From positions 310,001 through 374,000 of the forward strand of contig JABTTZ010000003.1 in the NCBI GenBank assembly GCA_015075625.1: a DNA stretch of 64,000 nucleotides, written 5' to 3'. This document shows, in pieces, positions 1 through 64,000 of this stretch. How positions within the stretch are numbered: position 1 is the first letter of the stretch; each line of letters opens with the position of its first letter. Below the pieces are notes generated by a model. That model searched no databases. It was given only the letters and a program-made list of their open reading frames with translations, and was not told where the DNA came from. The translations under genes and the position numbers were made by a program. The stretch comes from Anaerolineales bacterium (lineage in GTDB: Bacteria; Chloroflexota; Anaerolineae; Aggregatilineales; UBA2796).

Positions 1-816
1 GGTGAAGGCGCGTGGCGAACCGCTGAGCGCGATTCGCTCTGCCACCACCCCTTGCCCCTTATACCATACCTGATCCACCTCTCCCCACACACAGATCGTT
101 TTCGCCATAAGCGGATGGTGCAGCCACCCCTGCCCCAAAAAGCCGTGCTGGACAACAATGACGGGAATCTTTAGCCGTTGGGCAGCCGCCGCGAACGCCC
201 GACTGCGCGGGTGATATTCGCTGTCCATGACGATAGCACGGGGGCGGGTCTGCATTGCCCGAAGCGCATTCTCGGCGGTGCGGAACATCCCCCACGCAAT
301 GGCGGCTTGGCTCCACAACCAACGCTGGAAGGGGCGCTGCTCCAAGCCGAAGGCGGTGGCGATGCGATCCGCACTAGGGCGTAGGTTTGTTCGCAGCAGG
401 GCAGCGCCGTTTCGTGGGGTCAAGGCACGCAGAATGTCACGTTTTTGTGGAGGACGAAGCGTGGCTTTCTCAGTGGCGATTCCCCTTTGGCGAATCGTGT
501 CCAGAAGGGGCGCATGTTGGGCGACGATCCGCGCATGATCCCATTCCACAATGAGCAGCGCCTCGGCGGGGGGCATCTGCGCCTGATAGGACATGCCAAT
601 GAGCGCCGTTCGGAACGCCGCCCATCGAGAAGCATGCCGATAATTGTGCGTATTTAGGCACTCTGAGAAAAACGGAAGGCGCAACGCCCCGGAAACATCA
701 TAGCCATCATACCTCCCTAGCACAATGCTCCCCGCCGCAGCGATAAACCGCGCCATGAGGTCATCCGCTTGGCGGTCATTGGGAAATTGAGGGGGTGTTG
801 GTAAGGGTGTGGTCAT
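1..816 (-). CDS. GT-B-like surface polysaccharide protein (partial, 3' end outside window)
   Basis: The frame is open from an ATG at 816 to the window edge, giving 272 residues without a stop. The ATG overlaps the TGA of the upstream gene (ATGA, 813-816), so the two are probably translationally coupled. Near the visible C-terminal part there is an HGFLGQGW segment, then a VWGE motif and an SGSPRAF motif. The same arrangement (VWAE then TGSPQFD) occurs in the preceding gene and is typical of GT-B-fold capsule/CDP-glycerol transferase or UDP-GlcNAc 2-epimerase-like proteins. I infer a role in surface carbohydrate assembly from this and from the operon. The exact donor and acceptor cannot be read from the sequence. 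Confidence 0.75.
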   Translation of the reverse strand, partial: MTTPLPTPPQFPNDRQADDLMARFIAAAGSIVLGRYDGYDVSGALRLPFFSECLNTHNYRHASRWAAFRTALIGMSYQAQMPPAEALLIVEWDHARIVAQHAPLLDTIRQRGIATEKATLRPPQKRDILRALTPRNGAALLRTNLRPSADRIATAFGLEQRPFQRWLWSQAAIAWGMFRTAENALRAMQTRPRAIVMDSEYHPRSRAFAAAAQRLKIPVIVVQHGFLGQGWLHHPLMAKTICVWGEVDQVWYKGQGVVAERIALSGSPRAFT

Positions 817-2231
817 AGGTAGCTGCCGATGATCCTTGCGATGCGCTCTCCGGCGCTGCCATCCAGCCTCCCCGCTTCGCGCTCGCGAATGGTGCGGCGT
901 CCGGCGGCATCCAGCGAGGGGTTTTCCAAATAGGCGTTGATCTGGGCAATTGCCTGATCGGGCGTGTGTGCCAATCGGACGCCCCCACTGGCAACAATCG
1001 GGCGCATGTCGGAGCGATCATAGTAACGGCGGGCGGATAACCCCGCTGGCGTCTCGGCGGGCAGATCGTAATAAATCCCGACAGAGGGTTTATCGAGGAT
1101 CGCTGAATCAACGAACATGGTTCCCGAAATGTTCACTTGCACATCTTGATAGGCAAGCGTTGCCAAGTGAAGGGGTTCATCCTCAAGGATCAAGCGGATC
1201 ACATTTGCCTCGTGTTCGGGGCTGTTCACTGGATAGCTTGTTGGCGGCGGGTAAATGGCTACGCCCGGGTAGGTATGATGGAGCAGGGGGACATTTGCCC
1301 CAAAGCCACGCGGATGCCCCCGTACAAGCATCTGCGCTCCGCGCACGAACGTACCATCGCGCAGCGCATCGGCAAGATGCTGGACGATATGAATTTCATG
1401 GCGAATCAAGCCCGGCGTTGCCGTCGTATAGACGATCAAGGGGCGGGCGGGATCAAGCCCCACGTGCTGAAAAAACGCATCGCGGCTCAGACGGTAGGCA
1501 GGGTTCAGGTGGCGATCAAACTGCGGCGATCCGGTCACATGAATCGGCTTCCCGCGTAGTTCGGGGTACATATGGCAGAGGAACTCTCGCGTTGTCTCCG
1601 CCCAAACAAGGTAGGCGTCGGCATCGGGGAGGTGCATGATCTTTGCCGCAAGGTTATCGCGGCTGCGAATCATGAGGATCGTTGGGATAGACAGCCGCCG
1701 CGCCGCTGCCATGAGCGCCATTTCCCGCCACCCGTCCTGAGAAAACGAGACAACCACCCGCGCATCGAGGTCACGCAGAAGGCGCTCGTAATCCGCCATG
1801 ATCGGGTGCGCAGAGAGCGCCGCCATAAGCGCCCGCCGCCCCGCTTGTGCCTGCCCCAAACGTCCGGCTGCCCAATAGCCCGCCATCCGCATGGCGGCGC
1901 GGGCAAGGCTGGCACGGCGGCGGAGGGGGTTCGTCAGGTTGGCGGTGGTGCTGCTTTTGCGAAAGTCTTGCCACTGAGTCGCCGGATCGTAGTAGCATTT
2001 GCGGGCGTAGTAAGTACGCTCCATAAGGCGGTAGAGCGGCGGATCGCGGCGGGGGTCAAACTCCAACAAACAGCCGATCTCCACGCCGCTTGGCGCGGTC
2101 TGCACCGCCCCGGCATATTGATGCGGATCGACCAACGCCACGACGCGACTCCCCGCAAGGCGCTCCCCAAGATTGCCATTGCGGACGTTGCGCAAGGCAA
2201 GAAAACTATCACAGCCAATCACAACAGCCAT
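813..2231 (-). CDS. GT-B-fold glycosyl/glycerophosphotransferase-like protein
   Basis: A 472-residue cytoplasmic protein with no signal peptide or clear membrane segment. The C-terminal half has the features of the CDP-glycerol glycerophosphotransferase/2-epimerase-like GT-B fold: a VWAETTREF segment, VTGSPQFDRHL, LIVYTTATPG, an RGHPRG motif and a late NISGTMFVDSAILDKPSV stretch resembling the donor-binding region of these families. It lies 8 bp downstream of the HAD-SIS fusion gene and overlaps the next gene by 4 bp, so all three form one operon. I infer transfer or modification of a sugar-phosphate unit in surface polysaccharide synthesis. The substrate is unknown, and a non-catalytic epimerase-like role is possible. 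Confidence 0.75.
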   Translation of the reverse strand: MAVVIGCDSFLALRNVRNGNLGERLAGSRVVALVDPHQYAGAVQTAPSGVEIGCLLEFDPRRDPPLYRLMERTYYARKCYYDPATQWQDFRKSSTTANLTNPLRRRASLARAAMRMAGYWAAGRLGQAQAGRRALMAALSAHPIMADYERLLRDLDARVVVSFSQDGWREMALMAAARRLSIPTILMIRSRDNLAAKIMHLPDADAYLVWAETTREFLCHMYPELRGKPIHVTGSPQFDRHLNPAYRLSRDAFFQHVGLDPARPLIVYTTATPGLIRHEIHIVQHLADALRDGTFVRGAQMLVRGHPRGFGANVPLLHHTYPGVAIYPPPTSYPVNSPEHEANVIRLILEDEPLHLATLAYQDVQVNISGTMFVDSAILDKPSVGIYYDLPAETPAGLSARRYYDRSDMRPIVASGGVRLAHTPDQAIAQINAYLENPSLDAAGRRTIREREAGRLDGSAGERIARIIGSYL

Positions 2232-2239
2232 CGAAGGGC

Positions 2240-3292
2240 TTATCCCTTCATCAATTCGACTTCAACAAGTTCGCAGACGGCGTGCCACGCCACAAGGTGC
2301 AGTTCCTGGATGCGCGGGGTAAGCGCGGCGGGGGCGATGAAACACACCTCGCAGAGCGCCGCCATCGTTCCGCCTGCGCCTCCGGTGAAGCCAATGGTGT
2401 GCGCTCCCTTTGCCTGTGCTGCCTCCAAGCCGCGAATCACGTTTGGCGATTTGCCGCTAGTGCTGATCCCCACGACGACATCCCCCGCTTTGGCAAGGGC
2501 GCGAACTTGCCGCGAAAATACCTCCTCAAATGCCCAGTCGTTCCCGACGGCGGTGAGGATCGAGGTGTCTGTGGTCAGAGCGATTGCCGCAAAGGGCTGT
2601 GATTCCTTCAAAAAGCGCCCGACCAACTCGCCTGCAACGTGCTGCGCATCGGCGGCGCTGCCGCCATTCCCAAAGAGGAAAATCGTGTTTCCGCCGCGAA
2701 TGGCGCGAATCATCATCACGGCTACGGCGGAAAGGGTGGGGATCGATTCGCTCACCAGCCGTTCGTGGGCGGCAATGCTCTCGCTAATGATCCGGCGGAA
2801 TTCGCCCCTCAGGTCAAGGGCGGCGTCCTCACGAAGGCGCAGGACGAGTCGCGCCGCTTCTGCCGCTGCCCCCTCACCACCCCGCGCCTTAAGGATGCGT
2901 TTTGCCGCCGCCTGAGCCGCAGGGGTGGCGTTCGTCGGGGCAAGTCCGAGTCCGGCGGCACGGAGCGCGGGGGCGTCCCGATCTGAATCGCCCACATAAC
3001 AGACAGCGCTCAGAGGGACGTTGTGTGCCGCCGCCAGTTCGGTCAGGGCGGGGAGTTTGTCCTTTGCCCCGCTGATCACGCTCTCTACACCGAAACGGGC
3101 GGCAAAGGCTGCCACCATCTCGCCCGACTCTCCGGTGAGGAAGGCAAGCGGAATTCCGGCGCGTTTCAGGGCGTGAAGGGCGTCCAAATCATGAAAGTGA
3201 ATGTGTTTTGTTTCCGCTGTCTCCTGCGCGGTGAGCGCAGCGCGTCCGTCGGTGAGAACACCGTCAATGTCAAAGACGATTAGAGCGATCAC
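2240..3292 (-). CDS. KdsC-like HAD phosphatase fused to GmhA-like phosphoheptose isomerase (SIS)
   Basis: One 350-residue protein with two enzyme domains. Residues 1 to about 160 are a cap-less HAD phosphatase of the KdsC/NeuA C-terminal type: FDIDGVLTDG supplies the two catalytic Asp, LTGES the Ser/Thr motif, GAKDKL the Lys and YVGDSDRD the acidic pair. Residues from about 165 to the end are a SIS domain close to GmhA: FGNGGSAADAQH, AGELVGRF with the catalytic Glu, STSGKSPN, and HLVAWHAVCELVE with the catalytic His region. GmhA converts sedoheptulose 7-phosphate to D-glycero-D-manno-heptose 7-phosphate. The pairing suggests a nucleotide-heptose or acidic-sugar precursor step. It is first in an operon with two GT-B-like genes. 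Confidence 0.88.
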   Translation of the reverse strand: MIALIVFDIDGVLTDGRAALTAQETAETKHIHFHDLDALHALKRAGIPLAFLTGESGEMVAAFAARFGVESVISGAKDKLPALTELAAAHNVPLSAVCYVGDSDRDAPALRAAGLGLAPTNATPAAQAAAKRILKARGGEGAAAEAARLVLRLREDAALDLRGEFRRIISESIAAHERLVSESIPTLSAVAVMMIRAIRGGNTIFLFGNGGSAADAQHVAGELVGRFLKESQPFAAIALTTDTSILTAVGNDWAFEEVFSRQVRALAKAGDVVVGISTSGKSPNVIRGLEAAQAKGAHTIGFTGGAGGTMAALCEVCFIAPAALTPRIQELHLVAWHAVCELVEVELMKG

Positions 3293-3448
3293 AGGGTATG
3301 GGACTCTCCACCAATGGGGTTAAACCGTTGTCCACACCGTCGATAAATTCTAAGTGGACTGGTTGAAGTACCCACCTATCTTAACGCACGCTGACAAGGG
3401 GCGCATCCCTGAGGCATATTCCTCCCGCCTCATGCCCTCAAACAAAGG
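3293..3448. other. intergenic gap with a short hairpin
   Basis: This gap separates the end of namZ from the start of the HAD-SIS operon, both on the minus strand. It contains a GAGGC/GCCTC inverted repeat near 3411-3430, just past the namZ stop in the sense direction of transcription from the opp operon side it follows. No strong promoter or T-rich terminator tract is obvious. The promoter of the HAD-SIS operon is expected here but I cannot place it. Confidence 0.3.
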
Positions 3449-4609
3449 TTAATACAGCAGAAAATCCGCCCGTTCTGCCTGAAAGATGCGGGCAATGTCC
3501 GCCCATTCTGCTGTGATGTCCTTCACCGAGACGCCCTGATCCAACTGCCCCCGGACGGCGCTTGAGCCAATCAACCGGTCAAAATGAAACGTGCCATGCA
3601 TCGAAGGCAGCCACGCGAAAGAATCAGGATACATCAGGCGGATTTCGCGGATGACTGTCAGCCATGTTTCAAACGGGTAAAATTTTGAGGTATCGGTAAT
3701 ATGAACATGGACACCGCCGCACGAACGCCCCGCCCATTTGCTCCCCGTTGGCTGGAAACGATGGGGGCGAAAGCGCACCCCCCCAAGCGCAAGATCATTC
3801 AGCCGATTTGCGAGGGGATAGGGATCAATGAAGCCCGCCCCCACAACCTCAAAGGGATGTGCTGTGCCGCGCCCTTCGGAAAGCGACGTTCCTTCCAAAA
3901 GGCACGCGCCCGGGTAATGCTGGACAGTGGTGAACGTTGGCATATTCGGGGAGGGGGGAATCCAAACGCGCCCAGTGTCATGCCATGTTGTCTCCCGCGT
4001 CCAGCCCTTGCAGGGGATGACAGTCAGTTTGGGAGGCGTGGCGATATAGCGGGTGTTGATATATACCGCCAACTCCCCCAGAGTCAGCCCGTGCTGGATG
4101 GGTATGGGAAAACGCCCGACAATGGACGACAGCCCGGGCTCAAGCAGCCCTCCCCAAATCGTCGCCCCACCCAATGGATTGGGGCGGTCTAGCAAGATAA
4201 TTTCGACGCCAGCCGCGCCCGCCGCTTCCAAAATATAGGTCAGCGTCCAAAGGTAGGTGTAGTAGCGAACCCCCACATCTTGAATATCGCAAACAAGCGC
4301 CTCTAAGCCGGAGAGTTGGCTTGGCGTGGGGCGAAAGGTTGACCCATAGAGGCTAAAAATGGGGATTCCCGTGCGCGGATCGGTATCGTGGTGAATGTGG
4401 ATGCCGTCTGGGGTTGCCGCCGCAAAGCCGTGTTCGGGGGCAAAGAGGGCAGCAATCTTCATTCCCGATGTCTCAGTGAGAATACGGTAGGTGGGAACAA
4501 AACGGGAGTCTACCGCATTCAGGTTGGTGAACAAGCCAATAACGCGCCCTCGGAGGGGGGCGAAAGCTTGTTCTTGCAAAACATCAATACCATACAGCAG
4601 AGAACTCAC
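3449..4609 (-). CDS. namZ: exo-beta-N-acetylmuramidase NamZ-like (DUF1343, GH171)
   Basis: A 386-residue protein that matches the DUF1343/YbbC family, whose characterised member NamZ removes terminal MurNAc from peptidoglycan fragments. Family motifs are all visible: LFTNLNAVD, LFAPEHGF, CDIQDVGVRYYTY, LLDRPNPLGG and EGTSLSEGRGT. I place the start at the GTG at 4609 because it forms a GTGA overlap with the stop of the preceding small gene and has AAGGAG five bases upstream. An in-frame ATG at 4627 is the alternative. No signal peptide is visible, so action in the cytoplasm after import is likely. It is the last gene of an operon with two oligopeptide ABC ATPases, which fits muropeptide recycling. 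Confidence 0.9.
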   Translation of the reverse strand: MSSLLYGIDVLQEQAFAPLRGRVIGLFTNLNAVDSRFVPTYRILTETSGMKIAALFAPEHGFAAATPDGIHIHHDTDPRTGIPIFSLYGSTFRPTPSQLSGLEALVCDIQDVGVRYYTYLWTLTYILEAAGAAGVEIILLDRPNPLGGATIWGGLLEPGLSSIVGRFPIPIQHGLTLGELAVYINTRYIATPPKLTVIPCKGWTRETTWHDTGRVWIPPSPNMPTFTTVQHYPGACLLEGTSLSEGRGTAHPFEVVGAGFIDPYPLANRLNDLALGGVRFRPHRFQPTGSKWAGRSCGGVHVHITDTSKFYPFETWLTVIREIRLMYPDSFAWLPSMHGTFHFDRLIGSSAVRGQLDQGVSVKDITAEWADIARIFQAERADFLLY

Positions 4610-4791
4610 GAAGACTCCTTCATCCATCGCGCCACTAGGATGACAGTGATGATCAACACCCCTCCAATTATGGCACTACACAGGCTGACAATAAAGGGCG
4701 CTGTTCCCGGACGATTCATGAACATCAGAACAATGCCACCGCCGCCCACCAAAACACCAATGGCAAGATAGCCTTTCAGCGCCTCACGCAT
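4606..4791 (-). CDS. small two-TM membrane protein between oppF and namZ
   Basis: A 61-residue protein beginning MREALKGYL. Its ATG lies inside the end of the upstream ATPase gene (ATGCGTGA overlap, 4784-4791), and its TGA overlaps the GTG of namZ. Two hydrophobic stretches, roughly residues 8-22 and 33-54, end in a basic tail, so it should be an inner-membrane hairpin. I do not recognise a family. Its position, locked by overlaps between the transporter ATPases and the muramidase, argues that it is a real gene co-translated with both neighbours. Confidence 0.7.
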   Translation of the reverse strand: MREALKGYLAIGVLVGGGGIVLMFMNRPGTAPFIVSLCSAIIGGVLIITVILVARWMKESS

Positions 4792-5821
4792 GGGGTTCGC
4801 TGTGTGCCGTAAGGAAACCATCGTGGGTGAGCGGGGTACAGGCAACCAACTGTCCGGTTTGCGGGGCGGGGGTTAGGATAGGAATCTCGCCATTGCACAT
4901 CCCCGGCACAAAATATGGGCAGCGGGGGTGAAAAGCACAGCCAGATGGAATTGCCGTGAGGCTAGGAATATCCTCACTGCGGAGAGCAATTTGTTGTTTC
5001 CGGCGCGTAATGTCGGGGTCTGCTTCGGGGACGGCGGAGAGCAGCGCCCGTGTATAGGGATGGGCGGGGTGCGCGATCACCTCTGGCGTCCGCCCGATTT
5101 CGACAATACGCCCCAAATACATCACGGCGATACGCCCCTCCCAGGCAAAATACTTCGCCAGCGCCAGATCATGGGTGATGAACACAATCGCAAGGTTAAG
5201 CCGCTCCCGCAGGGCATGGAGCATTTTCAAAATGCCGATGCGGATGCTCACATCGACCATGCTCACCGCCTCATCCGCCACAATTAGGCGGGGGTTGACG
5301 GTGAGCGCACGGGCGATGCTTACCCGCTGGCGCTGCCCGCCGCTCAGTTGGTGGGGGTATTTATTGACCATATCCCCCGGCGGGGTGAGGTCAACAAGGG
5401 TGAGCAGTTCCCAGACGCGGCGGCGCAGTTCGGCACGATCCTTCACCATCCAGTGGCGGCGGAGTGGATAGCTGAGGATTTGCCCAATGGTGTGTGTTGG
5501 GTTGAGCGAGGCGAAGGGGTCTTGATGGACAATCTGCAACTCGCGGCGCAGCTTTGCCCGTGCCGCCCGCCCACGATAGGCGCTGGCTGGTTGTCCCTCA
5601 ATGCGGATTTCGCCCGCCGTAGGACGAAGCAAGCCGGCGATAATCTTGCCTGTTGTCGTCTTGCCACAGCCACTTTCGCCCACAAGACAAAGTATTTCGT
5701 TGGGAAAGACCTCAAGGGTAATGTCTTGAAGGACGGGGATCACCTTGCGCTGGCGTTCAAAGGTGCGCTGCACCTTTATCAAGGAGACAAGCGGTGTTGG
5801 GGCATCGGTGATGGCGGTCAT
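4784..5821 (-). CDS. oppF: oligopeptide/dipeptide ABC transporter ATPase (OppF/DppF type)
   Basis: A 345-residue ABC ATPase. Walker A is GESGCGKTT at about residues 48-56, followed by the signature LSGGQRQRVSIARAL, a Walker B region VADEAVSMVD and the switch His in FITHDLA. The C-terminal oligo_HPY extension is present (AHPYTRALLSAVP and GCAFHPRCPYF), which marks the Opp/Dpp subfamily rather than a generic exporter. Walker B reads DEA where DEP is usual in this subfamily. The ATG overlaps the stop of the oppD-like gene (5818-5821), so both ATPases should be made together. The cognate permeases and binding protein are not in this window. Confidence 0.9.
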   Translation of the reverse strand: MTAITDAPTPLVSLIKVQRTFERQRKVIPVLQDITLEVFPNEILCLVGESGCGKTTTGKIIAGLLRPTAGEIRIEGQPASAYRGRAARAKLRRELQIVHQDPFASLNPTHTIGQILSYPLRRHWMVKDRAELRRRVWELLTLVDLTPPGDMVNKYPHQLSGGQRQRVSIARALTVNPRLIVADEAVSMVDVSIRIGILKMLHALRERLNLAIVFITHDLALAKYFAWEGRIAVMYLGRIVEIGRTPEVIAHPAHPYTRALLSAVPEADPDITRRKQQIALRSEDIPSLTAIPSGCAFHPRCPYFVPGMCNGEIPILTPAPQTGQLVACTPLTHDGFLTAHSEPHA

Positions 5822-6846
5822 GATAACACCTTTCGGCGCGTGGCAAGTACCTGATCAGCGTGATAGCAGGCAACGCTGTGTTGTTCGCCCGTGTATTCCA
5901 GAGGAGGTGGCGTCAGCGCACATTCGGCGGTGGCAAAACGGCAGCGGGCATGGAATTTACACCCCTCTGGCGGCTCAATGAGATCAGGGGGGCTGCCCGG
6001 AATGCTCTCCAGTTTTTCCGATCCGGCGCTTAGGCGGGGGGCAGCTTCTAGCAAGCCAAGCGTGTAGGCGTGGCGTGGGTAGTAAAAGACATCCTCGACG
6101 GGTCCCTGTTCGATGATTTCGCCCGCGTACATGGTGGCAATCGTATCGGCAATTTCTGCCGCCACCGCCAGATCGTGGCTGATGAAGATGATGCTGAACT
6201 TGAATTCATCGCGCAGGCGCTTCAGTACCTCAATGATGCTGCGCTGCGTTAGAATATCGACGGCGGTAGTTGGCTCGTCCATGAGGACAACTTGTGGCTG
6301 CAAAAGCAGACTCATCGCCAACAAAACGCGCTGGCGCATCCCGCCGGAAAGTTCGTGAGGATAGGCATTGAACACACGCTGTGGGTCTAGGCGCACCTTC
6401 GCAAAAAGGGTCAGAGCGCGTTCCTTTGCCTCGCGGCGGCTTAGACCGTGCGCGTCAGCGGTGTCATAGACCATTGCCGAAATACGAATGACCGGATTCA
6501 GGCTGTTGAGCGCCCCCTGAAAGACCATCGAACATTCTGCCCAAAGGAATCGGCGGAGAGCGTCGTTATTGAGATCACGAATGTCGATCTTCTCGCCGCT
6601 GCGCTTGGTGTAGATCAGTTTTCCAGTATCAATCGTGGCATTTTTAGGCAGTTGGCGGATCAGACCGAGGGTGAGCGTGGATTTGCCGCAGCCGGATTCG
6701 CCAATCAGAGCGAGGGTTTCGCCTAAATGAAGGTCAAACGAGACGTTGCTGACGGCACGTACTCGCCCCCGCCGCGCAAGGTAGCTGACGGACATATCCT
6801 GAACGCTGAGGACAACGGGTTGTGAATAAATGGTTGAAACAGTCAC
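5818..6846 (-). CDS. oppD: oligopeptide/dipeptide ABC transporter ATPase (OppD/DppD type)
   Basis: A 342-residue ABC ATPase with Walker A GESGCGKSTL, signature LSGGMRQRVLLAMSL, Walker B VVLMDEPTTAVD and FISHDLAVA. The C-terminal Opp/Dpp extension includes PRHAYTLGLLEAAP and GCKFHARCRFA with conserved Cys. It opens a four-gene operon on the minus strand (oppD-oppF-small membrane protein-namZ) in which every junction overlaps. Peptide uptake is the family role. With namZ attached I infer import of peptidoglycan fragments. No OppB or OppC-like permease is upstream, since the next gene is an acyltransferase after a gap of about 300 bp. Confidence 0.9.
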   Translation of the reverse strand: MTVSTIYSQPVVLSVQDMSVSYLARRGRVRAVSNVSFDLHLGETLALIGESGCGKSTLTLGLIRQLPKNATIDTGKLIYTKRSGEKIDIRDLNNDALRRFLWAECSMVFQGALNSLNPVIRISAMVYDTADAHGLSRREAKERALTLFAKVRLDPQRVFNAYPHELSGGMRQRVLLAMSLLLQPQVVLMDEPTTAVDILTQRSIIEVLKRLRDEFKFSIIFISHDLAVAAEIADTIATMYAGEIIEQGPVEDVFYYPRHAYTLGLLEAAPRLSAGSEKLESIPGSPPDLIEPPEGCKFHARCRFATAECALTPPPLEYTGEQHSVACYHADQVLATRRKVLS

Positions 6847-7148
6847 AAAAAAGCACTTTCTGTAAAACGCGCTATTACGTTCTTGCCCTCACCTGCCTAG
6901 CTCCCTTCTTTTGCCGGAGAGGGAGACATTTAGGCAGCGAGGGGACATCCATCATAATACGAATGTACACTCTCCTTGATGATAACACGAATGACACCTG
7001 CCCCCCTTTCCCGTAGACGGCAAGAGGGAATATCACCCCCTTCGATGTTATGCAGTTGCCCTCGTCCCTCTCCCCCCTTCGATGTAGGGACGCCCCCTGG
7101 GGCGTCCGCCCGCCGTGTCTATGGGATGCGCAAGGCGGTAGGATGGTG
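6847..7148. other. 302-bp intergenic region with hairpins
   Basis: No gene is seen. The stretch holds an imperfect inverted repeat around 6895-6940 (TGCCTA...TAGGCA flanking CTCCCT/AGGGAG) and several pyrimidine-rich tracts of the dispersed repeat type. A perfect 9-bp stem with a 2-base loop lies at 7088-7107 (separate entry). The promoter for the opp/namZ operon should lie in the left part, but no clear -35/-10 pair stands out. Confidence 0.5.
7088..7107. terminator. perfect palindromic hairpin downstream of acyltransferase gene
   Basis: GGACGCCCC and GGGGCGTCC form a perfect 9-bp stem with a CT loop, about 40 bp past the stop of the minus-strand acyltransferase gene. It belongs to the same family as the GTAGGG...CCCTAC palindromes at 18081 and 42648. 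No clear T-run follows, so it may be a repeat element that only incidentally acts as a terminator. Confidence 0.4.
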
Positions 7149-8171
7149 TTAGCGCGTGGTGGGTTTAAGCGTGATTCCAGTGACGGCGGGATCGTTCGCC
7201 AGCCCCATAAGTCCCTCTAGGGCGTCGGAGATATCGCGAGTTTTCTCCACACCGAGGCGGTACTCAAGGTAGTCCCGCAGGGAGGGCGACTGCGTACTTT
7301 TGAGGCTGCGAATAGCAAGTTTGACCGTTGCCGGAGGGAAGCGCGTCCCCGGATAGCGGAGCGGATCGAGGGGGAGTCCGGCATTTTTGATGAAGGGATT
7401 CAACAAATTGGGCTTGGACATAAATTCCCCTAGCGCGGCACGTCCGGGGAGGTTGGTCATTTTCGGTTCACTGCCGCGCCAGACTTCTGTCCACACGTCG
7501 TAACGACGGCGCTCTTGGGTGTCATACCATTGTTGATCGGGTCCGGGGAGCAGGCGGTAAATGCGCCGCATGAGGTCGTGAGTAGCTTCTTCCAACACAG
7601 CGTCGCGCTCGGCACGGAAGGGGGTGGGGATAGGGGGAATCACCTCGCCAAAGGTGAGGCTTACTTCAGGGCGTCGAAGGCGGTAGACATCGCCCCAAAT
7701 GCGGTAAACGCCGCCAATGCCAACGGGCAGAATAGGCGTCTGGGTGATCATGGAGAGGTAAACCGTCCCCGTCTTTGCATCGGTGATCGGCTTTTCCCAT
7801 GTGCCGCCTTCGGGGAAAATGACGAGAATACCGCCGCCCTTTAGAATGTCTGTCATGCGCCGCACGGCGTCTAGTTCTAAGCTGGCAGCCCGTTTGACGC
7901 GAATAGTGCGACTCCAGGCAACGATCAGATTGCCGGGAAAGAGCAAACGGAAATCGCCCGGCGCGGCATACTCTGTATCGGGCGGAAGGTAGTTTCCAAC
8001 GATTGCCCCATCAAAGCCGGAAAGGTGATTGGCGGCGACGATGAGCGGTCCCCGTGTGGGGATGTTTTTCTCGCCAGCGACATTCATCCGTAAGAGTGTC
8101 GTCATGTTGAACGTCACCCATGCCCGCATGACCGCTTGCATCAAGGTGATCTGCCGCGTCTCGCTTGCCAT
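7149..8171 (-). CDS. PlsC-like 1-acyl-glycerol-3-phosphate acyltransferase family protein
   Basis: The N-terminal 220 residues form a PlsC acyltransferase domain with the catalytic NHLSGFD motif (NHx4D), the FPEGGTW substrate-binding motif and a PVGIGG block. The last 120 residues are an extension I do not recognise. I chose the ATG at 8171 (MASETRQ, 340 residues) because the longer frame to 8288 would run into the divergent neighbour's leader and adds no conserved sequence. The family acylates lysophosphatidic acid or similar acceptors at the inner face of the membrane. The gene stands alone, facing away from the metalloprotease gene. Confidence 0.8.
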   Translation of the reverse strand: MASETRQITLMQAVMRAWVTFNMTTLLRMNVAGEKNIPTRGPLIVAANHLSGFDGAIVGNYLPPDTEYAAPGDFRLLFPGNLIVAWSRTIRVKRAASLELDAVRRMTDILKGGGILVIFPEGGTWEKPITDAKTGTVYLSMITQTPILPVGIGGVYRIWGDVYRLRRPEVSLTFGEVIPPIPTPFRAERDAVLEEATHDLMRRIYRLLPGPDQQWYDTQERRRYDVWTEVWRGSEPKMTNLPGRAALGEFMSKPNLLNPFIKNAGLPLDPLRYPGTRFPPATVKLAIRSLKSTQSPSLRDYLEYRLGVEKTRDISDALEGLMGLANDPAVTGITLKPTTR

Positions 8172-8370
8172 GTTGGGTCGTCCTCGCCAAGTTCTATGAA
8201 TCACCCGCAGAGCAACCACGCCTGATCCTACCGGAAAAAGAGGCGTCGCGCCAAATTCGGTAAGGGTATGAGGAAACGGGCGTCTCATGGCATACTAGTA
8301 ATTAACCTCATGGATAGTTATTGGTTTCACCCCAACCCCCTCCCCGTAAACGGAGAGGAGGAACGAATTC

Positions 8371-8420
8371 TCCCCCTTTCCCTGTCTACGTGGAAAGGGG
8401 GCGGGGGGACAGGGGTTCTT
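8371..8420. repeat. dispersed intergenic repeat R1, copy 1
   Basis: A pyrimidine-rich arm (ccccctttccctgtctac) followed by a purine-rich arm and the conserved end acaggggttctt. Related units lie at 14813, 31769, 47045 and 53001. The two arms can pair as a hairpin. It sits in the leader between the divergent acyltransferase and metalloprotease genes. Confidence 0.75.
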
Positions 8421-8468
8421 CTGGAAATCCACTGTAGCGAGGTGCTAAGGGTTAAAGGAGAAATCGCT

Positions 8469-10343
8469 ATGCGTGTCTATCGTCGCTATCGCCAGATTGT
8501 GGGGGCTGCCCTTGTGGTGTGGCTTGCCGCTGCCGCCCTTTCGCCCTTTCCTAGCCGCGCCCAAGATAGCGCGGCGCAGCGCACCTATGCAATTTTGGAA
8601 GGGACGGACATTCCGGCGCGGGATCGCCTCTCTCTGGCGGTGCGCTTGTTGGGCATCCCGCCGGAGGCGCTTAGCCGCGTCTTGCCCCCCGAACCCCGCT
8701 ACACGATTGGCGAGCGCACCGAATTCACCGCCGTTAACCTTGACACGGCGCGGCGCTTTACGGTAAAGGCGGAACTGATTTACCTAACGCCCCACACGGC
8801 AATTTGGCTTGAAGATGGTGTGAGCGTGGATCGGAAAAAATTCAAAGCGAGCGCCGATCACTTTGAGACAACCATTTACCCGCGCCTCCATGCCTTGTTT
8901 GGGACAGAGGATATACCCGGAATAGACAATGATCCCCGTCTGCACATCCTTCATGCCCATCATTTGGGGAGCGGGGTAGGGGCATATTACGACCCCGACA
9001 GCGAATTTCCCCGCCTTGTTCAGCCGGGCAGCAACGAACGGCAGATGTTCTTCGTCAACCTTGACACAATGGGTGAATTCCTCGGCGGGGAGATTTACGA
9101 GGGAGTCTTGGCGCACGAATTTCAGCACATGATCCACCACCACGCCGACCTAAACGAGAGCAGTTGGCTGGACGAAGGGTTGGCAGAGCTTGCCTCGGCG
9201 TTGGCGGGCTACGATCAGGCAAGCTACAGCGCGGCAGCCTTTCTCAGCGCCCCCAACGATTCGCTGAATGATTGGCAAGGGAGCAATATTGATTATGGGG
9301 CGGGGTTTCTGTTCACCGCCTATTTTCACAGCCGTTTTGGGGATACCCCCTTGCGGCACTTGGTGGAAAACCCGCTGAATGGGCTGGCGGGCGTGCGCGA
9401 TGTGCTGAGCCTTCAACGGGGCGGCGAACTGCTGACTCTAGAAGAATTTTTTGGCGATTGGGCGGCGTCGCTCATCGTAAAGGATTACGCCCCGATCTAT
9501 ACGAATTTGCCCTTCAAACTCCCTCCCACAAATGCCCCACGCCTTGCCGTTGGGGTGGATCAGCCCCTCCCCATTTTGCCCTTTGCGCCCTTGCTACAGC
9601 GTGTTGATGTCCCCGCACGCTATGAATTCACGTTCAGCGGCTCGGCTACGCTCCCCTTACTGCCCATCACCATACCAGCGGGGAGAACGTTTTGGTGGAG
9701 CAACCGCGCTGATGAAAGCGAAGCGACCCTGACGCGCCGCTTTGATTTGCGTGGGGTAACCTCTGCCACACTCGTCTTTGGTCAAGGGTACATGATTGAG
9801 CAAGGATGGGATTACGCCTATGTGCAAGCCTCTACCGATGGGGGCGTGACCTGGAAAGCGCTGCCTGGAACGCGCACCGAACCGCGCAGCGATAACAACC
9901 CTTACGGAGATGCCTATAACGGCGAGGGGGTGTGGGCGACAGAGCGCGTTGATCTGAGCGCCTATGCCGGTGGAGAGGTGCTGATTCGCTTTGTTTACCT
10001 GACCGATGCGGGGACGCTCTGGGAGGGGATGGTTATTGATAACATCGCCGTGCCGGAGATTGGCTATTTTACCGATGCCGAGACGGATGATGGCGGGTGG
10101 TTAGCAGAGGGGTGGGTGCGCGTAGAAAATGTTCTCCCCACCAACTACCTGATTCAGGCAATTACCATTCGGCGCGATGGCACAACACAGGTTGACAAGG
10201 TGGTCAATGGGGGCGTGGAGGGACGCTATACGTTTACCGTTGGTGATGCGGTGGAGAAGGTTGTTTTTGTCTTCTCAAATGTGACGGAATATACAACCTT
10301 GCCTGCTGAGGGGCGTTATACGCTGCGACGGGTAGTGGACTGA
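8469..10343 (+). CDS. secreted gluzincin zinc metalloprotease
   Basis: Start is the ATG at 8469, eight bases after AGGAG, which opens a clean signal peptide (basic MRVYRRYRQ, then a hydrophobic core ending near SRAQ). The 624-residue product carries HEFQHMIHH at about residue 216 (HExxH zinc motif) followed by NESSWLDEGLAE, where the Glu is the likely third ligand of a gluzincin. The region after the catalytic domain has a jelly-roll-like segment with WEGMVIDNIAVPE, like the immune inhibitor A/MAM-type C-terminal domains. It is therefore an exported endopeptidase. The specific MEROPS family and target are not clear. The neighbour downstream is convergent. Confidence 0.82.
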   Translation: MRVYRRYRQIVGAALVVWLAAAALSPFPSRAQDSAAQRTYAILEGTDIPARDRLSLAVRLLGIPPEALSRVLPPEPRYTIGERTEFTAVNLDTARRFTVKAELIYLTPHTAIWLEDGVSVDRKKFKASADHFETTIYPRLHALFGTEDIPGIDNDPRLHILHAHHLGSGVGAYYDPDSEFPRLVQPGSNERQMFFVNLDTMGEFLGGEIYEGVLAHEFQHMIHHHADLNESSWLDEGLAELASALAGYDQASYSAAAFLSAPNDSLNDWQGSNIDYGAGFLFTAYFHSRFGDTPLRHLVENPLNGLAGVRDVLSLQRGGELLTLEEFFGDWAASLIVKDYAPIYTNLPFKLPPTNAPRLAVGVDQPLPILPFAPLLQRVDVPARYEFTFSGSATLPLLPITIPAGRTFWWSNRADESEATLTRRFDLRGVTSATLVFGQGYMIEQGWDYAYVQASTDGGVTWKALPGTRTEPRSDNNPYGDAYNGEGVWATERVDLSAYAGGEVLIRFVYLTDAGTLWEGMVIDNIAVPEIGYFTDAETDDGGWLAEGWVRVENVLPTNYLIQAITIRRDGTTQVDKVVNGGVEGRYTFTVGDAVEKVVFVFSNVTEYTTLPAEGRYTLRRVVD

Positions 10344-10358
10344 CCCTGTTCGGATAGG

Positions 10359-12122
10359 CTAGGGTTGAAGGGGGACGGCGCTAAAGACAGCGCTGAGGAA
10401 ACCTGCCCGTTCTTTTTCCGTCATGGGGCGGGGACGGGCATAATCTTCGATCAAGCCGGTGAATAGCTCGGTGCTGATATGCCGCCCATTATAGATGATC
10501 AATTTATCGGCAAACATCTGCCGTGTGCCGAGGGAAAACATCTGATCAAAAAAGAGATTCCCGATCCCGTAATGAATGAATGCACCGTAAGCAAAGCCGA
10601 AGCCTTGCGGGTGGTGCGCCTGACTGCCGAGGATGACAGACGCGCCCATTTGGGCATATTTTTGGAAAAATGCCTTCTGTACGGCGGGGACGCTGTATTC
10701 ATAGAGTTCTTGGTATTGGATAGTCATTACGACGAGGTAGCCAGAATCGCGCAGGCGGGGGATTTCCACCGCCAAAAACGCATCGTCACAGACGGCTGCG
10801 CCGGGGCGTTTCTCCGCTGCCCACGCGCCGGGCGGACCCACCGGATTACAGCCGAGGAAGGCGAGGTTGTTCCCGTTGTGGGTGATCAGCAGAGCTTTGC
10901 GGGCGTCGTCTGTGTTGCGTCCCCCGCCAAAATAGGGCATGTTGTTGGCGTCGTAGAGATCAAGCGAGTGGCTGAGGGCGGCTGTCCCCCAATCGTTGAC
11001 GTGATTCCCCGTCAGTTCAACAACGCCAAGGCGAATCCCTTTCAGCAAATCGAAGTATTTATCCCGCGAGCAGAAAGTGAGCGAGGCAGAATTGGGGTCG
11101 GGATAGGGGCAATCGGTGGCAAAAGCAACCTCGTTGCTGGTGTGGAGGATGTCCGCACCGGCTAAAAAAGGGGCAATATCGCGGGCGGGGTAGGCGACGC
11201 CGTTGATCTCCATTTGGTAGGCGGTTGCCCGCGTCAGCGCTGTGACGCCCGTCACAATGAGGGTGGTCAGACGGCTGAGATCGCGGTTTGTGGGCAGCCA
11301 GCGTCCCGTGCTGTTGATCAATGCGGCGGCTTCGTTCACCAATGCCGCATCACCAAGCAGTCCGAAGGTTTCCTTAAGCTGCCATTGGTTCATATCAAGC
11401 GTGCTGTCAAGGATGTTCAGCCCGTCTACAGTGAGCGCCTTCAGCGTCTTGTCCAGCTTGTCATAGGGAATCATCCCCCAAGCGTTAGGCGTTCCCCAGA
11501 TCGTCGTTGCCAGTTGATCAGGGGCGACAACGCGCACGGGGAAGTTTTGCGGCGGCGCCCCGTAGGTGATTGTCAGCCAATAGTAGATTGTCGCCGTCGT
11601 GACGAAAACGGGGGTTTGCCCGTTCGTTAGGTAAGAAACAGCGCTGAGATCGCCGCGCCAATAGCGCAGAATATCATTAAAACCGATATTGCCCGCCACT
11701 GTGTCAAAGCGGACGACGGGAACGTAAACCCACAGCGCCATCAGCGGGGAGGACTGCCCACCACGCAAGCTCGTAAGCTGAACTTGCACCTCGGCGCCCG
11801 TCGCGCTGCTCAGCCGCCCTTGCTGAAGGAGCATCGTCAGCGGGGTTTGCAATTCTGCCGGCACGTTGAGCGCAATGTAGGTGCGGATTGTTCCTGTGAA
11901 GGCGATGGCGGTAGGAACATCCGTCGGGGGGATGATGGCGGTGGGGACAAGCTCAGAGAGGGGGGTAGGCGGAAACGCTGGAATCGGTGTGGCAAAGGGC
12001 GCGATACCCTCTGTGGTGGGCGGGGCAAGGGTGGGCGTGGCGACCCGCGCCCCGGCACGGGCAAAGCACCCCGTCAGGCTGAGCAGCGCGACGATTAGAC
12101 CTATCATGCGAAGCACCCGCAT
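10359..12122 (-). CDS. CapA-family lipoprotein (poly-gamma-glutamate capsule synthesis-like)
   Basis: A 587-residue protein starting with a lipoprotein signal: hydrophobic core and LTGC lipobox with Cys19, then a Thr/Pro-rich linker to about residue 75. Residues from about 290 contain a CapA metallophosphatase-like core: DILHTSNEVAFA, VVELTGNHVNDWG, LGCNPVG, VMTIQYQE and SQAHHPQGF with IHYGIGNLFFDQM near the C-terminus. CapA proteins take part in poly-gamma-glutamate capsule formation or related export. The middle region (about 75-280) is extra relative to a minimal CapA and unrecognised. AAAGGGGGG precedes the ATG. No capBC-like neighbours are present, so a capsule role is inference only. 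Confidence 0.85.
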   Translation of the reverse strand: MRVLRMIGLIVALLSLTGCFARAGARVATPTLAPPTTEGIAPFATPIPAFPPTPLSELVPTAIIPPTDVPTAIAFTGTIRTYIALNVPAELQTPLTMLLQQGRLSSATGAEVQVQLTSLRGGQSSPLMALWVYVPVVRFDTVAGNIGFNDILRYWRGDLSAVSYLTNGQTPVFVTTATIYYWLTITYGAPPQNFPVRVVAPDQLATTIWGTPNAWGMIPYDKLDKTLKALTVDGLNILDSTLDMNQWQLKETFGLLGDAALVNEAAALINSTGRWLPTNRDLSRLTTLIVTGVTALTRATAYQMEINGVAYPARDIAPFLAGADILHTSNEVAFATDCPYPDPNSASLTFCSRDKYFDLLKGIRLGVVELTGNHVNDWGTAALSHSLDLYDANNMPYFGGGRNTDDARKALLITHNGNNLAFLGCNPVGPPGAWAAEKRPGAAVCDDAFLAVEIPRLRDSGYLVVMTIQYQELYEYSVPAVQKAFFQKYAQMGASVILGSQAHHPQGFGFAYGAFIHYGIGNLFFDQMFSLGTRQMFADKLIIYNGRHISTELFTGLIEDYARPRPMTEKERAGFLSAVFSAVPLQP

Positions 12123-12221
12123 TATCGCCCCCCTTTCCAGAGAAAAACGTTAAAAACAGCTATTTTGAGGGGGCGTCCCCCTCAACCTGCCTTTTAGCAA
12201 AAAATAGGCTAAACGACGATC

Positions 12222-12242
12222 AGCGGCGCTTTCCGCGCCGCT
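12222..12242. terminator. hairpin downstream of CPBP protease gene
   Basis: AGCGGCGC and GCGCCGCT form a perfect 8-bp stem with a TTTCC loop, about 24-44 bp past the stop of the minus-strand gene at 12266. A second partial copy of gcgccgctttcc follows. No T-run is visible, so this is a candidate structure and not a proven terminator. Confidence 0.35.
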
Positions 12243-12265
12243 TTCCGCGCCGCTTGTGAGTTCTG

Positions 12266-13276
12266 TTAGCGATAGCGCTGCAAGAGTTCGAGCGCCACAC
12301 GGGTATAGACCAAGAGCGCCAATGGGACGTAATTGTACAAGAAGTGGCAGATGATTGCCGTCGTCGTATTGTAGCGCCGCCGCAGATGGGCAAAGCCAAG
12401 CGCGGCGACGAAGATGATCAGCGCCGCCGGAGTAAGCGTGTATTGGGTGTGGATTGCCACAAAGAAAAGCGTGGTGGGGAAAAACCCAAAGACGGGCTGA
12501 AGCGTCCCCCGAAAGGCGATTTCCTCCCCCACCGCCGCGCTGAGCGCGATGAAAAACGCCATGACCAGCGTATCGATCCCTTCGCCAATCAAAGCGCTGA
12601 GGGCGGTTTGTTCATCAAGCAGTTCAGTGGGCGTTAGCAGCGACCACAGCGTACCGGCGATATAGACGATCACAAAGAGGAAGAACGCCATGTTGACGCT
12701 CGCTCTGACCTCCCGAAAGGTCGGTGCGCGTAAGCCAAGCCGTGCCACCACCTCGCGCAGTGTTCTCCGTGTGCCAAAGCCGACCCCAAGCGCCGCTATC
12801 CCAATGAGAATTCCCATCTGGGTGAGCAGCGCACTCGGACTGATGAGACCCGTGCTGCCGCCCGTTGGCGATGTGTATTGCGCCGCCAACCCGGAAAGCC
12901 CGCCCGCCAGCGCCACCGTTAGGATACTGTTCCCCACCAAGAGAATCAGGAACACAAGCGCGGTGAGATGGAGCGGTGAGGCGGGATCGAACCCTTCGCC
13001 ATTGGGGGCGGCGCCCTTTACCGGAAAAAAGCGGCTAAGGCGCACCCGCACCGCCGGATGGATGACCAGCGCTGCCCCGCCGCCGATGATCAGGGCGAGG
13101 GCGAGCGTGAAGGGCGTCCCTTGCGTCGGCAGAAAACCATAAACGGCGACGAACACAACGGTCACCCCAAGCAAGGCGGCGGTTAAGAGGCGGCGTGCGC
13201 CCTCACTTCCCCCTTCGGCATGGTTGGCGAGGATCACAAGCGCGGCAAGAATGGTGAGTATGAGATAAAGCGGCAT
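12266..13276 (-). CDS. CPBP-family intramembrane metalloprotease (CAAX/Abi type)
   Basis: A 336-residue polytopic membrane protein with about eight to nine hydrophobic segments. The C-terminal third has the CPBP/Abi motifs: EEIAFRG (the paired Glu and Arg), FVAIHTQYT with a metal-ligand His, and HLRRRYNTTTAIICHFLYN with the last His and Asn. The N-terminal half is a generic membrane bundle. Members cleave prenylated or other membrane-embedded substrates, and many bacterial ones have unknown targets. It precedes the CapA-like gene on the same strand with a 143-bp gap, so the two may or may not be co-transcribed. Confidence 0.85.
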   Translation of the reverse strand: MPLYLILTILAALVILANHAEGGSEGARRLLTAALLGVTVVFVAVYGFLPTQGTPFTLALALIIGGGAALVIHPAVRVRLSRFFPVKGAAPNGEGFDPASPLHLTALVFLILLVGNSILTVALAGGLSGLAAQYTSPTGGSTGLISPSALLTQMGILIGIAALGVGFGTRRTLREVVARLGLRAPTFREVRASVNMAFFLFVIVYIAGTLWSLLTPTELLDEQTALSALIGEGIDTLVMAFFIALSAAVGEEIAFRGTLQPVFGFFPTTLFFVAIHTQYTLTPAALIIFVAALGFAHLRRRYNTTTAIICHFLYNYVPLALLVYTRVALELLQRYR

Positions 13277-13461
13277 GAGGAGGATTGTAGCGCAGAATCG
13301 GGGGAGTCGGTGGGGTTATATGGCGATCATTTTCACCGCGCCCCGTCACGCCCAACTCGCCACCACCGCCGGAGGAAGGGATAATGGGGGAGGGTGGGGT
13401 TAAGGATCGCCGCCATTCCCCTCAGCCCTCACGTGGGTTGAGGGGGAGGCAGGGCAAGGGC
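13277..13461. other. intergenic gap with hairpin 13418-13445
   Basis: No gene is seen. CCCCTCA (13418) pairs with TGAGGGG (13439), enclosing a second small inverted repeat, and lies about 15 bp past the stop of the minus-strand enolase-family gene. It may serve as that gene's terminator. No T-run follows. Confidence 0.35.
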
Positions 13462-14610
13462 TTACGCCAGCGCTGCGTAGTTTGCCTTTGCCTCAGCAAG
13501 CCGCGCCGCATTCACCTGAACGCCCAAGCCGATGGCAGTCAGCACATCAATCGTTGAGTCCTCTTGATTCAGTTCAAAAATTTCCTCGGTAAGGTCGGGA
13601 TCATAGTAACGCTTTGTCGCGCTAAGGTCGCTTGGTAGGGTGACGCCCGGGAGCGACGCCAACGCCAAATTTGCCGAACGCCCAACCCCTGTCTCCAACA
13701 TCCCGCCAATCCATAGCGGGACACCGTTCTCGTAACAAAAGGCGTGCAGATTGAGCGATTCCATCAAGCCCCCTACCCGTGCCGATTTCAAATTAATGAT
13801 TTTCCCCGCCCCGATCTCAATAGCAAGCCGCGCATCGTCCGTGTTATGGATGCTCTCATCAAGGCAAATTGGCGTCCCAATTTGGGGCTGAAGTTTGCTG
13901 TGCTGGTAAATATCCATATGACCAAGAGGCTGCTCGATCATCATCAAGTTCAAATCGTCCATCTGCCTGAACAGCGGAATATCGCTCAGGGTATAGGCGC
14001 TGTTAGCATCTGCCATGAGCAGAATCGTTGGGTATGTCGTGCGCACCGCCCGCAGCAGATCGATATCCCACCCGGGTTTGATCTTCAGCTTGATCCGCCG
14101 ATAGCCTTCGTTCAGTCGTTTTTCGATGATCGCCAGGGTCGCCTCAATGCTCGGTTGAATCCCGATGCTAACGCCTACCTCGGCGCGGGTTTTGCGTTCC
14201 AACCCCCCCCCAAGCTCCGCCAAAAGAGCGCCGAGAGATTGCCCCCGTTCCGTCGCTACGGCTGCGTAAAAAGCAGCCTCCAAGCCCATCCGCGCCATAG
14301 GGTGTCCGCGATAGGCACGCAAGCCGCTTAGATTGCGCTTGCCAATCACAGCGGGGATGAAGAAATCGCCCAGAATGTGTTCCGCTGTCCCAATCGTTTC
14401 GTAGCTGTAGCCGGGCGACCACGCCGCAACAACCTCGCCCCATGCGGCAACGCCGCTTTCAAGGGTGAGTTCAAGCAGTGTTGCCGCCCGCAGCGAATCG
14501 CGCTCGGCATCGTTGCCAAAACTGGTGATCAAGACTTCCACCATCGGCATGGCAATGTGATGCATTGTGACGCTTTTGATGGGAGACATCGATTCTAAAA
14601 GAGGAATCAT
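13462..14610 (-). CDS. enolase-superfamily o-succinylbenzoate synthase/N-acylamino acid racemase-like
   Basis: Start chosen at the ATG at 14610 (MIPLLESMSPIKSV), with AAGGAT upstream. The longer frame to 14715 crosses a strong hairpin. The 382-residue protein has the muconate-lactonising subgroup catalytic set: KLKIKPG with the KxK bases, MADANSAY, IEQPLG and CLDESIH as the Asp/Glu/Asp metal ligands, and INLKSARVGG with the second catalytic Lys. This pattern matches the MenC/NAAAR family, which dehydrates SHCHC to o-succinylbenzoate for menaquinone or racemises N-acyl or N-succinyl amino acids. No other men genes are nearby, so the two activities cannot be separated from context. Confidence 0.85.
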   Translation of the reverse strand: MIPLLESMSPIKSVTMHHIAMPMVEVLITSFGNDAERDSLRAATLLELTLESGVAAWGEVVAAWSPGYSYETIGTAEHILGDFFIPAVIGKRNLSGLRAYRGHPMARMGLEAAFYAAVATERGQSLGALLAELGGGLERKTRAEVGVSIGIQPSIEATLAIIEKRLNEGYRRIKLKIKPGWDIDLLRAVRTTYPTILLMADANSAYTLSDIPLFRQMDDLNLMMIEQPLGHMDIYQHSKLQPQIGTPICLDESIHNTDDARLAIEIGAGKIINLKSARVGGLMESLNLHAFCYENGVPLWIGGMLETGVGRSANLALASLPGVTLPSDLSATKRYYDPDLTEEIFELNQEDSTIDVLTAIGLGVQVNAARLAEAKANYAALA

Positions 14611-14687
14611 TGAGGGTATCCTTACTATTGGGTTTAATACACAGACCGCGCTGATGAGGTATATATAGCGAATTAACGTAAAATTCC

Positions 14688-14717
14688 CCGTGTGGGGGTG
14701 GGAATGCCCCCACACGG
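14688..14717. terminator. perfect 11-bp stem hairpin
   Basis: CCGTGTGGGGG and CCCCCACACGG pair over 11 bp around an 8-base loop. On the minus strand the stem is followed by AATTTT, which resembles a weak intrinsic terminator. It lies between the small gene ending at 14975 and the enolase-family gene starting at 14610, both on the minus strand, so it would isolate the two transcription units. Confidence 0.5.
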
Positions 14718-14754
14718 CATCATTTTCCCTGCCTACAAGGCTTGTCCACGAACT

Positions 14755-14880
14755 AGGGTGTGTTGACGTGCAACCTCAGTGATCCCGCCCGCGCCTTCGT
14801 AGTCCGCGCTTTCCCCCCCCTTTCCCTGTCTACGGGGAAGGGCGACTGCTGCACAGTAACCGGGGGGGGATAGGGGTTCT
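14755..14880. repeat. dispersed repeat block (GTGTGTTG unit plus R1 copy 2)
   Basis: 14755-14789 (agggtgtgttg...cctcagtgatccc) closely resembles 31655-31689. It is followed at 14813-14880 by an R1 unit with tttccctgtctacgggga and the end ggataggggttct. The R1 copy here carries the inner gactgctgc-cagtaa insert also seen in copy 4 at 47045. No coding potential. Confidence 0.75.
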
Positions 14881-14974
14881 GAACCAAAACCGTCAACACA
14901 GCCGAGTTTGGTCACTTTTGAGGTTGAGGGTTCCCCTTCTTGGCAGATGCTCCTTTTCTAGTTGTGGACACGCC

Positions 14975-15415
14975 TTACAACCCCAAGCGTCCCTTTAGGT
15001 CGCTGAGGAATGCGCTTTCTGCCTCGGAAATTTTCTGCCCACTGCCAAAGATTCCCCCACCAGCGGCACTGGCGAACCGTTCTGCCAGTTCATAGATGAA
15101 CTGCTTCACCTGCTTGCCTTGCTCGCCACTGTCCTTCAAAATACCATCCAACCCACCAAGTGCTTGGGTGGTTTGCAGCACATCGAAGTGCTTCACGTCA
15201 AAAGATTGTCCCATCTCCCCAATTTGGTCGGGGAGCGCCTTCAACAAGCCCTCAACGAGAGCATTGCCCTTGAATTTTTCCTGCGCTTCGGAGAGAAATT
15301 TTCCCAATGCCCCCGCCTCGCGGAGCTTGCCAACTAGCCCCGCATCACCAACCTTCATCAGGCTGCCGAGAACAAGCTGAACGATAGGGATGATCTGCGC
15401 AATCGTCTGATCCAT
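14975..15415 (-). CDS. hypothetical small cytosolic protein
   Basis: A 146-residue protein starting MDQTIAQIIPIVQ, preceded by AGGAAAGGA about ten bases upstream. That ribosome site decides this start over the longer frame to 15445. The sequence is Gly/Leu/Lys-rich and probably mostly helical, with a GGGIFGSG glycine turn before the C-terminal helix (SEAESAFLSDLKGRLGL). No signal peptide or catalytic motif is visible. I do not recognise a family. It stands alone, divergent from the sensor kinase. Confidence 0.7.
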   Translation of the reverse strand: MDQTIAQIIPIVQLVLGSLMKVGDAGLVGKLREAGALGKFLSEAQEKFKGNALVEGLLKALPDQIGEMGQSFDVKHFDVLQTTQALGGLDGILKDSGEQGKQVKQFIYELAERFASAAGGGIFGSGQKISEAESAFLSDLKGRLGL

Positions 15416-15642
15416 GAGGGTATTCCTTTCCTGTGAAATTACCATTCATAGTGGGAATCATAGAGCAAGTGAAAAAAATATGCGAGTGACGTTTCACCCT
15501 CTTTCATTGTGATTATCTTAACGATCTTCCTGCTATCGTCTTTTGCTTTACGACACCTTTGTGATCGACATTCAGTTGAATTCTTCCTATAGTGATAGGG
15601 AGTTCGATGAAAAACGCTTCATTGCCTTGTGGAGAGTCCATC

Positions 15643-17970
15643 ATGGCACTATCTGCTACCAGCCCTATTCATACTCAGGAACAGCGCCGCGCTCGCGATT
15701 TGGAGACCGTCGCCCGTCTCAGCTTAGCGGTGACGACGATTCTGGATCGAGATACCTTGCTCCAGACCGTTTCCAACATGGCGAAAGAGAGTTTCAACCT
15801 GTACCACGCTCATATCTATGTCTATGAGGAAAAAACACGCCAGCTTATTTTGGCAGCAGGGGCGGGCGAAATCGGGCGAATTATGAAGGCGGAGCGGCGC
15901 TCGATTGCACTCGATCATCCTCATTCGATTGTGGCACGGGCAGGGCGGACGGGGACAAGCGTCGTCGTCAACGATGTCACCCAGTCATTGGACTTTTTAC
16001 CTAATCCACTTCTTCCTAATACCCGCGCAGAGCTTGCCGTGCCGCTTATGGTGGGGCAGCGTTTGTATGGCGTCTTGGATGTGCAATCGAGCGAAGTCGA
16101 TCACTTCACCGATCAAGATCGCCAAATCAAGACCATTTTAGGATCGCAGATTGCCGTTGCTCTCCAAAACGCGGAAACCTTTCAACAGATGCAGGCGGAA
16201 CATGCCCTTGCCGCAGATCGGCTGAAAACGGCGCACGTATTAAACCGTATCACGACAGAAATTCGCGATGCGGAAAATGAAGAGCGTCTGTTTGAGATTA
16301 TCCTCACCGAGCTTCTCAACACATTAGGGAGTGATAACGCAGTATTCTCCCGTTACAACGCTCAGGCAGATACATGGACTGGTTATGTTGGCGCAGGGGC
16401 AGGCATGACAAGCGCACAGGCAAAGGGATTCACCGCTCCAGGGGGCGATTACCCGCATGGCATAGAGGCGATCACCAGTAAGACGGTCATTGCCATAGAC
16501 AATGCCAGTGTCTATGCAGACTTTTCCCCTCGTTACCTTAAAGAGGGCGACACTGGCATCAAATCGGTCTTGGTCATTCCGGTGCTCTCCGACGAGAGTG
16601 TATTCGGAGCAATCTTTCTGAATTTCACGACGAACGCCCATCTCTTCACCGAAGATGAGCGTCTTTTCGCCCACAGCGTGACTGACCAACTTAACCTCGG
16701 TTTGGAGCGGCGAAAAGCAGAAGAAGCCCTTGATCAGCGTGCCATTGCCCTCGCAACGGTGGCACAGGTGAGCGCGGCAATGACCCAGATTCTCGATCTG
16801 GACGAACTCTTAGATCAGGTCGTCACCCTGACGAATGACCAGTTTGAACTCTACCACTCGCAAGTGTATCTTTTGGATGAGGCAGGGGAGAATCTTGTCC
16901 TTACCGCTGGATCGGGCGAGGCGGGGCGTATCATGCGCGAAAGACACCACGCCATTACCCTAAACAATCCTATTTCGATTGTGGCGTTGGCAGCACGAGA
17001 CTTGCGCAGTGTTGTCGTCAATGATGTTCATGCCTCTCCCACCTTTTTGCCCAATCCCCTGTTGCCCAAGACACGTGCTGAATTGGCGCTGCCTTTGATT
17101 GTAGGAGATCGATTGATCGGCATTTTGGACGTTCAGAGGGAAAGGAAAGATGCCTTCACTCATGATGATGTCGTCGTCAAATCGACCCTTGCCGACCAAA
17201 TTGCGGTTGCCGTGCAGAATGCCACGCTCTACCGCGAACAAGTGCGTACCGCCGAAGAAGCGCGTAAATTTGACCGCTTGAAGAACGAGTTCCTCGCCTC
17301 GATGAGCCACGAACTGCGCACGCCGTTGAACTCGATCATCGGCTATGCAGAGGTGATGTTGGATGGCATTGATGGCGAACTGCCCTCCGAAGCGGTGGAA
17401 GATGTACAAGCGATCTATGGCAGCGGCAAACACTTGCTAGAGATGATCAACGATATTCTTGATCTGGCAAAAATCGAGGCGGGACGCATGGAGCTTGACC
17501 TCGAAACCGTTGATCTGCGGACGGTGACTCAGGAGGTTTACCGGACAGCAACGATCTTGCTCAAGGACTCTGTTGAGCTAGAGATGATCTTTCCTGTGAT
17601 GCTGCCACCTGTCTATGCAGATAAGATTCGCCTGCGCCAGATCTTGCAGAATCTTGTCAGCAACGCAGTGAAATTCACCGACGAGGGCGAGATTCGCATC
17701 AGCGCCGAGTATGACTCAGTGGGCGGGCGGGTGATCACCCATGTTCGGGATTCGGGCATTGGTATTGCTGCCGATAACCTCAGCGCGATTTTTGAGCAGT
17801 TCCGGCAGGTGGATGGCTCATCGACACGGCGGGCAGGCGGAACGGGCATGGGATTGGCAATCACCCGCCGCTTGGTGGAGATGCAAGGGGGTGAAATTTG
17901 GGTGGAAAGCGAACTAGGGAAAGGGACGCTTTTCTCCTTTAGTATGCCAATTGCGGCGAAGAAGGTATAA
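15643..17970 (+). CDS. hybrid GAF-GAF-GAF sensor histidine kinase
   Basis: A soluble 775-residue kinase with no membrane segment. Three GAF domains fill residues 15 to about 520. The first and third are clearly duplicated from each other (shared SVVVNDV, FLPNPLLP, TRAEL and ILDVQ blocks), while the middle one is divergent. Then come a HisKA domain with SHELRTPLNSIIGY (phospho-His near residue 556) and a HATPase domain with NLVSNAVKF (N box), DSGIGI (G1) and GGTGMGLAI (G2). There is no receiver domain. The ATG at 15643 has GGAG nine bases upstream. An ATG at 15607 and a GTG at 15592 are alternatives. It should sense small cytoplasmic ligands or redox cues. No response regulator is adjacent. 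Confidence 0.9.
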   Translation: MALSATSPIHTQEQRRARDLETVARLSLAVTTILDRDTLLQTVSNMAKESFNLYHAHIYVYEEKTRQLILAAGAGEIGRIMKAERRSIALDHPHSIVARAGRTGTSVVVNDVTQSLDFLPNPLLPNTRAELAVPLMVGQRLYGVLDVQSSEVDHFTDQDRQIKTILGSQIAVALQNAETFQQMQAEHALAADRLKTAHVLNRITTEIRDAENEERLFEIILTELLNTLGSDNAVFSRYNAQADTWTGYVGAGAGMTSAQAKGFTAPGGDYPHGIEAITSKTVIAIDNASVYADFSPRYLKEGDTGIKSVLVIPVLSDESVFGAIFLNFTTNAHLFTEDERLFAHSVTDQLNLGLERRKAEEALDQRAIALATVAQVSAAMTQILDLDELLDQVVTLTNDQFELYHSQVYLLDEAGENLVLTAGSGEAGRIMRERHHAITLNNPISIVALAARDLRSVVVNDVHASPTFLPNPLLPKTRAELALPLIVGDRLIGILDVQRERKDAFTHDDVVVKSTLADQIAVAVQNATLYREQVRTAEEARKFDRLKNEFLASMSHELRTPLNSIIGYAEVMLDGIDGELPSEAVEDVQAIYGSGKHLLEMINDILDLAKIEAGRMELDLETVDLRTVTQEVYRTATILLKDSVELEMIFPVMLPPVYADKIRLRQILQNLVSNAVKFTDEGEIRISAEYDSVGGRVITHVRDSGIGIAADNLSAIFEQFRQVDGSSTRRAGGTGMGLAITRRLVEMQGGEIWVESELGKGTLFSFSMPIAAKKV

Positions 17971-18080
17971 AACACCCCCAGGAGAGGGCGCAGGGCTAAA
18001 AGGCTTGTCCACAACTAGGTCAGCCTAAGAGAGACGCCAAAGCACCGAGGGGTCTAGGCTCTGTTGGCAGTGTAATTCTC

Positions 18081-18108
18081 GTAGGGGCGCCATGCCGTGC
18101 GTCCCTAC
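18081..18108. repeat. GTAGGG palindrome, copy 1
   Basis: GTAGGGGCGC and GCGTCCCTAC form a 10-bp stem with one G-T pair and an 8-base loop. Similar palindromes occur at 7088-7107 and 42648-42671, and a half copy (gtagggacgcc) at about 62265. All are intergenic. Confidence 0.6.
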
Positions 18109-18217
18109 GGAGATCACAATCTCAACACTCCCTAGCCACACGCCCCGCTTGTGCGATAAAATACACCGTCAGGAATACCGTTTGCTGCCACAGCTTTTCG
18201 ATTGGGGGATTATTTTC

Positions 18218-18628
18218 GTGAAACGTGCTATACCGCTGCTTCTTGGGGTTCTGCTTGGCGTGGTTCTTTTAGTGACACTCGCCACCGGACAAGTACCCGG
18301 CGTGCGCGGTCAGACAAGCAACCCCGAAGGGTCTACACTGTATGCCACCGGACAGCAAGGGTTGATTTTCTTCATCTATACGGGGATCATCCTCGGTGGG
18401 GTGATCACCAATGGCATTTTGATCGCTGGCGTAATGTGGTGGCTAAATCGCAGTGTGAAGCGGGCGAAAGCGCAAACACCATCTGCGTTTTCCTTCAGTC
18501 TAAACCCTGCCAAACCTAACAGCATTGGGGCGGTGTTGGTCAAAAACCCGATGCTTGTGGTGGGCGGGCTGGTGACAGTGATCGTTATCGCTGCTCTTGT
18601 TTTGGTGATCACCGGGGCAATCGGCTAG
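18218..18628 (+). CDS. small membrane protein upstream of ctaA
   Basis: I choose the GTG at 18218 (product MKRAIPLLLG, 136 residues), with a GGGGGA tract about nine bases upstream. The longer frame to 18092 begins inside the GTAGGG palindrome. Three hydrophobic segments are visible: residues about 4-22 (possible signal anchor), 46-68 and 109-132, with a basic loop (NRSVKRAKAQ) after the second. It is placed 16 bp before ctaA and so probably co-transcribed with heme A synthesis. I do not recognise the family. A role in cytochrome oxidase assembly is only suggested by context. Confidence 0.65.
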   Translation: MKRAIPLLLGVLLGVVLLVTLATGQVPGVRGQTSNPEGSTLYATGQQGLIFFIYTGIILGGVITNGILIAGVMWWLNRSVKRAKAQTPSAFSFSLNPAKPNSIGAVLVKNPMLVVGGLVTVIVIAALVLVITGAIG

Positions 18629-18644
18629 ATTGGGCGAGGGTCTT

Positions 18645-19691
18645 ATGAAGGCTGCCAGCTATTTCAGCGGGGATCGCGGGTTCGGGCGCTTGGCGTTTGG
18701 TGCGGCGCTCGTCACCTTTATCATGATCACCATTGGGGCAATTACACGGGTCAGCGAATCGGGGTATGGGTGCGGTCCGTATTGGCTAACATGCAACGGG
18801 GAGATCATCCCCACCGTCTATACCCTTGAGACGGCAATCGAGTTTGGGCATCGGCTGTTCGCGCTGATTGTCGGCGGGTTCAGCCTTGCCGTGTTGATCC
18901 GCGCCCGACGTACCTACGCCGGCATCCCTCGTCTAACCATCCCTGCATACCTCGGATTTCTGCTCTTTTTAGTGCAGTCCGCGCTTGGCGGGCTGACGGT
19001 GGCGCTCTACCGTGATGCGCCGGATCGCCAGTGGCAGAGTGTCCTCTTTCATCTCGCCGTTAGTATGCTGATCATGGCGTGTTATGTTATCCTCTGGGTC
19101 AACGCTCGCAGTCTGATTGCCGAGTCACCCCTTCAGACGTTGGTTAAAACACCCCGCCCGTTGATCTCGGTAAACGCCTTGGGGCTGACGTCTGCGATGA
19201 GCTTTCTGGTGGCGATTGTTGGGGCGGCGGTGCGCGGCACGCAGGCGATGAAAGCCTGTGTGGGCTTTCCGCTCTGCGATGGCGAACTACTTCCCGTGAA
19301 TCAGGGCGCACTCCAGATGTTGAATATGACACACCGCCTTGCCGCTGGCGGCTTAGGGGTGCTTCTTCTGCTGCTTATCGTCCAAGTGATCCTCGGAGGG
19401 GGCGAGGTGTCGCCACCGCTGCGCCGGGCGCTTTTCCTCGCCGGAGGGGTTTACCTTCTCCAAGCGGGGTTGGGGGCGCTGATTGTGCTGACCGATGATC
19501 GCACGTGGTTGCTCATTTCCCGCAGTCTACACGTTACCTTTGCCGCCGGCACCTGGGCGGTGATCATTACAGCGAGTTCTTTAGCATGGCTACACGTATC
19601 GCCCAACCGCCTTCCACTGCCCACGAACACGGGCGAGAGGTCATCCACCCCCCACCGCGAGGGAGCGCCCTCGGCGCTTATCTCCAGCTAG
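18645..19691 (+). CDS. ctaA: heme A synthase CtaA/COX15
   Basis: A 348-residue, eight-TM protein. The first external loop has the bacterial CtaA Cys pair in GCGPYWLTCNGE (CX6C), followed by EFGHRLFAL carrying the essential Glu and the first heme-ligand His. The second half repeats the pattern: CVGFPLCDGELLP with a Cys pair and MTHRLAAGG with the next His, and a further His (RSLHVTFAAG) near the end. CtaA oxidises heme O to heme A in the membrane for aa3-type oxidases. ATG at 18645 is preferred over a TTG at 18630. Its 3' end overlaps the start of ctaB by about 106 bp. Confidence 0.93.
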   Translation: MKAASYFSGDRGFGRLAFGAALVTFIMITIGAITRVSESGYGCGPYWLTCNGEIIPTVYTLETAIEFGHRLFALIVGGFSLAVLIRARRTYAGIPRLTIPAYLGFLLFLVQSALGGLTVALYRDAPDRQWQSVLFHLAVSMLIMACYVILWVNARSLIAESPLQTLVKTPRPLISVNALGLTSAMSFLVAIVGAAVRGTQAMKACVGFPLCDGELLPVNQGALQMLNMTHRLAAGGLGVLLLLLIVQVILGGGEVSPPLRRALFLAGGVYLLQAGLGALIVLTDDRTWLLISRSLHVTFAAGTWAVIITASSLAWLHVSPNRLPLPTNTGERSSTPHREGAPSALISS

Positions 19692-20524
19692 CCAAGCCGC
19701 GCATCGTTCTGCTGCTCGTCTTTACGACGGTCACGGCAATGGTTGTCGCCGCAAAGGGGGAGGCGCTCCCGCCGCTTCTCTTGGCGGCAACGATTATCGG
19801 CGGGGCATTGGCGGCTGGGGGCGCCAGCGCCTTAAACCAGTATATTGACCGCGACATGGATCACCTCATGGCGCGGACGCGCCACAGACCGATTCCCTCT
19901 GGACGGATCACCCCTCTGAACGCCTTGCTTTTTGGCTTGGCACTCTGCGCGTGGTCGGTGGCAATCCTCGGCACATTTGTAAATTGGTTGGCAGCAGCGC
20001 TCGCCCTGATTGGGGCAATTTACTATGTCGTTGTCTATACGCTGCTGCTGAAGCGGAATACCGTCCTGAACATCCTGATTGGGGGTGGGGCGGGGGCAAT
20101 GCCCGTTTTGGTGGGGTGGGCAGCGGTGACGGGGACTCTGGCGCCGGGGGCATTTTTGCTCTTTGCCATTGTCTTTTACTGGACGCCGCCCCATTCGTGG
20201 GCGCTGGCGCTGCTGGTGAATAAAGACTACACCGCCGCAAATGTCCCCATGATGCCCGTCGCACGGGGGGAAGACGCCGCCCGTGTGCAGATTTTCCTCT
20301 ACAGCATTCAACTGGTGGCGCTCTCACTCTTGCCCATTCCCTTTCGCTTGCTCGGTGGGTTCTATCTCGTCACGGCGGGGCTGCTTGGCGTGGGCATGAT
20401 CCTTGAGGCACTCCGCCTGCTGCGGACGAAAAGCGGCGCACAAGCCCGCCGCACGTATAAGTATTCAACCTTCTATCTCGCCTTACTCTTTTTGGCGATG
20501 ATCCTTGACCTAATTATCTTCTAA
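19586..20524 (+). CDS. ctaB: protoheme IX farnesyltransferase CtaB/COX10
   Basis: A 312-residue UbiA-family membrane protein. The first Asp-rich motif is NQYIDRDMDHLMARTRHRP and the second lies in NKDYTAANVPMMP, the two prenyl-diphosphate/Mg sites. HSWALALLVN and multiple TM helices agree with heme O synthase, which adds farnesyl to heme B to supply CtaA. The ATG at 19586 begins 106 bp before the ctaA stop in another frame. No later ATG or GTG precedes the conserved LAKPRIVLL segment, so this long overlap appears genuine. Confidence 0.92.
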   Translation: MATRIAQPPSTAHEHGREVIHPPPRGSALGAYLQLAKPRIVLLLVFTTVTAMVVAAKGEALPPLLLAATIIGGALAAGGASALNQYIDRDMDHLMARTRHRPIPSGRITPLNALLFGLALCAWSVAILGTFVNWLAAALALIGAIYYVVVYTLLLKRNTVLNILIGGGAGAMPVLVGWAAVTGTLAPGAFLLFAIVFYWTPPHSWALALLVNKDYTAANVPMMPVARGEDAARVQIFLYSIQLVALSLLPIPFRLLGGFYLVTAGLLGVGMILEALRLLRTKSGAQARRTYKYSTFYLALLFLAMILDLIIF

Positions 20525-20527
20525 CCT

Positions 20528-21007
20528 ATGCAAACACCATCATCACCAGCCGTCCCGTCTCTTAGCGGGGTGATTAGCGCCCTTGCCCTGATTTTCATCT
20601 TCATCTTTAGTGGGCTGGCTGTGAGCGTTTTTGGGGAGGTCTCTGCACAGCGCTCAACGCTGCGCGGAGCAGCCCCTATCAATGCGCCATCCTTTGCCGC
20701 TGAGGTGGAGGAGCGAGTTGCCCGCGCCGATCCAAAGCGGGGAGATGCGTTTTTCAAGCAGTATGCGTGCAGCGCGTGCCACCTTGTGGATCGCAATTTG
20801 GTTGGGCCCATGATTATCGGGATGGGCGAACGCGCTGCCAGCCGCCGTCCGAATTACAGCGCCGCCGCCTACCTCTACGAAGCGATTGTCGCCCCCAACG
20901 CTTATGTGGTGAAGGATTTCGCGGCGGGAGTTATGCTTCAAAACTTCAAAGAAACCATCCCTGAATCAGCCTTGTATGATCTGATCGCCTGGCTGATCAC
21001 CCAATAA
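20528..21007 (+). CDS. membrane-anchored c-type cytochrome
   Basis: A 159-residue protein with an N-terminal membrane anchor (about residues 14-36, very Ile/Phe-rich) and one cytochrome c domain. The heme site is CSACH at about residue 80. A likely axial Met lies in GVMLQNF near residue 137. Other family features are the NLVGP turn and the C-terminal LYDLIAWLIT helix. It starts 3 bp after the ctaB stop, so it belongs to the heme A gene cluster and could donate electrons to, or be part of, a terminal oxidase. The structural oxidase genes are not in this window. Confidence 0.88.
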   Translation: MQTPSSPAVPSLSGVISALALIFIFIFSGLAVSVFGEVSAQRSTLRGAAPINAPSFAAEVEERVARADPKRGDAFFKQYACSACHLVDRNLVGPMIIGMGERAASRRPNYSAAAYLYEAIVAPNAYVVKDFAAGVMLQNFKETIPESALYDLIAWLITQ

Positions 21008-21020
21008 GGATAAACAGACT

Positions 21021-21923
21021 GTGAGTGATTACCGCAAGGGCATGGAGAAAACCCGACGGGGGTTTTTTGGAAGGTTGGCAAATACCTTTGCCAAATCGAC
21101 GATCACCCCTGATGATTGGGACGAGATCGAGGCAATCCTCCTTCAGGCAGATGTGGGGGCAGCGACGACAGAACGCCTTATGGAAAGCCTGCGCACCCGC
21201 CACCGCAAAGAAGGACTAAAAACGCCCCAACAGCTCCATGTCGGTTTAAAAGCCGAACTCCGCGCCCTATTGAAACCCCCCACCCCGATGAACATCGCTG
21301 GACGTGATCTCTCGGTGATTTTGATTGTGGGGGTGAACGGATCGGGCAAGACGACGACCATTGGCAAACTGGCAAACCGCCTTGCTAACAACAACCGCAA
21401 AGTGATGCTTGCCGCCGGGGATACCTTCCGCGCTGCCGCTGTTGAGCAGCTTCAACTCTGGGGGCAGCGGGCAAATGTCCCTGTCATTGCCGGAGCGCCC
21501 AACGCCGACCCGGGATCTGTTGTCTTTGATGCGATCAGCGCCGCCAAGTCACGCGGACACGATATTTTACTGGTGGATACCGCCGGACGGCTGCAAACGA
21601 AATACAACCTGATGGAAGAACTGCGCAAAATCAAGGGTGTCATGAGCAAGGTTGTCCCCGATGCCCCCCATGAGGTGCTGATTGTCCTTGACGGGACAAC
21701 AGGGCAGAATGCGCTTCTTCAGGCAAAGGGCTTTAGCGAAACCGTGCAGCTTACGGGCGTCATTGTGACGAAACTAGACAGCACGGCAAAAGGGGGGATG
21801 CTGTTCGCCATTCAGCAAGAGATGGGCTTGCCCATTCACTATGTTGGCTTGGGCGAGGGGGTGTATGATTTGATCTTATTCAACCCCGATGCCTTTGTTG
21901 ATGGACTCGTGGAGGAATCATGA
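21021..21923 (+). CDS. ftsY: signal recognition particle receptor FtsY
   Basis: A 300-residue SRP GTPase with a GTG start preceded by AAGGAT. The N domain spans about residues 10-90 and the acidic A domain is essentially missing, as in short FtsY forms. The G domain shows GVNGSGKTTTIGKLA (G1), DTFRAAAVEQL (insertion-box start), DTAGRLQTKYNLMEEL (G3), TKLDSTAKGG (G4) and the closing GLGEGVYDLILFNP. It acts at the membrane with Ffh to target nascent membrane proteins. It follows the cytochrome gene by 13 bp and overlaps the next gene by 4 bp. Confidence 0.95.
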   Translation: MSDYRKGMEKTRRGFFGRLANTFAKSTITPDDWDEIEAILLQADVGAATTERLMESLRTRHRKEGLKTPQQLHVGLKAELRALLKPPTPMNIAGRDLSVILIVGVNGSGKTTTIGKLANRLANNNRKVMLAAGDTFRAAAVEQLQLWGQRANVPVIAGAPNADPGSVVFDAISAAKSRGHDILLVDTAGRLQTKYNLMEELRKIKGVMSKVVPDAPHEVLIVLDGTTGQNALLQAKGFSETVQLTGVIVTKLDSTAKGGMLFAIQQEMGLPIHYVGLGEGVYDLILFNPDAFVDGLVEES

Positions 21924-22828
21924 GTACCGTGCGCCACAGCTTTGATATACGCCCCCTAAAGCACGTTGAGGATTTGGAAAGGGTTGTCACCCTGCAAAAG
22001 ATGACCGAGGGGCAAGACACCTCAGCCATTCATCGCCACCTGTTGATCTCGTTTGTTCATAACGGTGGGTTGGTCATGGGGGCGAGTCACGAAGGGCAGA
22101 TGGTCGGCTATTTGATAAGCTATTTGGGTATCGAAAGCCCAGAGGCAGACCGCCCCGCCATGGCGAATCTGAAGCTCGTCTCCCAGCGGATGGGCGTCCT
22201 CCCCGAATTCCGCGATCATGGGGTGGGCTATGAATTGAAACTGGCACAGCGCCGCTGGGCGATTGAACAAGGGATTCGCCTTGTGACATGGACGTTTGAT
22301 CCGCTCAAAAGCCGGAATGCCTATTTCAATATTCGCAAATTGGGGGCAATCTCTCAGGAATACCAGCGCGACTACTATGCTGCCACGCCTGATACGGTGA
22401 ACGCCGAGACGACGGATCGCCTTGTCGTGGAGTGGTGGGTTACTCATAACCGTGTCGAACAGCGCCTTAGCCGCAGACGCGCCGCCCTGACGATTACCCA
22501 ATATGTGGAGGGCAATACCCCCGTCCTGAACCCCACAACGCTTGGCAGCGATGGCTTTGTCCGCCCGGCATGGCGGATCAACATGCCGATGAGCAAGTTG
22601 GGCTTGGTGGAGATTCCCGACAACTGGGAGGAGATGAAAAAGGCGGATCGCCCTCTTGCCGATGAGTGGCGGGCGCACACGCGGGAGGCGCTGGAATCAC
22701 TGCTCTATGCGGGGTACACCATCACCGATGTTCTGCATGGGAGTCATGAAGACCGCACGCGCACCTTTTATGTGGTAAGCCATGTGGATCGGGCTGATTT
22801 GCGCACCACACCCTTTAACAGCAATTAA
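21920..22828 (+). CDS. GNAT-like acetyltransferase (COG3375 type)
   Basis: A 302-residue protein whose N-terminal 160 residues form a GNAT-like fold: LVMGASHEGQMVGYLISYLG, then LKLVSQRMGVLPEFRDHGVGYELKLAQRRWA as the acetyl-CoA pyrophosphate loop region, and TWTFDPLKSRNAYFNIRKLG. This matches the uncharacterised predicted acetyltransferase group COG3375. The C-terminal part contains WRINMPMSK and DNWEEM. The substrate is unknown. Its ATG overlaps the ftsY stop (ATGA, 21920-21923), so it is translationally coupled to ftsY. It is the last gene before a convergent neighbour. Confidence 0.78.
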   Translation: MSTVRHSFDIRPLKHVEDLERVVTLQKMTEGQDTSAIHRHLLISFVHNGGLVMGASHEGQMVGYLISYLGIESPEADRPAMANLKLVSQRMGVLPEFRDHGVGYELKLAQRRWAIEQGIRLVTWTFDPLKSRNAYFNIRKLGAISQEYQRDYYAATPDTVNAETTDRLVVEWWVTHNRVEQRLSRRRAALTITQYVEGNTPVLNPTTLGSDGFVRPAWRINMPMSKLGLVEIPDNWEEMKKADRPLADEWRAHTREALESLLYAGYTITDVLHGSHEDRTRTFYVVSHVDRADLRTTPFNSN

Positions 22829-22831
22829 CAA

Positions 22832-22855
22832 GAGGGGGCGAGGGGAAGCCCCCTC
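22832..22855. terminator. bidirectional terminator-like hairpin
   Basis: GAGGGGGC and GCCCCCTC form a perfect 8-bp stem with an 8-base loop, exactly between two convergent genes (stops at 22828 and 22867). The position suits a shared terminator. No long T-run accompanies it. Confidence 0.5.
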
Positions 22856-22866
22856 ACCCCACCGTA

Positions 22867-23436
22867 TCACACCACCGTGTAAGGAATCTTTTGCCCCTTC
22901 AGCAGCGCCTCGGCAAGGGTGGCAGTGACGATGCGATAGGCGGGTTTATGGGTGCGATCATAGGGCGGCGAGTGCGTCACCGCCGACCATGACTCCGCCG
23001 CCCGCACGCGCCCTACAAGGGCAACCGTTCGCACCGAAAAGCGGTTTCCAAGCGGTTCGTTGGGGGCGGTCAACCCCTGAAAAATTGCCCACCACGCCGC
23101 CATAACCTCCATCCGCCCCTCGCCCTGTCGGGATGTTTCGATATACGCATCGAGCAGTTTGGGGAGGCTGCCCCGTTGGGCAAGGTAAGGGCGCAAATGG
23201 ACGCGGACAATCTCCCCAGTGGGGTGGACGCTCTCTACAAATGGATCACTTGTATTAGGAGTCAGGATGTGACATTCTTCATCCAGCCATTCGCGGGCAG
23301 CGCGTTTATTCTCAATCACCTGCCCCGTCCCAAAAACACCCTGATGCAGCAGCTTGTAGACATCGAGTACATCAATCGCTGTGTAGCGCCGTGTATGGGT
23401 GAGAATCAATGCCCTGACTGCTTCTTCATCTGCCAT
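22867..23436 (-). CDS. conserved-looking hypothetical protein
   Basis: A 189-residue soluble protein, probably alpha/beta, without a signal peptide or known catalytic motif. Noticeable segments are YKLLHQGVFGTG near the N-terminus, EIVRVHLRPY in the middle and SPPYDRTHKPAYRIV near the C-terminus. The look is of a full-length conserved protein, but I do not recognise the family. It stands alone between a convergent acetyltransferase gene and a 400-bp non-coding stretch. Confidence 0.7.
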   Translation of the reverse strand: MADEEAVRALILTHTRRYTAIDVLDVYKLLHQGVFGTGQVIENKRAAREWLDEECHILTPNTSDPFVESVHPTGEIVRVHLRPYLAQRGSLPKLLDAYIETSRQGEGRMEVMAAWWAIFQGLTAPNEPLGNRFSVRTVALVGRVRAAESWSAVTHSPPYDRTHKPAYRIVTATLAEALLKGQKIPYTVV

Positions 23437-23836
23437 GCTAAGATGCCTTTTGTGCGTAAGCTGCTCTATAACCCATTTAGGCTAAGGCTAAACTGTGCAA
23501 ATGATACCGTGCGGTTGTGAAATGCGCGTTAAACGAGGTTAAGATCGGGTGAACGACTAATCGTCCGCCACAAACGTCCTTTGGGCTGAGGAAGGTAGAA
23601 CAACCGGTGCGACGATGCCTTTCAAGCCCCGAAGGGGTGGCTGCTTTCAGCCCGCTGCTTTAGCGGCGGGATCATAAGCGATCCCGCCTGTTCAATGTGG
23701 TGATACTTAGGGTGGGAAATTCTCTGCCTCTCCTCCTCTGCATTGAATCATCGACCACCTTCTTTCAATCCCTGACCGAATCGCCCCATACGCTCATATT
23801 GGTGGTAAGCCTTTTAGCGCTGTCGATGCTTTCCCC
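23437..23836. other. 400-bp non-coding region with double-hairpin repeat
   Basis: No gene is found on either strand. It contains the double-hairpin repeat R2 (23623-23670) and should also carry the promoter of the hypothetical gene that starts at 23436. The rest is unremarkable. Confidence 0.6.
23623..23670. repeat. double-hairpin repeat R2, copy 1
   Basis: Two adjacent hairpins: CCCC-GAA-GGGG, then after about 15 bases CCCGCTGC-TTTA-GCGGCGGG (8-bp stem with one T-G pair). The same unit occurs at 31684-31731 in inverse orientation and at 35318-35365. It resembles REP-like elements or the subterminal hairpins of IS200/IS605-type elements. Confidence 0.75.
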
Positions 23837-24829
23837 TTAATTATAGCCATTGGGATGCGATTGATGCCATGCCCACGCACTCTTGATAATGTCCTCCAGC
23901 GCGGGGAAACGCGGTGTCCACCCCAATTCATCGTTGATCTTCTCTGACGAGGCAACAAGGGTGGGCGCATCCCCCAGACGGCGCGGCGTTTCAACGGCGG
24001 GTAGATCATGCCCGGTCACGGCGCGGGCGGTATCGATAACCTCACGAACGCTGTAGCCGCGCCCATTTCCTAAGTTGTAGGTCATTGATTCCCGCTCATC
24101 AATCGCCCCCACCGCCAGCACATGCGCCTCAGCCAGATCGCGCACATGAACGTAATCGCGGACGCACGTCCCATCATAGGTGGGGTAATCCGTCCCATAG
24201 ATGGCAATCGTCGGGCGCTGCCCCAGGGGAACTTGGAGCGCCAGCGGGATGAGATGCGTTTCGGGGGTATGTGCCTCCCCGCGAATCGCCCGCCCATCGC
24301 TATCAAGGGTTGCCCCACAGGCATTAAAATAGCGCAAAATGCAGTACTTTAAGCCCACCTGACGGTGATACCAACGAATCATCCCCTCAATCATCAGTTT
24401 TGTCTCCCCGTACACATTTGCCGGGGCATAGGGATCGTCCTCGTTAAGAGTGGCGTTCTTGCTGGCATACACAGCGGCGGTGCTGGAAAAAACAAGCCGT
24501 TTCACGTTATGGGTCAGCATCGCCTCAAAAAGGTTCTGGCTGTACGCCACATTGTTGGTGAAGTAAAGGCTTGGCTTAACCATGCTCTCGCCCGCCTCGA
24601 TTAGCGCAGCAAAATGCGCCACTGCATCGAACTTCCCCATCTGGAACAGCGTATCAAGCGCCGCTTTATCAGCAAGATCGCCGCGCACAAAGGCTGCCCC
24701 CAACGGAATGGCTGCCTGATGCCCCCGCGAGAGGTTATCAAAGACGGTGACGGTATGCCCTGCCTCTAGAAATGCGGCGGCGGTAGTTGAACCGATGTAG
24801 CCGGCCCCGCCGACGACCAATACATGCAT
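23837..24829 (-). CDS. galE: UDP-glucose 4-epimerase GalE
   Basis: A 330-residue extended SDR enzyme. The NAD site is VVGGAGYIGS at the N-terminus, the catalytic Ser-Thr are in FSSTAAVY, and the YxxxK pair is in YGETKLM. LRYFNACGA and RDYVHVRDLAEAH are GalE landmarks. It interconverts UDP-glucose and UDP-galactose for polysaccharide precursors. The ATG at 24829 is chosen because AGGAGG lies ten bases upstream. An in-frame ATG at 24856 overlaps that ribosome site and adds nothing conserved. It is divergent from the MBL hydrolase gene. Confidence 0.93.
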   Translation of the reverse strand: MHVLVVGGAGYIGSTTAAAFLEAGHTVTVFDNLSRGHQAAIPLGAAFVRGDLADKAALDTLFQMGKFDAVAHFAALIEAGESMVKPSLYFTNNVAYSQNLFEAMLTHNVKRLVFSSTAAVYASKNATLNEDDPYAPANVYGETKLMIEGMIRWYHRQVGLKYCILRYFNACGATLDSDGRAIRGEAHTPETHLIPLALQVPLGQRPTIAIYGTDYPTYDGTCVRDYVHVRDLAEAHVLAVGAIDERESMTYNLGNGRGYSVREVIDTARAVTGHDLPAVETPRRLGDAPTLVASSEKINDELGWTPRFPALEDIIKSAWAWHQSHPNGYN

Positions 24830-24871
24830 AGGGTTGAATCCTCCTGTTACGGTCATTTTAACCCACTGCGC

Positions 24872-24877
24872 TACAAT
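24872..24877 (+). promoter_or_regulatory. candidate -10 (TACAAT) of the MBL hydrolase gene
   Basis: GCGCTACAAT lies about 60 bp before the ATG at 24936. The same CTACAAT core precedes glmU (31940) and the MtaD-CYTH gene (54989). A TTACGG at 24847, 19 bases upstream, could serve as a weak -35. Confidence 0.4.
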
Positions 24878-24935
24878 TCCCTCAGTAACTCATCGCACCC
24901 GATCATTGATCATTAACGAAAGAGAGTGATTCCCG

Positions 24936-25850
24936 ATGGCGTTTGAGATCGTCACCCTTGCCCCATCGATCTACCACCTTCAAAGCGGGGCGAACATGGG
25001 CGTTCTTGCTGATTCTGACGGACGCGCCTTGCTCATCGACACTGGGTTGGATGAGGACGCCGGACGCCGCATCAAAAACGCCCTTGCCAAGTTGAATCTC
25101 ACCCTAGCCGCGGTGATCTTAACGCACGGACACAGCGACCATTTCGGCGGGACGGACTACCTGCGCCGCAACCTGGCTCCCTTTCCCGTCTATGCCCCGC
25201 CCATAGAAGCTGCCTTTATCACCTACAGCAGCCTAGAGTCCATCATGCTTTCAGCCGGTGCCCTTCCTTTTGATCAGCTTGTAGGGAAATTTACCAAAGC
25301 GCCCGCCTGTAAAGTCGATCACGAAGTGGCGTTGGGCGAAGTGCGCCTTGCCGGGTTCGGGGTGGAGATTATTCCCCTCGCCGGACATTCGCCCAACATG
25401 ATCGGGGTGCGGGCGGGCAATGTCTTGTTCTGTGCCGATGCTCTTCTCCCTCTCGCCACGCTCCAAAAATACCCCATTCCGTTCACTGTTCACATTGGTA
25501 AGGCGCTCGCTGTGTTGGATCGTCTGCTAGAGTGTGTCGATCAGGGGGTGATCCTTGCGCCCGGACATGGTGTCCATCTTGCGGCGGGCGAGGCAAAGGT
25601 GGTGATCGCCGCCAATCGGGAGACACTTCTACGCATTGTGACTGCCGTCGAAAACCGCTTACGAGAATCCCCCGCCGATGAAGGAACGCTGACTCAAACG
25701 GTCTGTCAAAAACTGGGCGATCCCTTAGCCAGTGCCGTTGGATACTCCCTTGCCCGGACGACCATTCAAGCGGCGCTGGTCTACCTTTATGAGAGTGGGC
25801 GTGTTCGGGTCATCACCGGAGGGAAATGCCTTTGGGCAAGTGCGAGTTAG
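24936..25850 (+). CDS. metallo-beta-lactamase-fold hydrolase
   Basis: A 304-residue cytoplasmic protein with the MBL metal motif THGHSDHFGG (HxHxDH), a later His in PLAGHSPN, an Asp in FCADALLP and a final His in LAPGHGVHLA. The last 80 residues look like a small helical/winged-helix tail (ETLLRIVTAVENRL... AALVYLYESGRVRV), as in the BLACT_WH-type MBL proteins. Substrate assignment is not possible from sequence; thioesters or glutathione conjugates are typical for relatives. GAGAG precedes the ATG. It is monocistronic and divergent from galE. Confidence 0.85.
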   Translation: MAFEIVTLAPSIYHLQSGANMGVLADSDGRALLIDTGLDEDAGRRIKNALAKLNLTLAAVILTHGHSDHFGGTDYLRRNLAPFPVYAPPIEAAFITYSSLESIMLSAGALPFDQLVGKFTKAPACKVDHEVALGEVRLAGFGVEIIPLAGHSPNMIGVRAGNVLFCADALLPLATLQKYPIPFTVHIGKALAVLDRLLECVDQGVILAPGHGVHLAAGEAKVVIAANRETLLRIVTAVENRLRESPADEGTLTQTVCQKLGDPLASAVGYSLARTTIQAALVYLYESGRVRVITGGKCLWASAS

Positions 25851-25977
25851 TTCTATCGTTTTGCCCAGTGGTTTAACCTAGTGTTAAAACCATCTCTGTA
25901 GCCCTTTAATATAGGGCGCGGCATAATCAACACTCAACGTCTGCCAAACGTTCAGCAATCGCTCAAAAGGGGGGTCT

Positions 25978-27936
25978 ATGACCACCACCGCCGCCGCCCG
26001 CACGCGGGAGAATGTGACCACATCTCCGGCAAAAACGGTCAGCAAGCGCCGCGCCAACTTTAATGAGGGGGCGTTGGGGCTGCTTTTCGTCGCGCCCGTC
26101 GCTATCATCACCCTTGTTTTCCAGTTGTTTCCCGTCCTCTACGGGTTTTACATGAGTATGCAGGGGGGGGTGATTATCCCCGACGGCTTTGTCGGGCTAA
26201 AACACTACGCTCGCGCTGTAGGCAGCCTCGCCTATATGCTGATCCTTGTTTTGGCATTTGTAGCAGGCGCAGCCGCCTTCACCTACTATCGGCGGGGGAG
26301 ACTATCTCAGCAGGAAGGGAAAGGGGATTTCTTCGCCTATTTGCTTCCCGGCTTCCTCGGTGGTGCGGGGATCATTGGCGGGGTTCTGATCACCTTTTTC
26401 TTGAACATCACCTACGCACTTCCGGCAATCCTTGTTGTGATTGTCGCCTTCGCCTGGTTTCAAACCCTAAATAACCGCGATGGCAGCGAGAAGGGCGGGG
26501 CGGCTTATGTCGTCGGCGCGCTGGCGGTGGGGATGGGAACGATCAGCGCCATTGGCTTGACCCTGTTCACCTTTTCCGAACTCTACGGCGCTTTGATGCC
26601 CTACCTTACCGTATTAGAAAAGCTGATCACAAACAAAAACCACGCTTATATTTTTCCCCTTCTCCCCCAATTCATCGCCTTTGGCAGCATGTTGGCATGT
26701 GTGGCTGGGATCATTTACCTCACCGAGCGCCGTCGTCTTATAGAGCGCGAAACGCAGCCGGGGCTTTTTGCCCTTGCTGGAACAATCCGGCTGGTGTTGG
26801 GATTCATCATCTCTCTACTGCTTGGTTTCCTTGTGGGCGCACAAGAAGCACTCATTGAATCTGTGCTGAGCTTGACGGGAATCACCAACGCCGATGTGCG
26901 GGCGCTCTCTTTACAGTTAACCGGAACGCGCTTCAGCCTAGAGACCATGCTGAACGGGATTCGGGCATGGAATGAGGTTTTCTCCATGCTTGTGGGGATC
27001 ATGTCTATCGGCTTGGCGTGGTATGTCTGGGGGCTTTCCCGCCGCCGCGAAACGACGCTTGGCATGGTGGGGGCGATCCTCATGTCCATCTTCCTGATGG
27101 GCGGCGGCGTCTTGTTTTTAGGGATTCTCCCCGGAGCAGGGTCGGCGGGCGATCCCGAATTCTTCCAATCCATGCTGCGGACGTTCAGCTACGCCATTAT
27201 GACTGTCCCCATCCAATTGGTGTTGGGGCTGCTCTTAGCCTACATGCTCTATTATGAGGTGCGTTGGGGAAAGTCCCTCTATCGGATTGTTTTCTTTATG
27301 CCCTACATTGCTCCGGCTGTGGTGACGGCAGCGGTCTTCTCTCAGATTTTTTCCCTGCGCGAGGCTGCCCCTGCCAACCAATTTGTCCAAGCATTGGGCT
27401 TTCCCCCTCTGGAGTGGCTGCGCACACCAAAAGGCATCTTCCAAATCCTTGCCGAACACATCGGCGGGGCAAACACACGCCTTCCCGATTTTTTGGTCGG
27501 ACCAAGCCTTCCCCTTGTCTCGGCCTCAATCTATGCCATTTGGGTGTTCAGCGGCTACAATGCCGTCATCTTCATGGCAGGTTTGGGAAACGTCCCCAAA
27601 GACATGTACGAAGCGGCACAGGTCGATGGGGCGGGGCGCTGGGCAACCTTTCGCCAGATTATCTTCCCGCTAATCTCGCCCACGACGTTTTTCCTGACCG
27701 TCCTCGCCGTGATTGGCACACTGCGGGCATTCACCCATATCTGGGTGCTGCGCCAAGAGGCGGCGCGGGGGGCGATGGACACTACCACCGTCTACATCTA
27801 CACGATCTTGATCGAAACCTCGCAAATCAAAACACGTCCTTTTGCGGCGGCGCTCTCATTTTTGCTCTTTGGCGTGATTCTGATCATGACGATCATCCAA
27901 AACCGGCTTTCAAAGGATCGGGTGTTTTATGGCTGA
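25978..27936 (+). CDS. ABC transporter permease (MalF-type) with large inserted membrane region
   Basis: A 652-residue polytopic protein, about twice the usual size of a sugar ABC permease. TM1 is near residues 33-55. Residues from about 75 to 390 hold six or more additional hydrophobic segments and long loops not found in ordinary permeases. The canonical transport domain starts near residue 400 and has the EAA loop MYEAAQVDGAGRWATFRQIIFP at about 540-562. AAAAGGGGGG precedes the ATG. It overlaps the second permease by 8 bp. Carbohydrate uptake is the family role. No binding protein or ATPase gene is next to it. Confidence 0.85.
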   Translation: MTTTAAARTRENVTTSPAKTVSKRRANFNEGALGLLFVAPVAIITLVFQLFPVLYGFYMSMQGGVIIPDGFVGLKHYARAVGSLAYMLILVLAFVAGAAAFTYYRRGRLSQQEGKGDFFAYLLPGFLGGAGIIGGVLITFFLNITYALPAILVVIVAFAWFQTLNNRDGSEKGGAAYVVGALAVGMGTISAIGLTLFTFSELYGALMPYLTVLEKLITNKNHAYIFPLLPQFIAFGSMLACVAGIIYLTERRRLIERETQPGLFALAGTIRLVLGFIISLLLGFLVGAQEALIESVLSLTGITNADVRALSLQLTGTRFSLETMLNGIRAWNEVFSMLVGIMSIGLAWYVWGLSRRRETTLGMVGAILMSIFLMGGGVLFLGILPGAGSAGDPEFFQSMLRTFSYAIMTVPIQLVLGLLLAYMLYYEVRWGKSLYRIVFFMPYIAPAVVTAAVFSQIFSLREAAPANQFVQALGFPPLEWLRTPKGIFQILAEHIGGANTRLPDFLVGPSLPLVSASIYAIWVFSGYNAVIFMAGLGNVPKDMYEAAQVDGAGRWATFRQIIFPLISPTTFFLTVLAVIGTLRAFTHIWVLRQEAARGAMDTTTVYIYTILIETSQIKTRPFAAALSFLLFGVILIMTIIQNRLSKDRVFYG

Positions 27937-28840
27937 TATAACCTTTGGCAACCCCGCTGCCCGCAAACCGGGCAAGGTCAACTCGTTCAGGGTGATCGTC
28001 TATGCCGTTGTCACACTGGCTGCCTTCATCTACATTGCCCCCTTTGTTTGGATGACGGCGAAGTCGTTCCAAACCCAATTGGAAGCCGGCTCAACAAAAC
28101 TTCTTCCGGCAAATGTCCAATGGCAAAATTACACCGATGTGTGGAACGGCTCAGAGGAAATTAGCCGCTCGCGGAAGTTTGGGCAGTACCTCGCCAACAC
28201 GCTGAAAATTGAGGCGCTGACGATTGTCCTTCAAACGACGATCTCGATCCTTGCCGCCTATGCCTTTGCCAAAATGCGTTTTCCGGGGCGCAACTTCATG
28301 TTCGCCATGCTGCTGACGACCCTCTTTGTGCCAAGTATCATCCTTATTGTACCAAATCTGGTCATCGTCACACGCATCAGCCAGGCTTTTGAAGCGATTA
28401 ACCCCGCCCTAAAATGGATGAATAATTGGCCCGTGTTGGTCATTCCCTTCCTCTCCAACACGTTTTCGATCTTCTTGCTGCGGCAGTTTTTCTTGCAAAT
28501 TCCCGACGAATTGTGGGATGCGGCGCGGATCGATGGCGCAGGGCATTTGCGATATCTCTGGCGGGTGGTTGTCCCCATCTCCCGCGCTCCCATTGCCACG
28601 ACGATTCTGTTCACTTTCATCGCCGTGTGGAGCGCCTTTGAGTGGCCCCTCTTGGTTTTGCAAGGCAACCCCGAATGGACGCCTATTTCGCTGGCGTTGT
28701 CGCAATTCCGAGGCGATGGGGGGGAGCGCACTCATTTGCTCATGGCGGCGGCGGTGGTCGCTCTGATGCCAATCATGATCTTGTACTTCTTCACCCAAAA
28801 GCAGTTTACACAGGGAATCACCACAACGGGCTTGAAGTGA
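27929..28840 (+). CDS. ABC transporter permease (MalG-type)
   Basis: A 303-residue permease with six predicted TM segments. TM1 begins VIVYAVVTLAAFIYIAPFVW and the EAA loop is LWDAARIDGAGHLRYLWRVV at about residues 193-212, as in MalG/carbohydrate-uptake-1 permeases. The closing YFFTQKQFTQGITTTGLK tail is typical of the group. The ATG lies 8 bp inside the previous permease gene, so the pair should form the heterodimeric channel. The partner ATPase (often a shared MsiK-like protein) and the solute-binding protein must be encoded elsewhere. Confidence 0.9.
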   Translation: MADITFGNPAARKPGKVNSFRVIVYAVVTLAAFIYIAPFVWMTAKSFQTQLEAGSTKLLPANVQWQNYTDVWNGSEEISRSRKFGQYLANTLKIEALTIVLQTTISILAAYAFAKMRFPGRNFMFAMLLTTLFVPSIILIVPNLVIVTRISQAFEAINPALKWMNNWPVLVIPFLSNTFSIFLLRQFFLQIPDELWDAARIDGAGHLRYLWRVVVPISRAPIATTILFTFIAVWSAFEWPLLVLQGNPEWTPISLALSQFRGDGGERTHLLMAAAVVALMPIMILYFFTQKQFTQGITTTGLK

Positions 28841-28949
28841 CCGGTGAGTCATGACTAACCCACCCTTTCCCCCTCCTTGTAATCGGAGGGGGGTGTCAGG
28901 ACGCATACCCCCTGCCGAGATCAGCGATTCGTCTTTCCCCTGTTTTCAG

Positions 28950-28969
28950 CCCCGTCCTTTAGGGCGGGG
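28950..28969. terminator. hairpin between convergent permease and GT4 genes
   Basis: CCCCGTCC-TTTA-GGGCGGGG forms an 8-bp stem with one T-G pair directly next to the stop codon of the minus-strand gene at 28970. The TTTA loop is the same as in the R2 hairpins. The preceding 28860-28900 stretch carries a pyrimidine/purine-rich fragment of the R1 type. Confidence 0.45.
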
Positions 28970-30136
28970 TCACGCGGACGCCCAGTGGGCGCCCTCCGCA
29001 CGGTGACTCAAAAGCACCTCCGTATAGACCGCCCTCACCCGTGCGGCTGCCTTGTCCCACGTCATGGTTTCGGCAAAGGTTCGCCCCGCCCCGCCCATCT
29101 TCTGCCGTAAGGCGGAATCCCTTAACAGCCGGATGGCTGCCTGTGCAAGGGCATCAGGATCATTTTGAGGGATGAGAAATCCCGTTTCTCCGTCACGAAT
29201 AGCATCTTCTGCGCCGTTGTTTTGCGTCCCGATGACGGGCAAGCCTGCGGCGCTTGCTTCGAGATATACCAAACCAAAGCCCTCAAATTGGTTGCCAATA
29301 CTTACGGCGGGCAAGGCAAACACTGCCGCCTTTTGCATCGTCTCTGCCACCGCCGAATCATCCATCCGCCCCATCAGCCGAACGTGATCCGCTAACCCTA
29401 GCTCGGCAATTTGCCTGTGCAGGGATTGCGTGTATCCCACATCGGCGCGATCATTCCCGATGATCAGGGCGCGGACGTTGGGAATCACAGCGCGAATGGC
29501 GGGCATGGCAGCGATCAAGACATGCAAACCTTTTCGCGCTTTTACTTGCCCTAGTGTGATGATCACGGGCTGTTCATCATCGAAGTGCGAAGCCGATGGC
29601 ACATGAAGGCGGGCGGCATCAATCCCATTTGTAATGACCACTGTTTGGGCAGTGGGAATCGCCATGTGGACGTGGCGCTCTGTGTGGCGGCTGACGCAGA
29701 TGATTTGCGCACGGCGGTAAGCGTGCCGGTAGATCGCCCCAACCCACCGCCCGCCCGCCGTTTGGGGAAGGTAGGTACCATGCGCGGTGACGACGAGGGG
29801 TTGGCGCAAAAAGCCCGCCGCTAGGGTATACGGTTCAGCGACGACATGAACGAGATCGCATCCTTTCACGGCACGCCCCACAGCGGGGAGAGCGAGAAAT
29901 TGCCTTAGGGTTGAAAAACGGCGTGGCGGGGTTAGGCTTGGCAAAAGGCGGTGATAACTCGCGAGGGGAAGATCAGGATCAGCGGGAGCATCCCGCGCCG
30001 TGATCAACGTGACCGCGACGCCCTGTACCGAGAGTGCCTCAATGAGATCGCGGGTATAACGCCCCCAACCGTGCAAGGCAAGGGGGGCGGCGGCAAAAAA
30101 GGCGGCACGGATAAGGGGCGGATTGAATGTGGTCAA
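28970..30136 (-). CDS. GT4-family glycosyltransferase
   Basis: A 388-residue GT-B glycosyltransferase of the GT1/GT4 clan. The N-terminal domain has GWGRYTRDLIEAL and VVTAHGTYLP. The C-terminal domain has VIITLGQVKARKGLHVLI, the VRLMGRMDD segment and the EX7E donor motif in EGFGLVYLEASAAGLPVIGT. The start codon is TTG at 30136, forming a TTGA overlap with the stop of the small GTPase gene upstream, which indicates coupled translation. It transfers a sugar from a nucleotide donor, probably to a lipid or surface glycan at the cytoplasmic face of the membrane. The precise substrate is unknown. Confidence 0.88.
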   Translation of the reverse strand: MTTFNPPLIRAAFFAAAPLALHGWGRYTRDLIEALSVQGVAVTLITARDAPADPDLPLASYHRLLPSLTPPRRFSTLRQFLALPAVGRAVKGCDLVHVVAEPYTLAAGFLRQPLVVTAHGTYLPQTAGGRWVGAIYRHAYRRAQIICVSRHTERHVHMAIPTAQTVVITNGIDAARLHVPSASHFDDEQPVIITLGQVKARKGLHVLIAAMPAIRAVIPNVRALIIGNDRADVGYTQSLHRQIAELGLADHVRLMGRMDDSAVAETMQKAAVFALPAVSIGNQFEGFGLVYLEASAAGLPVIGTQNNGAEDAIRDGETGFLIPQNDPDALAQAAIRLLRDSALRQKMGGAGRTFAETMTWDKAAARVRAVYTEVLLSHRAEGAHWASA

Positions 30137-30696
30137 TCGCCCCCCAACAAATCTTCGATCCGAGCAATCAAGTTATCGAGTTCTTCCATCTCCCGCTCAA
30201 TGGCGTAAAGCAGTTGCAGAAATACCTCCCGTGCGCTGGCGGGTTGGGTTGCCACTGAGCCGAGGACGCGCATCATGGCATCTGTCCCTAGGGCTGTTCC
30301 CACCCGATCAGGCTGTATAGCATTGGGAAGGTCTTGCTTATTCGCCGCAAGGATGATCGGCAGCAAGGCATAGCCTCGGCATGTCCCAATCATTTTCTGG
30401 GTAAGTTCCCACGAGGGGACATCGGTGCTATCGACCATAACGATGTAGCCCAAGAGATCACGCGGGTCAATCTCCAACAGGGGATCGAAGCGCATTCCAT
30501 CTACCGGGGCAAGAACGCACAGATCAAGTTCAATATCTACATGGTAGACGCGATACTCAATGGCAAGTTCTTCATCAATGAAAAAATCGTCCTCATTGCC
30601 TAACGAAGCAACAAGGCTGGTCTTGCCTGCGCCATCAGCACCTGTGACGTAGACATAAAGGGTTTGTACATCGCTTTCCGCACCGGTATCGGTCAT
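30133..30696 (-). CDS. small Ras-like GTPase
   Basis: A 187-residue protein with the P-loop GADGAGKTS at about residues 19-27 and the base-recognition motif NKQD at about 119-122, the layout of MglA/Arf-like small GTPases. The G3 region reads DPRDLLGYIVMVDST, a divergent switch II without a clear DxxG. The C-terminus is a charged helix (AIEREMEELDNLIARIEDLL) that could form a coiled coil. Its stop overlaps the start of the GT4 gene. Such prokaryotic GTPases regulate polarity, motility or surface processes. No partner Roadblock protein is adjacent. Confidence 0.8.
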   Translation of the reverse strand: MTDTGAESDVQTLYVYVTGADGAGKTSLVASLGNEDDFFIDEELAIEYRVYHVDIELDLCVLAPVDGMRFDPLLEIDPRDLLGYIVMVDSTDVPSWELTQKMIGTCRGYALLPIILAANKQDLPNAIQPDRVGTALGTDAMMRVLGSVATQPASAREVFLQLLYAIEREMEELDNLIARIEDLLGGD

Positions 30697-30713
30697 GTCC
30701 TACGCCGTTCGGG

Positions 30714-31280
30714 TTAGTTATTGCCCAGATTCCACACATCAACACGCTGCCACGCAGACCCAACGATTTTGATCACCCATCCCGCACTTGTACTCAGATA
30801 TGTGCGTTCGGAGACGGGGTGAATGAGAAGGGTGAACGCCTGCGAGGGATTCCAGGCAAAGCCAAGACGATCCCGCAACCCAGAGGTTTCCCGCCACACT
30901 TTGCCGAATCCCCGTATGGGTTGCTGCTGCCCGGGCGGTGGCACAAGCGAGGGGTCTGTATCGGTCATCCCCTCTGCCCAGGTGTCGCTATAGAGTTCCA
31001 CCGAGCCGCCCAAACCAGAACCGCTGGAATCGACCAAGACATAAATTTGGCGGGTATCTTGCGCCCACACCATATAGCCGAATTGAAAGCGCTGGATAGA
31101 GCCGCCCGTAATGCGCGGATCACCGGCAAAAACTGCGAATGGCGTGGGCGTAGCCGAGCCACCTTGCGCGGCGGGGTGGAGTGTTGCCGGGGCAATGACG
31201 ACCATCCCCAACACAGCGACAAAACCAACCATAAGCAACGTTAAAGCGATCCGATTTTGGCGTCGCATTGTATGAAGCAT
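30714..31280 (-). CDS. secreted or membrane-anchored hypothetical protein
   Basis: About 188 residues with an N-terminal signal anchor (IALTLLMVGFVAVLGMVVIAPA) and an exported domain rich in aromatic residues and Gly. IQRFQFGYMVWAQDTRQIYVL and RGFGKVWRETSGLRDRLGFAW look like the beta-rich repeat segments seen in many Chloroflexota secreted proteins. I start it at the ATG at 31280, with GGGAGGG upstream. A TTG at 31289 and an ATG at 31268 are possible. It precedes the GTPase gene by 17 bp, so the three genes probably form one operon. Function unknown. Confidence 0.7.
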   Translation of the reverse strand: MLHTMRRQNRIALTLLMVGFVAVLGMVVIAPATLHPAAQGGSATPTPFAVFAGDPRITGGSIQRFQFGYMVWAQDTRQIYVLVDSSGSGLGGSVELYSDTWAEGMTDTDPSLVPPPGQQQPIRGFGKVWRETSGLRDRLGFAWNPSQAFTLLIHPVSERTYLSTSAGWVIKIVGSAWQRVDVWNLGNN

Positions 31281-31362
31281 AATACCCAAGCCCTCCCAAA
31301 CGGCGTAAAATCAGTGGAGGAAGTGTACCGCAAATCACAAGGGTTGGGAAAGGACGGGATCA

Positions 31363-31656
31363 ATGCCCCGCTACGATTATGTCTGTGATACCTGCGCGGT
31401 AGAGTTTGAGGCGCGTCACGGCTTTGATGACCCTCCGCCACCTTGCCCAAACGGGCATACCACCGTCCACCGCGTGATTCGCAGCGCACCCCGTGTGATG
31501 CATGGAATGGCAGCCGCAGCCAGTAAAAACGCCACCAAAGAGGAATTGCAAGCGAAGTGGGCGGAAGAAACCCCCAAACTGCGCAAACAGATTGCTAACA
31601 AACTAGGGGAAGATGCGGCAGCCAGTGTTCCAACGCTGAACAAGTCGTTTGATTAG
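31363..31656 (+). CDS. FmdB-family zinc-ribbon protein
   Basis: A 97-residue protein starting MPRYDYVCDTCAVEFEA, the conserved opening of the FmdB/regulatory zinc-ribbon family. The zinc ligands are CDTC and the later CPNGH, where the second knuckle has one Cys and one His in place of two Cys. The C-terminal half is a charged helix (EELQAKWAEETPKLRKQIANKL). FmdB-type proteins are putative regulators with unclear targets. The gene is monocistronic and followed by a repeat-filled gap. Confidence 0.85.
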   Translation: MPRYDYVCDTCAVEFEARHGFDDPPPPCPNGHTTVHRVIRSAPRVMHGMAAAASKNATKEELQAKWAEETPKLRKQIANKLGEDAAASVPTLNKSFD

Positions 31657-31683
31657 GGTGTGTTGCCATGGTAACCCCAGTGA

Positions 31684-31731
31684 TCCCACCGCTAAAGCAG
31701 CGGGCTGAAAGTAGCCACCCCTTCGGGACTT
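31684..31731. repeat. double-hairpin repeat R2, copy 2 (inverse)
   Basis: Reads as the reverse complement of the units at 23623 and 35318: CCGCTAAAGCAGCGGG hairpin first, then CCCCTTCGGGA. It is located between fmdB-like and glmU genes. Confidence 0.75.
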
Positions 31732-31768
31732 GAAACCCCTAACCCCGTAAACAGAGCGAGGGAATCGC

Positions 31769-31820
31769 TCCCCCTTTCCCTGCGTATGGGGAAGGGGGGC
31801 AGGGGGATAGGGGTTCTTCT
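31769..31820. repeat. dispersed repeat R1, copy 3
   Basis: ccccctttccctgcgtatgg followed by a G-rich arm and the conserved end ggggataggggttcttct. The pyrimidine and purine arms are complementary. Confidence 0.75.
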
Positions 31821-31939
31821 ATCTTTCCCCGCCTGCGGCAAAGGCGTTCGCTCCCTGGGATAATCGAACGGATTCGCCGCTGCACGAGCGAGGCGAGCGT
31901 ATACCAGTCGCCCCTATCGAGATTTGGGGCGCAGTGTGC

Positions 31940-31945
31940 TACAAT
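31940..31945 (+). promoter_or_regulatory. candidate -10 (TACAAT) of glmU
   Basis: GTGTGCTACAAT lies about 30 bp before the GTG start of glmU. It has the TG extension one base upstream seen in extended -10 promoters. No good -35 is visible at 17 bp. Confidence 0.4.
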
Positions 31946-31973
31946 GAATCCTGTTTAGCATGAAGGATCAGAT

Positions 31974-33368
31974 GTGAGTGACTCCCCCGAATCATTGGCA
32001 TGTGTCGTCCTTGCGGCGGGCGCCGGGACACGCATGAAATCTGAGATGGCAAAGGTCTTGCACCCCGTTGGCGGCAAACCGATGGTCGTCCGCGCCGTTG
32101 AGAGCGCCGAAAAGGTTGGCGCCGCCCGCTTATTGGTCATTGTTGGGCAAGATGCCGAAGGCGTCAAAGCGGCAGTCGGCGGGCGGGCAGAATTTGCCAC
32201 CCAAGCGCCGCTTTTGGGGACGGGTCATGCCCTGATGCAAGCGGCGGATGCCCTGCGCGGGGCGACAGAGTACGTCGCCGTGACTTACGCCGATATGCCC
32301 CTGCTGCGCCCCGAAACACTGAACCGCCTGTATACTGCTGCCCGCGAATCGACGGCGACCATCGCCCTCCTAACGATCACTGTCCCCGACCCACGTGGCT
32401 TCGGGCGGATTGTGCGTGGCGAGGGCGGCTCGGTGGCTGCCATTATCGAAGATCATGAGGCGACACCCGCCCAAAAGGCAATCGGTGAATTGAACGTGGG
32501 CGTCTATGTGTTCCGCGCCACGTGGCTGTGGGATGCGCTTCTGAAGGTGCAGCCGAAAGCAAAGGGCGAGTATTATCTGACTGACCTCATTGAGATCGCC
32601 ACTGCGGAGGGATTGACCGTTGAGGGCATTGCCTGCGACGACCCCGACGAGGTGATCGGCGTGAACAACCGCCTTCATCTCAGCGAGGTTGAGGCTGCGT
32701 TGCGTCGGCGGGTAAACCGCCATTGGATGTTGGAAGGCGTTACCCTGATCGACCCCGCCACCACCTACATTCATGAGGATGTCACCATCGGGCGCGATAC
32801 CGTGATTCATCCCAATACCAGCTTGCAAGGTAAGACGGCTATCGGTATGGGCTGTCAATTGGGACCGAACAGCGTGATCCGTGACAGCCAGATTGGGGCG
32901 GCGTGTGTTGTCGATAACAGCGTGGTCGAATCGGCAACGATGGAAGATGGCTGTCAGATCGGACCCTTTGGGCATTTGCGCCCGAAGGCGTACCTTGAGG
33001 CAGGCGTTCACATGGGGAATTTTGGCGAGGTCAAAAATGCTCGTTTAGGGCGCGGCACGCGGATGGGGCATTTCAGCTACATTGGCGATGCCCATATTGG
33101 GGCAGATGTGAACATCGGCGCGGGGACGATCACGGTGAATTTTGATGGGGTGCGCAAAAACACGACCATCGTTGGCGACCACGCCTTCATCGGCAGCGAT
33201 ACGATGCTCATTGCCCCCGTCGAGATTGGCGAAAATGCCCGCACCGCCGCTGGTTCTGTCGTCACCAAAAATGTTCCAACGGGGCATATTGCCATTGGCG
33301 TTCCGGCTCGGATGCGCCGTATTGCCACTCCCGAAAGCCAACCAACAGAGGAAACAACACCTAAATAA
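31974..33368 (+). CDS. glmU: bifunctional GlmU (GlcNAc-1-P uridyltransferase/GlcN-1-P acetyltransferase)
   Basis: A 464-residue protein with a GTG start. The N-terminal pyrophosphorylase domain (to about residue 230) has LAAGAGTRMKSEMAKVLH, the nucleotide-binding loop, and TYADMPLL. The C-terminal half is a left-handed beta helix of hexapeptide repeats (IGRDTVIHPNTSLQGKT, then HMGNFGEVKNARLGRGTRMGH and NIGAGTITVNFDG, which are GlmU signatures) that acetylates GlcN-1-P. It makes UDP-GlcNAc in the cytoplasm for peptidoglycan and glycans. The downstream gene begins 5 bp after its stop, so an operon glmU-corC-like-cdd is likely. Confidence 0.95.
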   Translation: MSDSPESLACVVLAAGAGTRMKSEMAKVLHPVGGKPMVVRAVESAEKVGAARLLVIVGQDAEGVKAAVGGRAEFATQAPLLGTGHALMQAADALRGATEYVAVTYADMPLLRPETLNRLYTAARESTATIALLTITVPDPRGFGRIVRGEGGSVAAIIEDHEATPAQKAIGELNVGVYVFRATWLWDALLKVQPKAKGEYYLTDLIEIATAEGLTVEGIACDDPDEVIGVNNRLHLSEVEAALRRRVNRHWMLEGVTLIDPATTYIHEDVTIGRDTVIHPNTSLQGKTAIGMGCQLGPNSVIRDSQIGAACVVDNSVVESATMEDGCQIGPFGHLRPKAYLEAGVHMGNFGEVKNARLGRGTRMGHFSYIGDAHIGADVNIGAGTITVNFDGVRKNTTIVGDHAFIGSDTMLIAPVEIGENARTAAGSVVTKNVPTGHIAIGVPARMRRIATPESQPTEETTPK

Positions 33369-33373
33369 CCCCT

Positions 33374-34777
33374 ATGGATCCAAGCGACAGTACGGCTGGT
33401 TTAGTCGCCCTCCTTGCACTCATCATCGTCCACGCGCTCTTTTCCGCCATGTATTCTTCGGTGATTCAAGCCCGCAAGCAGCAGATGAAAATACTGGCGG
33501 AGGCGGGCAACCGTCGGGCGGTAAGGGTGCTTGCTATCACGGAGGATTCGACACGGTTGATCACCACCCAAAGTGTGATCAACATCCTCGCCTATTTTGC
33601 GGCGGCGGGGTTGATCACGCTGGGGGTTGCCCGCCCGCTGGTGCAAAGCCTTGCCCAGGGGGGGGTGAATCGTACCTTGATGGTCGTCACCATTTACCCC
33701 CTGACGTGGATCGTTGGGGGGATCATCGTTTTTACTCTGACGGATTTGATCCCTGCCAGTGTTGCCGAAGCCCGCGCCGAAAGTTGGGCAATGTCTTCGG
33801 TGGGCGTTGTTAGCCTCTCTCTGACCCTGTTTGCGCCGTTCTCGCGCTTGCTGATCACGCTCAGCAGCCGCTTTGCCGCCTCGGTGGGGGGTGGGCAGCG
33901 CGTCCCCTACATCACCGAGGAGGAGATCAAGCACATGGTCGACGCCGGACAGGAAGGCGGCGCGATTGAGGACGAAGAAAAGGAGATGATCTACTCGATC
34001 TTGCAATTCAACGACAAGGTGGTGCGCGAGATCATGATCCCGCGCATCGATATTGAGGCGGTGGATGTGCAGACCGACTGGCGGGAAGGGCTGAACGCGA
34101 TCACCGAAAAAGGGCATTCGCGTGTTCCCGTCTATGAAGAAAGCATCGATAAGATCATCGGCGTCCTCTATGCTAAAGACCTGCTAAACGTCTTGGGGCG
34201 CGATCCGAAGACGATGAAACCGCTGCGGGAGATGCTCCGTCCGGCGCACTTTGTTCCCGAATCAAAACGCGCCAGCGCCTTGCTTGCTGAACTGCAAAAG
34301 AGCAAAATTCACATGGCGATTGTCATTGATGAGTTTGGTGGCACAGCGGGCTTGGTGACCATTGAGGACTTGCTAGAAGAAATCGTGGGGGAGATTCAAG
34401 ATGAATTTGACCACGAGGAAGAAGCGGAGGTTCAGGCGATTAGCGAGACAGAATTCCTCTTTGATGCAGGCATCAGCCTTGACGAGGTGAATGACCTACT
34501 GGACAGCGACCTTTCTACCGACGAAAGCGATACACTAGGGGGGTATATTTTCTCGGCGTTGGGGCGCGTCCCCGTGTCGGGCGATCACTTTGAGGCGGAT
34601 AGTTTGAGGGTCACTGTCGAAACGGTGGATGGGCGGCGTATCCGGCGCGTCCGCGTGGTCAAGCTGCCCCCGCCAACCGAGGGGATGGACGACGGCGAGA
34701 GCGGCAAATCCGCCCGCGCTACCCAATCGATTCCGAGTCTCTCCGACCCAACAACGGAGGCAAAAGGCAGCCGATGA
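33374..34777 (+). CDS. CNNM/CorC-type transmembrane CBS protein
   Basis: A 467-residue protein with an N-terminal DUF21/CNNM membrane domain (four hydrophobic segments up to about residue 165), then a CBS pair (about 205-325, with REIMIPRIDIEAVDV and HMAIVIDEFGGTAGLVT) and a C-terminal CorC_HlyC domain (about 345-435). These proteins are linked to Mg2+/Co2+ transport or efflux. It lies 5 bp after glmU and overlaps the cytidine deaminase gene by 4 bp. The old name hemolysin is misleading for this family. Confidence 0.9.
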   Translation: MDPSDSTAGLVALLALIIVHALFSAMYSSVIQARKQQMKILAEAGNRRAVRVLAITEDSTRLITTQSVINILAYFAAAGLITLGVARPLVQSLAQGGVNRTLMVVTIYPLTWIVGGIIVFTLTDLIPASVAEARAESWAMSSVGVVSLSLTLFAPFSRLLITLSSRFAASVGGGQRVPYITEEEIKHMVDAGQEGGAIEDEEKEMIYSILQFNDKVVREIMIPRIDIEAVDVQTDWREGLNAITEKGHSRVPVYEESIDKIIGVLYAKDLLNVLGRDPKTMKPLREMLRPAHFVPESKRASALLAELQKSKIHMAIVIDEFGGTAGLVTIEDLLEEIVGEIQDEFDHEEEAEVQAISETEFLFDAGISLDEVNDLLDSDLSTDESDTLGGYIFSALGRVPVSGDHFEADSLRVTVETVDGRRIRRVRVVKLPPPTEGMDDGESGKSARATQSIPSLSDPTTEAKGSR

Positions 34778-35178
34778 TGATGATCAACGAAACACTGGCA
34801 GCACTTGTAGCGAAAGCGGCAGAGGGGCGCAGCCGCGCCTATATCCCCTACTCGCATTACGCGGTGGGGGCGGCACTCCTAGACGAGGATGGAACAATCT
34901 ACACCGGCTGCAATGTCGAAAACGCCAGCTATGGCGGGACAATCTGCGCCGAACGGACGGCGCTGGTAAAGGCGGTTAGCGAGGGGGCGCGGCGCTTCAC
35001 GACGATCTGTGTGATGACCGAGAATGGCGGATCGCCGTGCGGGATATGCCGACAGGTACTCTACGAATTCAACCCCGATATGAGCGTGATCCTCGCCAGC
35101 CCAAGCGGGGCGATTGTGAAGATTTATACGCTGCGCGACCTGCTCCCCGATGGGTTTGGGGCGGAGAAACTCCCCTAA
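34774..35178 (+). CDS. cdd: cytidine deaminase
   Basis: A 134-residue enzyme of normal size for homotetrameric cytidine deaminase. Substrate-binding CNVENASYGGT and the catalytic CAERTA (zinc Cys and proton-shuttle Glu) are followed by SPCGICRQVL with the other two zinc Cys. The N-terminal YIPYSHYAVGAAL is also typical. It deaminates cytidine and deoxycytidine in pyrimidine salvage. The ATG overlaps the upstream TGA (ATGA), and two more in-frame ATG codons follow immediately, so translation could begin at any of three adjacent Met codons. Confidence 0.94.
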   Translation: MMMINETLAALVAKAAEGRSRAYIPYSHYAVGAALLDEDGTIYTGCNVENASYGGTICAERTALVKAVSEGARRFTTICVMTENGGSPCGICRQVLYEFNPDMSVILASPSGAIVKIYTLRDLLPDGFGAEKLP

Positions 35179-35317
35179 AGGGGTGGGGGGGGGATGCAGT
35201 GTGGGGCTTCAAGGCGTGTCCGTAACTAGAACATATTTCAAAAACCCCTATTCCCCCTACCCCCTCAGCCCCGCTTGCAAGGAAAGGGGGGGAGATTCCC
35301 TCATTATGGGGCGGGGG

Positions 35318-35365
35318 CAAGCCCCGAAGGGGTGGTTACTCCTAGCCCGCTGCTTTAGCGGCGGG
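35318..35365. repeat. double-hairpin repeat R2, copy 3
   Basis: Same arrangement as at 23623: CCCC-GAA-GGGG then CCCGCTGC-TTTA-GCGGCGGG. It lies 6 bp from the stop of the S1-domain gene and between convergent genes, preceded at 35235-35300 by an R1-like pyrimidine/purine fragment. Confidence 0.75.
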
Positions 35366-35371
35366 CGCATC

Positions 35372-36418
35372 TTAATCCTGCCCATAGCTATACGGGCTAG
35401 GCTGCTCATAAAGGCGGAGGCTCAACCCCAAGCGGCGCGAACGCCCATCAATGTTCAACACGCGGACGCGGACATGTTCGCCTTCCCGAACGACATTGCG
35501 CGGGTGCAGAAAACTCCCCTCGGCAAGCTCAGAGATGTGGATCAGTCCTTCTAGCCCTTCTTCCACGCGGGTGAACGCCCCGAAATCAACGACATTCGTG
35601 ATCACCCCTTCGATAATCTGCCCAATCGTATAGCGGCGCTCCACCGTCTCCCAGGGGTCGGGTTGAAGGCGCTTCAGGCTCAGCGCGACGCGCCCCGCCT
35701 CTTGATTGATCTCCATGACATGGACGCGCACATACTGACCGCGCACCAAAATATCCTCAGGGTGGTTAACACGCCCCCAACTCAGTTCGCTGATGTGGAT
35801 CAAGCCTTCGACGCCGCCCAGATCAACGAACGCGCCAAAATCACAGAGGTTTGTCACCGTGCCGCTGCACACATCGCCCTGTTGAAGGTGATCCAGCAGT
35901 TGGGCGCGTGTCCCCGCCGCCACTTGCGCCGCCCGCTCCGAAAGAATCAGGCGGTTGTTAAGAATATCCAGTTCGATCACGCGCAGGTGAAGGGAAATGC
36001 CAACCCGTGCGGCAAGCTCTGCCCGCCGCGCCGAGCTATCGGGCATGACCGGAAAATTGAGCAGTTGGCTGGCGGGGACAAAGCCGCGCAGGGCGTTCCA
36101 CTCCACCAATAAGCCGCCTCGGTTATGCCCGATCACGGGGAGTTCAATCACGCCATCCTCAACGTACACTTTGCGGGCGATCTCCCAATCATCGGCAGTG
36201 GCGAAGGGGCGTCCCGGCGTGGATGCTTCCAGTTCGTGCCAATCGTCATGACGGCGGGTGTGGGGGAGTTCGGTTTCATCCTCTTGGAGAAGAGATGCCC
36301 AATAACTTTCATCGGGGGGCGGCGGCACATAATCGGCGTGGTCAGTGTCCCGTCCATGTGTTTGTGTGCTGCGTGTGGGGCGATTTGTCCCGTAATGTGT
36401 ACTATTTGACCTGTTCAT
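35372..36418 (-). CDS. rpsA: S1-domain RNA-binding protein (ribosomal protein S1-like)
   Basis: A 348-residue protein with a disordered, charged N-terminus of about 75 residues and three S1 OB-fold domains at roughly 82-160, 181-250 and 268-338. The second and third are canonical: VTNLCDFGAFVDLGGVEGLIHISELSW and VVDFGAFTRVEEGLEGLIHISEL. The first is divergent, as in S1 proteins that use it to dock on the ribosome. Length and domain count match the short S1 forms of Chloroflexota, Cyanobacteria and others. It probably helps mRNA binding in translation. The long polar N-terminal tail is unusual. Confidence 0.85.
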   Translation of the reverse strand: MNRSNSTHYGTNRPTRSTQTHGRDTDHADYVPPPPDESYWASLLQEDETELPHTRRHDDWHELEASTPGRPFATADDWEIARKVYVEDGVIELPVIGHNRGGLLVEWNALRGFVPASQLLNFPVMPDSSARRAELAARVGISLHLRVIELDILNNRLILSERAAQVAAGTRAQLLDHLQQGDVCSGTVTNLCDFGAFVDLGGVEGLIHISELSWGRVNHPEDILVRGQYVRVHVMEINQEAGRVALSLKRLQPDPWETVERRYTIGQIIEGVITNVVDFGAFTRVEEGLEGLIHISELAEGSFLHPRNVVREGEHVRVRVLNIDGRSRRLGLSLRLYEQPSPYSYGQD

Positions 36419-36694
36419 CCAAACCCTTACCGCCTTCGCTCAACCCAATCTCATCGCTACCGTTATGAAATCGGAATTATAGGGGAGGGGAAAGAGGCTT
36501 GTCAATTAACAGCCTGTAGGGTATTGCCTCCTATTGGGCGTTCATGGATTGTTAGTAGATTATGGATATTTTGTCAGAATGGGGTGTCGCCCCCCAACGC
36601 CACATTGATAGGGGTGATCAGCCTTGTGCTACCTTATCTTAGGGCAATTGTGTAGAACCTATTTCAAAATAGTCATTGAAGCTAAAATAGAAGC
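36419..36694. other. 276-bp AT-rich gap before IS remnant
   Basis: No gene is found. The composition is more AT-rich than the surroundings. The last 50 bp (from about 36648, TGTAGAACCTATTTCAAAA) probably belong to the left end of the IS5-type remnant. A similar TAGAACATATTTCAAAA lies at 35227, next to cdd. Confidence 0.5.
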
Positions 36695-37123
36695 ATGAGC
36701 AGACATGATTTAAGCGATGAACAATGGGCGGTGGTTGAACCGCTCATTCCCAAGAAAATGGGTAAACGAGGTCGTCCGCGAAACGACGACCGCCAGACGT
36801 TGAACGGCATTCTGTATGTGCTGAAAACAGGCTGTGCTTGGCGAGACCTGCCCAAGGAGTACGGCTCGGACAGCACGTGCTGGCGACGGTTGAATGAGTG
36901 GTCGCTCGACGGGACATGGGAGCGGATTTGGCGCACGTTCCTGGGCCGGCTGGATGGCGTAGGCAAGACCAAAGTCGGCAAAGGGGCGAAGGTCATGACC
37001 GTGGTCGATGGGAACGGGTTGCCCATCGGCTTGCATGTGGACAGCGCCCAACCCCATAAGCTGAAAGATGATATGAACACGTACCATTTAAGGTCTGCCT
37101 CCGAGGATATTTTTCTCCCATAA
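36695..37123 (+). pseudogene. IS5-family transposase remnant, internally deleted and truncated
   Basis: The first 88 residues match the N-terminal domain of IS5-group transposases: LSDEQWAVVEPLIP, GRPRNDDRQTLNGILYVLKTGCAWRDLP and SDSTCWRRLNEW. After TFLGRLD the reading passes straight to VGKTKVGKGAKVMTVVDGNGLPIG. The segment that normally carries the first catalytic Asp (consensus LDGS) between these blocks is missing. The rest of the DDE domain is lost after VDSAQPHKLKDD. The frame then continues for about 13 residues of unrelated sequence antisense to the small gene at 37088. It cannot encode an active enzyme. Confidence 0.85.
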
Positions 37124-37282
37124 TTCCCCCACCGAGTAATCTTCTAGCCACGTTTGAAAGTCAGCCTTATCCAGCCGGTTGAAGATAGATACACCGTTCT
37201 TGCGTTCGACAACGATCAACGTATTAACCGAACGGAGATTAAAGAAAGATTTTACCCCATTCCATGCATCGCCACTTAACAT
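37088..37282 (-). CDS. small hypothetical protein beside the IS remnant
   Basis: A 64-residue frame ending ADFQTWLEDYSVGELWEKN and LGGRP. The aromatic/acidic end looks like a conserved short protein and not a random frame, but I cannot name the family. Its stop coincides with the point where the IS5-type homology ends, so the insertion or later deletion abutted this gene. It is divergent from the PPC-like gene, sharing the short gap at 37283-37353. Confidence 0.5.
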   Translation of the reverse strand: MLSGDAWNGVKSFFNLRSVNTLIVVERKNGVSIFNRLDKADFQTWLEDYSVGELWEKNILGGRP

Positions 37283-37353
37283 TAGCCATCTATCAGACTG
37301 TACGCCATGTTTTTCCTAATATTTCGCCCCGCCCTCTGTTGAAATCTTGCGTT

Positions 37354-38490
37354 ATGATTCTGCCCATGCGCTACCGATTCGTTCTTCTTCTGTTTCTCCT
37401 CCTTGCCCTTCCCCGTCCCGCACAGGGGCAGGGCGATAATACGATCCTCTATGGGCAAACTGTCAGCGGAAAACTGGATAATGCTACGCCGCGCCTTGTC
37501 TATACCTTTCAGGGAACGGCGGGCGAGATCATTGATGCCAACCTGACGCGGGGGAGCGGCGATCTTGATCCGGTGGTGATCCTTCTCAGTGCGGCGGGCG
37601 AGGTGATCACCCATAATGATGATGGCGGCGGCGGCTTAGCCGCGGCAATCCGAGGGGCGGCGCTCCCCGCAGACGGGGCATACTTCATCGTTGTCGCCCG
37701 TTTTGGGGAAACCTTAGGGACGACAGCGGGCAATTTTTCGCTCACCCTTCAGCGCATTGGCGTGGCAAGTGATCCCGCCCTCATTTCGGGCGGAGCGCAG
37801 CCCATCGGCTTTGATCAGGCGATGGTTGAGGCGCTAGGCGACACCACCCCGCAGCGTTTGTACAGTTTTGCTGCCTTGCGCGGCGATATTATCACGATTG
37901 AGTTGAATCGGATTTCCGGCGATCTCGATCCCGTGCTTATTTTTGCCGACGCCGAAGGTCACGTGATTCTGATTAACGATGAAGACCCTCAAAGCGCTGG
38001 AACGCTTGACGCTGCTATCCGTGATTTTCGCATCGGAAAATCGGGCAATTACCTGATTGGCGTAGAGCGTTTCGGGGGGGCGGCGGGGACAACACAAGGG
38101 GCATTCGCCCTCAGCCTGACGCGGCGGGCGGATGATCAGCTTGGCTTTACGCCCGAACTTGCCGAACAGATTGAAATCGGGGAAATAAAAACGGGCGAGA
38201 TCAGCGATGCGGCAGTCGCCCGTTACTACCTTCTGACAGTGGCGGCGGGCGATGTCCTCACCATTGAAGCGCGGCGCGGCGGCGGTGGGCTTGACCCAAC
38301 CGTGACCCTCCTCGATATTCGTTTGCGGGTGGCGGCACAGCAAGATAGCGGAGCGCGAGGACGTTTCGCCCGTATCACAGCGTTTCGCATCCCAACATCG
38401 GGCGCCTATGTGATCGTCGTCTCGCGCTTTGGCGGGGAGGCGGGGCGCACGAACGGTGGGTACGTGTTGACGGTGAAAACGGGTGACTAA
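37354..38490 (+). CDS. secreted protein with three PPC-like beta-sandwich repeats
   Basis: About 378 residues with a signal peptide (MRYRFVLLLFLLLALPRPAQGQ) and three tandem copies of a domain resembling the bacterial pre-peptidase C-terminal (PPC) module. Each copy has an entry strand ending RLYSF/RLVYTF, a GDLDPVVIL/GDLDPVLIF/GGLDPTVTL block and a GTTAGNF/GTTQGAF/GRTNGGY end. PPC modules usually flank secreted enzymes, but here no catalytic domain is attached. It might bind a surface or another protein. The start at 37354 or 37366 cannot be decided, as neither has a clear ribosome site. The next gene follows after 54 bp. Confidence 0.75.
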   Translation: MILPMRYRFVLLLFLLLALPRPAQGQGDNTILYGQTVSGKLDNATPRLVYTFQGTAGEIIDANLTRGSGDLDPVVILLSAAGEVITHNDDGGGGLAAAIRGAALPADGAYFIVVARFGETLGTTAGNFSLTLQRIGVASDPALISGGAQPIGFDQAMVEALGDTTPQRLYSFAALRGDIITIELNRISGDLDPVLIFADAEGHVILINDEDPQSAGTLDAAIRDFRIGKSGNYLIGVERFGGAAGTTQGAFALSLTRRADDQLGFTPELAEQIEIGEIKTGEISDAAVARYYLLTVAAGDVLTIEARRGGGGLDPTVTLLDIRLRVAAQQDSGARGRFARITAFRIPTSGAYVIVVSRFGGEAGRTNGGYVLTVKTGD

Positions 38491-38544
38491 ACGGCACGCC
38501 GATTCTCACTGGAATGCTACTTTATTCAAAGGAACAATAGTGTT

Positions 38545-41349
38545 GTGACTCGCCTTCGGTTTCTTGCCCTCGCCACAGCCATCATCCTTCTGAGTGCGGT
38601 GTTGCGTCTCGCTGATTTGGATCGTTACCCGCCCGGTCTTCATTACGATGAGGCGGCGGATATGCTCTTAGGGCGGGATACTGCCTTTTATGGCTACAAC
38701 CCCTTTCCCGTCGTCACCGCCTATTCAGGGCGGGAAGCGCTCTTTTACTACCTCTCTGTCCCACTTTTGGGAATTTTCGGGACGCACGTCATGGCGACGC
38801 GCCTGACAAGCGCCTTCCTCGGTATTCTGACAGTGGCGGCGACTATCGCCCTCGGAAAGACGCTTTTTCGAGGGCAGCGGGGACGTTTCGCCCTCCCGCT
38901 TTGGGCGGGGGGCTTTTTGGCGGTGAATGGGGCGCAGGTGTGGCTGACACGGCAGGGGTTTCGCACCAGCCCGCAGCCCCTTCTCGAAGCGCTTTCCTTG
39001 TGGTGTCTCGTCGTTGGGCTGAACAAGATCATCGTCCACCCCGCCATCCCCATCAAACGTATTCCCAGTAGTCTCTTTTGGCTTGCCGCTGCTGGATTCT
39101 TCGGCGGGGCGGCGCTTTATGTCTACATGGCGGCGCGTGTCTTTCCCTTGTGGCTGCTGCTGCCTATTGGCTATGTGATCCTCATTGACAGGGAGCGGCG
39201 CGGGCGCTTGATTCGGGCGACGCTGGTTGTTTTGGGGGCGATGGGAATCGTCGCCTTGCCCATTGCCTTGTTTTACCTGAATCACGCCGATGTCCTCTTA
39301 GATCGCTTGGCGCAGCTTGCCCCCGGCGGGAAAACGGTCACGCTGATGGACAGTCTGCGCCTGCACCTAGAGATGTTTTTCCTGCGGGGTGATCCGCTCC
39401 TCCGCTACAACCTCTATCCTGGACGTCCCTGGTTTGACCCGATCAGTGGCGGGTTATTTGTGATCGGCTTCATTGCAGCGGTGATCGTCCTCCTGCGGCG
39501 GGGGCAAGGCATAGGGCAGCGTTTGGCGGCGGTATTTGTCATTCTCTGTCCGCTGCTGATCGCGCCGAGTGTGATCGCTGTCGGTGGATTGCCGCCTAGC
39601 CATATGCGCTCGGTGGGCATGGTGCCGTTGGTGTTCTTCCTTCCAGCGTGGGGGGCGGTGGCGCTGTGGGAAAGCCTCCCCCGTCTTAGGGGGGAGACAG
39701 TTCAGCGGCGTTTGGGGGCGCTTTTAGGCGGCATTCTGATCCTCGCTCTTGCCCTGAACACATGGGGGGATTACCAAGCGTGGGGGCAAAACCCACAGGT
39801 TTTCTATGATTCAAATGGCGATTACGCCCTCGCCGCCCATTGGCTGGAAAAAAATCACCGTCCGCGAGAAATCATTTACATTGCTTCGGAATATTACAAC
39901 CACCCGACGATCCTCGCCGCGAATATCCCCCATCATCAAGTGCGCTGGCTTATGGCAGATCAGATGATCGTACCCCCCTCCGACGGGGGAACAACACAAG
40001 AAGCGCTCTATATCTTTCCGAAAGCTGTGGGGGTGAATTTCTTCGTGCCGCCGGTGAACATCACCCGCTTGACAGGCGTTGATGGGCAAACAGCAGTGAC
40101 GATTTACTATCTTCCCAAAGGGGATATAAACTGGTTTCAAGAAGAAACTGCCCCTAGCTCCATGACCTTTGGCGGTGTTCTCCGCCGCTGGCAAGGTATA
40201 AGCATAGCTGAGGGGGAGACACCGGGGACGCTCACGCTCGCTAGTTCATGGCGCATCCTGCAAACGCCAGATCGAGACGATCTAGCGCCCGTTTTTCGGC
40301 TGGTCGATGCGGCTGATCCACAGCGGGAAATCGTCCGCGCCAACCCGTACATAGAGCAGACGCGGCGTTGGCTGCCCACCGAAACGCTGCGCCTGTCAAC
40401 GCGACTCTCGCTTCCGTCGGGGTTGCCGCCGGGGGACTATCGTCTACAGGTGGCGTGGGTGGGGCGCACCGATCCCACCCATTACCTCCCAGTATTGGAT
40501 GGGGAGGGGGCATTTCGCGGCATTTGGGAGGAAGGCGGCGTCTATTCCCGCCGGAAGGGGGACACCGCGCCGGAGGGGTTCACCCTTCCAGCAGCGGCGG
40601 TTCGCCTGAGCAGCGGCTTGGTCATTCTACGCCCACCAGACTATCCAGCGGAAGTTGAGCAAGGGGCTAGGTTGCCCCTCACAGTGGATTGGTACGCCGA
40701 GACTATCCCCAGCGATCTTGGTGAGGTGACGATCACTGCCACGGGGACGACAGAAGGAACGCCGCTCACCCTCTATAGGAGGGAGGGGGCGTTCCCCTTT
40801 AGAGAATGGGCGGCAAGGCAAATCGTCACGGCGCACTATGCTGTTCCCATTCCAACGGAAATGCCAGCGGGAGGGTATATGCTGACGCTGCATGTGGGAG
40901 TAGAAAACTACGATCTGGGCGGGTTAGAGGTAATCCGGGTGGAGCGCGATTTCACCCCGCCGGAAAACCCCGCCCCGGTGATCTATACCTTTGGCGGGCA
41001 AATTGATCTCGTCGCTCACACCATCCAGCGCGAGGGGGAGAGCCTCCGCCTTGATCTGATCTGGCAGGCACGGGCGATCCCTGAGCAAGATTACACCACC
41101 TTTGTCCATGTCATCAATGCCGATGGACGGCTTGATAACCAGCAAGACAAGCCGCCATCCCGCCCAACCTCGCGCTGGATTATCGGTGAATACATCCGTG
41201 ACACCTACATCGTGCAGCCGGGCGCAGAAGGCTATACGATTCGCATTGGGCTGTATGTTCAGGACAACGGGCTGCGCCTCCCCGTAACGCTTGTGGATGG
41301 AACGCCCGTCGGGGATTTCGTCGCTTTTCCATCGTCGGCAGTGAAGTAG
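38545..41349 (+). CDS. GT39-like membrane glycosyltransferase with large C-terminal beta region
   Basis: A 934-residue protein with a GTG start. The first 400 residues form a polytopic GT-C module: the first extracytoplasmic loop has DLDRYPPGLHYDEAAD, with the acidic DE pair used by dolichyl/undecaprenyl-phosphate sugar transferases, and YSGREALFYYLSV follows. About ten TM segments are seen up to LGGILILALALNTW. The remaining 500 residues are soluble, beta-rich and extracytoplasmic, with two immunoglobulin-like regions (LPPGDYRLQVAWVG and MPAGGYMLTLHVG). It should glycosylate a surface lipid or protein using a polyprenyl-phosphate sugar. Acceptor unknown. Confidence 0.82.
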   Translation: MTRLRFLALATAIILLSAVLRLADLDRYPPGLHYDEAADMLLGRDTAFYGYNPFPVVTAYSGREALFYYLSVPLLGIFGTHVMATRLTSAFLGILTVAATIALGKTLFRGQRGRFALPLWAGGFLAVNGAQVWLTRQGFRTSPQPLLEALSLWCLVVGLNKIIVHPAIPIKRIPSSLFWLAAAGFFGGAALYVYMAARVFPLWLLLPIGYVILIDRERRGRLIRATLVVLGAMGIVALPIALFYLNHADVLLDRLAQLAPGGKTVTLMDSLRLHLEMFFLRGDPLLRYNLYPGRPWFDPISGGLFVIGFIAAVIVLLRRGQGIGQRLAAVFVILCPLLIAPSVIAVGGLPPSHMRSVGMVPLVFFLPAWGAVALWESLPRLRGETVQRRLGALLGGILILALALNTWGDYQAWGQNPQVFYDSNGDYALAAHWLEKNHRPREIIYIASEYYNHPTILAANIPHHQVRWLMADQMIVPPSDGGTTQEALYIFPKAVGVNFFVPPVNITRLTGVDGQTAVTIYYLPKGDINWFQEETAPSSMTFGGVLRRWQGISIAEGETPGTLTLASSWRILQTPDRDDLAPVFRLVDAADPQREIVRANPYIEQTRRWLPTETLRLSTRLSLPSGLPPGDYRLQVAWVGRTDPTHYLPVLDGEGAFRGIWEEGGVYSRRKGDTAPEGFTLPAAAVRLSSGLVILRPPDYPAEVEQGARLPLTVDWYAETIPSDLGEVTITATGTTEGTPLTLYRREGAFPFREWAARQIVTAHYAVPIPTEMPAGGYMLTLHVGVENYDLGGLEVIRVERDFTPPENPAPVIYTFGGQIDLVAHTIQREGESLRLDLIWQARAIPEQDYTTFVHVINADGRLDNQQDKPPSRPTSRWIIGEYIRDTYIVQPGAEGYTIRIGLYVQDNGLRLPVTLVDGTPVGDFVAFPSSAVK

Positions 41350-41647
41350 AAGGATCGACGGCGCAAATGGGCGCGTTCTCACCCCCTAATAAGGAGGGGA
41401 TTCCCCTTCCCCCAAAACGGGTGTAGAGTATGACAGACACATTCAGCGCATCATCATTATATGATCTCACCTCACGCAGTTGGCTTTGTTTCCCCTGTGT
41501 TTTGGCAAAGGGGTAGCGTGAGGGGAAAGTCCCCTCAAAAATAGGATTCCTCCTTCTCCCCAAAGGGAAAAGGAGGCTAGGGGGATGAGGGGTGCGTAAG
41601 GTGAGTTGTGATCTCTTTGAACCTGCGCAGGCACAGGAGGCTTGGCA
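41350..41647. other. 298-bp intergenic region
   Basis: No gene is seen. At 41552-41595 a fragment related to the dispersed R1 repeats (ccttctccccaaagggaaaa, then a G-rich arm) is present. The strong ribosome site GGAGG for the DUF3592 gene is at the right end. Confidence 0.5.
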
Positions 41648-42613
41648 ATGTTTCAGCCCTATGACACGGACAAGACCGAAAAACCAGAGGCGAAGGAAAA
41701 GCCAAAGGTGATTATGAGCAGTTCCCCGTTTGAGGATTCCCCCAAACGGAAGGCATCGCCAACCGTAGAATCACTCGATTGGCTCGGTCAACTGCGTGAA
41801 AAATATGAGCCAACCATTGAAGGGCAGCGAAGCGAACAAACTAAAAGCGCCTCGTATGGAACGGATTACAGTGGGTCCGCGGCTGACAAAGTGCCGCCGA
41901 ACGCCTTTTTCCTTGTGCCGAAACAAGCCTCCTTTCCCCAAACCCGCAAACTGACCTCGAGCGGCGGGATGGCACTGGTTGTGTTCGGGTTTATTTTTAT
42001 GGTCGCCTTAGGTGGGATGTGGCTTTATGATACCATCCGGGCGAACGCCCGCACCACAAATGGGGTGACAACGACAGCAACGGTGACGAGCCGCACCACC
42101 TCGCGGGGGAGTAAAGGTGGCACAACCTACTATATCCATTACCAGTTCCGTGCTGGCAATGAGCGAGACATTACGATTAAAGAAGCCGTAAATAGCTCGC
42201 TATATTCCCGTGTCTCCAACGGCTCAACGCTTCAGGTACGTTATGCGAAAGATGATCCCTATAATGCCCACCTTGTTGAGAATAGCTACACCAACGGCAT
42301 GGTGATCGCCGGAATCGTTGGATTTCTTGTTGGTGTCCCGATGTTCTTCGGAGGCATTGTTACTTTTAGGCGGCATAAACGCCTCGAACGGCGGGGGATG
42401 GTGCTTGCCGGAAGGCTGACACAGATTCGCGGATCAAGCAGCAAATCTGGCTATACCGTCACCGCCAAATATACCGCCCAAACGCCGGATGGACAGACGC
42501 TGAAGGGATCATCAAGCGCAAATCGTAACGACCTTCGCAAGCAGTCGTTCCCGCCGGTGGGAACAGCCGTCGTTGTTGTTTGGGATGGAAACAAAGCACA
42601 TCGAATGCTTTAA
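41648..42613 (+). CDS. DUF3592-type membrane protein
   Basis: A 321-residue protein. The ATG at 41648 has GGAGG eight bases upstream, which decides it over a TTG at 41642. The N-terminal 95 residues are polar and probably cytoplasmic. TM1 (GMALVVFGFIFMVALGGMWLY) leads to a DUF3592 beta domain (TTATVTSRTTSRGSKGGTTY ... LQVRYAKDDPYNAHLV). TM2 (about residues 218-240) is followed by a second, related beta domain (MVLAGRLTQIRGSSSKSGYTV ... VVVVWDGNKAHRML). The duplicated architecture is visible by eye. Function is not known for the family. Confidence 0.78.
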   Translation: MFQPYDTDKTEKPEAKEKPKVIMSSSPFEDSPKRKASPTVESLDWLGQLREKYEPTIEGQRSEQTKSASYGTDYSGSAADKVPPNAFFLVPKQASFPQTRKLTSSGGMALVVFGFIFMVALGGMWLYDTIRANARTTNGVTTTATVTSRTTSRGSKGGTTYYIHYQFRAGNERDITIKEAVNSSLYSRVSNGSTLQVRYAKDDPYNAHLVENSYTNGMVIAGIVGFLVGVPMFFGGIVTFRRHKRLERRGMVLAGRLTQIRGSSSKSGYTVTAKYTAQTPDGQTLKGSSSANRNDLRKQSFPPVGTAVVVVWDGNKAHRML

Positions 42614-42647
42614 GGTGTAGCCCATACGTCACCCACCCCTATCCTCT

Positions 42648-42671
42648 GTGGGCGCATGGTATGCGCCCTAC
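42648..42671. repeat. GTAGGG-type palindrome, copy 2
   Basis: GTGGGCGCAT and ATGCGCCCTAC form a 9-10-bp stem around GGT, between two convergent genes (stops at 42613 and 42687). It may act as a terminator for both. Confidence 0.55.
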
Positions 42672-42686
42672 ACCGCCGTACCCTCG

Positions 42687-44018
42687 TTAGCGCCTTCCCA
42701 CCAGCGCCAAATCCGCCACCACTGCATCATAGGCATGACCGGACGCATAGACCTTCAGACGGATGATTTTTTCAGGGCGCTTGTTTTCGGGGAGCAGGCT
42801 GAGCAAATCACCGGAATCATAGAGATACCATGTGTCTGGGGTCAGCTTTTCATGGTCTTGCAGGCAGGTATCACAGATCAGCGGGTTGCTATCGACAGGG
42901 GGGCGTAGGGCATAAAAGCCGTGCCGCCAAAACTGCGGTTCGTTGGGGGTATTTCCCTTTGCCAAATATTCCAATTCCAGCATAACCGGACATTCCGAGC
43001 CGCGAATCCCGCAGGTGGTGACATCCTGAAGGCGTATCTTAATGGCGGCGCGAAGCGAAAGGGAAGCGTAACCGGTCACATCCAGAGGAATATCAGGGGT
43101 CAGCCCAAAGGTATAACTACAGCGGCTCTCGGCGTGATCCAAACCCTCCCCGATGCGCCGCATCCTCAACACGACGGCGTTGTTGTAAAGCGTTCGCCCA
43201 ATCGCCCCTTGCGGTTCGTTTTGTTTATTTGCCTGGCTTGTACACGCCCACCCAATGGGTAGGGCGGAATTTGTCTCAATATCGCTTAAGCTACCAAAAT
43301 TCGCGTTCAAGAGTTCGTCGTTGACACCCTGCGCCGCAAAGACTTGGGCATTTTCGTTCTCGCCCTGAGCAATAATGAACTGCCCGCTGCTGACAGGGCT
43401 TTCACCCCCATTCACGGCATAAAGGGCAGCGACACCCTCCCACGCGGTAAGGATCGTTCGCCCTTCAACAACCTCTAAGCGGAACTTTCCGGCTTGGCTG
43501 AACCGCGCCTCTCCCGATGGGGTGCGGATGGTCATCCGTAAGGGATGGGCAAGGTTAGGGGGTATTTCCACCGCAAAGCGTCCCGCCGCCGCCCCAAAGC
43601 TGATCTCATAGCCGCCGCTGCTCCACTCAAAGCGAGGACGCACCCCGTTGTTAAGGGTGATTGTGCTTTCTTGGAGTAGGTAGAGGGTGGCGATCACGCG
43701 CTCGGCATAATTATCTTGGATAATCACCTGTCCCTGTGTGCCGGAATCGAGAAGAAAGAGGGTGTTGGCACCGACGCGCTCAGTTCGTCCGATAACGGTA
43801 CTTGTTCCATCGGGAAGGCGAATATCCACCCGCCCTCGGCTGACGGCAAGAGTCATGTCCATGTCGATTTGCGACTCGAACAAAAACCAGTGGGCGAACG
43901 CCGCCCCGCTGACCGACAAGGCGCAAAAGACGACAAAGCCCGCCAAAAGAATCACCCAAGCCACCGCTTGCGGATGGCTCAGGTGGTACGGTTTGGCGGT
44001 CTTAACGGTTGAAGTCAT
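42687..44018 (-). CDS. membrane-anchored FecR-like protein
   Basis: A 443-residue protein with one TM anchor near residues 19-42 (AVAWVILLAGFVVFCALSVSG). The extracytoplasmic region starts with a FecR-like beta domain: LAVSRGRVDIRLPDGTSTVIGRTERV, RFAVEIPPN, then FRLEVVEGRTILTAWEGVAALY and VSSGQFIIA. The last 190 residues hold a carbohydrate-binding-like beta sandwich with four Cys (TTCGIRGSEC and CDTCLQDH). Unlike true FecR there is no adjacent ECF sigma factor. It is last in a minus-strand run with acylphosphatase, HEAT and RseP genes. Confidence 0.68.
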   Translation of the reverse strand: MTSTVKTAKPYHLSHPQAVAWVILLAGFVVFCALSVSGAAFAHWFLFESQIDMDMTLAVSRGRVDIRLPDGTSTVIGRTERVGANTLFLLDSGTQGQVIIQDNYAERVIATLYLLQESTITLNNGVRPRFEWSSGGYEISFGAAAGRFAVEIPPNLAHPLRMTIRTPSGEARFSQAGKFRLEVVEGRTILTAWEGVAALYAVNGGESPVSSGQFIIAQGENENAQVFAAQGVNDELLNANFGSLSDIETNSALPIGWACTSQANKQNEPQGAIGRTLYNNAVVLRMRRIGEGLDHAESRCSYTFGLTPDIPLDVTGYASLSLRAAIKIRLQDVTTCGIRGSECPVMLELEYLAKGNTPNEPQFWRHGFYALRPPVDSNPLICDTCLQDHEKLTPDTWYLYDSGDLLSLLPENKRPEKIIRLKVYASGHAYDAVVADLALVGRR

Positions 44019-44023
44019 CGCGT

Positions 44024-44299
44024 CTAGGTATAACGAATCTCAAAACTGGCAAAGGAGGATTCCGTCTCATGAGGGGTGATTACGACGTTCTTCACCATCG
44101 CGTTTGCCGGACCGCGCCACAGGCGTTGGGTGAAATCCCCTAAGGCGTCGGGGCTTCCCGTCGCCGTGATTGCCACCCCCCCATCAGAAAGGTTGCTCAC
44201 CCACCCGGTGAGCTTAAGGCGTGTGGCTTGTGTGCGCGTCCAAGCGCGGTAGCCCACCCCTTGGACAATTCCTTCCACCCGCACAGAGATCGTTGGCAT
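44024..44299 (-). CDS. acyP: acylphosphatase
   Basis: A 91-residue acylphosphatase of standard length. The phosphate loop is VEGIVQGVGYRAW with the catalytic Arg, and the catalytic Asn is in GWVSNLSDGGVAI. It hydrolyses carboxyl-phosphate anhydrides such as acetyl phosphate in the cytoplasm. Its ATG directly follows the stop of the HEAT-repeat gene (no gap) and only 5 bp separate its stop from the ATG of the FecR-like gene, so the run is transcribed together. Confidence 0.95.
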   Translation of the reverse strand: MPTISVRVEGIVQGVGYRAWTRTQATRLKLTGWVSNLSDGGVAITATGSPDALGDFTQRLWRGPANAMVKNVVITPHETESSFASFEIRYT

Positions 44300-45223
44300 C
44301 TAAAACACCAACCCGCTGCCCAAGCTGACATTGGCAAGGGCATCTTCGATCATCTCCATGAGCGCATCATCGTCAATGTCCTCGGCATACTCGATCATCT
44401 CATCAAGCAGGCGGCGTGCCTCCCCGCCGCCGATCTCCCCCAACGCCCAAATGGACATTTCCATCAATTGGCGATCCCCACCTTGTAGGTTGGGGGCAAT
44501 CTGGCTGACGGCTTCTTCTAGTTCAAGCTCGCCGGCTGCCCGAATTGCCTCATAGCGCATGGCGGAATCACTGTTACCCAACTCGCGGACGACAACCCGC
44601 GCCCATTTTTCATCACAAGAACGCCCCATCGCATAGACCGCGCTGGTCTGGAGCGGTAAATCTCCTGAGTCATAGGCGTCACGGATGAGGGCATCGACTT
44701 CCTCTCGGCTGGAGTTGGCAACCGCCTCCAACGCCCGACGGCGCACCTCTGTATCAACGCTCTTGTTTTTGTACAGCCGCAGGGCAAGGTTTTCTGCTTG
44801 ACGAGAGAGCATCTTACTGAACGTTCCTAACTCGCCAGCGAGGATAAATCGTCCCAACGCACTAAGTGCCGCCGCCCGTACACGCACGGAAAGATCAACC
44901 GAGGCAATGGGCAGCAGGGCGTGAAAGGTGAGCGCTGATTCATCTTGGGCGCTTGCCTCGATTGCCGCATAACGGACGTTCTCGTTTAAGTCCGTCATGG
45001 CAAGGCGGTTAATCACGCCAAAATCGGTATCAAAATCCGATTCGCTGATGTCGGCAATATGGCGCATCAGCTTTTGACGGCGCTCAAGGGGTATCTCCCC
45101 CCACGCCGTTAGAAGTGCCTCACGTTCCTTGTCCTCAAGGTTAGAGAGGCGGCGGACAAGACTCTTCGTCAGGGTTATTTCCGAATCCTTCAAGGTACGG
45201 ATCACATCGTCAAAGTGAAGCAC
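44300..45223 (-). CDS. HEAT-repeat protein
   Basis: A 307-residue, all-helical acidic protein with a GTG start. Repeating units of about 30-35 residues with the A-A-x-x-A-L pattern run through the whole chain, for example VRVRAAALSALGRFI, VRRRALEAVANSS, LQTSAVYAMGRSCD, MRYEAIRAAGELE and MEMSIWALGEIGGGEARRLL. The last resemble PBS lyase HEAT-like repeats. Such scaffolds bind proteins and have no catalytic residues of their own. It lies 24 bp after rseP and abuts the acylphosphatase gene. Confidence 0.85.
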   Translation of the reverse strand: MLHFDDVIRTLKDSEITLTKSLVRRLSNLEDKEREALLTAWGEIPLERRQKLMRHIADISESDFDTDFGVINRLAMTDLNENVRYAAIEASAQDESALTFHALLPIASVDLSVRVRAAALSALGRFILAGELGTFSKMLSRQAENLALRLYKNKSVDTEVRRRALEAVANSSREEVDALIRDAYDSGDLPLQTSAVYAMGRSCDEKWARVVVRELGNSDSAMRYEAIRAAGELELEEAVSQIAPNLQGGDRQLMEMSIWALGEIGGGEARRLLDEMIEYAEDIDDDALMEMIEDALANVSLGSGLVF

Positions 45224-45247
45224 ACCGCGCTCTCTATTCCCTCATCT

Positions 45248-46678
45248 CTAGCGAATGATTTGTCCAATAGGGTTAACAATATCGTTGATAATCAAGAGGA
45301 CGAACAACGCCAAGATGATCATCAACCCAACAAAGTGAATCATCCCTTCCCGTTCGGGGTTCATCGGCTTCCGGCGCAAAAGTTCGATGATGACAAAGAG
45401 AATTCGTCCACCATCAAAGCCCGGGATGGGCAGCAGATTCGTGAAGCCTAGCGCGATGCTGATCAGGGCGGCAAAGTTCAAAATCCAGTGTGGACGCCGT
45501 TCTTCTATGGAGGCTTGCAGCGCCTGAGAGCCGATCTGGGAAATACCGACGATGCTGACCGGACGTGCCTCTTGGATTGTCCGCAGCCCGCGTACCAATT
45601 CAACAGGGAAAGTGATCAGTTGATTGAGGATCGCCCCTGTTCGCGTAATGCCGTAATTGACAGCATCGCCAAAGCCCAAGCGGGTGATCCCGCCATTTGT
45701 GCTGTCTAACACTGCCAGCCCAAAGTTTTGATTGTATTCCAGTGCCTTTTCGGAGAGGAAAATCCCTACACGCCCTTGATTTTCAGGGGGGGTCTCGCGC
45801 GGGGTGACCTCAACCACCTTTTCCTCGCCCTTACGGACAATCGTGATCGGCGTCAGCTTGCCCGCATTTTCTTCGACCAGTTTTTGAAGTGTTTCGTTCG
45901 TTGAAACAGGCGTCCCGTTCACAGCAAGGATAATATCACCTTGTTCAAAGACGCCAGCGGCGGGGGAATCTTTCGCTGTGCCAGTGACAATGGGGTTTTG
46001 TCGAGGGCGCACCGCGTCTGTCGGTTGGATGGTCAGGTCGCGCCGTTCGCCGTTGCGTTCAATGGTGACGGTGACGGGCTTTCCCGCGCTCTCGTTCAGT
46101 GCTGCTGTGACAGCGTTAGCGTCCGTGACCAGCGTCCCATTCACGGCGACCACCAAATCCCCAAAAACGAAGCCGGATGTTCCCGCCGGAGAGGTGATGC
46201 TTGCCCCAGCAACGATAGGGGCGGGGGAGGGGATACCAATCAGCGCGGCGACGACCAAAATGACGAAGCCAGCGATGAAGTTCATCGTAGACCCCGCCGC
46301 TAAAAAGAGCATCCGCGACCACGGACCGACATCCATAACGCCCTTGATCGGCTGCTTCGACTTTTTGGCAACTTCTGCCAACTCTGCTTGGTAGATTGTG
46401 TAGGCTGCCTTTTCCGCCTCGGTTGCCTCGGCGCTCAGGGGGCGAACGAAATCCTCCCCAAGCGGGCGGACAAAGCCGCCGATGGGCAGCCAGTTCAGGC
46501 TGTAGATTGTCCCATTTCGTTCAAAGAGTTTCACGGCGCGGGGGGGAAAGCCAATCCCAAACTCCAACACGGTGACGCCCACAATCCGGCAGGCAATGAA
46601 ATGCCCCCATTCGTGAATGATGATCAGGGGACCAAGCACAATGAGGAAGGCGATAACCGAGAGAATAAACGAATCCAT
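45248..46678 (-). CDS. rseP: site-2 protease RseP family, two PDZ domains
   Basis: A 476-residue intramembrane zinc protease. HEWGH in TM1 (residues about 23-27) supplies two zinc ligands, and the third motif is NLLPIPGFDGGR in the C-terminal membrane part. Two PDZ domains lie in the middle (around FVFGDLVVAVNGTLV and VFEQGDIILAVNGTPV). Family members cut anti-sigma factors or leader peptides within the membrane. It is larger than average through the extra segment after the first TM (residues about 70-105). The minus-strand genes downstream follow closely, and a 500-bp non-coding stretch precedes it. Confidence 0.92.
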   Translation of the reverse strand: MDSFILSVIAFLIVLGPLIIIHEWGHFIACRIVGVTVLEFGIGFPPRAVKLFERNGTIYSLNWLPIGGFVRPLGEDFVRPLSAEATEAEKAAYTIYQAELAEVAKKSKQPIKGVMDVGPWSRMLFLAAGSTMNFIAGFVILVVAALIGIPSPAPIVAGASITSPAGTSGFVFGDLVVAVNGTLVTDANAVTAALNESAGKPVTVTIERNGERRDLTIQPTDAVRPRQNPIVTGTAKDSPAAGVFEQGDIILAVNGTPVSTNETLQKLVEENAGKLTPITIVRKGEEKVVEVTPRETPPENQGRVGIFLSEKALEYNQNFGLAVLDSTNGGITRLGFGDAVNYGITRTGAILNQLITFPVELVRGLRTIQEARPVSIVGISQIGSQALQASIEERRPHWILNFAALISIALGFTNLLPIPGFDGGRILFVIIELLRRKPMNPEREGMIHFVGLMIILALFVLLIINDIVNPIGQIIR

Positions 46679-47044
46679 AGGTTTTGTGTTCCGCGTTTAG
46701 GCGCATCAAAACAAGGCACTTGGCGCTTTGCTTTGGTGGTCAAGGATGGTAATTCAAGGACAGTGACGCCAATTATACTGTATAGAGAAAGCGCGTGGCA
46801 ATGAAGATTGGCTGAGAGCCGATTGTTACCATCTCACTACACCGATAGGCGAGGGTAGTGGCGAGGACACTGGGATAATCCCTATAATCCCACCACTTCA
46901 ATGGGTTCGGCGCTAGTAGTCCATCAGGAAGATAACCATAGAAAGAGATAGTCCTCATCCCCCTGCCCCCTTCTCCCTCCGGGAGAAGGGGGGAACTGAG
47001 GTCTTTGAGGGGGCTTCCCCCTCACCCTCTTGCCCGCAGCATTT

Positions 47045-47110
47045 CTCCCCTTTCCCTGTGTACGGGGAAAGGGGACTGCTGCGCAGTAATCGGGGGATAG
47101 GGGTTCTTTA
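47045..47110. repeat. dispersed repeat R1, copy 4
   Basis: ctcccctttccctgtgtac, G-rich arm, the gactgctgc-cagtaat insert shared with copy 2, then gggggataggggttcttt. The flanks (cccgcag before, tagaaa-tt-cctga after) match copy 5 at 53001, so these two copies share a longer unit. Confidence 0.75.
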
Positions 47111-47151
47111 GAAATTTTCCTGACGAACTACTAGTTATCCTTGATTCGCAG

Positions 47152-47180
47152 TTGAATCGAAGCGTGCCGAGATGTACAAT
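47152..47180 (+). promoter_or_regulatory. sigma70-type promoter for the FtsX/LolD exporter operon
   Basis: TTGAAT (47152-47157) and TACAAT (47175-47180) with a 17-bp spacer. This is the best-spaced promoter in the window. Transcription would begin near 47187, about 100 bp before the proposed TTG start. Confidence 0.6.
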
Positions 47181-47284
47181 GCTCCTTTGCCAGTGACTTG
47201 TTTACCTGTTGGCTAAGGCTGAGGGCGAGACAACCCAAACACACGCCCACGAAGCACCTATGCCCTGTTTTTCAGGATGAACCC

Positions 47285-50230
47285 TTGAATCTCTCTCTTG
47301 TTCTTCGCCGTGTCAGGCGTTTGCCTCGTCAGCTTGCGGCGCTCACGCTGGCGGTCTGCCTCGTCACTGGGTTTTTCGCCCTTGCCCCGCTCTACGTGCG
47401 GGTGATGGTACAGGCGGGCTTGCTCCATGAGTTTGAGTCCTTCCCCGTAGCAGACCGCGCTCTCACCTTGATCAGCCCGACGCCCTACGCCCCCGCTGCG
47501 TGGGACACGCTCAATGCGTCTATTGCTGATTTAAACGACGGTCTGATCCGCGTCAGCCGCTCTGGGTCACCCTTTGGCGGTTTTGCCCTCAACTATGGTG
47601 AACCAACAACAGAACTCAGCGGACGTTCGGAATTTCGCCACTACGCCTTTGCTTTTTCCGATATGGCGACGCGCTTTCGGCTGCTCGATGGGCGCTTTCC
47701 CCAACGGCTTGCCCCGCCCGACGACCCCGCCCGCCAAGCGCTGACGTCCGAAGATCAGATCGCCAAAGGGGTGGGCATTTACTCCCTCGGTGAGGTGGAG
47801 GCAGTGATCACCCCGCTGGTTGCCGAACGGTCTCGCTACGAGATCGGGACGCGCTTCGTCATTGGCGAGCGCCCGGGCGATCATGTGGTCGTCCATGTCG
47901 TCGGCATTGTCGAAGCCGTCGATCTAACCGACCCCCTGTGGGATTCCAACCGCGCCGCCCTTGAAGGGGAGATCATCGAGACGGGGCTGACCACCCGTGC
48001 TTACAATATGGCGTTCATCGTTACCGAGGGCGCGTATACAGACTGGGTGGCGCGGGCAACCCGCACAAACAACCGCGACAACAACAGCTTTTTGTGGCGC
48101 GTCGCCCTGAATGTGAACGCTATCAATGCTGATAACATTGCCGACACCCAAGAAAACCTTCGGAATGTGATTGCCAAGATCGGCGCAGAGTACCCAGGGT
48201 TGCTCAGCTTTGCCCCGATTTTGAAGCTGCTTGATGCCTATCGAGAGTCGGTCAGCCGCGCCGAACTGCCCGTCATTTTGCTGGCGGGTGCCGTTCTGGT
48301 CATGATGCTGTACCATCTGGTGGCAACGGTCAGCTTGTTTTTGGAACAGCAGCGCGAAGAATGGGCGTCGCTCAGCAGCCGAGGGGCGGGCGTGGGGCAG
48401 TTGATGTCCCTTCAGGGCTTGACGATGGCGATTTTATGTCTGATCGGGTTCATCCTCGGACCGTTGGTCGCCCTTCTCATTTTACAATTCTTGCTGGTTG
48501 CCAGCCCCCTTTTCGCGGCGACGGGTGGTGTCGCCCCCATCAGTGGGATTCCCCGTTCGGCAGTGATCCTCAGCGGGATTGCTGCCGTCGCCTCACTGGT
48601 TATGCTCACCTTGCCGGCGCTTTCGGCGGCACGACGCAGTTTGGCAGAGTTCAAGCAGATTGCCGCCCGCCCGCCGGATCGCCCCCTGTGGGCGCGGTAT
48701 GGGCTGGACATCATCTTTATCCTCGTTGGACTCGGCTTCATCGCCCGCTTGTTGTTCTTCATTGAGGGCGATTTAGGGGGGACGCTCGCCCTTCTTTTCA
48801 GCAATCCGGGCGCGTTGATTCGCCTTCTCCTCGACAGCGCAACGCGAACGGGCGGCTTGGGCGACCCCTTCAACCTCGTTGGACCCGCTTTATTTCTCAC
48901 AGGGATAGCCCTGCTGTGGTTGCGGCTGTTCCCGCTGGTGGTGCGCCTTGTGGGAGCGCCCTTCCGGCGGAGCAATGGGCTGACCTCGCCTCTTTCAGTC
49001 TGGACGGTAGAGCGCGATCCTGGGCATTACGGACAGCTTGTGCTGCTGCTGATTGGGACACTGGCGCTTGGCACAGCGGCATTGGCGCTGAACGCCACCC
49101 GTGACGGGGGAACATGGGCGCAAGCACGGCAGGATACCGGCGGGACGGTGCGCATCGACCTCGACCTTGCCAATGGCGGGCGGATGGATGCGGCAAATTG
49201 GGCGGCGCTTCCCGACGTGCGGGCGGCGACGACACTCACCCGCTATAACTCGGCGCCGCTTGGCGGCGAGGAGCAGTTTTCCTTCGTCGGGATCACGCCC
49301 GCCCAGATCGCGGACATCTTTCCCGAATATGCCTCTATACTCCACCCCCTAACAACCGTGATTCCGACCACCTTTCAAGAGTTTGATCGCCAGTTGGGAA
49401 AGAGTGTTTCTAAGACGATTTACCCCGCTATCCTCTCTGAAAAAATGGCGATGGAGGCAGGACGGCAGTTCCGTGATGATCGCCTTCCCCTGATGATGGG
49501 GAGTTTCGGCAGTGTCGGTGTGCTGCTGCCCGATAACACACGCCATACGGTGATCTATCTGGTCGTCGGCATCGTGCGCGATTTCCCCACGTTGGGGGCG
49601 AACGACCAATTTTTGATCATGAACGAGGGTTACCTGATGCAGGCGTTCAATGCCAATATCAGTGTGCCGCTGGCATACCGCGCCGTGCCAAACCAAATCT
49701 GGCTGGATTTGACCACACGAGTGTCCACCCCCGCCCTAGTAAACGCCCTCAATACCCTTAAGGGGGTCAAGGTCACCTGGGCATCGGATCGTTATGAGGC
49801 GCTGCTGAGAGAACCCCTTCCGGCGGCGGCGGCGGGGATGCTTTTTGCTGGTTTTTGGGTATCGTTAGCGCTCAGTCTGCTTGATTTTGGCTTTTATTTG
49901 GCGGTGACGGCACGGCGGCGTTCGTTGGGCTTTGCCGTGCTGCGGGCGCTTGGCTGGAATGCAAACCGCATTTGGGCGCAGTTAATTACCGAACATACCG
50001 TTCTTGTCCTTCCGGCGTTGATCGTGGGCATCCTTTTGGGAGGGGCATTGGCGTATGTCATTGTGCCATTCTTGCGGCTTGTGGGCGGGGCAACGTTGGT
50101 TCTCCCCCTACCGGCGCTGCTGATGCTCATGGTGGTGATGATCCTCAGCTTTGCTGTGCTTACCTTTGGTGCGGCGTGGTGGCTGCGTCGCTTAAATATC
50201 AATCAAGTGTTGCGATTGGGTGAAGAATAA
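47285..50230 (+). CDS. FtsX/MacB-type ABC transporter permease
   Basis: A 981-residue permease starting at the TTG at 47285, with AGGATGA six bases upstream. A longer frame starts at a TTG at 47198. TM1 (residues about 18-36) is followed by a large extracytoplasmic domain, three TM segments around 340-450, a further TM pair near 485-580, a second large external domain and three TM segments at the end (SLALSLLDFGFYLAVT ... LLMLMVVMILSFAVLTFGAAWWL). Two FtsX modules can be recognised, as in the YknZ/LolC-like exporters with duplicated permease halves. It is the first gene of a three-gene operon with two ATPases. Substrate is not evident. Confidence 0.85.
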   Translation: MNLSLVLRRVRRLPRQLAALTLAVCLVTGFFALAPLYVRVMVQAGLLHEFESFPVADRALTLISPTPYAPAAWDTLNASIADLNDGLIRVSRSGSPFGGFALNYGEPTTELSGRSEFRHYAFAFSDMATRFRLLDGRFPQRLAPPDDPARQALTSEDQIAKGVGIYSLGEVEAVITPLVAERSRYEIGTRFVIGERPGDHVVVHVVGIVEAVDLTDPLWDSNRAALEGEIIETGLTTRAYNMAFIVTEGAYTDWVARATRTNNRDNNSFLWRVALNVNAINADNIADTQENLRNVIAKIGAEYPGLLSFAPILKLLDAYRESVSRAELPVILLAGAVLVMMLYHLVATVSLFLEQQREEWASLSSRGAGVGQLMSLQGLTMAILCLIGFILGPLVALLILQFLLVASPLFAATGGVAPISGIPRSAVILSGIAAVASLVMLTLPALSAARRSLAEFKQIAARPPDRPLWARYGLDIIFILVGLGFIARLLFFIEGDLGGTLALLFSNPGALIRLLLDSATRTGGLGDPFNLVGPALFLTGIALLWLRLFPLVVRLVGAPFRRSNGLTSPLSVWTVERDPGHYGQLVLLLIGTLALGTAALALNATRDGGTWAQARQDTGGTVRIDLDLANGGRMDAANWAALPDVRAATTLTRYNSAPLGGEEQFSFVGITPAQIADIFPEYASILHPLTTVIPTTFQEFDRQLGKSVSKTIYPAILSEKMAMEAGRQFRDDRLPLMMGSFGSVGVLLPDNTRHTVIYLVVGIVRDFPTLGANDQFLIMNEGYLMQAFNANISVPLAYRAVPNQIWLDLTTRVSTPALVNALNTLKGVKVTWASDRYEALLREPLPAAAAGMLFAGFWVSLALSLLDFGFYLAVTARRRSLGFAVLRALGWNANRIWAQLITEHTVLVLPALIVGILLGGALAYVIVPFLRLVGGATLVLPLPALLMLMVVMILSFAVLTFGAAWWLRRLNINQVLRLGEE

Positions 50231-51118
50231 ATGGCTCAAGACTCACAAGGCGCACCCTTTATTGAGTGCGAAAATTTGGTGAAAATTTATAAGGTTGCCG
50301 ATCTCGAAGTCGTCGCTTTGCAGGGCATTGATCTGCGCATTGGTCAGGGCGAAATGATGGCGCTGGTTGGTCCGAGTGGGTCGGGAAAGTCCACCCTCAT
50401 GAACATCCTCGGCGGGCTAGATAAGCCTACCGCAGGGCGTGTCCATGTGGGCGAACACAACCTGCTTGATCTCAAGCGTGTGGAGCAAGTCCTCTATCGC
50501 CGTCGGGAGGTGGGCTTCGTCTGGCAGCAAACGGCGCGAAACCTTCTCCCTTACCTGACGGCGCTGGAAAATGTTGAACTCCCCATGGCGCTTGACGGTG
50601 TGAGGGTGAAGGTGCGCCGCGCCCGCGCCCGCGATCTCTTGGAGCGCGTCGGCTTGGGACACCGCCTTACCCACCGCCCAGATCGGCTTTCCGGTGGCGA
50701 ACAGCAGCGCGTTTCGATTGCGGTGGCAATGGCAAACCACCCCCGCCTGTTGCTTGCCGATGAACCAACCGGCGAGGTCGATAGCGAAGCGGCTGACCAG
50801 ATTTTTAAGGCGCTGCGCGATTTCAACCGCGAGGAGAACGTGACGATCATCATTGTCACCCACGATATGCACGTCTCGGCGCGGGTGGATCGCGTTGTGG
50901 GGATGCGCGATGGACGGACAAGTATCGAAATTCTGCGGGATCGGGATGGCTCTGGGGCAACCACCCGCGAACAAGAATACGCCATTGTGGATCGTGCTGG
51001 ACGGCTGCAACTGCCGCAAAGTTATATGGAAACCCTCGGTCTGGCGGAGCGGGCAAAGGTACAGCTTCGGGAAGATCACATTGGCGTTTACCCCGATGAT
51101 CAAGAGAGGCTGAATTGA
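50231..51118 (+). CDS. LolD/MacB-type ABC ATPase with C-terminal extension
   Basis: A 295-residue ATPase with Walker A GPSGSGKSTL, signature [15 protein letters not shown], Walker B LLLADEPTGEVD and the IIVTHD switch. The ATG comes immediately after the stop of the permease gene. After the ATPase core (about residue 225) there is an extra tail of about 60 residues ending in AGRLQLPQSYMETLGLAERAKVQLREDHIGV. That tail resembles an AbrB/SpoVT-like swapped-hairpin segment and is not part of ordinary LolD proteins. It powers the permease, probably together with the next ATPase. Confidence 0.9.
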   Translation: MAQDSQGAPFIECENLVKIYKVADLEVVALQGIDLRIGQGEMMALVGPSGSGKSTLMNILGGLDKPTAGRVHVGEHNLLDLKRVEQVLYRRREVGFVWQQTARNLLPYLTALENVELPMALDGVRVKVRRARARDLLERVGLGHRLTHRPDRLSGGEQQRVSIAVAMANHPRLLLADEPTGEVDSEAADQIFKALRDFNREENVTIIIVTHDMHVSARVDRVVGMRDGRTSIEILRDRDGSGATTREQEYAIVDRAGRLQLPQSYMETLGLAERAKVQLREDHIGVYPDDQERLN

Positions 51119-51879
51119 TGACAACTGCCACCCGTTCCCAAAGCGACTCCCACCCATACAGCGATCCTTCTGCTCAGGAAAGCGCAGCGAATCCCGTCAT
51201 TGAGGTTCAAAACCTCTCCCATATCTATCACCTGCAAGGGGAAGATGTTCACGCCGTGAATCAGGTGAATTTGGCGATTTACCCGGGACGTATGACCGCC
51301 ATTGTGGGGCGTTCGGGAAGCGGCAAGACAACCCTGCTGAACCTGATTGCCGGCTTGGATACCCCCACCCAAGGGGATGTGGTGATCCTCGGCAAGCGCC
51401 TGCGCGATTTGGATGAAAATGCCCGCCTTACACTCCGCCGCGAAACGCTTGGCTTTGTCTTTCAAAGTTTCGGGCTGCTGCCCCTGCTGACGGCGGCGGA
51501 AAATATTGGCGTACCGCTGCGGATGCGCAATGCCCCCCGCAAAGAACGCGAGACAGCCATCGCAGAGGCGCTCGAATGGGTGGGGTTAACCCGCCGCAGT
51601 CACCATCGCCCCTATGAATTAAGTGGTGGGGAACAGCAGCGCGTTGCCATTGCCCGCTGCCTTGCCGCCAAGCCGCAGATTGTCCTTGCCGACGAACCTA
51701 CCGGTCAGTTGGATAGTGCCACAGGACGGCGTATCCTTGATCTGCTGCGGCGGCTGGTGGTAGAGCGCGGCGTGACAATGGTCATTGTCAGCCATGATCC
51801 GCTGGTCATGGCAGAAGCCGATATTGTCCACGAACTGCGCGATGGGCGCTTGATTGAGACACGCTATAAGGGGCGTTAG
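51118..51879 (+). CDS. LolD/MacB-type ABC ATPase
   Basis: A 253-residue ATPase with Walker [11 protein letters not shown], signature [15 protein letters not shown], Walker [12 protein letters not shown] and VIVSHDPLV. The ATG overlaps the upstream TGA (TGATG at 51116-51120). A TTG in the same frame lies one codon earlier. It lacks the C-terminal tail of its neighbour. Two different ATPases for one long permease suggest an asymmetric heterodimer. Its TAG overlaps the TAA of the convergent gene by three bases (TTAG at 51876-51879). Confidence 0.92.
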
Positions 51880-52835
51880 CGAACGCTGATTGGGAGTTCG
51901 CCTCGCCCATCCACCAGCGCGTAAAGCGCCCGTGCCGCAAAAGTGGATAGTTCGATGCGTTCTCGCTCTAACGATGTGCCGCGTTCGCCAAAACGGTTGT
52001 GCCAATACGCCCCGCTAACCGGGATGGATAGGCTGCCTGCACCCTCAACAATCATCAATGATGGGCGAAAATACGATATACCGCTCACCACTCCACTGGG
52101 TGCAACGACGCGCAGAATCCCCTCTAAGGGGGCGCTCAGCCAGCTATAGGTTGCCGCCTCACCGATCTTCCGTCCCCCATCGTAGAGGGTCAGCCGCGCC
52201 TGCGCTCTGTCGATGATCGCGGCGGGCTGGGCAAGGGCAGTCCCCGCCAACGGGTAAGGGGCGAGATGCGCAGCGGGCAGCCAACCATACCCCGCCGGAC
52301 TGCCCGCCACAAGCGAAACCGAATACCACCGCATCCCGTAATCATCGATCAGCGTCTCATGGACGATGACAACCATCCCAAAATAAAGCCGCTCTAAGAT
52401 CGGTGCGGCGGTGGCGCAGTATTGACGAATGGCGCTGAACGGCGCGATCACCTCCCCATATGTCCCTTCGGTGAGCGCTGGTGGGGGTGTGTAGGGAAGG
52501 ATAAGCTGGAGGCGATCCCTCTGGACATAGCCCACTGGCAGCCGATACCATGCACCGTCCTCTGACAAGGCGCTGATGGCGTGTACGCTGTCCGCCGGAA
52601 GTGTTTCGGTCAGGGGGGCTGTGGTGGATGGTGCGGCGTGGGCAGTGTGTGTGGCAAAGGCACGCCCGAAAAGGGGTGTATCGGTGGGGAGTCCGAGCGT
52701 CCCCCGAAGGATGGCGGCGTTGGGATGGGCGGGGGCTGGTTCGGCGGTGATCTGGAAGGGTGGCATGGCAATGGCGGCTGCCGCTATGCCAGATCGTTTT
52801 AGAAATGTCCGACGCGATAGGCGGTTGAACACCAT
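51876..52835 (-). CDS. exported L,D-transpeptidase-like protein without catalytic residues
   Basis: A 319-residue protein with a Tat signal (SRRTFLKRSG at residues 7-16, then a short hydrophobic stretch). The middle region has SH3-like segments (WYRLPVGYVQRDRLQL and MRWYSVSLVAG). The C-terminal third aligns with the YkuD fold: AIIDRAQARLTLYDGG is the usual entry strand and SGAYWHNRFGERGTS the usual HGTYWHN-FG stretch. The SHGCxRL catalytic motif reads SLERERIEL here, and the first His is Ser, so His, His and Cys are all lost. I read it as a non-catalytic peptidoglycan-associated paralogue. Convergent with the ABC ATPase gene. Confidence 0.75.
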   Translation of the reverse strand: MVFNRLSRRTFLKRSGIAAAAIAMPPFQITAEPAPAHPNAAILRGTLGLPTDTPLFGRAFATHTAHAAPSTTAPLTETLPADSVHAISALSEDGAWYRLPVGYVQRDRLQLILPYTPPPALTEGTYGEVIAPFSAIRQYCATAAPILERLYFGMVVIVHETLIDDYGMRWYSVSLVAGSPAGYGWLPAAHLAPYPLAGTALAQPAAIIDRAQARLTLYDGGRKIGEAATYSWLSAPLEGILRVVAPSGVVSGISYFRPSLMIVEGAGSLSIPVSGAYWHNRFGERGTSLERERIELSTFAARALYALVDGRGELPISVR

Positions 52836-53083
52836 ACCCTGATCCTCCGTCTAGAACGCAACGCTAGGATCATTGTATCCCAACTTGAACGCTATACTCC
52901 GTTTGTCTTGGGCAGCGTTCTCCCTACGCTAGAGACTAGTCGTCTGTCAGGAAGGCAACTATAGAATCGGCTACCCCTCATCCCCCTCGCCCGCAGAATT
53001 TCTCCCTTTCCCCGTAAACAGGGAAAGGGGGCAGGGGGGATAGGGGTTCTTTTAGAAATCTTCCTGATGGACTTATAGGTAGA
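52836..53083. other. 248-bp intergenic region with R1 repeat
   Basis: No gene is found. It holds R1 copy 5 (53001-53065) and the promoter region of the pseudo-transpeptidase gene near 52860-52900. Confidence 0.6.
53001..53065. repeat. dispersed repeat R1, copy 5
   Basis: tctccctttccccgtaaaca, then gggaaagggg and ggggataggggttctttt. It is flanked by cccgcagaa on the left and tagaaatcttcctga on the right, like copy 4. It lies just past the stop of the aminotransferase gene. Confidence 0.75.
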
Positions 53084-54322
53084 TTACGCCATCATCAGCA
53101 CTGGCTCAATCCGCGCTATCGCCCAGTCAATTTCGTCATGGGTGATCACCAACGGCGGGGCAAAGCGGATCGTGTTCACATGGGTTTCCTTCGCCAAGAT
53201 GCCCCGATCCCGCAGCGCCTCGCAGAACCGCCGTGCGCCGTTTGCCTCTGCCCTTAATTCAACCCCAATAAGCAAACCACGTCCACGCACTTCTTTGATG
53301 TGCGGACTCTGGATTGCCCGCAGCCGTTCCTGAAAGTACGCGCCCATCGTCGCCGCGTTTTCAGCAAGATTTTCGTCTATCAAGACGCGCAGCGCTGCCC
53401 GTGCCACCGCCGCCGCCATTGGGTTTCCGCCGAAGGTGCTGCCATGATCGCCCGGGTTGAAAACAAGCATCACCTCATCATCCGCCAGCACTGCCGAGAC
53501 GGGGTAAAACCCACCAGAGAGTGCCTTGCCGAGGATCACCACATCGGCGCGGACATCTTCATAATTCTGTACAAGCCAACGTCCGGTGCGGCATAACCCT
53601 GTCTGAATTTCGTCGTTGATCCACAACACGCGGTGCTGCTTGCAAATCTCCGCCACGCGCCGCAAGTAGCCCTCCGGCGGGACAATCACGCCATTTTCGC
53701 CCTGAATCGGCTCCATCAGAAAGCCGACAGTGTTCGGGGTAATGGCGGCGGCAAGGGCATTGGCATCCCCGTATGGAATTGCCTTAAAACCGGGGGTAAA
53801 GGGGGCGAACCCATCACGATATTGTGGTTCGCTGCTGAAGCTGATGATCGTCGTCGTCCGCCCGTGAAAATTCCCATCGCAGACGATGATTTCCGCCATG
53901 CCATCCGGCACGCCCTTCACTTTGTAGCCCCATTTTCGCGCCATTTTAATGGCGGTTTCCACCGCCTCTGCGCCGCTGTTCATGGGAAGCGCCCGCTGGT
54001 AGCCAAGCGTATCGCAAAGTTCTTTGTAAAAAGGTCCTAATTGATCGTTGCGGAATGCCCGCGCCGTAAGCGTCACCCGCCCCGCCTGATCGATTAACGC
54101 CTGCCGAATTTTTGGGTGGGCATGTCCCTGATTCACCGCAGAATAGGCGCTGAGGCAGTCAAGGTAGCGGTTGCCCTCGACATCGGTCACCCAGACGCCC
54201 GCCCCCTCGTGAATAACCACGTCCAGCGGGTGATAGTTATGCGCCCCATAGCGTTCTTCTAAAGTAATGTAGTGTTCGGCGCGTTCTACCGTCGTCTCGC
54301 CCTGTTCGCGGTGCTTGTTCAT
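53084..54322 (-). CDS. rocD: ornithine--oxo-acid aminotransferase
   Basis: A 412-residue class III aminotransferase. The opening [19 protein letters not shown] and the [21 protein letters not shown] block are hallmarks of ornithine aminotransferase. [19 protein letters not shown] binds the cofactor phosphate, and the PLP Lys is in [16 protein letters not shown]. The STFGGNP and [11 protein letters not shown] segments complete the match. It converts ornithine and 2-oxoglutarate to glutamate semialdehyde and glutamate. GGAGG lies eight bases before the ATG. The gene starts only 13 bp from an 18-bp palindrome shared with the divergent cobalamin gene. Confidence 0.94.
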
Positions 54323-54334
54323 GCCTTAACCTCC

Positions 54335-54352
54335 AAGATTATATATAATCTT
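54335..54352. promoter_or_regulatory. 18-bp perfect palindrome with TATAAT on both strands
   Basis: AAGATTATATATAATCTT is a perfect inverted repeat in the 69-bp gap between divergent rocD and the cobalamin adenosyltransferase gene. TATAAT can be read on each strand. It could be an overlapping divergent -10 or an operator. It sits immediately before the GGAGG ribosome site of rocD, so if rocD is transcribed from here its leader would be very short. Confidence 0.5.
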
Positions 54353-54391
54353 ATAGTACACGAGTTTTTACTGAATGGAAAGAGGCATCCC

Positions 54392-54940
54392 ATGAAAATT
54401 TACACACGGACGGGCGATGAGGGCGAGACGAGTCTGTTTGCGGGGGGGCGCGTGCGCAAAGACCACCTGCGCGTAGAGACGTATGGCACGGTAGATGAAC
54501 TGAATTCCCTGCTTGGCTTGGCGCGAGCGCAGCACCTCCCCTCGGCGGCTGATGGATGGGTGGAGACGATCCAAAATGATCTCTTTACCTTAGGGGCAGA
54601 TCTGGCAACACCACTGGAGAGCAATCCGGCGTGGTTGGTACGGATGACCGCCGCCCCAATCACCGCCCTAGAGGAAGGGATCGACAAAATGGACGCTGAT
54701 CTTGCGCCGCTGAAAGCATTCATTTTGCCCGGAGGGACTCTGGCGGCGGCGGCGATCCATGTGGCGCGGACGGTCTGCCGCCGTGCCGAGCGGCTGTGTG
54801 TTGCCTTAGCCGCAGAGGGCGGCACGAATCCAGAGGCACTCCGTTACCTAAACCGTTTGTCCGATTATCTGTTCACCCTTGCCCGTTGGGTGAACCTTCA
54901 GGCGGGTGAGGCGGAAACAAAATGGGCAGTGCGGGGGTGA
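54392..54940 (+). CDS. cob(I)yrinic acid a,c-diamide adenosyltransferase (PduO/MMAB type)
   Basis: A 182-residue PduO-type ATP:cobalamin adenosyltransferase. The N-terminal ATP loop is TRTGDEGETSLFAGG, followed by VETYGTVDELNSLLGLAR, FILPGGTLAAAAIHVARTVCRRAER and the closing LNRLSDYLFTLARW, all characteristic. It transfers adenosyl from ATP to cob(I)alamin to make coenzyme B12. The ATG at 54392 has AGAGG eight bases upstream. The longer frame from 54272 reads through the rocD start and is not real. It is divergent from rocD. Confidence 0.94.
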   Translation: MKIYTRTGDEGETSLFAGGRVRKDHLRVETYGTVDELNSLLGLARAQHLPSAADGWVETIQNDLFTLGADLATPLESNPAWLVRMTAAPITALEEGIDKMDADLAPLKAFILPGGTLAAAAIHVARTVCRRAERLCVALAAEGGTNPEALRYLNRLSDYLFTLARWVNLQAGEAETKWAVRG

Positions 54941-54988
54941 TCCCCCCTTCCCTCACAGCGAACTAACCCCGAAAAGGGGATTTTGGGC

Positions 54989-54994
54989 TACAAT
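54989..54994 (+). promoter_or_regulatory. candidate -10 (TACAAT) of the MtaD-CYTH gene
   Basis: GGGCTACAAT lies about 50 bp before the ATG at 55044, the same core as at 24872 and 31940. No convincing -35 is seen. Confidence 0.35.
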
Positions 54995-55043
54995 GCGAAG
55001 TTAACGACAAACAAGACGCTAACGACGCGGGGTAGACTGCTTT

Positions 55044-57032
55044 ATGGAGCGCGTGGATACGATTTTGTCAGGTGGCTACGTCCTGACGATGAACGAGGGC
55101 TACGATTCCTATACAAACGGCGCGGTAGCTATCCGCGATGGCGTCATTGTGGCGGTGGGTCCGGCGGAGGAAATCCAACGCCACTACACCGCCGCTGATC
55201 TCGTCTTGTGTGAGGATCAAGTGATTATGCCTGGGTTGGTGAACAGCCACACCCATGCGGCAATGACCCTTCTACGTGGGTTGGCGGACGACCTACGCTT
55301 GGATGTGTGGCTCATGGGCTACATGATGCCCACCGAGGCGCATTTTGTGACGCCCGAATTTTGCCGCTTGGGGACGCTCCTCGCCTGTGCAGAGATGATC
55401 CGTTCGGGAATCACGATGTTCGCTGACATGTACTATTTCGAGTCGCATGTTGCCGCCGCCACCGCCGAGGCGGGCTTGCGCGGCGTCTTAGGGCAGAGCG
55501 TCTTAAAATTCCCCACCCCCGATGCCCCCAGTTACGAGGATGGCATTGCCGCTACACGGCGTTTTATTGAGGAATGGAAGGGACACCCTCTCATTGTGCC
55601 GGCAATTGCCCCCCACGCTCCCTACACCTGCACGGATGATATTCTCCTCGCCTGTGCGGAGGTCGCTCGCGATTATGATGTGCCGCTGCTGATCCACATT
55701 TCGGAAACCAAATTAGAGGTAGAGGACAGCCGTGAGGAATTTGGGATGCCCGTCGTCCCCCGCGTGAAGAAACTGGGGTTGGTCGATGTGAAAATGCTGG
55801 CGGCACACTGTGTCCATATCGACAGTGGCGAAATCCGCACACTGGCGAAACACAATGTAGGCGTCGCCCACTGCCCAACAAGCAATCTGAAACTTGCCAG
55901 CGGGATTGCCCCCGTTGTGGAGATGCTAGAACGGGCGATGAATGTGGGCATTGGGACGGACGGACCCGCCAGCAACAACGACCTTGATATGTTTGAGGAA
56001 GTGCGTCTTGCGGCGATCTTGGCGAAAGGGGCAACCCTGAACCCCGTTGTAGTTCCGGCAAAGCAAGCCTTGGCGATGGCAACCCGTTTGGGGGCGCAGG
56101 CAATGCACATGGGCGATATGACCGGCAGTTTGGAGGTGGGCAAGCGGGCGGATGTGATCACCGTGCGGCGGGCGACACTCCATAACACGCCGACCTTCTC
56201 CCGCGATCCTGATGCCGTCTACAGCCAGATTGTCTATGCCGGAAAAAGCACCGATGTTCAGCATGTGATGGTCAACGGCAAATGGCTGATGCAGGATCAG
56301 CGCGTGCTGACGGTGGATGAAGCGGCAGTGATGCGTGAGGCAAGAGATTTGGCGTTGCAAATCGATGCCTTCCTCGTCGCCCGCGAGGGGAATGTCCTGA
56401 ATAAACTGATTGCCATTGGCGGCGTAGAGCAAACGGAAAGTTTTGAGATTCAAGTGAAGGCACACCTTCCCGAAGCAGAAGATGCCGAGGCGCTTTTTGC
56501 CGCCCTCTTTGAGGAAACAACCGTACAAATTGTCCGGCAGACGCACTACCGGCAGTATGACACCTATTTCATGTTTCTTGACGCCACACAGGGGCGTGTG
56601 CGCTACCGCGAGGATGATGCGCTGGATAAGGATGGGAACGTGGAGAGCGTCCGTACACGGCTGACCTACACAACACCGAGCAAAGAAGTGGAGTTTGAGC
56701 AAGATGTCTTGTTGAGCCGCTCCCGATTCATTGCGGCAGCGAACCGCCCCCTGCGCTTTTACCGCGAATATTTCCGCCCCAACGAAGAACGTGCTATCCA
56801 AAAAGAGCGCCGCCGCTGGCATATTCTCTATAAGGGCGTCTTATTCTATGTGAACGCCGATAAAATGATCGCCCCAGAGATGGCAGGGTTGTTCGTTGAG
56901 ATCAAGAGCCAAACATGGTCGCGCAGTGACGCTGATTACAAAGCAAAACTGATCAGCGAATTACTTGCCATGTTGAACCTAACCCCCGAAAAACGGATTC
57001 GTAAAGAGTATGTTGAGTTGGCGCTGATTTAA
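55044..57032 (+). CDS. MTA/SAH deaminase-like amidohydrolase fused to a CYTH-like domain
   Basis: A 662-residue protein. Residues 1 to about 440 are a complete MtaD/SsnA-type amidohydrolase: NSHTHAAM with metal His 69 and 71, LADDLRLDVWL, HAPYTCTDDIL, HISETKLEVEDS, AHCVHIDSGE, HCPTSNLKLASG and IGTDGPASNND with the last metal Asp. Residues about 464 to 662 resemble the CYTH/triphosphate tunnel fold: FEIQVKAHLPE in the place of the ExExK motif, HYRQYDTYFMF, VRYREDD, TRLTYTTPSKEVEFE and GLFVEIKSQTW. The middle Glu of ExExK is Gln. Deamination of methylthioadenosine or S-adenosylhomocysteine is inferred for the N-terminal part. The role of the second domain is unknown. Confidence 0.82.
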   Translation: MERVDTILSGGYVLTMNEGYDSYTNGAVAIRDGVIVAVGPAEEIQRHYTAADLVLCEDQVIMPGLVNSHTHAAMTLLRGLADDLRLDVWLMGYMMPTEAHFVTPEFCRLGTLLACAEMIRSGITMFADMYYFESHVAAATAEAGLRGVLGQSVLKFPTPDAPSYEDGIAATRRFIEEWKGHPLIVPAIAPHAPYTCTDDILLACAEVARDYDVPLLIHISETKLEVEDSREEFGMPVVPRVKKLGLVDVKMLAAHCVHIDSGEIRTLAKHNVGVAHCPTSNLKLASGIAPVVEMLERAMNVGIGTDGPASNNDLDMFEEVRLAAILAKGATLNPVVVPAKQALAMATRLGAQAMHMGDMTGSLEVGKRADVITVRRATLHNTPTFSRDPDAVYSQIVYAGKSTDVQHVMVNGKWLMQDQRVLTVDEAAVMREARDLALQIDAFLVAREGNVLNKLIAIGGVEQTESFEIQVKAHLPEAEDAEALFAALFEETTVQIVRQTHYRQYDTYFMFLDATQGRVRYREDDALDKDGNVESVRTRLTYTTPSKEVEFEQDVLLSRSRFIAAANRPLRFYREYFRPNEERAIQKERRRWHILYKGVLFYVNADKMIAPEMAGLFVEIKSQTWSRSDADYKAKLISELLAMLNLTPEKRIRKEYVELALI

Positions 57033-57075
57033 CCTGCCCTAGCCAAAGCTGTCCTTCAGAGAGGAACGCAACGCC

Positions 57076-57729
57076 ATGTCGGGACTGCCAGAAAACCCAA
57101 TTTTGATCATCAGCAGCGGGGGCAACGCGGGTCAGCGCTGCGCGATCAAAACACAGACTTTCCTCATCGGACGTGATCCATCCTGTGAGCTTTCGCTGAA
57201 CGAGCGAGAAATTTCGCGTCACCACGCGAAAATCACCCAAGAAGGAGAGCGTTTCATCCTCCATGATTTGGAGAGTAAGAATGGGACATGGGTGAATGGC
57301 GAGCAGCTGCAAGGGCAGCGCGACCTTGAAGATGGCGATGAGATTGTGCTAGGGAAGGTGGTGCGCATCACCTTCACCGAGTCGGAATCCACCGCCCCCT
57401 ACAACCCTGAAAATGCCCCCTTTGACGGGAAACTCCGGCTAGAACGGGAATCGCGGCGGGTATTCGTGGATGAACGGGAAGTAAATCCCCCCTTGAGTCT
57501 GCCGCAGTACCGGTTGTTGGAACTGCTCTTTGATGCGCGGGGTGCAATCTGCACGCGGGATCAGGTGGTGCGGGCGGTGTGGCCCGATGCAATCAGTGAG
57601 GGGGTCAGCGAGCAGGCGATTGATGCGCTGGTGCGGCGGCTGCGGGATCGAATTCGGGAGTTAGATTCCTCGCATGAGTACATCGTCACCGCACGGGGGC
57701 ATGGCTTTCGGCTGGACAACGAGGGGTGA
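57076..57729 (+). CDS. FHA domain-winged helix DNA-binding protein
   Basis: A 217-residue regulator. The FHA domain covers about residues 10-105 with the phosphothreonine-binding pattern LIGRDPSCELSL, REISRHHAKI and LESKNGTWVNG. The C-terminal half (about 125-215) is an OmpR/PhoB-type winged helix: LSLPQYRLLELLF, VVRAVWPDA, IDALVRRLRDRIREL and YIVTARGHGFRLDN. No receiver domain is present. It probably binds DNA according to Ser/Thr kinase signalling, although no kinase is nearby. AGAGGAA lies upstream of the ATG. Its last codons and stop (57715-57736) are repeated exactly at 62702-62723. Confidence 0.9.
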   Translation: MSGLPENPILIISSGGNAGQRCAIKTQTFLIGRDPSCELSLNEREISRHHAKITQEGERFILHDLESKNGTWVNGEQLQGQRDLEDGDEIVLGKVVRITFTESESTAPYNPENAPFDGKLRLERESRRVFVDEREVNPPLSLPQYRLLELLFDARGAICTRDQVVRAVWPDAISEGVSEQAIDALVRRLRDRIRELDSSHEYIVTARGHGFRLDNEG

Positions 57730-57736
57730 GAAGGGC
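57715..57736 (+). repeat. 3' end of FHA gene duplicated at 62702
   Basis: 22 bp (gacaacgaggggtgagaagg plus two more bases) including the stop codon are identical at 62702-62723, inside repeat copy B. This could mark an attachment-like or recombination site at the left border of the accessory region. Confidence 0.6.
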
Positions 57737-57777
57737 TGGTCAGGGGTGGTAACGAATGGGAAAGGAATCAGATTGGG

Positions 57778-58014
57778 ATGACACTTCAAGAGGTTCTGCA
57801 AGAGGCAAAAAACCTTTCCATCAAAGATCGTCAGGAACTCATTAAACTTCTGGTCGATACTCTGATAATGGAGAACATAACACCTCCCTCATTAGAAACT
57901 TTCCTTAACCCTGATGTGGCACACGAGGTATGGTCTCCTTACGACTCATTTAAGGCTGCCCAACAATTGCAAGACATGCTAGATGCGTACCGCCGTGAAC
58001 CTGCCCAATCGTGA
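57778..58014 (+). CDS. small antitoxin-like hypothetical protein
   Basis: A 78-residue acidic helical protein. The opening TLQEVLQEAKNLSIKDRQELIKLLVDTL resembles the small addiction-module or partner proteins that begin with an LS-x-x-D-(K/R)-x-x-L-(I/L)-x-x-L pattern. AAAGGAA precedes the ATG by about a dozen bases. It overlaps the retropepsin-like gene by 32 bp in another frame. Such small proteins are often paired with aspartyl protease-like or toxin genes. I infer a partner relationship here but cannot assign a function. Confidence 0.6.
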   Translation: MTLQEVLQEAKNLSIKDRQELIKLLVDTLIMENITPPSLETFLNPDVAHEVWSPYDSFKAAQQLQDMLDAYRREPAQS

Positions 58015-58423
58015 ACAGTATCCGTACCGTGAAGCACATGATTCACAGGGTCAGTCGCTGTTTCGCCCGCTGATCCCGATCAGGCTGCAAAATGGAGAGA
58101 AGTCAGCTACAGCACTTGGACTGCTGGATACTGGTGCGACCATCAATGTACTTCCATTTAACATTGGGCTTGAACTGGGTTTCTTGTGGGTAGAACAATC
58201 CCATTCCATTGAGCTAACAGGCAATTTGGGGCAGTATGAGGCACGCGGCGTTCTCGTCGTTGGGAACATTGGGTAATTCTTGCCAGTGCCACTCGTGTTT
58301 GCGTGGACACATGTAAAAAACATCCCGCTTATTTTAGGGCAGGTGAATTTCTTTGCCGAGTCCGATGTGTGTTTTTTCTCGGCACAAAAGATATTCGAGA
58401 TCGGGACAAAACAGATTGGCTAG
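57983..58423 (+). pseudogene. retropepsin-like aspartyl protease gene with an in-frame stop
   Basis: The frame starting MRTAVNLPNREQYPY contains ALGLLDTGATINVLP at about residues 42-56, with the DTGA active-site motif of retropepsin-like proteases. A TAA at 58274-58276 ends it after 97 residues. Reading on in the same frame gives PLVFAWTHVKNIPLILGQV, then NFFAESDVCFFSAQKIFEI and a stop at 58421, which is the usual C-terminal part of this family (I/L-L-G-x-x-N/D-F-F). A single CAA-to-TAA change would explain the stop. The gene is either inactivated, read through, or affected by a sequencing error. Confidence 0.75.
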
Positions 58424-58460
58424 ATGGTGTAAGGAATACGTTTTCCAACGAGAGTCCATA

Positions 58461-58540
58461 CCTTCAGCGTACAATTAGGATGAGCGGAGGGCAGTACACT
58501 CTCACCGTTCTGAGGGTGGCTTCGCACACGCATCAGAGCA
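58461..58540 (+). repeat. island repeat, copy A
   Basis: Begins ccttcagcgtacaattagga, continues with tgagcggagggcagtacact and ctcaccgttctgagggtggc, ending near acacgcatcagag. Homologous to copies at 62629 and 63736. It lies between the broken protease gene and the frameshifted membrane protein gene. Confidence 0.85.
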
Positions 58541-58559
58541 AGGGTAAGGAAGACTAAGG

Positions 58560-59053
58560 ATGCCGGCTGAAATAATCTTACTTCTCCTTGGTACAGTGCT
58601 AACTGCGCTGGGCTGGGGGGCAAAAACGCCCTATGAGCGATTTACGACCCGTCCTCGCATACTGGCACGCCTGTTTTTCCGGCGAGGAACACAAGATGGA
58701 ATAAGTAGAATCCCATTAATCATTTTTGATGTGATCAATTATGGGGAAAAGCCTGTTGTCATTGTGGAACTCCAAGTCCTCATCGCCAAGACGTTTTTAT
58801 TCGCAGAGGCTTAATCGGAATCCCCATTCGCAAAGAGTCAATTGGTATGGGTGATCTTCGGGGAAACAGCCATTTGCCCTACAACCTGCACCCAGGTGAA
58901 ACACTGTCCTTTCAGTGTGATATGGAACGTTTTGGGCGTGTATTGATCGACAGTAATGCACCTCAAAATGGACGATTTCAATCCGTTTTTTTGACGCGGC
59001 TCGGAAGAAGTACCGTTCGAGATGGTCGATGTACACTCTTGGCGAGATCGTAA
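58560..59053 (+). pseudogene. frameshifted membrane-anchored hypothetical protein
   Basis: The first frame (58560-58814) starts MPAEIILLLLGTVLTALGWG, a TM anchor, and continues with basic and beta-like sequence up to VVIVELQVLIAKTF. The natural continuation is in the -1 frame: IRRGLIGIPIRKESIGMGDL, then YNLHPGETLSFQCDMERFG and a stop at 59053. The switch lies at or near the T-run GTTTTTA (58793-58799), so one missing T would join the two. Together they give about 164 residues with a single TM and a beta-sandwich-like domain. I do not recognise the family. Confidence 0.6.
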
Positions 59054-59228
59054 GCCCTGAAATTAAGAGAGATATCGTTTGAGAGGGACAATGAACCAGA
59101 CTCATTGACCTCTTCTGTTGGCTAGTTAAGGGAGGAGTGGAGGCGATAAGGGTCACTATAAGTCTATATTTCGTGCCTCAATCGCCATCCATGTGTCTTG
59201 ATCCGATCTAAAGGACGAACAGATGCGC

Positions 59229-59234
59229 TATAAT
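59229..59234 (+). promoter_or_regulatory. candidate -10 (TATAAT) of the methyltransferase gene
   Basis: GCGCTATAAT lies 38 bp before the GTG start at 59272. It is a consensus -10. No consensus -35 is found at 16-18 bp spacing. Confidence 0.4.
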
Positions 59235-59253
59235 GTGCATACAATCTCGGTAA

Positions 59254-60411
<1,158 letters not shown>

Positions 60412-61438
60412 TATCATACGTCTTATGTGAAATTAAAAAGCATGAACAGATGACCATTGAAAAGTCTGGACATGAATGCCATAGCGAAGGCGCAACAAGT
60501 ATTTGAGCAAGTGAGCAGTGACTTTGGCAATCAGGCGGGTGGTCAAGCCCAGCACCGTCTTCGCCAACAGACGCTCCAAGTTGCGTCCCGTATTCTGAAG
60601 TTCGTGAAATACCCCTTCAATCCGCTCACGCACACGGTTGAGCAACTGCTCAAAGCCGTCAGGATGTTGGATTTTCTGGTTCTTGCGCTTGGGGGTCAGC
60701 AAAGTGTTGCCCGTTCGCTGCTGAATTTGGGCTTGCCACTCGCCCCCGACAAACCCTTTATCGCCCAAGATTTCAGCGTTGGACACTTCATCAAGGATCG
60801 TTTCAGCCGCTTGTCTTTCCTCGGTGTTGGCGGACACCAGATCGTAGACGACAGGAATACCGTCCAGCGTCGCAATCAACACCAGTGTGTAGCCGAAATA
60901 GTGCAAGTTGCGACTGGCGCAATACCCGTAATCTGCACTGCCTCGAAAGTCGCTGCGGGCTTTGCTCCGTTTGTAAGCCAACACCGGCACGGGCTTGGTA
61001 TCAATCAAGTATTTGTCGGCTTGTCCCACGCCCAATTCCATCAACCACTCCCGACGCAACGCTTCCACCAAATGCCGCAGTCCCCGTGCCCGTCGATTAA
61101 ACTGACTTTGGTCAAGCAACTGCGGAAACAGGGGCAAGTAATTGGCACGGATGAACGCCAGATATTGCATCTCAGCAGGATAGGGGATGTAATCCTCTGC
61201 CACCATCAGCGTCATTCCCTCACTGTCACTGAAACTGGGCTTGCGTCCCACTTTCCCCTTCATCATCCTGCCTCCTCTCGCTTGATACCAATCATCAATC
61301 AGCACAAAGATGATGGTCAACAGCGTTTCAAGGTCTATACTGGTCATGGGTTGTTTTCCTTTGATGGTTTGTTTGGTAACTTCCCATCTTGGCAAACACC
61401 TCTTTTTGTCAACTACATTTCACATAGAGCGTATAATA
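60412..61438. mobile_element. IS982-type insertion sequence, complete
   Basis: About 1027 bp. Imperfect terminal inverted repeats of about 22 bp: left 60412-60433 (TATCATACG then TATGTGAAAT) and right 61417-61438, whose reverse complement is TATTATACG then TATGTGAAAT, with mismatches in the centre. It contains one transposase gene on the minus strand. The size fits the IS982 group (about 1 kb). I see no convincing target duplication. The left end abuts the methyltransferase stop codon. Confidence 0.75.
60433..61347 (-). CDS. IS982-family-like DDE transposase
   Basis: A 304-residue transposase. The ATG at 61347 (MTSIDLETLL) has AAAGGA nine bases upstream and is preferred over the ATG at 61395. 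Helical N-terminal domain with FSDSEGMTLMVAEDYI and QSQFNRRARGLRHLV, then a DDE core: YLIDTKPVPVLAYKR (first Asp), ILGDKGFVGG (second Asp) and a Glu in RVRERIEGVFHELQN. Length, layout and element size fit IS982, but related IS4/IS5-type groups cannot be excluded. The frame is intact, so the element may be active. Confidence 0.82.
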   Translation of the reverse strand: MTSIDLETLLTIIFVLIDDWYQARGGRMMKGKVGRKPSFSDSEGMTLMVAEDYIPYPAEMQYLAFIRANYLPLFPQLLDQSQFNRRARGLRHLVEALRREWLMELGVGQADKYLIDTKPVPVLAYKRSKARSDFRGSADYGYCASRNLHYFGYTLVLIATLDGIPVVYDLVSANTEERQAAETILDEVSNAEILGDKGFVGGEWQAQIQQRTGNTLLTPKRKNQKIQHPDGFEQLLNRVRERIEGVFHELQNTGRNLERLLAKTVLGLTTRLIAKVTAHLLKYLLRLRYGIHVQTFQWSSVHAF

Positions 61439-61523
61439 GGTAAATCTAGCTCTTTCGGTAAAGATTGGTTTACCATCCCTACCAGCGAGCACTGCTAAAT
61501 TCTAGGCAACAAGGAAAAGATCG

Positions 61524-62216
61524 ATGTCAGAATCAAAAATCACACACGGGTTGCTTCATTCTACGATCCTACAATTTATTATTGATAAAGGGTTTGCCCC
61601 AGAAGTTGCTGAATTAGCTTCAATGCTGAACGTCACAGAACCAGAAATCATCGAGGCATTGAAGGCGTTACAGAATTATCACGGGGTTGTCCTGCACCCG
61701 AATGAGGCTCGGATATGGGTCGTACACCCGTTTTCTCTGGCTCCCACCAACTTCACGGTTCGCACAGTTGATAAAGAATATTGGGGTAACTGCGCCTGGT
61801 GTTCACTTGGAGTTGCGGCACTTCTGAACCGCGATGTCACCATTACCACCGTATTAGGCGCTGATCGACACCAAATTGATATACATATCCGGGATGGTGA
61901 ACTGGTTGAAAGTAACTTTTACGTTCATTTCCCAATCCCGATGACAAAAGCCTGGGATAATGTCATCTATACTTGTAGCACAATGCTACTGTTTGAAAGT
62001 GCGTCAGATGTTGAACGATGGAGCCAACAGCATCGTATTGCACGAGGTGATGTTCAATCGATACAGAATATATGGAACTTTGCTAAGGTCTGGTATGGAA
62101 ATCATCTCAATCCCCAGTGGGAAAAATGGACGAATCGGCAAGCTTTAGATATTTTTGAGCAATTTGGACTGACTCACGATATTTGGCACATCCCCGCATC
62201 GGAGACTCGCTTCTAA
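61524..62216 (+). CDS. MerB-like (alkylmercury lyase family) protein lacking the active-site Asp
   Basis: A 230-residue protein. An N-terminal winged-helix-like region (about residues 15-65) is followed by the MerB core: NCAWCSLGVAALLNRD aligns with the AWCALD motif, where Cys is the first catalytic residue. The Asp three positions later is Gly here. VIYTCSTMLLFES aligns with the region of the second catalytic Cys, and SDVERWSQQH with the following helix. In canonical MerB the Cys-Cys-Asp triad breaks the carbon-mercury bond. With Asp missing, activity on organomercurials is doubtful. No merA or merR is nearby. Confidence 0.78.
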   Translation: MSESKITHGLLHSTILQFIIDKGFAPEVAELASMLNVTEPEIIEALKALQNYHGVVLHPNEARIWVVHPFSLAPTNFTVRTVDKEYWGNCAWCSLGVAALLNRDVTITTVLGADRHQIDIHIRDGELVESNFYVHFPIPMTKAWDNVIYTCSTMLLFESASDVERWSQQHRIARGDVQSIQNIWNFAKVWYGNHLNPQWEKWTNRQALDIFEQFGLTHDIWHIPASETRF

Positions 62217-62314
62217 ACCTATAAATACCTGGTCGAAACTGGGCATTTCTTCGGTATTGAAGTTGTAGGGACGCCTGTCTGCTGGAACATTAATCCCCTA
62301 TTGTTTTGGAAACC

Positions 62315-62557
62315 ATGCGTCGAAATCATCTGGTTGCGTGCCTGATCCGGTTCGATGATCTGGGCGAGATTTACAATGCACTCAATGACCTGAAAAAATC
62401 CGCCGCGAACCGCTTACGGCTTGAGATTTTTGCGGGTTCGGTATTGTGCAAGGTGGAAGAAGGCAGCGGAACGAGCTATCAAGAAGTACAGGGTGGGGCT
62501 ACGCACAATCGTGATTTTGCTGTCGAAAATATGCAGCGATATTTGGCATATACTTGA
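62315..62557 (+). CDS. hypothetical short ORF
   Basis: An 80-residue frame starting MRRNHLVACLIRFDDLGEIY and containing an amphipathic helix (NALNDLKKSAANRL). There is no clear ribosome site and no recognised family. It may be a degraded gene end. It fills part of the gap between the MerB-like gene and repeat copy B. Confidence 0.35.
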   Translation: MRRNHLVACLIRFDDLGEIYNALNDLKKSAANRLRLEIFAGSVLCKVEEGSGTSYQEVQGGATHNRDFAVENMQRYLAYT

Positions 62558-62628
62558 AGAAAACAGTACATATTCTTTGGGACTTCCGGTCATACAATTA
62601 ACCAGCAAGACCCCACATATTCACCGGA

Positions 62629-62726
62629 TTCAGCGTACAATTGGGATGAGCGGCGGTCAGTCCACGCTCACGGCTCTGGGGTTGACTTCTCGCATGCATT
62701 AGACAACGAGGGGTGAGAAGGGCGGT
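62629..62726 (+). repeat. island repeat, copy B
   Basis: ttcagcgtacaattgggatg, then agcggcggtcagtccacgct and a conserved right part ggggttgacttctcgcatgc attagacaacgagggg. It ends with the 22 bp identical to the FHA gene end. It directly precedes the mrr leader. Confidence 0.85.
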
Positions 62727-62754
62727 TCTTTTTTCCACTTTGAGGAGAGTTCCA

Positions 62755-63678
62755 ATGGCGGTGCCAGATTTCCAATCCTACATGACACCTTTGCTGAATC
62801 TATTGAGCGATGGTCAAGAACACAAAATAACCGATATATCAGAGGCGCTTGTACACCATTTTCAACTCACTGAGGATGACCTGAATGATCTTATCCCAAG
62901 CGGACGCAAAAGCCGCCATTATGATCGGGTAGGTTGGGCAGCCACCTATATGAAACAAGCTGGGCTGCTCTCATCTCCAAGCCGTGCGTGGTATAAGATT
63001 ACCGAACGTGGCTTGGGGTTGGTGCAATCGGGTACAAACATTAATAACGATGTACTGGATCAGTTTCCTGAGTTTGTGAATTTTAAAACGCGCTCCAGAG
63101 TGAGTAACTCGTATCAAAAAGCAAACGTTGTGCATTCAACAAACCTATCTCATGTATCCCTCTCGCCCGATGAAACGCTTGAATTAGTTTCTCAAGAACT
63201 TCGCAATGCGCTGGCTATTGACCTGCTAGAAAGGTTGAATCAGGGTTCTCCCCAATTTTTCGAGCAAGTCGTTATCGATCTGCTCTTAGCGATGGGATAC
63301 GGCGGATCGCACCGTGATGCAGCAAGGCGAGTTGGTCAGTCTGGCGATGGCGGGATCGACGGCATTATTAACGAGGATCGATTGGGGTTGGATGTTGTTT
63401 ACATTCAGGCAAAACGCTGGCAGGGGAATATTGGGGCGAGAGAATTACGGGACTTCGTGGGGAGCTTGGATGACAAAAGAACAACAAAAGGCGTGTTCAT
63501 AACGACCTCACAATTCACTCGTGAGGCTCAAGACTATGTGGCTCGAAGTTCTAAACGTATTGTCCTTATTGATGGCGAGGAACTTGCTCAACTGATGATT
63601 GACTTCAATGTTGGGGTGGCAGCGCGAAAAACGTATGTCATAAAGCGAATTGATGAGGATTATTTCAGCGAAGAGTAG
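62755..63678 (+). CDS. mrr: Mrr-family type IV restriction endonuclease
   Basis: A 307-residue protein, close to the 304 of E. coli Mrr. The ATG at 62755 follows GAGGAGAG. The N-terminal Mrr_N winged-helix domain runs over about residues 3-95 (DFQSYMTPLLNLLSDG ... AWYKITERG). The C-terminal Mrr_cat domain has FFEQVVIDLLLAMGYGG, the catalytic GDGGIDGIINEDRLGLDVVY and YIQAKRW blocks (PD-(D/E)xK nuclease), GVFITTSQFTREAQDYV and LIDGEELAQLMIDFNVGV. E. coli Mrr restricts DNA carrying certain N6-methyladenine or 5-methylcytosine marks. It shares the island with a CcrM-like methyltransferase. Confidence 0.93.
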   Translation: MAVPDFQSYMTPLLNLLSDGQEHKITDISEALVHHFQLTEDDLNDLIPSGRKSRHYDRVGWAATYMKQAGLLSSPSRAWYKITERGLGLVQSGTNINNDVLDQFPEFVNFKTRSRVSNSYQKANVVHSTNLSHVSLSPDETLELVSQELRNALAIDLLERLNQGSPQFFEQVVIDLLLAMGYGGSHRDAARRVGQSGDGGIDGIINEDRLGLDVVYIQAKRWQGNIGARELRDFVGSLDDKRTTKGVFITTSQFTREAQDYVARSSKRIVLIDGEELAQLMIDFNVGVAARKTYVIKRIDEDYFSEE

Positions 63679-63735
63679 TCTTTGCTGATGCTTAATGAGC
63701 CGAGTCGTTGTCCCCTACACGCCACCCATTCTGCG

Positions 63736-63828
63736 CCTTCAGCGTACAATTAGGATTAGCGGAGGGCAGTACACGCTCACGGTTCTAGGGTTGACTTCTC
63801 GCACGCATTAGACAATGCGGGGTGAGGA
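63736..63828 (+). repeat. island repeat, copy C
   Basis: ccttcagcgtacaattagga, ttagcggagggcagtacacg, then ggttgacttctcgcacgcat tagacaatgcggggtgagg. It is closer to A in its left half and to B in its right half. It is followed by a decayed copy of the mrr leader and gene. Confidence 0.85.
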
Positions 63829-63981
63829 ATGAGTTTCTTTTGCTACACTTCTTAGGAGATTTCAATCCGGTACAACCATTAACGAAGATGTCCTGGGGGC
63901 AGCTTCACGTACACGCCAACCCGCCCCCCTACGCCCCAGCGAAACCCTTTTTGAGATGATCCTGCTATCTCAGAAACCGTG
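63829..63981 (+). pseudogene. remnant of a second mrr gene
   Basis: After repeat C, the sequence ttcttttgctacacttctta ggagatttcaat aligns with the leader of the intact mrr gene (ttcttttttccactttgagg agagttccaat). It then jumps to a frame reading GTTINEDVLG, which matches GTNINNDVLD of Mrr (about residue 92), and later PSETLFEMILLSQ, matching PDETLELVSQE (about residue 141), before a TGA near 63981. The start, most of the N-terminal domain and the catalytic domain are missing. Confidence 0.7.
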
Positions 63982-64000
63982 ATCTTCCATGCAAGGGGTG

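Follow-up and report, generated by a model that had tools for sequence, protein, structure and literature searches.

A gene fusion of a KdsC-type phosphatase and a GmhA-type isomerase that probably helps to make an unusual acidic surface sugar

The presence of a KdsC-type phosphatase and a GmhA-type heptose isomerase in one protein chain raises the question of which sugar pathway such a protein could serve. The gene that prompted this question lies in a 64,000-nucleotide stretch of DNA from an Anaerolineales bacterium (contig JABTTZ010000003.1, positions 310,001 to 374,000), the whole of which is referred to below as the window. An initial annotation, made from the sequence alone, had noted the fusion ahead of glycosyltransferase-like genes, with both of its active sites apparently complete, and had suggested an unusual sugar precursor route for a surface polymer. 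The relevant features are as follows.

2240..3292, minus strand: KdsC-GmhA fusion gene, 350 aa, GTG start, no internal stops
2819..3292, minus strand: HAD (KdsC-type) phosphatase domain, residues 1-158, with D8, D10, T53, E55, F63, R66, K79, D102 and D106
2243..2797, minus strand: SIS (GmhA-type) isomerase domain, residues 166-350, with zinc ligands H218, E222, Q329 and H337
3304..3312, minus strand: ribosome-site-like GGTGGAGAG, 5' of the GTG of the fusion, read from the sequence
813..2231, minus strand: glycosyltransferase-like gene, 472 aa, following the fusion after 8 bases; NF046086 at 42 bits, below cut-off
1..816, minus strand: second glycosyltransferase-like gene, 454 aa, overlapping the first by 4 bases and continuing past the window start; the same as L006 9452-10816
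3449-4627, minus strand: gene for a NamZ exo-N-acetylmuramidase (245 and 168 bits), immediately upstream of the KdsC-GmhA gene

Homology to KdsC-type HAD phosphatases extends over residues 2-155 of the fusion and homology to GmhA over residues 166-349. The best PDB relatives were KdsC 4um5 for the HAD half (E 7.4e-24, residues 2-155) and GmhA 2xbl for the SIS half (E 3.6e-52, residues 166-346); in Pfam, HAD families matched residues 5-136 and SIS_2 matched residues 174-304 (87.4 bits, cut-off 27). With the curated NCBIfam models, the HAD half scored 83.0 bits for KdsC TIGR01670 (cut-off 106.95) and 80.3 bits for the KDN-9-P phosphatase NF058599 (cut-off 180), and the SIS half scored 177.6 bits for gmhA TIGR00441 (cut-off 209.45), so that both halves are to be viewed as divergent family members and not as clear equivalogs. 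By alignment, the catalytic residues of the four HAD motifs are all present (D8, D10, T53, K79, D102 and D106), and the SIS half has kept all of the GmhA zinc ligands, which in the N. gonorrhoeae enzyme are H61, E65, Q175 and H183 (partial text of PMC5387315). Both active sites thus look complete, as had been supposed, and we regard a genuine KdsC-GmhA fusion with two intact catalytic sets as confirmed. An assembly artefact or join was rejected, because the same domain order occurs at 62-64% identity in three other genomes (G439, G422 and G471). Also rejected was a relationship of the SIS half to MurQ or DiaA, since GmhA scores better and the zinc ligands are kept; a quick tree, with weak inner support, placed this half inside the GmhA radiation and not with other sugar isomerases, in keeping with its original assignment. 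An AlphaFold model of the fusion (3-row alignment) had pLDDT 65.9 and pTM 0.48; these values are too low to permit a fold search or an analysis of active-site geometry, and the model was excluded as evidence.

The fusion heads a tight run with the two glycosyltransferase-like genes (the 8-base gap, then the 4-base overlap), which bears out the arrangement first noted. Pfam gave no match in either of these genes; in NCBIfam a weak, sub-cut-off glycosyltransferase match was seen in the first alone, and the second had no informative family match. An orthologue of the first gene adjoins the fusion in G422 as well (55% over 162 aligned positions). The NamZ gene was considered as a functional partner and rejected, no NamZ-like gene having been noticed by eye in the gene lists of L051-L053. 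A transposase-like ORF was noted by eye near the window end (60433-61395, minus strand).

When the fusion was used as a query against 400 genomes of the phylum, 204 gave some match, and among the matches listed only that of the window genome itself covers both halves. Within a sample of 101 genomes from the order, both halves were found in four: the window genome (G000), G439, G422 and G471. The orthologues in the latter three are L036, L037 and L038, of which the G471 copy matches residues 2-247, whereupon its contig ends. A scan of a contig collection yielded a single relative, L050 (Peptococcaceae), which has KdsC and GmhA as separate genes. Other kinds of fusion were also observed. L026 (1360-3450) and L040 (1432-3309) have a glycosyltransferase-like N-terminal part (~450-500 aa, by eye) joined to GmhA and adjoin SDR-like and GmhB-like genes; in L048 (244-1908) and L049 (262-1914) a SIS domain follows an N-terminal domain of ~330 aa (deoxyhypusine synthase-like by eye), and a PfkB-like kinase comes next.

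The genes around the orthologues proved informative. In G439, G422 and G471 the genes ahead of the fusion, all on its strand, encode an SDR, a NeuB-family synthase (NeuB2, about 290 aa, without a SAF domain), the CMP-sugar synthetase NeuA1 and a Gfo/Idh oxidoreductase; the order is NeuA, NeuB2, SDR and fusion, with the SDR directly beside the fusion, and in G422 and G471 Gfo/Idh forms one protein with a second NeuA. Among solved structures, a relative of NeuB2 is 6ncs, a chain of 290 residues titled sialic acid synthetase and presumably from Leptospira. The run in L050 consists of separate genes for NeuB2, a TIM-barrel protein, Gfo/Idh, an SDR, KdsC, a ThDP enzyme and GmhA (the TIM-barrel and ThDP names were assigned by eye); its KdsC is 47% identical to the HAD half of the window protein, and its GmhA likewise shows 47%. 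The same set occurs in G384 (L123), with GmhA split over frames, and G367 has Gfo-SDR-GmhA at the end of a short contig. L050 and G367 were found through GmhA, and G384 and the three fusion genomes were recovered through NeuB2 also, so that the association holds in both directions. As a separate observation, the ThDP-dependent enzymes (by eye; L050 6149-7987 and L123 10225-12021) are 57% identical to each other, and the presence of this enzyme and the TIM-barrel protein inside a GmhA-type NeuB2 operon in two phyla makes a branched sugar step possible.

The window genome keeps NeuB2, the SDR and the CMP-sugar synthetases in a scattered state. It has three full NeuB-family matches and one weak match; NeuB2 and its SDR lie together on contig C1 (L070 9121-10832, of which NeuB2 occupies 9957-10832), away from the fusion, a NeuA1 relative (69% to that of G471) lies on C3, and a NeuA2 relative (63% to that of G471) lies on C5. 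Its four PF02348 matches are the NeuA1-like and NeuA2-like genes, one that is 29% identical to the KdsB of G445, and a GlmU-like gene of the window. Further nonulosonic acid genes are apparent in this genome, namely PseG/PseI-like, PseB/PseC-like and NeuC-NeuB1 genes (L071 7206-9817, L118 9011-15309 and L072 8448-10717), named by eye except for the NeuB family matches.

We surveyed 45 NeuB2 loci, from the window genome, L050, 36 other genomes of the phylum sample (at least 51% identity) and 7 more of the order sample (at least 59%), in stretches of about 7-20 kb, several of which stop at contig ends. GmhA was linked in five of them (L050-L053 and L123), and a fused NeuA-KdsC protein was present in 36. 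In a quick tree, the six NeuB2 sequences from genomes with the GmhA set, together with L160, split from the other 38 (SH-aLRT 93 and 85 at the forks); on that sister branch GmhA was linked in 0 of 38 loci and NeuA-KdsC was found in 36. L160 (from G121) sits by a long branch on the GmhA-type side with no GmhA in its stretch, a point against the pathway that we propose below. We use the tree itself here, as a label test of the NeuB2 groups compared them with NeuB1 rows only and says little. In the order sample, the four fusion genomes are exactly the four with a NeuB2 at least 74% identical to that of the window genome, itself included, the next identities being 59-61%.

The two NeuB2 groups also differ in sequence at particular places. 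At seventeen positions the 6 GmhA-type sequences have no residue in common with the 38 others (L160 being excluded from this comparison), and 14 of these positions are in residues 57-85, the rest being 201 and the gappy 290-291. Three of the changes in GmhA-type NeuB2 put a smaller side chain in the place of a larger aromatic one: F replaces W at 74, N replaces Y at 78 and L replaces Y at 81. With a threshold of 0.9, the GmhA split gives 4 positions, all in residues 69-81, and two control clades give 1 and 4 positions that are scattered along NeuB2; the span probability of the cluster, 0.0002, was computed after the sites had been seen and is illustrative only. In N. meningitidis NeuB, according to a partial text of PMC6795526, the corresponding stretch holds the active-site Asn74, and the AFPL (SAF) domain at the C-terminus contributes Arg314, the residue that positions the N-acetyl group. 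The SAF domain is present in NeuB1 and absent from NeuB2, so that use of ManNAc by NeuB2 in the manner of the N. meningitidis enzyme is unlikely. Judged from these residues, the acceptor segment of GmhA-type NeuB2 is altered and probably roomier.

A parallel difference was observed in the phosphatases. We take BT1713, a KDN-9-phosphate phosphatase (3e81), to bind its sugar through E56, R64 and K67, and the residues aligned to these are E, R and K in all 36 NeuA-KdsC proteins and in L152. One motif IV Asp is Asn in the NeuA-KdsC proteins, for which reason their phosphatase activity is putative. The GmhA-associated phosphatases (6 of 6) have E at position 56, a hydrophobic residue at 64, and R or K at 67: the hydrophobic residue is F, V, I, I and I in the four fusions and L050, each with R, and L123 has E, I and K. 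The window protein, with E, F and R, thus lacks the KDN triad. In Kdo-type KdsC, position 56 is R or A (3 of 3).

We consider it likely, from these partners and residues, that the fusion serves a NeuB-type, sialic-acid-like 2-ulosonic acid pathway. In such a pathway the KdsC half would act in the manner of its KdsC relatives, by taking the terminal phosphate off a 3-deoxy-2-ulosonate, and the odd part would be the GmhA half. The sequences themselves show that the two domains are fused and have their catalytic residues, that in relatives the gene is linked to NeuB2, SDR and NeuA, and that residues have changed in NeuB2 and the phosphatase; from these we infer every substrate and product named here. 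The GmhA half would convert sedoheptulose 7-phosphate to glycero-manno-heptose 7-phosphate, which the SAF-less NeuB2 would join with phosphoenolpyruvate to give a ten-carbon 3-deoxy-2-ulosonate 10-phosphate; the KdsC half would then remove the phosphate, and NeuA1, perhaps with SDR and Gfo/Idh steps, would produce a CMP-activated sugar for the adjoining glycosyltransferases. In the known route to KDN, mannose 6-phosphate is condensed with PEP and the 9-phosphate is then removed (PMC6200933, partial text). As the product of GmhA is mannose 6-phosphate plus one carbon, the proposed route would be the KDN pathway made one carbon longer, and the altered NeuB2 segment, the altered phosphatase sugar site and the presence of GmhA in the same operon would together be in accord with a ten-carbon homologue. 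We put forward a ten-carbon product tentatively, at a little under an even chance; the fuller proposal, a ten-carbon 3-deoxy-2-ulosonic acid that is a sialic-acid homologue, is made from sedoheptulose 7-phosphate by a GmhA/NeuB/KdsC set, and is common to the phylum of the window and a Bacillota genome, is to our minds almost evenly balanced, with doubt slightly the heavier. The best reading is still the one first suggested, of a surface polymer supplied by an unusual precursor route, and the fusion probably contributes to the synthesis of an acidic surface sugar of an unusual kind, perhaps with ten carbons.

Possibly, the GmhA half now acts on a different substrate and provides mannose 6-phosphate or some other aldose phosphate, in which case the product would be KDN or another C8/C9 acid. 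NeuB2 and KdsC without GmhA are the commoner arrangement, so that GmhA may be an add-on whose substrate could have changed, and KDN is the known product of a pathway with NeuB and a KdsC-type phosphatase (partial text of PMC6200933). At residue 231, where all 31 of the other GmhAs compared have Arg, the fusions carry Ser (3 of 3 aligned, and in the sequence of the fourth), which likewise speaks against a ten-carbon product; Ser was not seen at this position in L050, L009 or L123. A search of six genomes for the type I PMI C-terminal domain gave no match in any of them, a weak test in that only 2 of 14 control genomes match. Yet of the 29 positions that hardly vary among 31 other GmhAs, 26 are the same in all 5 NeuB2-context sequences compared, zinc ligands included (a count that omits the L123 fragment as well as nine divergent SIS rows, and for which the truncated G471 fusion was left out of the context group); the other near-invariant positions that changed are a Thr to Ala in L050 and an Asp to Glu in the window protein. 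Moreover, the phosphatase is without the KDN triad and the NeuB2 segment has lost aromatics, and we therefore hold a change of substrate to be unlikely. It should be noted that the grouping of the SIS half with the other NeuB2-context GmhAs is poorly supported (SH-aLRT 72, with 0 of 500 shuffles as low), which tells against the ten-carbon proposal.

The same ten-carbon product could be reached in another order, with the fusion carrying sedoheptulose 7-phosphate through heptose 7-phosphate to free heptose, which NeuB2 would then condense with PEP. Many bacterial NeuB enzymes condense free ManNAc, and fused domains often perform consecutive steps; in the order that we prefer, the fused domains would catalyse steps 1 and 3 and not neighbouring steps, which weighs against it. 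The changes at the R64 position in all six GmhA-associated phosphatases, and of K67 to Arg in five of six, are also as might be expected of a substrate that is not an acid. However, all 36 NeuA-KdsC proteins of the sister branch have retained the KDN-9-P triad, which makes late dephosphorylation likely to be ancestral, and KdsC relatives act on ulosonate phosphates. By these considerations, early dephosphorylation seems to us rather improbable.

The initial annotation had raised the prospect that the KdsC half replaces GmhB in a heptose route, and an NDP-heptose pathway of this kind would make use of the intact active site of the GmhA half. The window genome does have an HldA-like PfkB kinase (272 bits, cut-off 345), which could use heptose 7-phosphate and to that extent counts against an ulosonic acid product. 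But the same kinase is found in G424, where the fusion query had no SIS match, and none comparable was seen in the other three fusion genomes (77-93% complete). No GmhB was found in the window genome, where the best score was 29 bits as compared with 115 for the positive control, which lies beside the GmhA of G445, and none of its 4 GHMP kinases was recognised as HddA, inspection by eye pointing to a mevalonate kinase, a galactokinase, a homoserine kinase and a diphosphomevalonate decarboxylase. The linkage, moreover, is to NeuB2 and not to kinases. The conserved partners, a NeuB-family synthase, CMP-sugar synthetases, an SDR and Gfo/Idh, together with the lack of GmhB and HddA, argue for an ulosonic acid pathway rather than NDP-heptose, and the idea of a GmhB substitute is not supported and seems to us quite improbable. 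G445, which belongs to the same family, appears to have both a complete Kdo operon (KdsB-KdsD-KdsA-KdsC; L055 6931-10004) and a complete GDP-heptose operon (HddA-GmhA-GmhB-nucleotidyltransferase; L054 4080-7354), which is surprising if the group lacks classical LPS.

That the two halves belong to unrelated pathways and were fused by chance would accord with the lack of a NeuB gene beside the fusion at the window's own locus, which counts also against the pathway proposed, but separate KdsC and GmhA genes share one NeuB2 operon in L050, of another phylum, and in G384, so that the gene set is shared without fusion and mere chance is very improbable.

The proposed ulosonic acid pathway may be compared with several known systems. 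It has in common with the KDN-9-phosphate pathway (BT1714 synthase and BT1713 phosphatase; P. parvum Kdn-9-P synthetase) a NeuB-family synthase, a KdsC-type phosphatase that keeps E56, and a CMP-sugar synthetase; it differs in the added GmhA half, in the hydrophobic residue at the R64 position and Arg at the K67 position, and in a NeuB2 segment 57-85 unlike that of the NeuB2 proteins that accompany KDN-type phosphatases. KdsC (Kdo-8-phosphate phosphatase) and the KdsD-KdsC pair follow the same logic, an isomerase and a phosphatase around a PEP-condensing synthase, although here the isomerase is GmhA-like and not KdsD-like, position 56 is E and not R, and no clear KdsB is present among the CMP-sugar synthetases of the genome. 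With GmhA (sedoheptulose-7-phosphate isomerase) the SIS half shares the family, the zinc ligands and the 26 of 29 near-invariant positions, whereas it scores below the NCBI cut-off, is fused, and resides in a genome without HddA or GmhB. A precedent for a phosphatase fused into a sialic-acid-type pathway is offered by Leptospira NeuB, described in a partial text of PMC3438082 as having a phosphatase 'adapter' domain; in that case the fusion partner of the phosphatase is the synthase, and here it is the GmhA isomerase. In listings from the open-access literature, which leave subscription papers mostly outside their scope, we found no description of a KdsC-GmhA fusion or of a C10 ulosonic acid; the one paper listed for the fusion was, judging by its title, a description of a Kerstersia genome. 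Our literature search found nothing on BFO_1060, and none of the residue names sought in PMC5705639 was matched.

If the ten-carbon proposal is correct, natural 2-ulosonic acids of this type would extend from eight and nine carbons to ten, a heptose of the pentose phosphate pathway would be linked to sialic-acid-type chemistry, and the role of GmhA in a bacterium without GmhB and HddA would be explained. Position 64 of the phosphatase and segment 57-85 of NeuB are supplied here as sequence markers. Even if the product should prove to be an ordinary C9 acid, the fusion would move from heptose metabolism to ulosonic acid metabolism.

Follow-up and report, generated by a model that had tools for sequence, protein, structure and literature searches.

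What can a protein be kept for that has the fold of an L,D-transpeptidase (LDT) and none of its catalytic residues? This question is raised by a minus-strand open reading frame in the window, the 64,000-nucleotide stretch of DNA analysed here. The frame begins with ATG, contains no internal stops and encodes 319 amino acids. The reading we favour, and to which we give an even chance, is that of a Tat-exported pseudoenzyme of the LDT family, now a wall-facing subunit for binding or scaffolding that is linked to a CcdA/TlpA redox module. The gene and its parts are as follows.

51876-52835, minus strand: pseudo-L,D-transpeptidase (pseudo-LDT) gene, 319 amino acids (open reading frame call; clade of 50 members)
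52761-52820, minus strand: Tat signal (LSRRTFLK), residues 6-25 (TIGR01409 over its cut-off, PF10518 below)
52500-52673, minus strand: first SH3-like region, about residues 55-112 (predicted strands; limits inferred from the strands of the model)
52257-52460, minus strand: second SH3-like region, about residues 126-193 (SH3_3 match; column counts)
52416-52418, minus strand: Cys140, the sole Cys of the window protein (Cys in 36/50 family members and 0/40 intact LDT rows)
51879-52235, minus strand: YkuD-fold domain lacking the catalytic residues, residues 201-319 (best VIA-align Z 12.4; hhalign E 1e-40)
51987-52016, minus strand: SGAYWHNRFG segment, residues 274-283 (the His of HG is replaced by Ser; H279 in all 50 family rows and all 40 intact rows)

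The Tat signal scored 22.9 bits against a TIGR01409 cut-off of 16.7, and its residues R8 and R9 are found in all 49 family rows that cover these positions. SH3_3 matched residues 141-191 narrowly over its cut-off (27.6 bits, cut-off 27). For the first SH3-like region, positions 53-102 of the family profile weakly matched the PDB chains 2kyb and 2kt8 (E 0.012-0.013), which we take to be SH3 domains. The C-terminal region, which reads VSGAYWHNRFGERGTSLERERIELSTFAARALY, was compared with that of the intact relative L030: HG has become SG, SHGC is absent and YWHN.FG is kept. Active members of the YkuD family carry the His of HG and an S-x-G-C with the catalytic Cys, and are recognised by PF03734. 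At the catalytic positions the window protein has Ser for the HG-His and no Cys, PF03734 did not match it at E<=1, and no Pfam model matched its C-terminal region at that threshold. PF03734 was found in one of 18 family members (E 0.011) and a PDB search with the family profile returned five weak matches, none of them an LDT, so that the YkuD domain will usually be missed by annotation.

Comparisons of profiles and structures nevertheless place the protein in the YkuD fold superfamily. Aligned by hhalign, the family profile (A2, 18 rows) matched a set of eight intact Tat-SH3-YkuD proteins (A5) over 288 columns with a probability of 100 and E 1e-40. The AlphaFold2 model of the window protein, computed from eight input sequences, has a mean pLDDT of 69.7. 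Its residues 201-319 gave a best VIA-align row of Z 12.4 (4jmn; 107 residues at 2.5 A), and B. subtilis YkuD (1y7m) reached Z 12.0. Among the 50 matches listed, most bear the title L,D-transpeptidase or YkuD. Of the rest, Bd1075, Pgp2 and Csd6 are presumably also YkuD-type, 1zat carries the title peptidoglycan-binding protein and 4xxt that of a fused amidase/peptidase. With the whole model as query, Foldseek put SH3-type chains on top and returned LDTs with low TM-scores. A chance likeness to YkuD was also considered and is ruled out by VIA-align and hhalign. As judged from the predicted model and the profile-profile comparison, the YkuD fold is present in the window protein. An open groove in this domain is only putative, because pLDDT falls below 50 in the WHN loop (residues 278-280) and in most of residues 282-289, as it does in residues 1-37.

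The loss of the catalytic residues is a property of the whole group of orthologues. A first search gave matches in 24 of 41 genomes, and the family profile was then searched against 151 genomes from the order and 301 from the phylum. The clade sample comprises 50 near-full-length members from 50 genomes of one order (families f1, f2, f5, f7 and f8), and S-x-G-C occurs in none of them. In the column of the catalytic His (S274 in the window protein), His stands in one of the 50 clade rows, compared with all 40 intact rows. The column of the catalytic Cys holds Cys in 1/50 and 40/40 rows, respectively; here the second count follows from the S-x-G-C pattern by which rows were sorted into inactive and intact, so that only the HG-His count is independent. 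All 47 open reading frames scoring above 156 bits to the family profile, itself built from inactive members, lack S-x-G-C. Outside the order, the top score in the phylum search was 143 bits, compared with 335 for the window protein, and the full-length rows retrieved from there retain S-x-G-C. Two members, L132 (DGCAVQ; counted as inactive) and L052 (PDHCVEL), have a Cys near the catalytic place and no HG His, and L142, which retains HG and lacks SHGC, is by its sequence a possible intermediate in the catalytic loss. Left out of the counts were L051 (a 120-residue fragment at a contig end), L054 (a broken frame in two pieces), the pieces in L032 and L117 that are truncated at an edge, and fragments known from the profile search whose sequence was not retrieved; in L143, the profile match extends beyond the open frame at one end, across two stops. 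The pseudo-LDT of L054 (genome G022) is split over overlapping frames of the minus strand, 7863-8702 and 7733-8059, and its second piece keeps HG (LHGAYWHNDFG), has no SHGC and adjoins an intact LDT. Local decay, a further candidate cause of the catalytic loss, is ruled out, since the loss is common to the clade of 50.

The initial annotation, made from the DNA letters alone, had described an LDT fold with all catalytic residues replaced (SG for HG, SHGC gone, YWHN.FG kept) behind a Tat signal and SH3-like regions. This account agrees in each of these points with the structural and profile alignments, the comparison with L030, the domain searches and the survey of orthologues.

In a 62-row tree, which took in 25 of the 50 clade members and from which the catalytic columns had been removed, the inactive members form one clade (UFBoot 100, SH-aLRT 99), recovered in 100% of 200 bootstrap trees. 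A quick 90-row tree places all 50 in one clade (99) with L122, which reads SAGC, counted among the intact rows; with L122 labelled inactive, this tree required two label changes. The sister branch of the clade is weakly placed (86/77 in the 62-row tree). As far as alignment and tree show it, a single loss removed both the catalytic His and the catalytic Cys, and it predates the divergence of at least five families of the order. The shared loss and the single clade therefore speak for one old loss, followed by retention under purifying selection. Ratios of dN/dS were 0.19-0.35 in eight pairs of relatives (NG86, stop-to-stop frames), with dS above 1 in four of the eight and the window's copy outside the pairs. 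From these comparisons of sequences, the status of the window protein as a pseudoenzyme is well supported.

Conservation within the clade has moved away from the former active site. Most newly conserved positions lie in the second SH3-like region, where W185 (50/50), G153 (49/50), A144 (47/50), L162 (46/50) and G184 (46/49) have become nearly invariant. In the YkuD domain, by comparison with the intact rows, conservation has been lost at many positions and WHN is retained.

In the relatives, the gene stands in a consistent neighbourhood. A CcdA-type gene follows on the same strand within 350 nt in 40 of the 47 loci with more than 600 nt of downstream sequence. Counted over the whole retrieved flank at any distance, and again on the same strand, a gene of the sulfite-oxidase fold (PF00174) lies upstream in 36/47 loci, a thioredoxin gene upstream in 11/47 and a DUF2085 gene downstream in 30/38. 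Among the domains encoded by these neighbours are DsbD_TM and thioredoxin domains that are ResA/StoA-like. Among 31 open reading frames chosen by a pattern for the first Cys motif of CcdA, which misses some CcdA genes, the second Cys motif is present in all and WCxxC in 23. The seven loci in which CcdA does not directly follow the pseudo-LDT are those of five genomes of genus g5, L045 and the window. In the g5 genomes, a thioredoxin gene directly upstream of the pseudo-LDT takes its place, and in L045 (f7) the pseudo-LDT is succeeded by an intact LDT, one further gene, CcdA and DUF2085, in that order. The CcdA::TlpA gene of the window's genome sits on a different contig (C2, about 389 kb); a DUF2085 gene lies on the opposite strand about 5 kb beyond it. 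G001, of the same genus as the window's genome, has a pseudo-LDT fragment (L051) directly before CcdA and TlpA.

CcdA and DUF2085 are spread almost throughout the order: of 151 genomes, 133 have CcdA at E<=0.001 (in 94 it exceeds the cut-off) and 145 have DUF2085. The CcdA/TlpA module does not need the pseudo-LDT, because CcdA::TlpA-DUF2085 exists without an adjacent LDT in two families (f4 and f6) and in part of two others (f2 and f8). In f3, three of seven retrieved loci (L167, L168 and L171) carry between one and three intact LDTs immediately upstream of CcdA or DUF2085, which is not an unbiased rate, because L167 and L168 were picked for a known LDT and L172 meets a contig end. Three tandem intact Tat-SH3-YkuD transpeptidases stand directly upstream of CcdA-DUF2085 in L167 and of DUF2085 in L168. 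CcdA was absent from the flanks of all eight other intact LDT loci, seven of them from outside the order; the linkage of intact LDTs to CcdA was thus observed only in f3 and f7, two families of the order. A thiol-reductant system adjoining a Cys-dependent wall enzyme makes sense.

Two further observations concern the partners of this module. A multihaem cytochrome gene in the neighbourhood of L044 led us to consider cytochrome c maturation as the module's job. In 11 of 37 copies of the PF00174 protein (L047, L048, L049, L127, L131, L134, L143, L150, L153, L154 and L155), the column of the presumed Mo-ligand Cys has lost this residue and holds Ser, Asn, Arg or Ala. The Cys-less protein of L048 still scores 122 bits, and all three PF00174 genes in the window's genome have retained the Cys. 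Judged by this column, the sulfite-oxidase-fold protein is possibly a second enzyme that is becoming a pseudoenzyme.

The preferred reading of a wall-facing binding subunit can be set out as follows. The ancestor would have been a transpeptidase of the order Tat-SH3-SH3-YkuD, which, after the single loss of its catalytic residues, would have retained its fold and the WHN segment, along with a second SH3-like domain in remodelled form. Its SH3 regions and the empty transpeptidase groove may bind either a peptide of the wall or a partner protein, and the bound pseudo-LDT would then place or regulate the extracytoplasmic thiol-reductant module, made up of CcdA, usually fused to TlpA, and DUF2085, often with the sulfite-oxidase-fold protein. 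The fold is probably kept for binding and not for chemistry, because the catalytic residues are gone and the fold is kept in a protein usually encoded beside a membrane thiol-reduction system. This proposal draws on the shared loss, the single clade, the fold, the selection seen in relatives, the CcdA operon, the intact LDT-CcdA linkage in f3 and f7 and the fragment before CcdA/TlpA in G001. Against it stand the CcdA::TlpA-DUF2085 loci without an adjacent LDT, the lack of a directly following CcdA in the window's genome, in the five g5 genomes and in L045, the eight intact LDT loci without a flanking CcdA and the uncertain sister branch of the clade. The initial annotation had likewise proposed a pseudoenzyme kept for binding. 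The first part of this proposal stands on the shared catalytic loss and the YkuD fold, and binding, which we infer, is consistent with the same data.

The strongest rival, although a doubtful one, assigns the new thiol of C140 a role as client or sensor: the CcdA/TlpA relay would reduce C140, and the redox state of the envelope would thereby switch wall binding. Cys at this position is found in the family and in no intact row, it is the lone Cys of 14 of the 50 mature proteins (the window's among them), and the relay genes adjoin the pseudo-LDT in most loci. However, the column holds no Cys in 14 of the 50 members (12 Ala, 1 Pro, 1 Gly), 13 of which still adjoin CcdA. With eight changes on the 90-row tree the residue is labile, and a protein with one Cys has no second thiol for an intramolecular disulfide. 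In an unlikely extension of this idea, the redox module itself would have converted the wall enzyme into a sensor or adaptor, with the SH3 Cys replacing the catalytic Cys that the relay once reduced, and wall binding would report or direct the thiol status of the envelope. The sulfite-oxidase-fold partner, in which the presumed Mo-ligand Cys is missing from part of the copies, may be drifting likewise. Between the loss of C140 and the loss of the Cys in the PF00174 protein no co-loss signal was found, with too few independent pairs.

It is similarly unlikely that the protein regulates active LDTs, as an inactive partner or as a decoy for the same wall peptides. Five intact LDTs coexist with it in the window's genome, and a pseudo-LDT and an intact LDT stand in tandem in two f7 loci (L045 and L054). 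These two are, however, the only pseudo-LDT loci with a second LDT among those inspected for neighbours, and the five intact LDTs of the window's genome are either on different contigs or at a distance of about 200 kb.

Quite improbable, in turn, is a live enzyme of another kind, whose new active site would lie around the invariant H279-N280. Other chemistry on the LDT scaffold has been reported, namely serine-dependent beta-lactam hydrolysis by a YafK-family protein (PMC13400389), and W278 (48/50), H279 (50/50) and N280 (45/50) are strongly conserved in the clade. The intact LDT rows keep the same residues, however (W278 40/40, H279 40/40, N280 32/40), for which reason they may be structural, and beyond residue 200 only L304 and Y305 are newly conserved at 75% or more.

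The window's copy alone might be a relic that decays outside the operon, which we regard as very improbable. Its position outside the CcdA operon and its 34% identity to the G001 fragment, which does adjoin CcdA, would fit such decay, but the open frame is full-length and the Tat signal, W170, W185, G153, C140, W278, H279 and N280 are all kept. The surroundings of this copy have features of their own. The aminotransferase gene on its upstream side is 248 bp away, and the gap between the two contains an inverted repeat with 12-nt arms and a 2-nt loop (53004-53029), beside a 33-base stretch that occurs once in the window. Relatives of the genes for a HEAT-repeat protein and a membrane-protease-like protein (44300-46678, about 5 kb away) adjoin the pseudo-LDT of G006 (L043); by sequence, they are a trace of gene order shared with that genome. 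Positions 56001-64000 have a GC content of 0.48-0.51, compared with about 0.56-0.61 elsewhere, enclose a DNA methylase with a RAMA domain (59272-60411) and possibly represent an acquired segment.

A functional tie to the neighbouring FtsX-type ABC exporter, as the initial annotation had suggested, is hardly credible: an FtsX permease and two ABC ATPases (47198-51879, plus strand) do adjoin the gene, whose end overlaps their operon by 4 nt, and a convergent ABC ATPase gene is also found in five g5 loci, but the arrangement is convergent, so that the two are not one transcript, and tblastn (E<=1e-4) with the window's FtsX found no match in the 49 other orthologue loci, with flanks of almost none to about 8 kb per side and a distant FtsX able to escape. 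ABC ATPases were matched in seven other orthologue loci; the five from g5 (L036, L037, L038, L040 and L041), where such a gene adjoins the pseudo-LDT, gave no match to the window's FtsX. As a conserved trait, an FtsX partnership was thus tried and rejected; the conserved neighbour is the CcdA-type gene.

The wall-facing binding subunit that we favour can be set beside several known systems. In fold and in the retained WHN.FG, residues 201-319 resemble the YkuD LDTs (PF03734; LdtMt1/LdtMt2 and B. subtilis YkuD), and the intact Tat-SH3-YkuD proteins of the order align with the family over 288 columns. Unlike these enzymes, the pseudo-LDTs lack the catalytic His and SHGC and are barely recognised by PF03734. 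In the literature searched, including that on Chloroflexi transpeptidases together with CcdA, we came upon no account of LDT-fold members that are catalytically dead, and the portions at hand of a 2025 LDT review (PMC12729407) describe none. A parallel within wall biology is given by the inactive LytM domains of SpoIIQ and SpoIVFA, which likewise combine a wall-enzyme fold with active-site substitutions. That of SpoIIQ serves localisation, according to the available part of PMC3533761. LytM domains differ from the pseudo-LDT in having an M23 peptidase fold and acting in another process.

The neighbours of the pseudo-LDT resemble thiol-reductant systems of the type CcdA plus TlpA, ResA or StoA, with their DsbD_TM and ResA/StoA-like thioredoxin domains. 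To our knowledge, these systems contain no LDT-fold subunit. The target of StoA is the transpeptidase SpoVD. The accessible text of PMC12445088 links StoA, a ResA-like reductant, with endospore biogenesis and, through a title that it cites, with cortex synthesis; as far as this text goes, StoA offers a distant parallel to a thiol-reductant system beside a Cys-dependent wall enzyme. With a clade of single origin, barely recognised by Pfam, next to a thiol-reductant relay, the order provides a test case for a link between wall enzymes and extracytoplasmic redox systems, in which the wall enzyme can be compared beside the same genes in its intact (f3), mixed (f7) and inactive (f1, f2, f5 and f8) states.

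Follow-up and report, generated by a model that had tools for sequence, protein, structure and literature searches.

What is a CYTH, or triphosphate-tunnel (TTM), domain doing at the end of a deaminase? The question is raised by a gene in a 64-kb window, the whole stretch of DNA that was analysed, which covers positions 310,001 to 374,000 of JABTTZ010000003.1 (GCA_015075625.1, Anaerolineales bacterium). All coordinates below are those of the window. A preliminary description of this DNA had proposed that a deaminase of the MTA/SAH type runs without a stop into a CYTH-like domain with an altered metal site, and had linked the pair to the salvage of SAM by-products. What CYTH proteins do in the cell is for the most part unknown (PMC8233210). 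Is the pairing real, or is it the product of a frameshift or an assembly error? And, if it is real, does the tunnel still hydrolyse its ligand, or does it serve the deaminase in some other way?

One gene, two domains

The deaminase and the CYTH-like domain lie in a single frame of 662 residues, and both domain identities are supported. The gene has the following parts.

55044..57032, + strand: whole fused gene, 662 aa plus stop; one open frame from the ATG at 55044 to the stop at 57032; relatives have a matching frame length
55044..56363, + strand: deaminase domain of the MTA/SAH/5'-deoxyadenosine type, residues 1-440 (PF01979 and 4f0r matches)
55248..55256, + strand: H69-x-H71, which we take to be metal ligands from what is known of the amidohydrolase superfamily; invariant in 71 of 71 fused proteins, with H218, E221, H255 and D306 farther downstream
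55695..55706, + strand: H218 to E221, a metal ligand of the deaminase site and its catalytic Glu; identical in 71 of 71
56319..56432, + strand: helical linker, residues 426-463, with helices at 426-448 and 451-459 in the full-length model
56433..57029, + strand: CYTH/TTM domain, about residues 464-662 (family profile, predicted fold, profile-profile match)

All of the motifs by which the second domain had been recognised were located: FEIQVK at residues 467-472, YDTYF at 505-509, RYRED at 520-524 and FVEIK at 617-621. A frameshift or assembly artefact is ruled out by the presence of an equally long frame across hundreds of genomes. The full-length model has a pTM of 0.72, and the placement of the deaminase and CYTH domains relative to each other is uncertain in it. 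A scan for promoters and terminators found nothing above shuffled sequences.

The deaminase domain and its substrate

A Pfam profile search places Amidohydro_1 (PF01979) at residues 60-415 (E 7.7e-76), and a sequence search of solved structures matches residues 3-435 to the MTA/SAH deaminase 4f0r (E 1.4e-101). Compared by Foldseek with the model of the full protein, 4f0r is 42% identical over 440 columns, with a TM score of 0.95 by target length. The likeness to MTA/SAH deaminases, namely 4f0r (Chromobacterium), 4gbd (P. aeruginosa, bound to methylthio-coformycin) and TM0936 (1p1m), and to DadD of Methanocaldococcus extends across the entire N-terminal domain, but the matching solved chains, of about 400-480 aa, stop where the fused protein enters its second domain. 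The residues of the deaminase site, comprising the metal site (HxH, H, H and D), the catalytic Glu and the substrate Glu/His, are present as H69, H71, E98, H191, H218, E221, H255 and D306 and are invariant in all 71 fused proteins compared; the active site is intact.

The curated NCBIfam equivalog cut-offs for MTA/SAH and 5'-deoxyadenosine deaminases are not reached by this domain, the best being NF006549 with 472 of 540 bits; the 5'-deoxyadenosine deaminase model NF005557 gives 351 of the required 522 bits. The genome encodes an AhcY, above cut-off, whose sequence reads HVTTE, a form of the HxTxE motif that has been tied to SAH preference (PMC10978960). It also encodes an MTA phosphorylase (MTAP), likewise above cut-off, and MtnA. 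Since AhcY and MTAP/MtnA give SAH and MTA other routes, the likeliest special substrate of the fused enzyme is 5'-deoxyadenosine, the by-product of radical-SAM reactions, for which the genome shows no other obvious route. The proposed role in the salvage of SAM by-products thus holds in part: the deaminase domain is of the fitting type, while SAH or MTA as the main role is made less likely by the SAH-preferring AhcY and the MTAP.

The C-terminal domain is a triphosphate tunnel

Taken alone, the 222 C-terminal residues of the window protein have no Pfam match and fall below the cut-off of the CYTH family PF01928. NCBIfam gives them a weak match to TIGR00318 (cyaB, class IV adenylate cyclase; E 0.0041), and searches of the domain sequence directly against solved structures returned nothing or chance matches only. 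The relatives give a different result. Scanned one by one, 15 of 21 match PF01928 (best E 1.3e-9), and in the family search of whole genomes several fused proteins exceed its Pfam cut-off of 23.2 bits. The profile check that had been suggested for this region therefore fails for the window sequence by itself and succeeds for its family.

An AlphaFold model of the domain, built with 21 relatives, has a mean pLDDT of 88.6 and a pTM of 0.84, and bears out the expected eight-stranded tunnel. Its top Foldseek match is the Sulfolobus TTM SaTTM (7nsf, E 7.8e-9), and the plant tandem structure 7z67 is the fourth. VIA-align gives Z 17.4, with an rmsd of 2.3 over 168 aligned residues, to PH1819 (2een) and Z 16.1 to SaTTM (7ns9). 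In profile comparisons, hhalign matches the domain to a 1yem-like CYTH group with 94% probability (E 1e-7). With a group of canonical single-domain CYTH, which takes in the CYTH encoded elsewhere in the same genome, the probability is only 9%, yet the motif columns fall as expected. The fold and the family profile rule out a chance resemblance to CYTH.

Which residues of the tunnel are altered?

Conservation was assessed in the same 71 fused proteins, whose tunnel domains go down to 31% pairwise identity. The residues concerned are as follows.

56445..56459, + strand: E468-I-Q470-V-K472, the counterpart of ExExK, with Gln in place of the second Glu (ExQxK); 71 of 71, column match
56601..56609, + strand: R520-Y-R522, the RxR triphosphate-binding motif; 71 of 71, column match
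56670..56672, + strand: T543, where canonical CYTH has the tunnel lysine (LTYK there, LTYT here); T, I, V, L or M in 70 of 71, column match
56754..56774, + strand: R571-F-Y-x-E-Y-F577, a near-invariant, family-specific helix (alignment conservation)
56802..56816, + strand: K587-x-R589-x-R591, basic tunnel residues; K587 and R589 in 71 of 71, R591 in at least 98%
56898..56906, + strand: E619-I-K621, the counterpart of ExE, in which the metal-1 Glu is retained and Lys stands in for the metal-2 Glu; 71 of 71, column match
56913..56933, + strand: T624-W-S-x-x-D-A630, near-invariant and family-specific, after strand 8 (alignment conservation)

Against canonical CYTH, FEIQVK aligns on TETEVK, RYR on RLR, LTYT on LTYK and FVEIK on FVEIE. 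Ten residues (E468, Q470, K472, R520, R522, K587, R589, D606, E619 and K621) show no variation across the 71 proteins, which, at pairwise identities as low as 31%, argues for a selected tunnel function. Of the features of a two-metal TTM triphosphatase, ExExK and the strand-8 ExE are absent, while the basic RxR and K.R are present in every protein.

In the enzymes studied, metal 1 sits on the first Glu of ExE and binds the triphosphate. Metal 2, held by the glutamates of ExExK together with the second Glu of ExE, activates the water, and the first Glu of ExExK is oriented by another lysine, K76 in AtTTM3 (PMC8233210, PMC4641920). The metal-1 Glu is given as E135 and the basic residues as R56, R58, K69, K110 and R112 (PMC8233210). 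Mapped onto this scheme, the fused domain keeps the metal-1 Glu and the basic triphosphate-binding residues, but has other residues at two of the three metal-2 ligand positions (Q470 and K621) and at that of the orienting lysine. The suspicion that the Gln alters metal binding is therefore supported: the Gln is invariant, and so is the replacement of Glu by Lys in the second metal motif with which it is paired, so that the entire metal-2 site is replaced.

Two familiar CYTH activities were considered and rejected. Class IV adenylyl cyclases (CyaB) are marked by an HF motif before ExExK and by an ExE whose second Glu has become Ala (PMC8233210); the fused domain has no HF, and every row of the alignment has Lys, not Ala. 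The W/YxRxR of thiamine triphosphatases is also absent, the position two before R520 being R518 (R in 47 of 48) with no aromatic residue.

Among known systems, the archaeal-type CYTH (SaTTM 7ns9, PH1819 2een, 1yem and 2dc4) are alike in fold (Z 16-17), RxR, K.R, metal-1 Glu and ExxxK frame. In contrast to them, the fused domain has ExQxK rather than ExExK and ExK rather than ExE, has lost the tunnel lysine, and adds the RFYxEYF and TWSxxDA motifs and a deaminase partner. Plant TTM1 and TTM2 (kinase-TTM fusions, 7z67) are similar in that their TTM lacks the canonical metal-2 motifs and follows a nucleotide-related enzyme domain, but there the partner is a P-loop kinase; they make up cluster 7 of PMC8233210, which is confined to Viridiplantae and Amoebozoa. 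YgiF of E. coli (CYTH-CHAD) is likewise a bacterial multidomain CYTH, but it is an active PPPase with both metal sites and its partner is CHAD.

Age and spread of the fusion

The domain is present in 243 of the 396 genomes of the class and, among the matches listed, the frames are almost all about 650-750 aa and nearly all free of stops. In a separate sample of the phylum, 62 of 301 genomes had it, some of them from families outside the class, and in all but one case the frames were long. The named carriers include Anaerolinea, Ardenticatenia, Roseilinea, Chloroploca, Oscillochloris and Herpetosiphonaceae. A few short frames are present, but no convincing free-standing copy of the domain was found among the 396 class and 301 phylum genomes. 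Of the domain-lacking genomes checked, one (G028) has a free-standing deaminase homologue of 43% identity, and in another (G004) a match of 62% reaches the end of the contig.

Separate trees of the two domains from the 71 proteins have 42 of 68 splits in common (mean with shuffled labels, 0.19) and contradict each other at only 3 of 49 well-supported splits; the pairwise distances of the two domains correlate at 0.85. The simplest reading of these trees is a single fusion followed by vertical descent. The pairing is old and occurs widely among the Chloroflexi. The fusion is also seen in MAGs labelled Acidobacteria and cyanobacterium (L026 and L011), where the contigs are probably misbinned Chloroflexota. 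Other long CYTH frames (541-875 aa) occur in the class, some of which are perhaps CYTH-CHAD or other fusions. The architecture had been thought undescribed, and we found no description of a deaminase-CYTH protein in the literature searched, which did not extend to the founding CYTH survey (BMC Genomics 2002).

Gene neighbourhood and the second CYTH gene

Two genes flank the fusion in the window.

54386..54940, + strand: PduO-type cobalamin adenosyltransferase (PF01923), just upstream of the fusion
57076..57729, + strand: FHA domain with an OmpR-type winged helix and no receiver domain, 43 bases downstream of the fusion

The adenosyltransferase reaction releases PPPi. Its gene adjoins the fusion in only 1 of 41 loci, and the FHA-winged-helix gene lies near it in 12-14 of 41, mostly on the opposite strand; no constant operon partner was found among these 41 loci. 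Farther along the window, a DNA methylase with a RAMA domain (59272-60411, + strand) adjoins a DDE transposase (60433-61395, - strand).

Elsewhere in the same genome there is a separate canonical CYTH with both ExExK and ExE intact. Its gene (positions 1315-1938 of locus L057, - strand) directly adjoins that of a 490-aa protein resembling a Ppx/GppA phosphatase with an HD part, and this neighbour suggests a role in polyphosphate metabolism for the canonical CYTH.

Sensor or enzyme?

To judge by its residues, the job of the tunnel is probably to sense a phosphate compound and not to cut it. With the metal-1 Glu and the basic residues kept and the metal-2 ligands replaced, binding of a ligand without classical hydrolysis is predicted. 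Further support comes from the separate intact CYTH, by which the canonical hydrolytic job would already be filled in this genome. The main rival to this reading is a non-classical reaction, because natural TTMs without site 2 exist (Vtc4p, plant TTM1/2). AtTTM1/2, which lack ExExK and ExE and are fused to a nucleotide-kinase-like domain, use pyrophosphate (PMC8233210); by analogy, loss of site 2 should not be read as proof that catalysis has been lost. The fused domain might then be a TTM1/2-like pyrophosphatase or a one-metal triphosphatase, and the fusion would join two nucleotide or cobalamin reactions. The rank of 7z67 among the Foldseek matches is consistent with such an enzyme, as are tunnel residues that are as invariant as an active site. 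However, mutations of the metal-ligand glutamates strongly reduce hydrolysis in AtTTM3 and YgiF (PMC4641920), and there is a canonical CYTH gene at another place in the genome; we consider this rival unlikely.

Nor does a purely structural or oligomerisation module, with no ligand of its own, seem at all likely. CYTH proteins typically dimerise (PMC8233210) and the RFYxEYF helix is near-invariant and specific to the family, but E468, Q470, K472, R520, R522, K587, R589, E619 and K621 match the TTM tunnel motifs and have stayed invariant despite 31% identity. Could the domain instead be a classical inorganic triphosphatase in spite of its substitutions, clearing PPPi, for example from the cobalamin adenosyltransferase encoded just upstream, of which it is the by-product? 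The loss of two of the three metal-2 ligands and of the orienting lysine, and the presence of that neighbour in a single locus of the 41, make this very improbable. Least credible is a Vtc4-like phosphotransferase or polyphosphate polymerase. The natural TTM Vtc4p, a polymerase, retains metal site 1 but not site 2, and has basic residues at places occupied by Glu in TTM hydrolases (PMC4641920); in the fused domain Lys takes the place of the second Glu of ExE. Against this, E468 is retained, Q470 carries no charge, nothing pointing to polyphosphate was seen around the fusion, and Vtc4 belongs to a membrane complex.

Returning to the sensor, we put at about even the chance that the protein is a deaminase with a built-in sensor of a phosphate compound in its C-terminal tunnel, a model in which we infer the ligand, the lack of hydrolysis, the allostery and the substrate preference. 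The N-terminal domain would hydrolytically deaminate 5'-deoxyadenosine, and possibly MTA and SAH. The tunnel would bind a Mg-complexed triphosphate ligand, which may be ATP or another NTP, inorganic triphosphate or a short polyphosphate, held by the metal-1 Glu E619 together with K472, R520, R522, K587 and R589. A second, water-activating metal would not be positioned, with Q470 and K621 standing for two of the three glutamate ligands. Occupancy by the ligand may open or close the tunnel, as in SaTTM, and the helical linker would transmit this movement to the deaminase, so that the salvage of by-products is adjusted to the energy or phosphate state.

Significance

The conserved single-chain partner of this CYTH domain, together with the invariant alteration of the tunnel, names a pathway, the deamination of purine by-products, and predicts binding of a ligand without classical hydrolysis. 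More tentatively, with the chances somewhat short of even, in the whole family across the phylum what was once a triphosphate hydrolase may now act as a dedicated allosteric sensor of ATP, PPPi or polyphosphate that gates the recycling of 5'-deoxyadenosine (and of MTA and SAH). We know of no described allosteric control of SAM by-product salvage in bacteria. If the sensor is real, it would also be, to our knowledge, the first bacterial CYTH domain shown to be a ligand sensor on a fused metabolic enzyme. It would mean that a CYTH domain can act as a sensor, and that the Chloroflexota tie their methyl and radical-SAM metabolism to phosphate or energy state.
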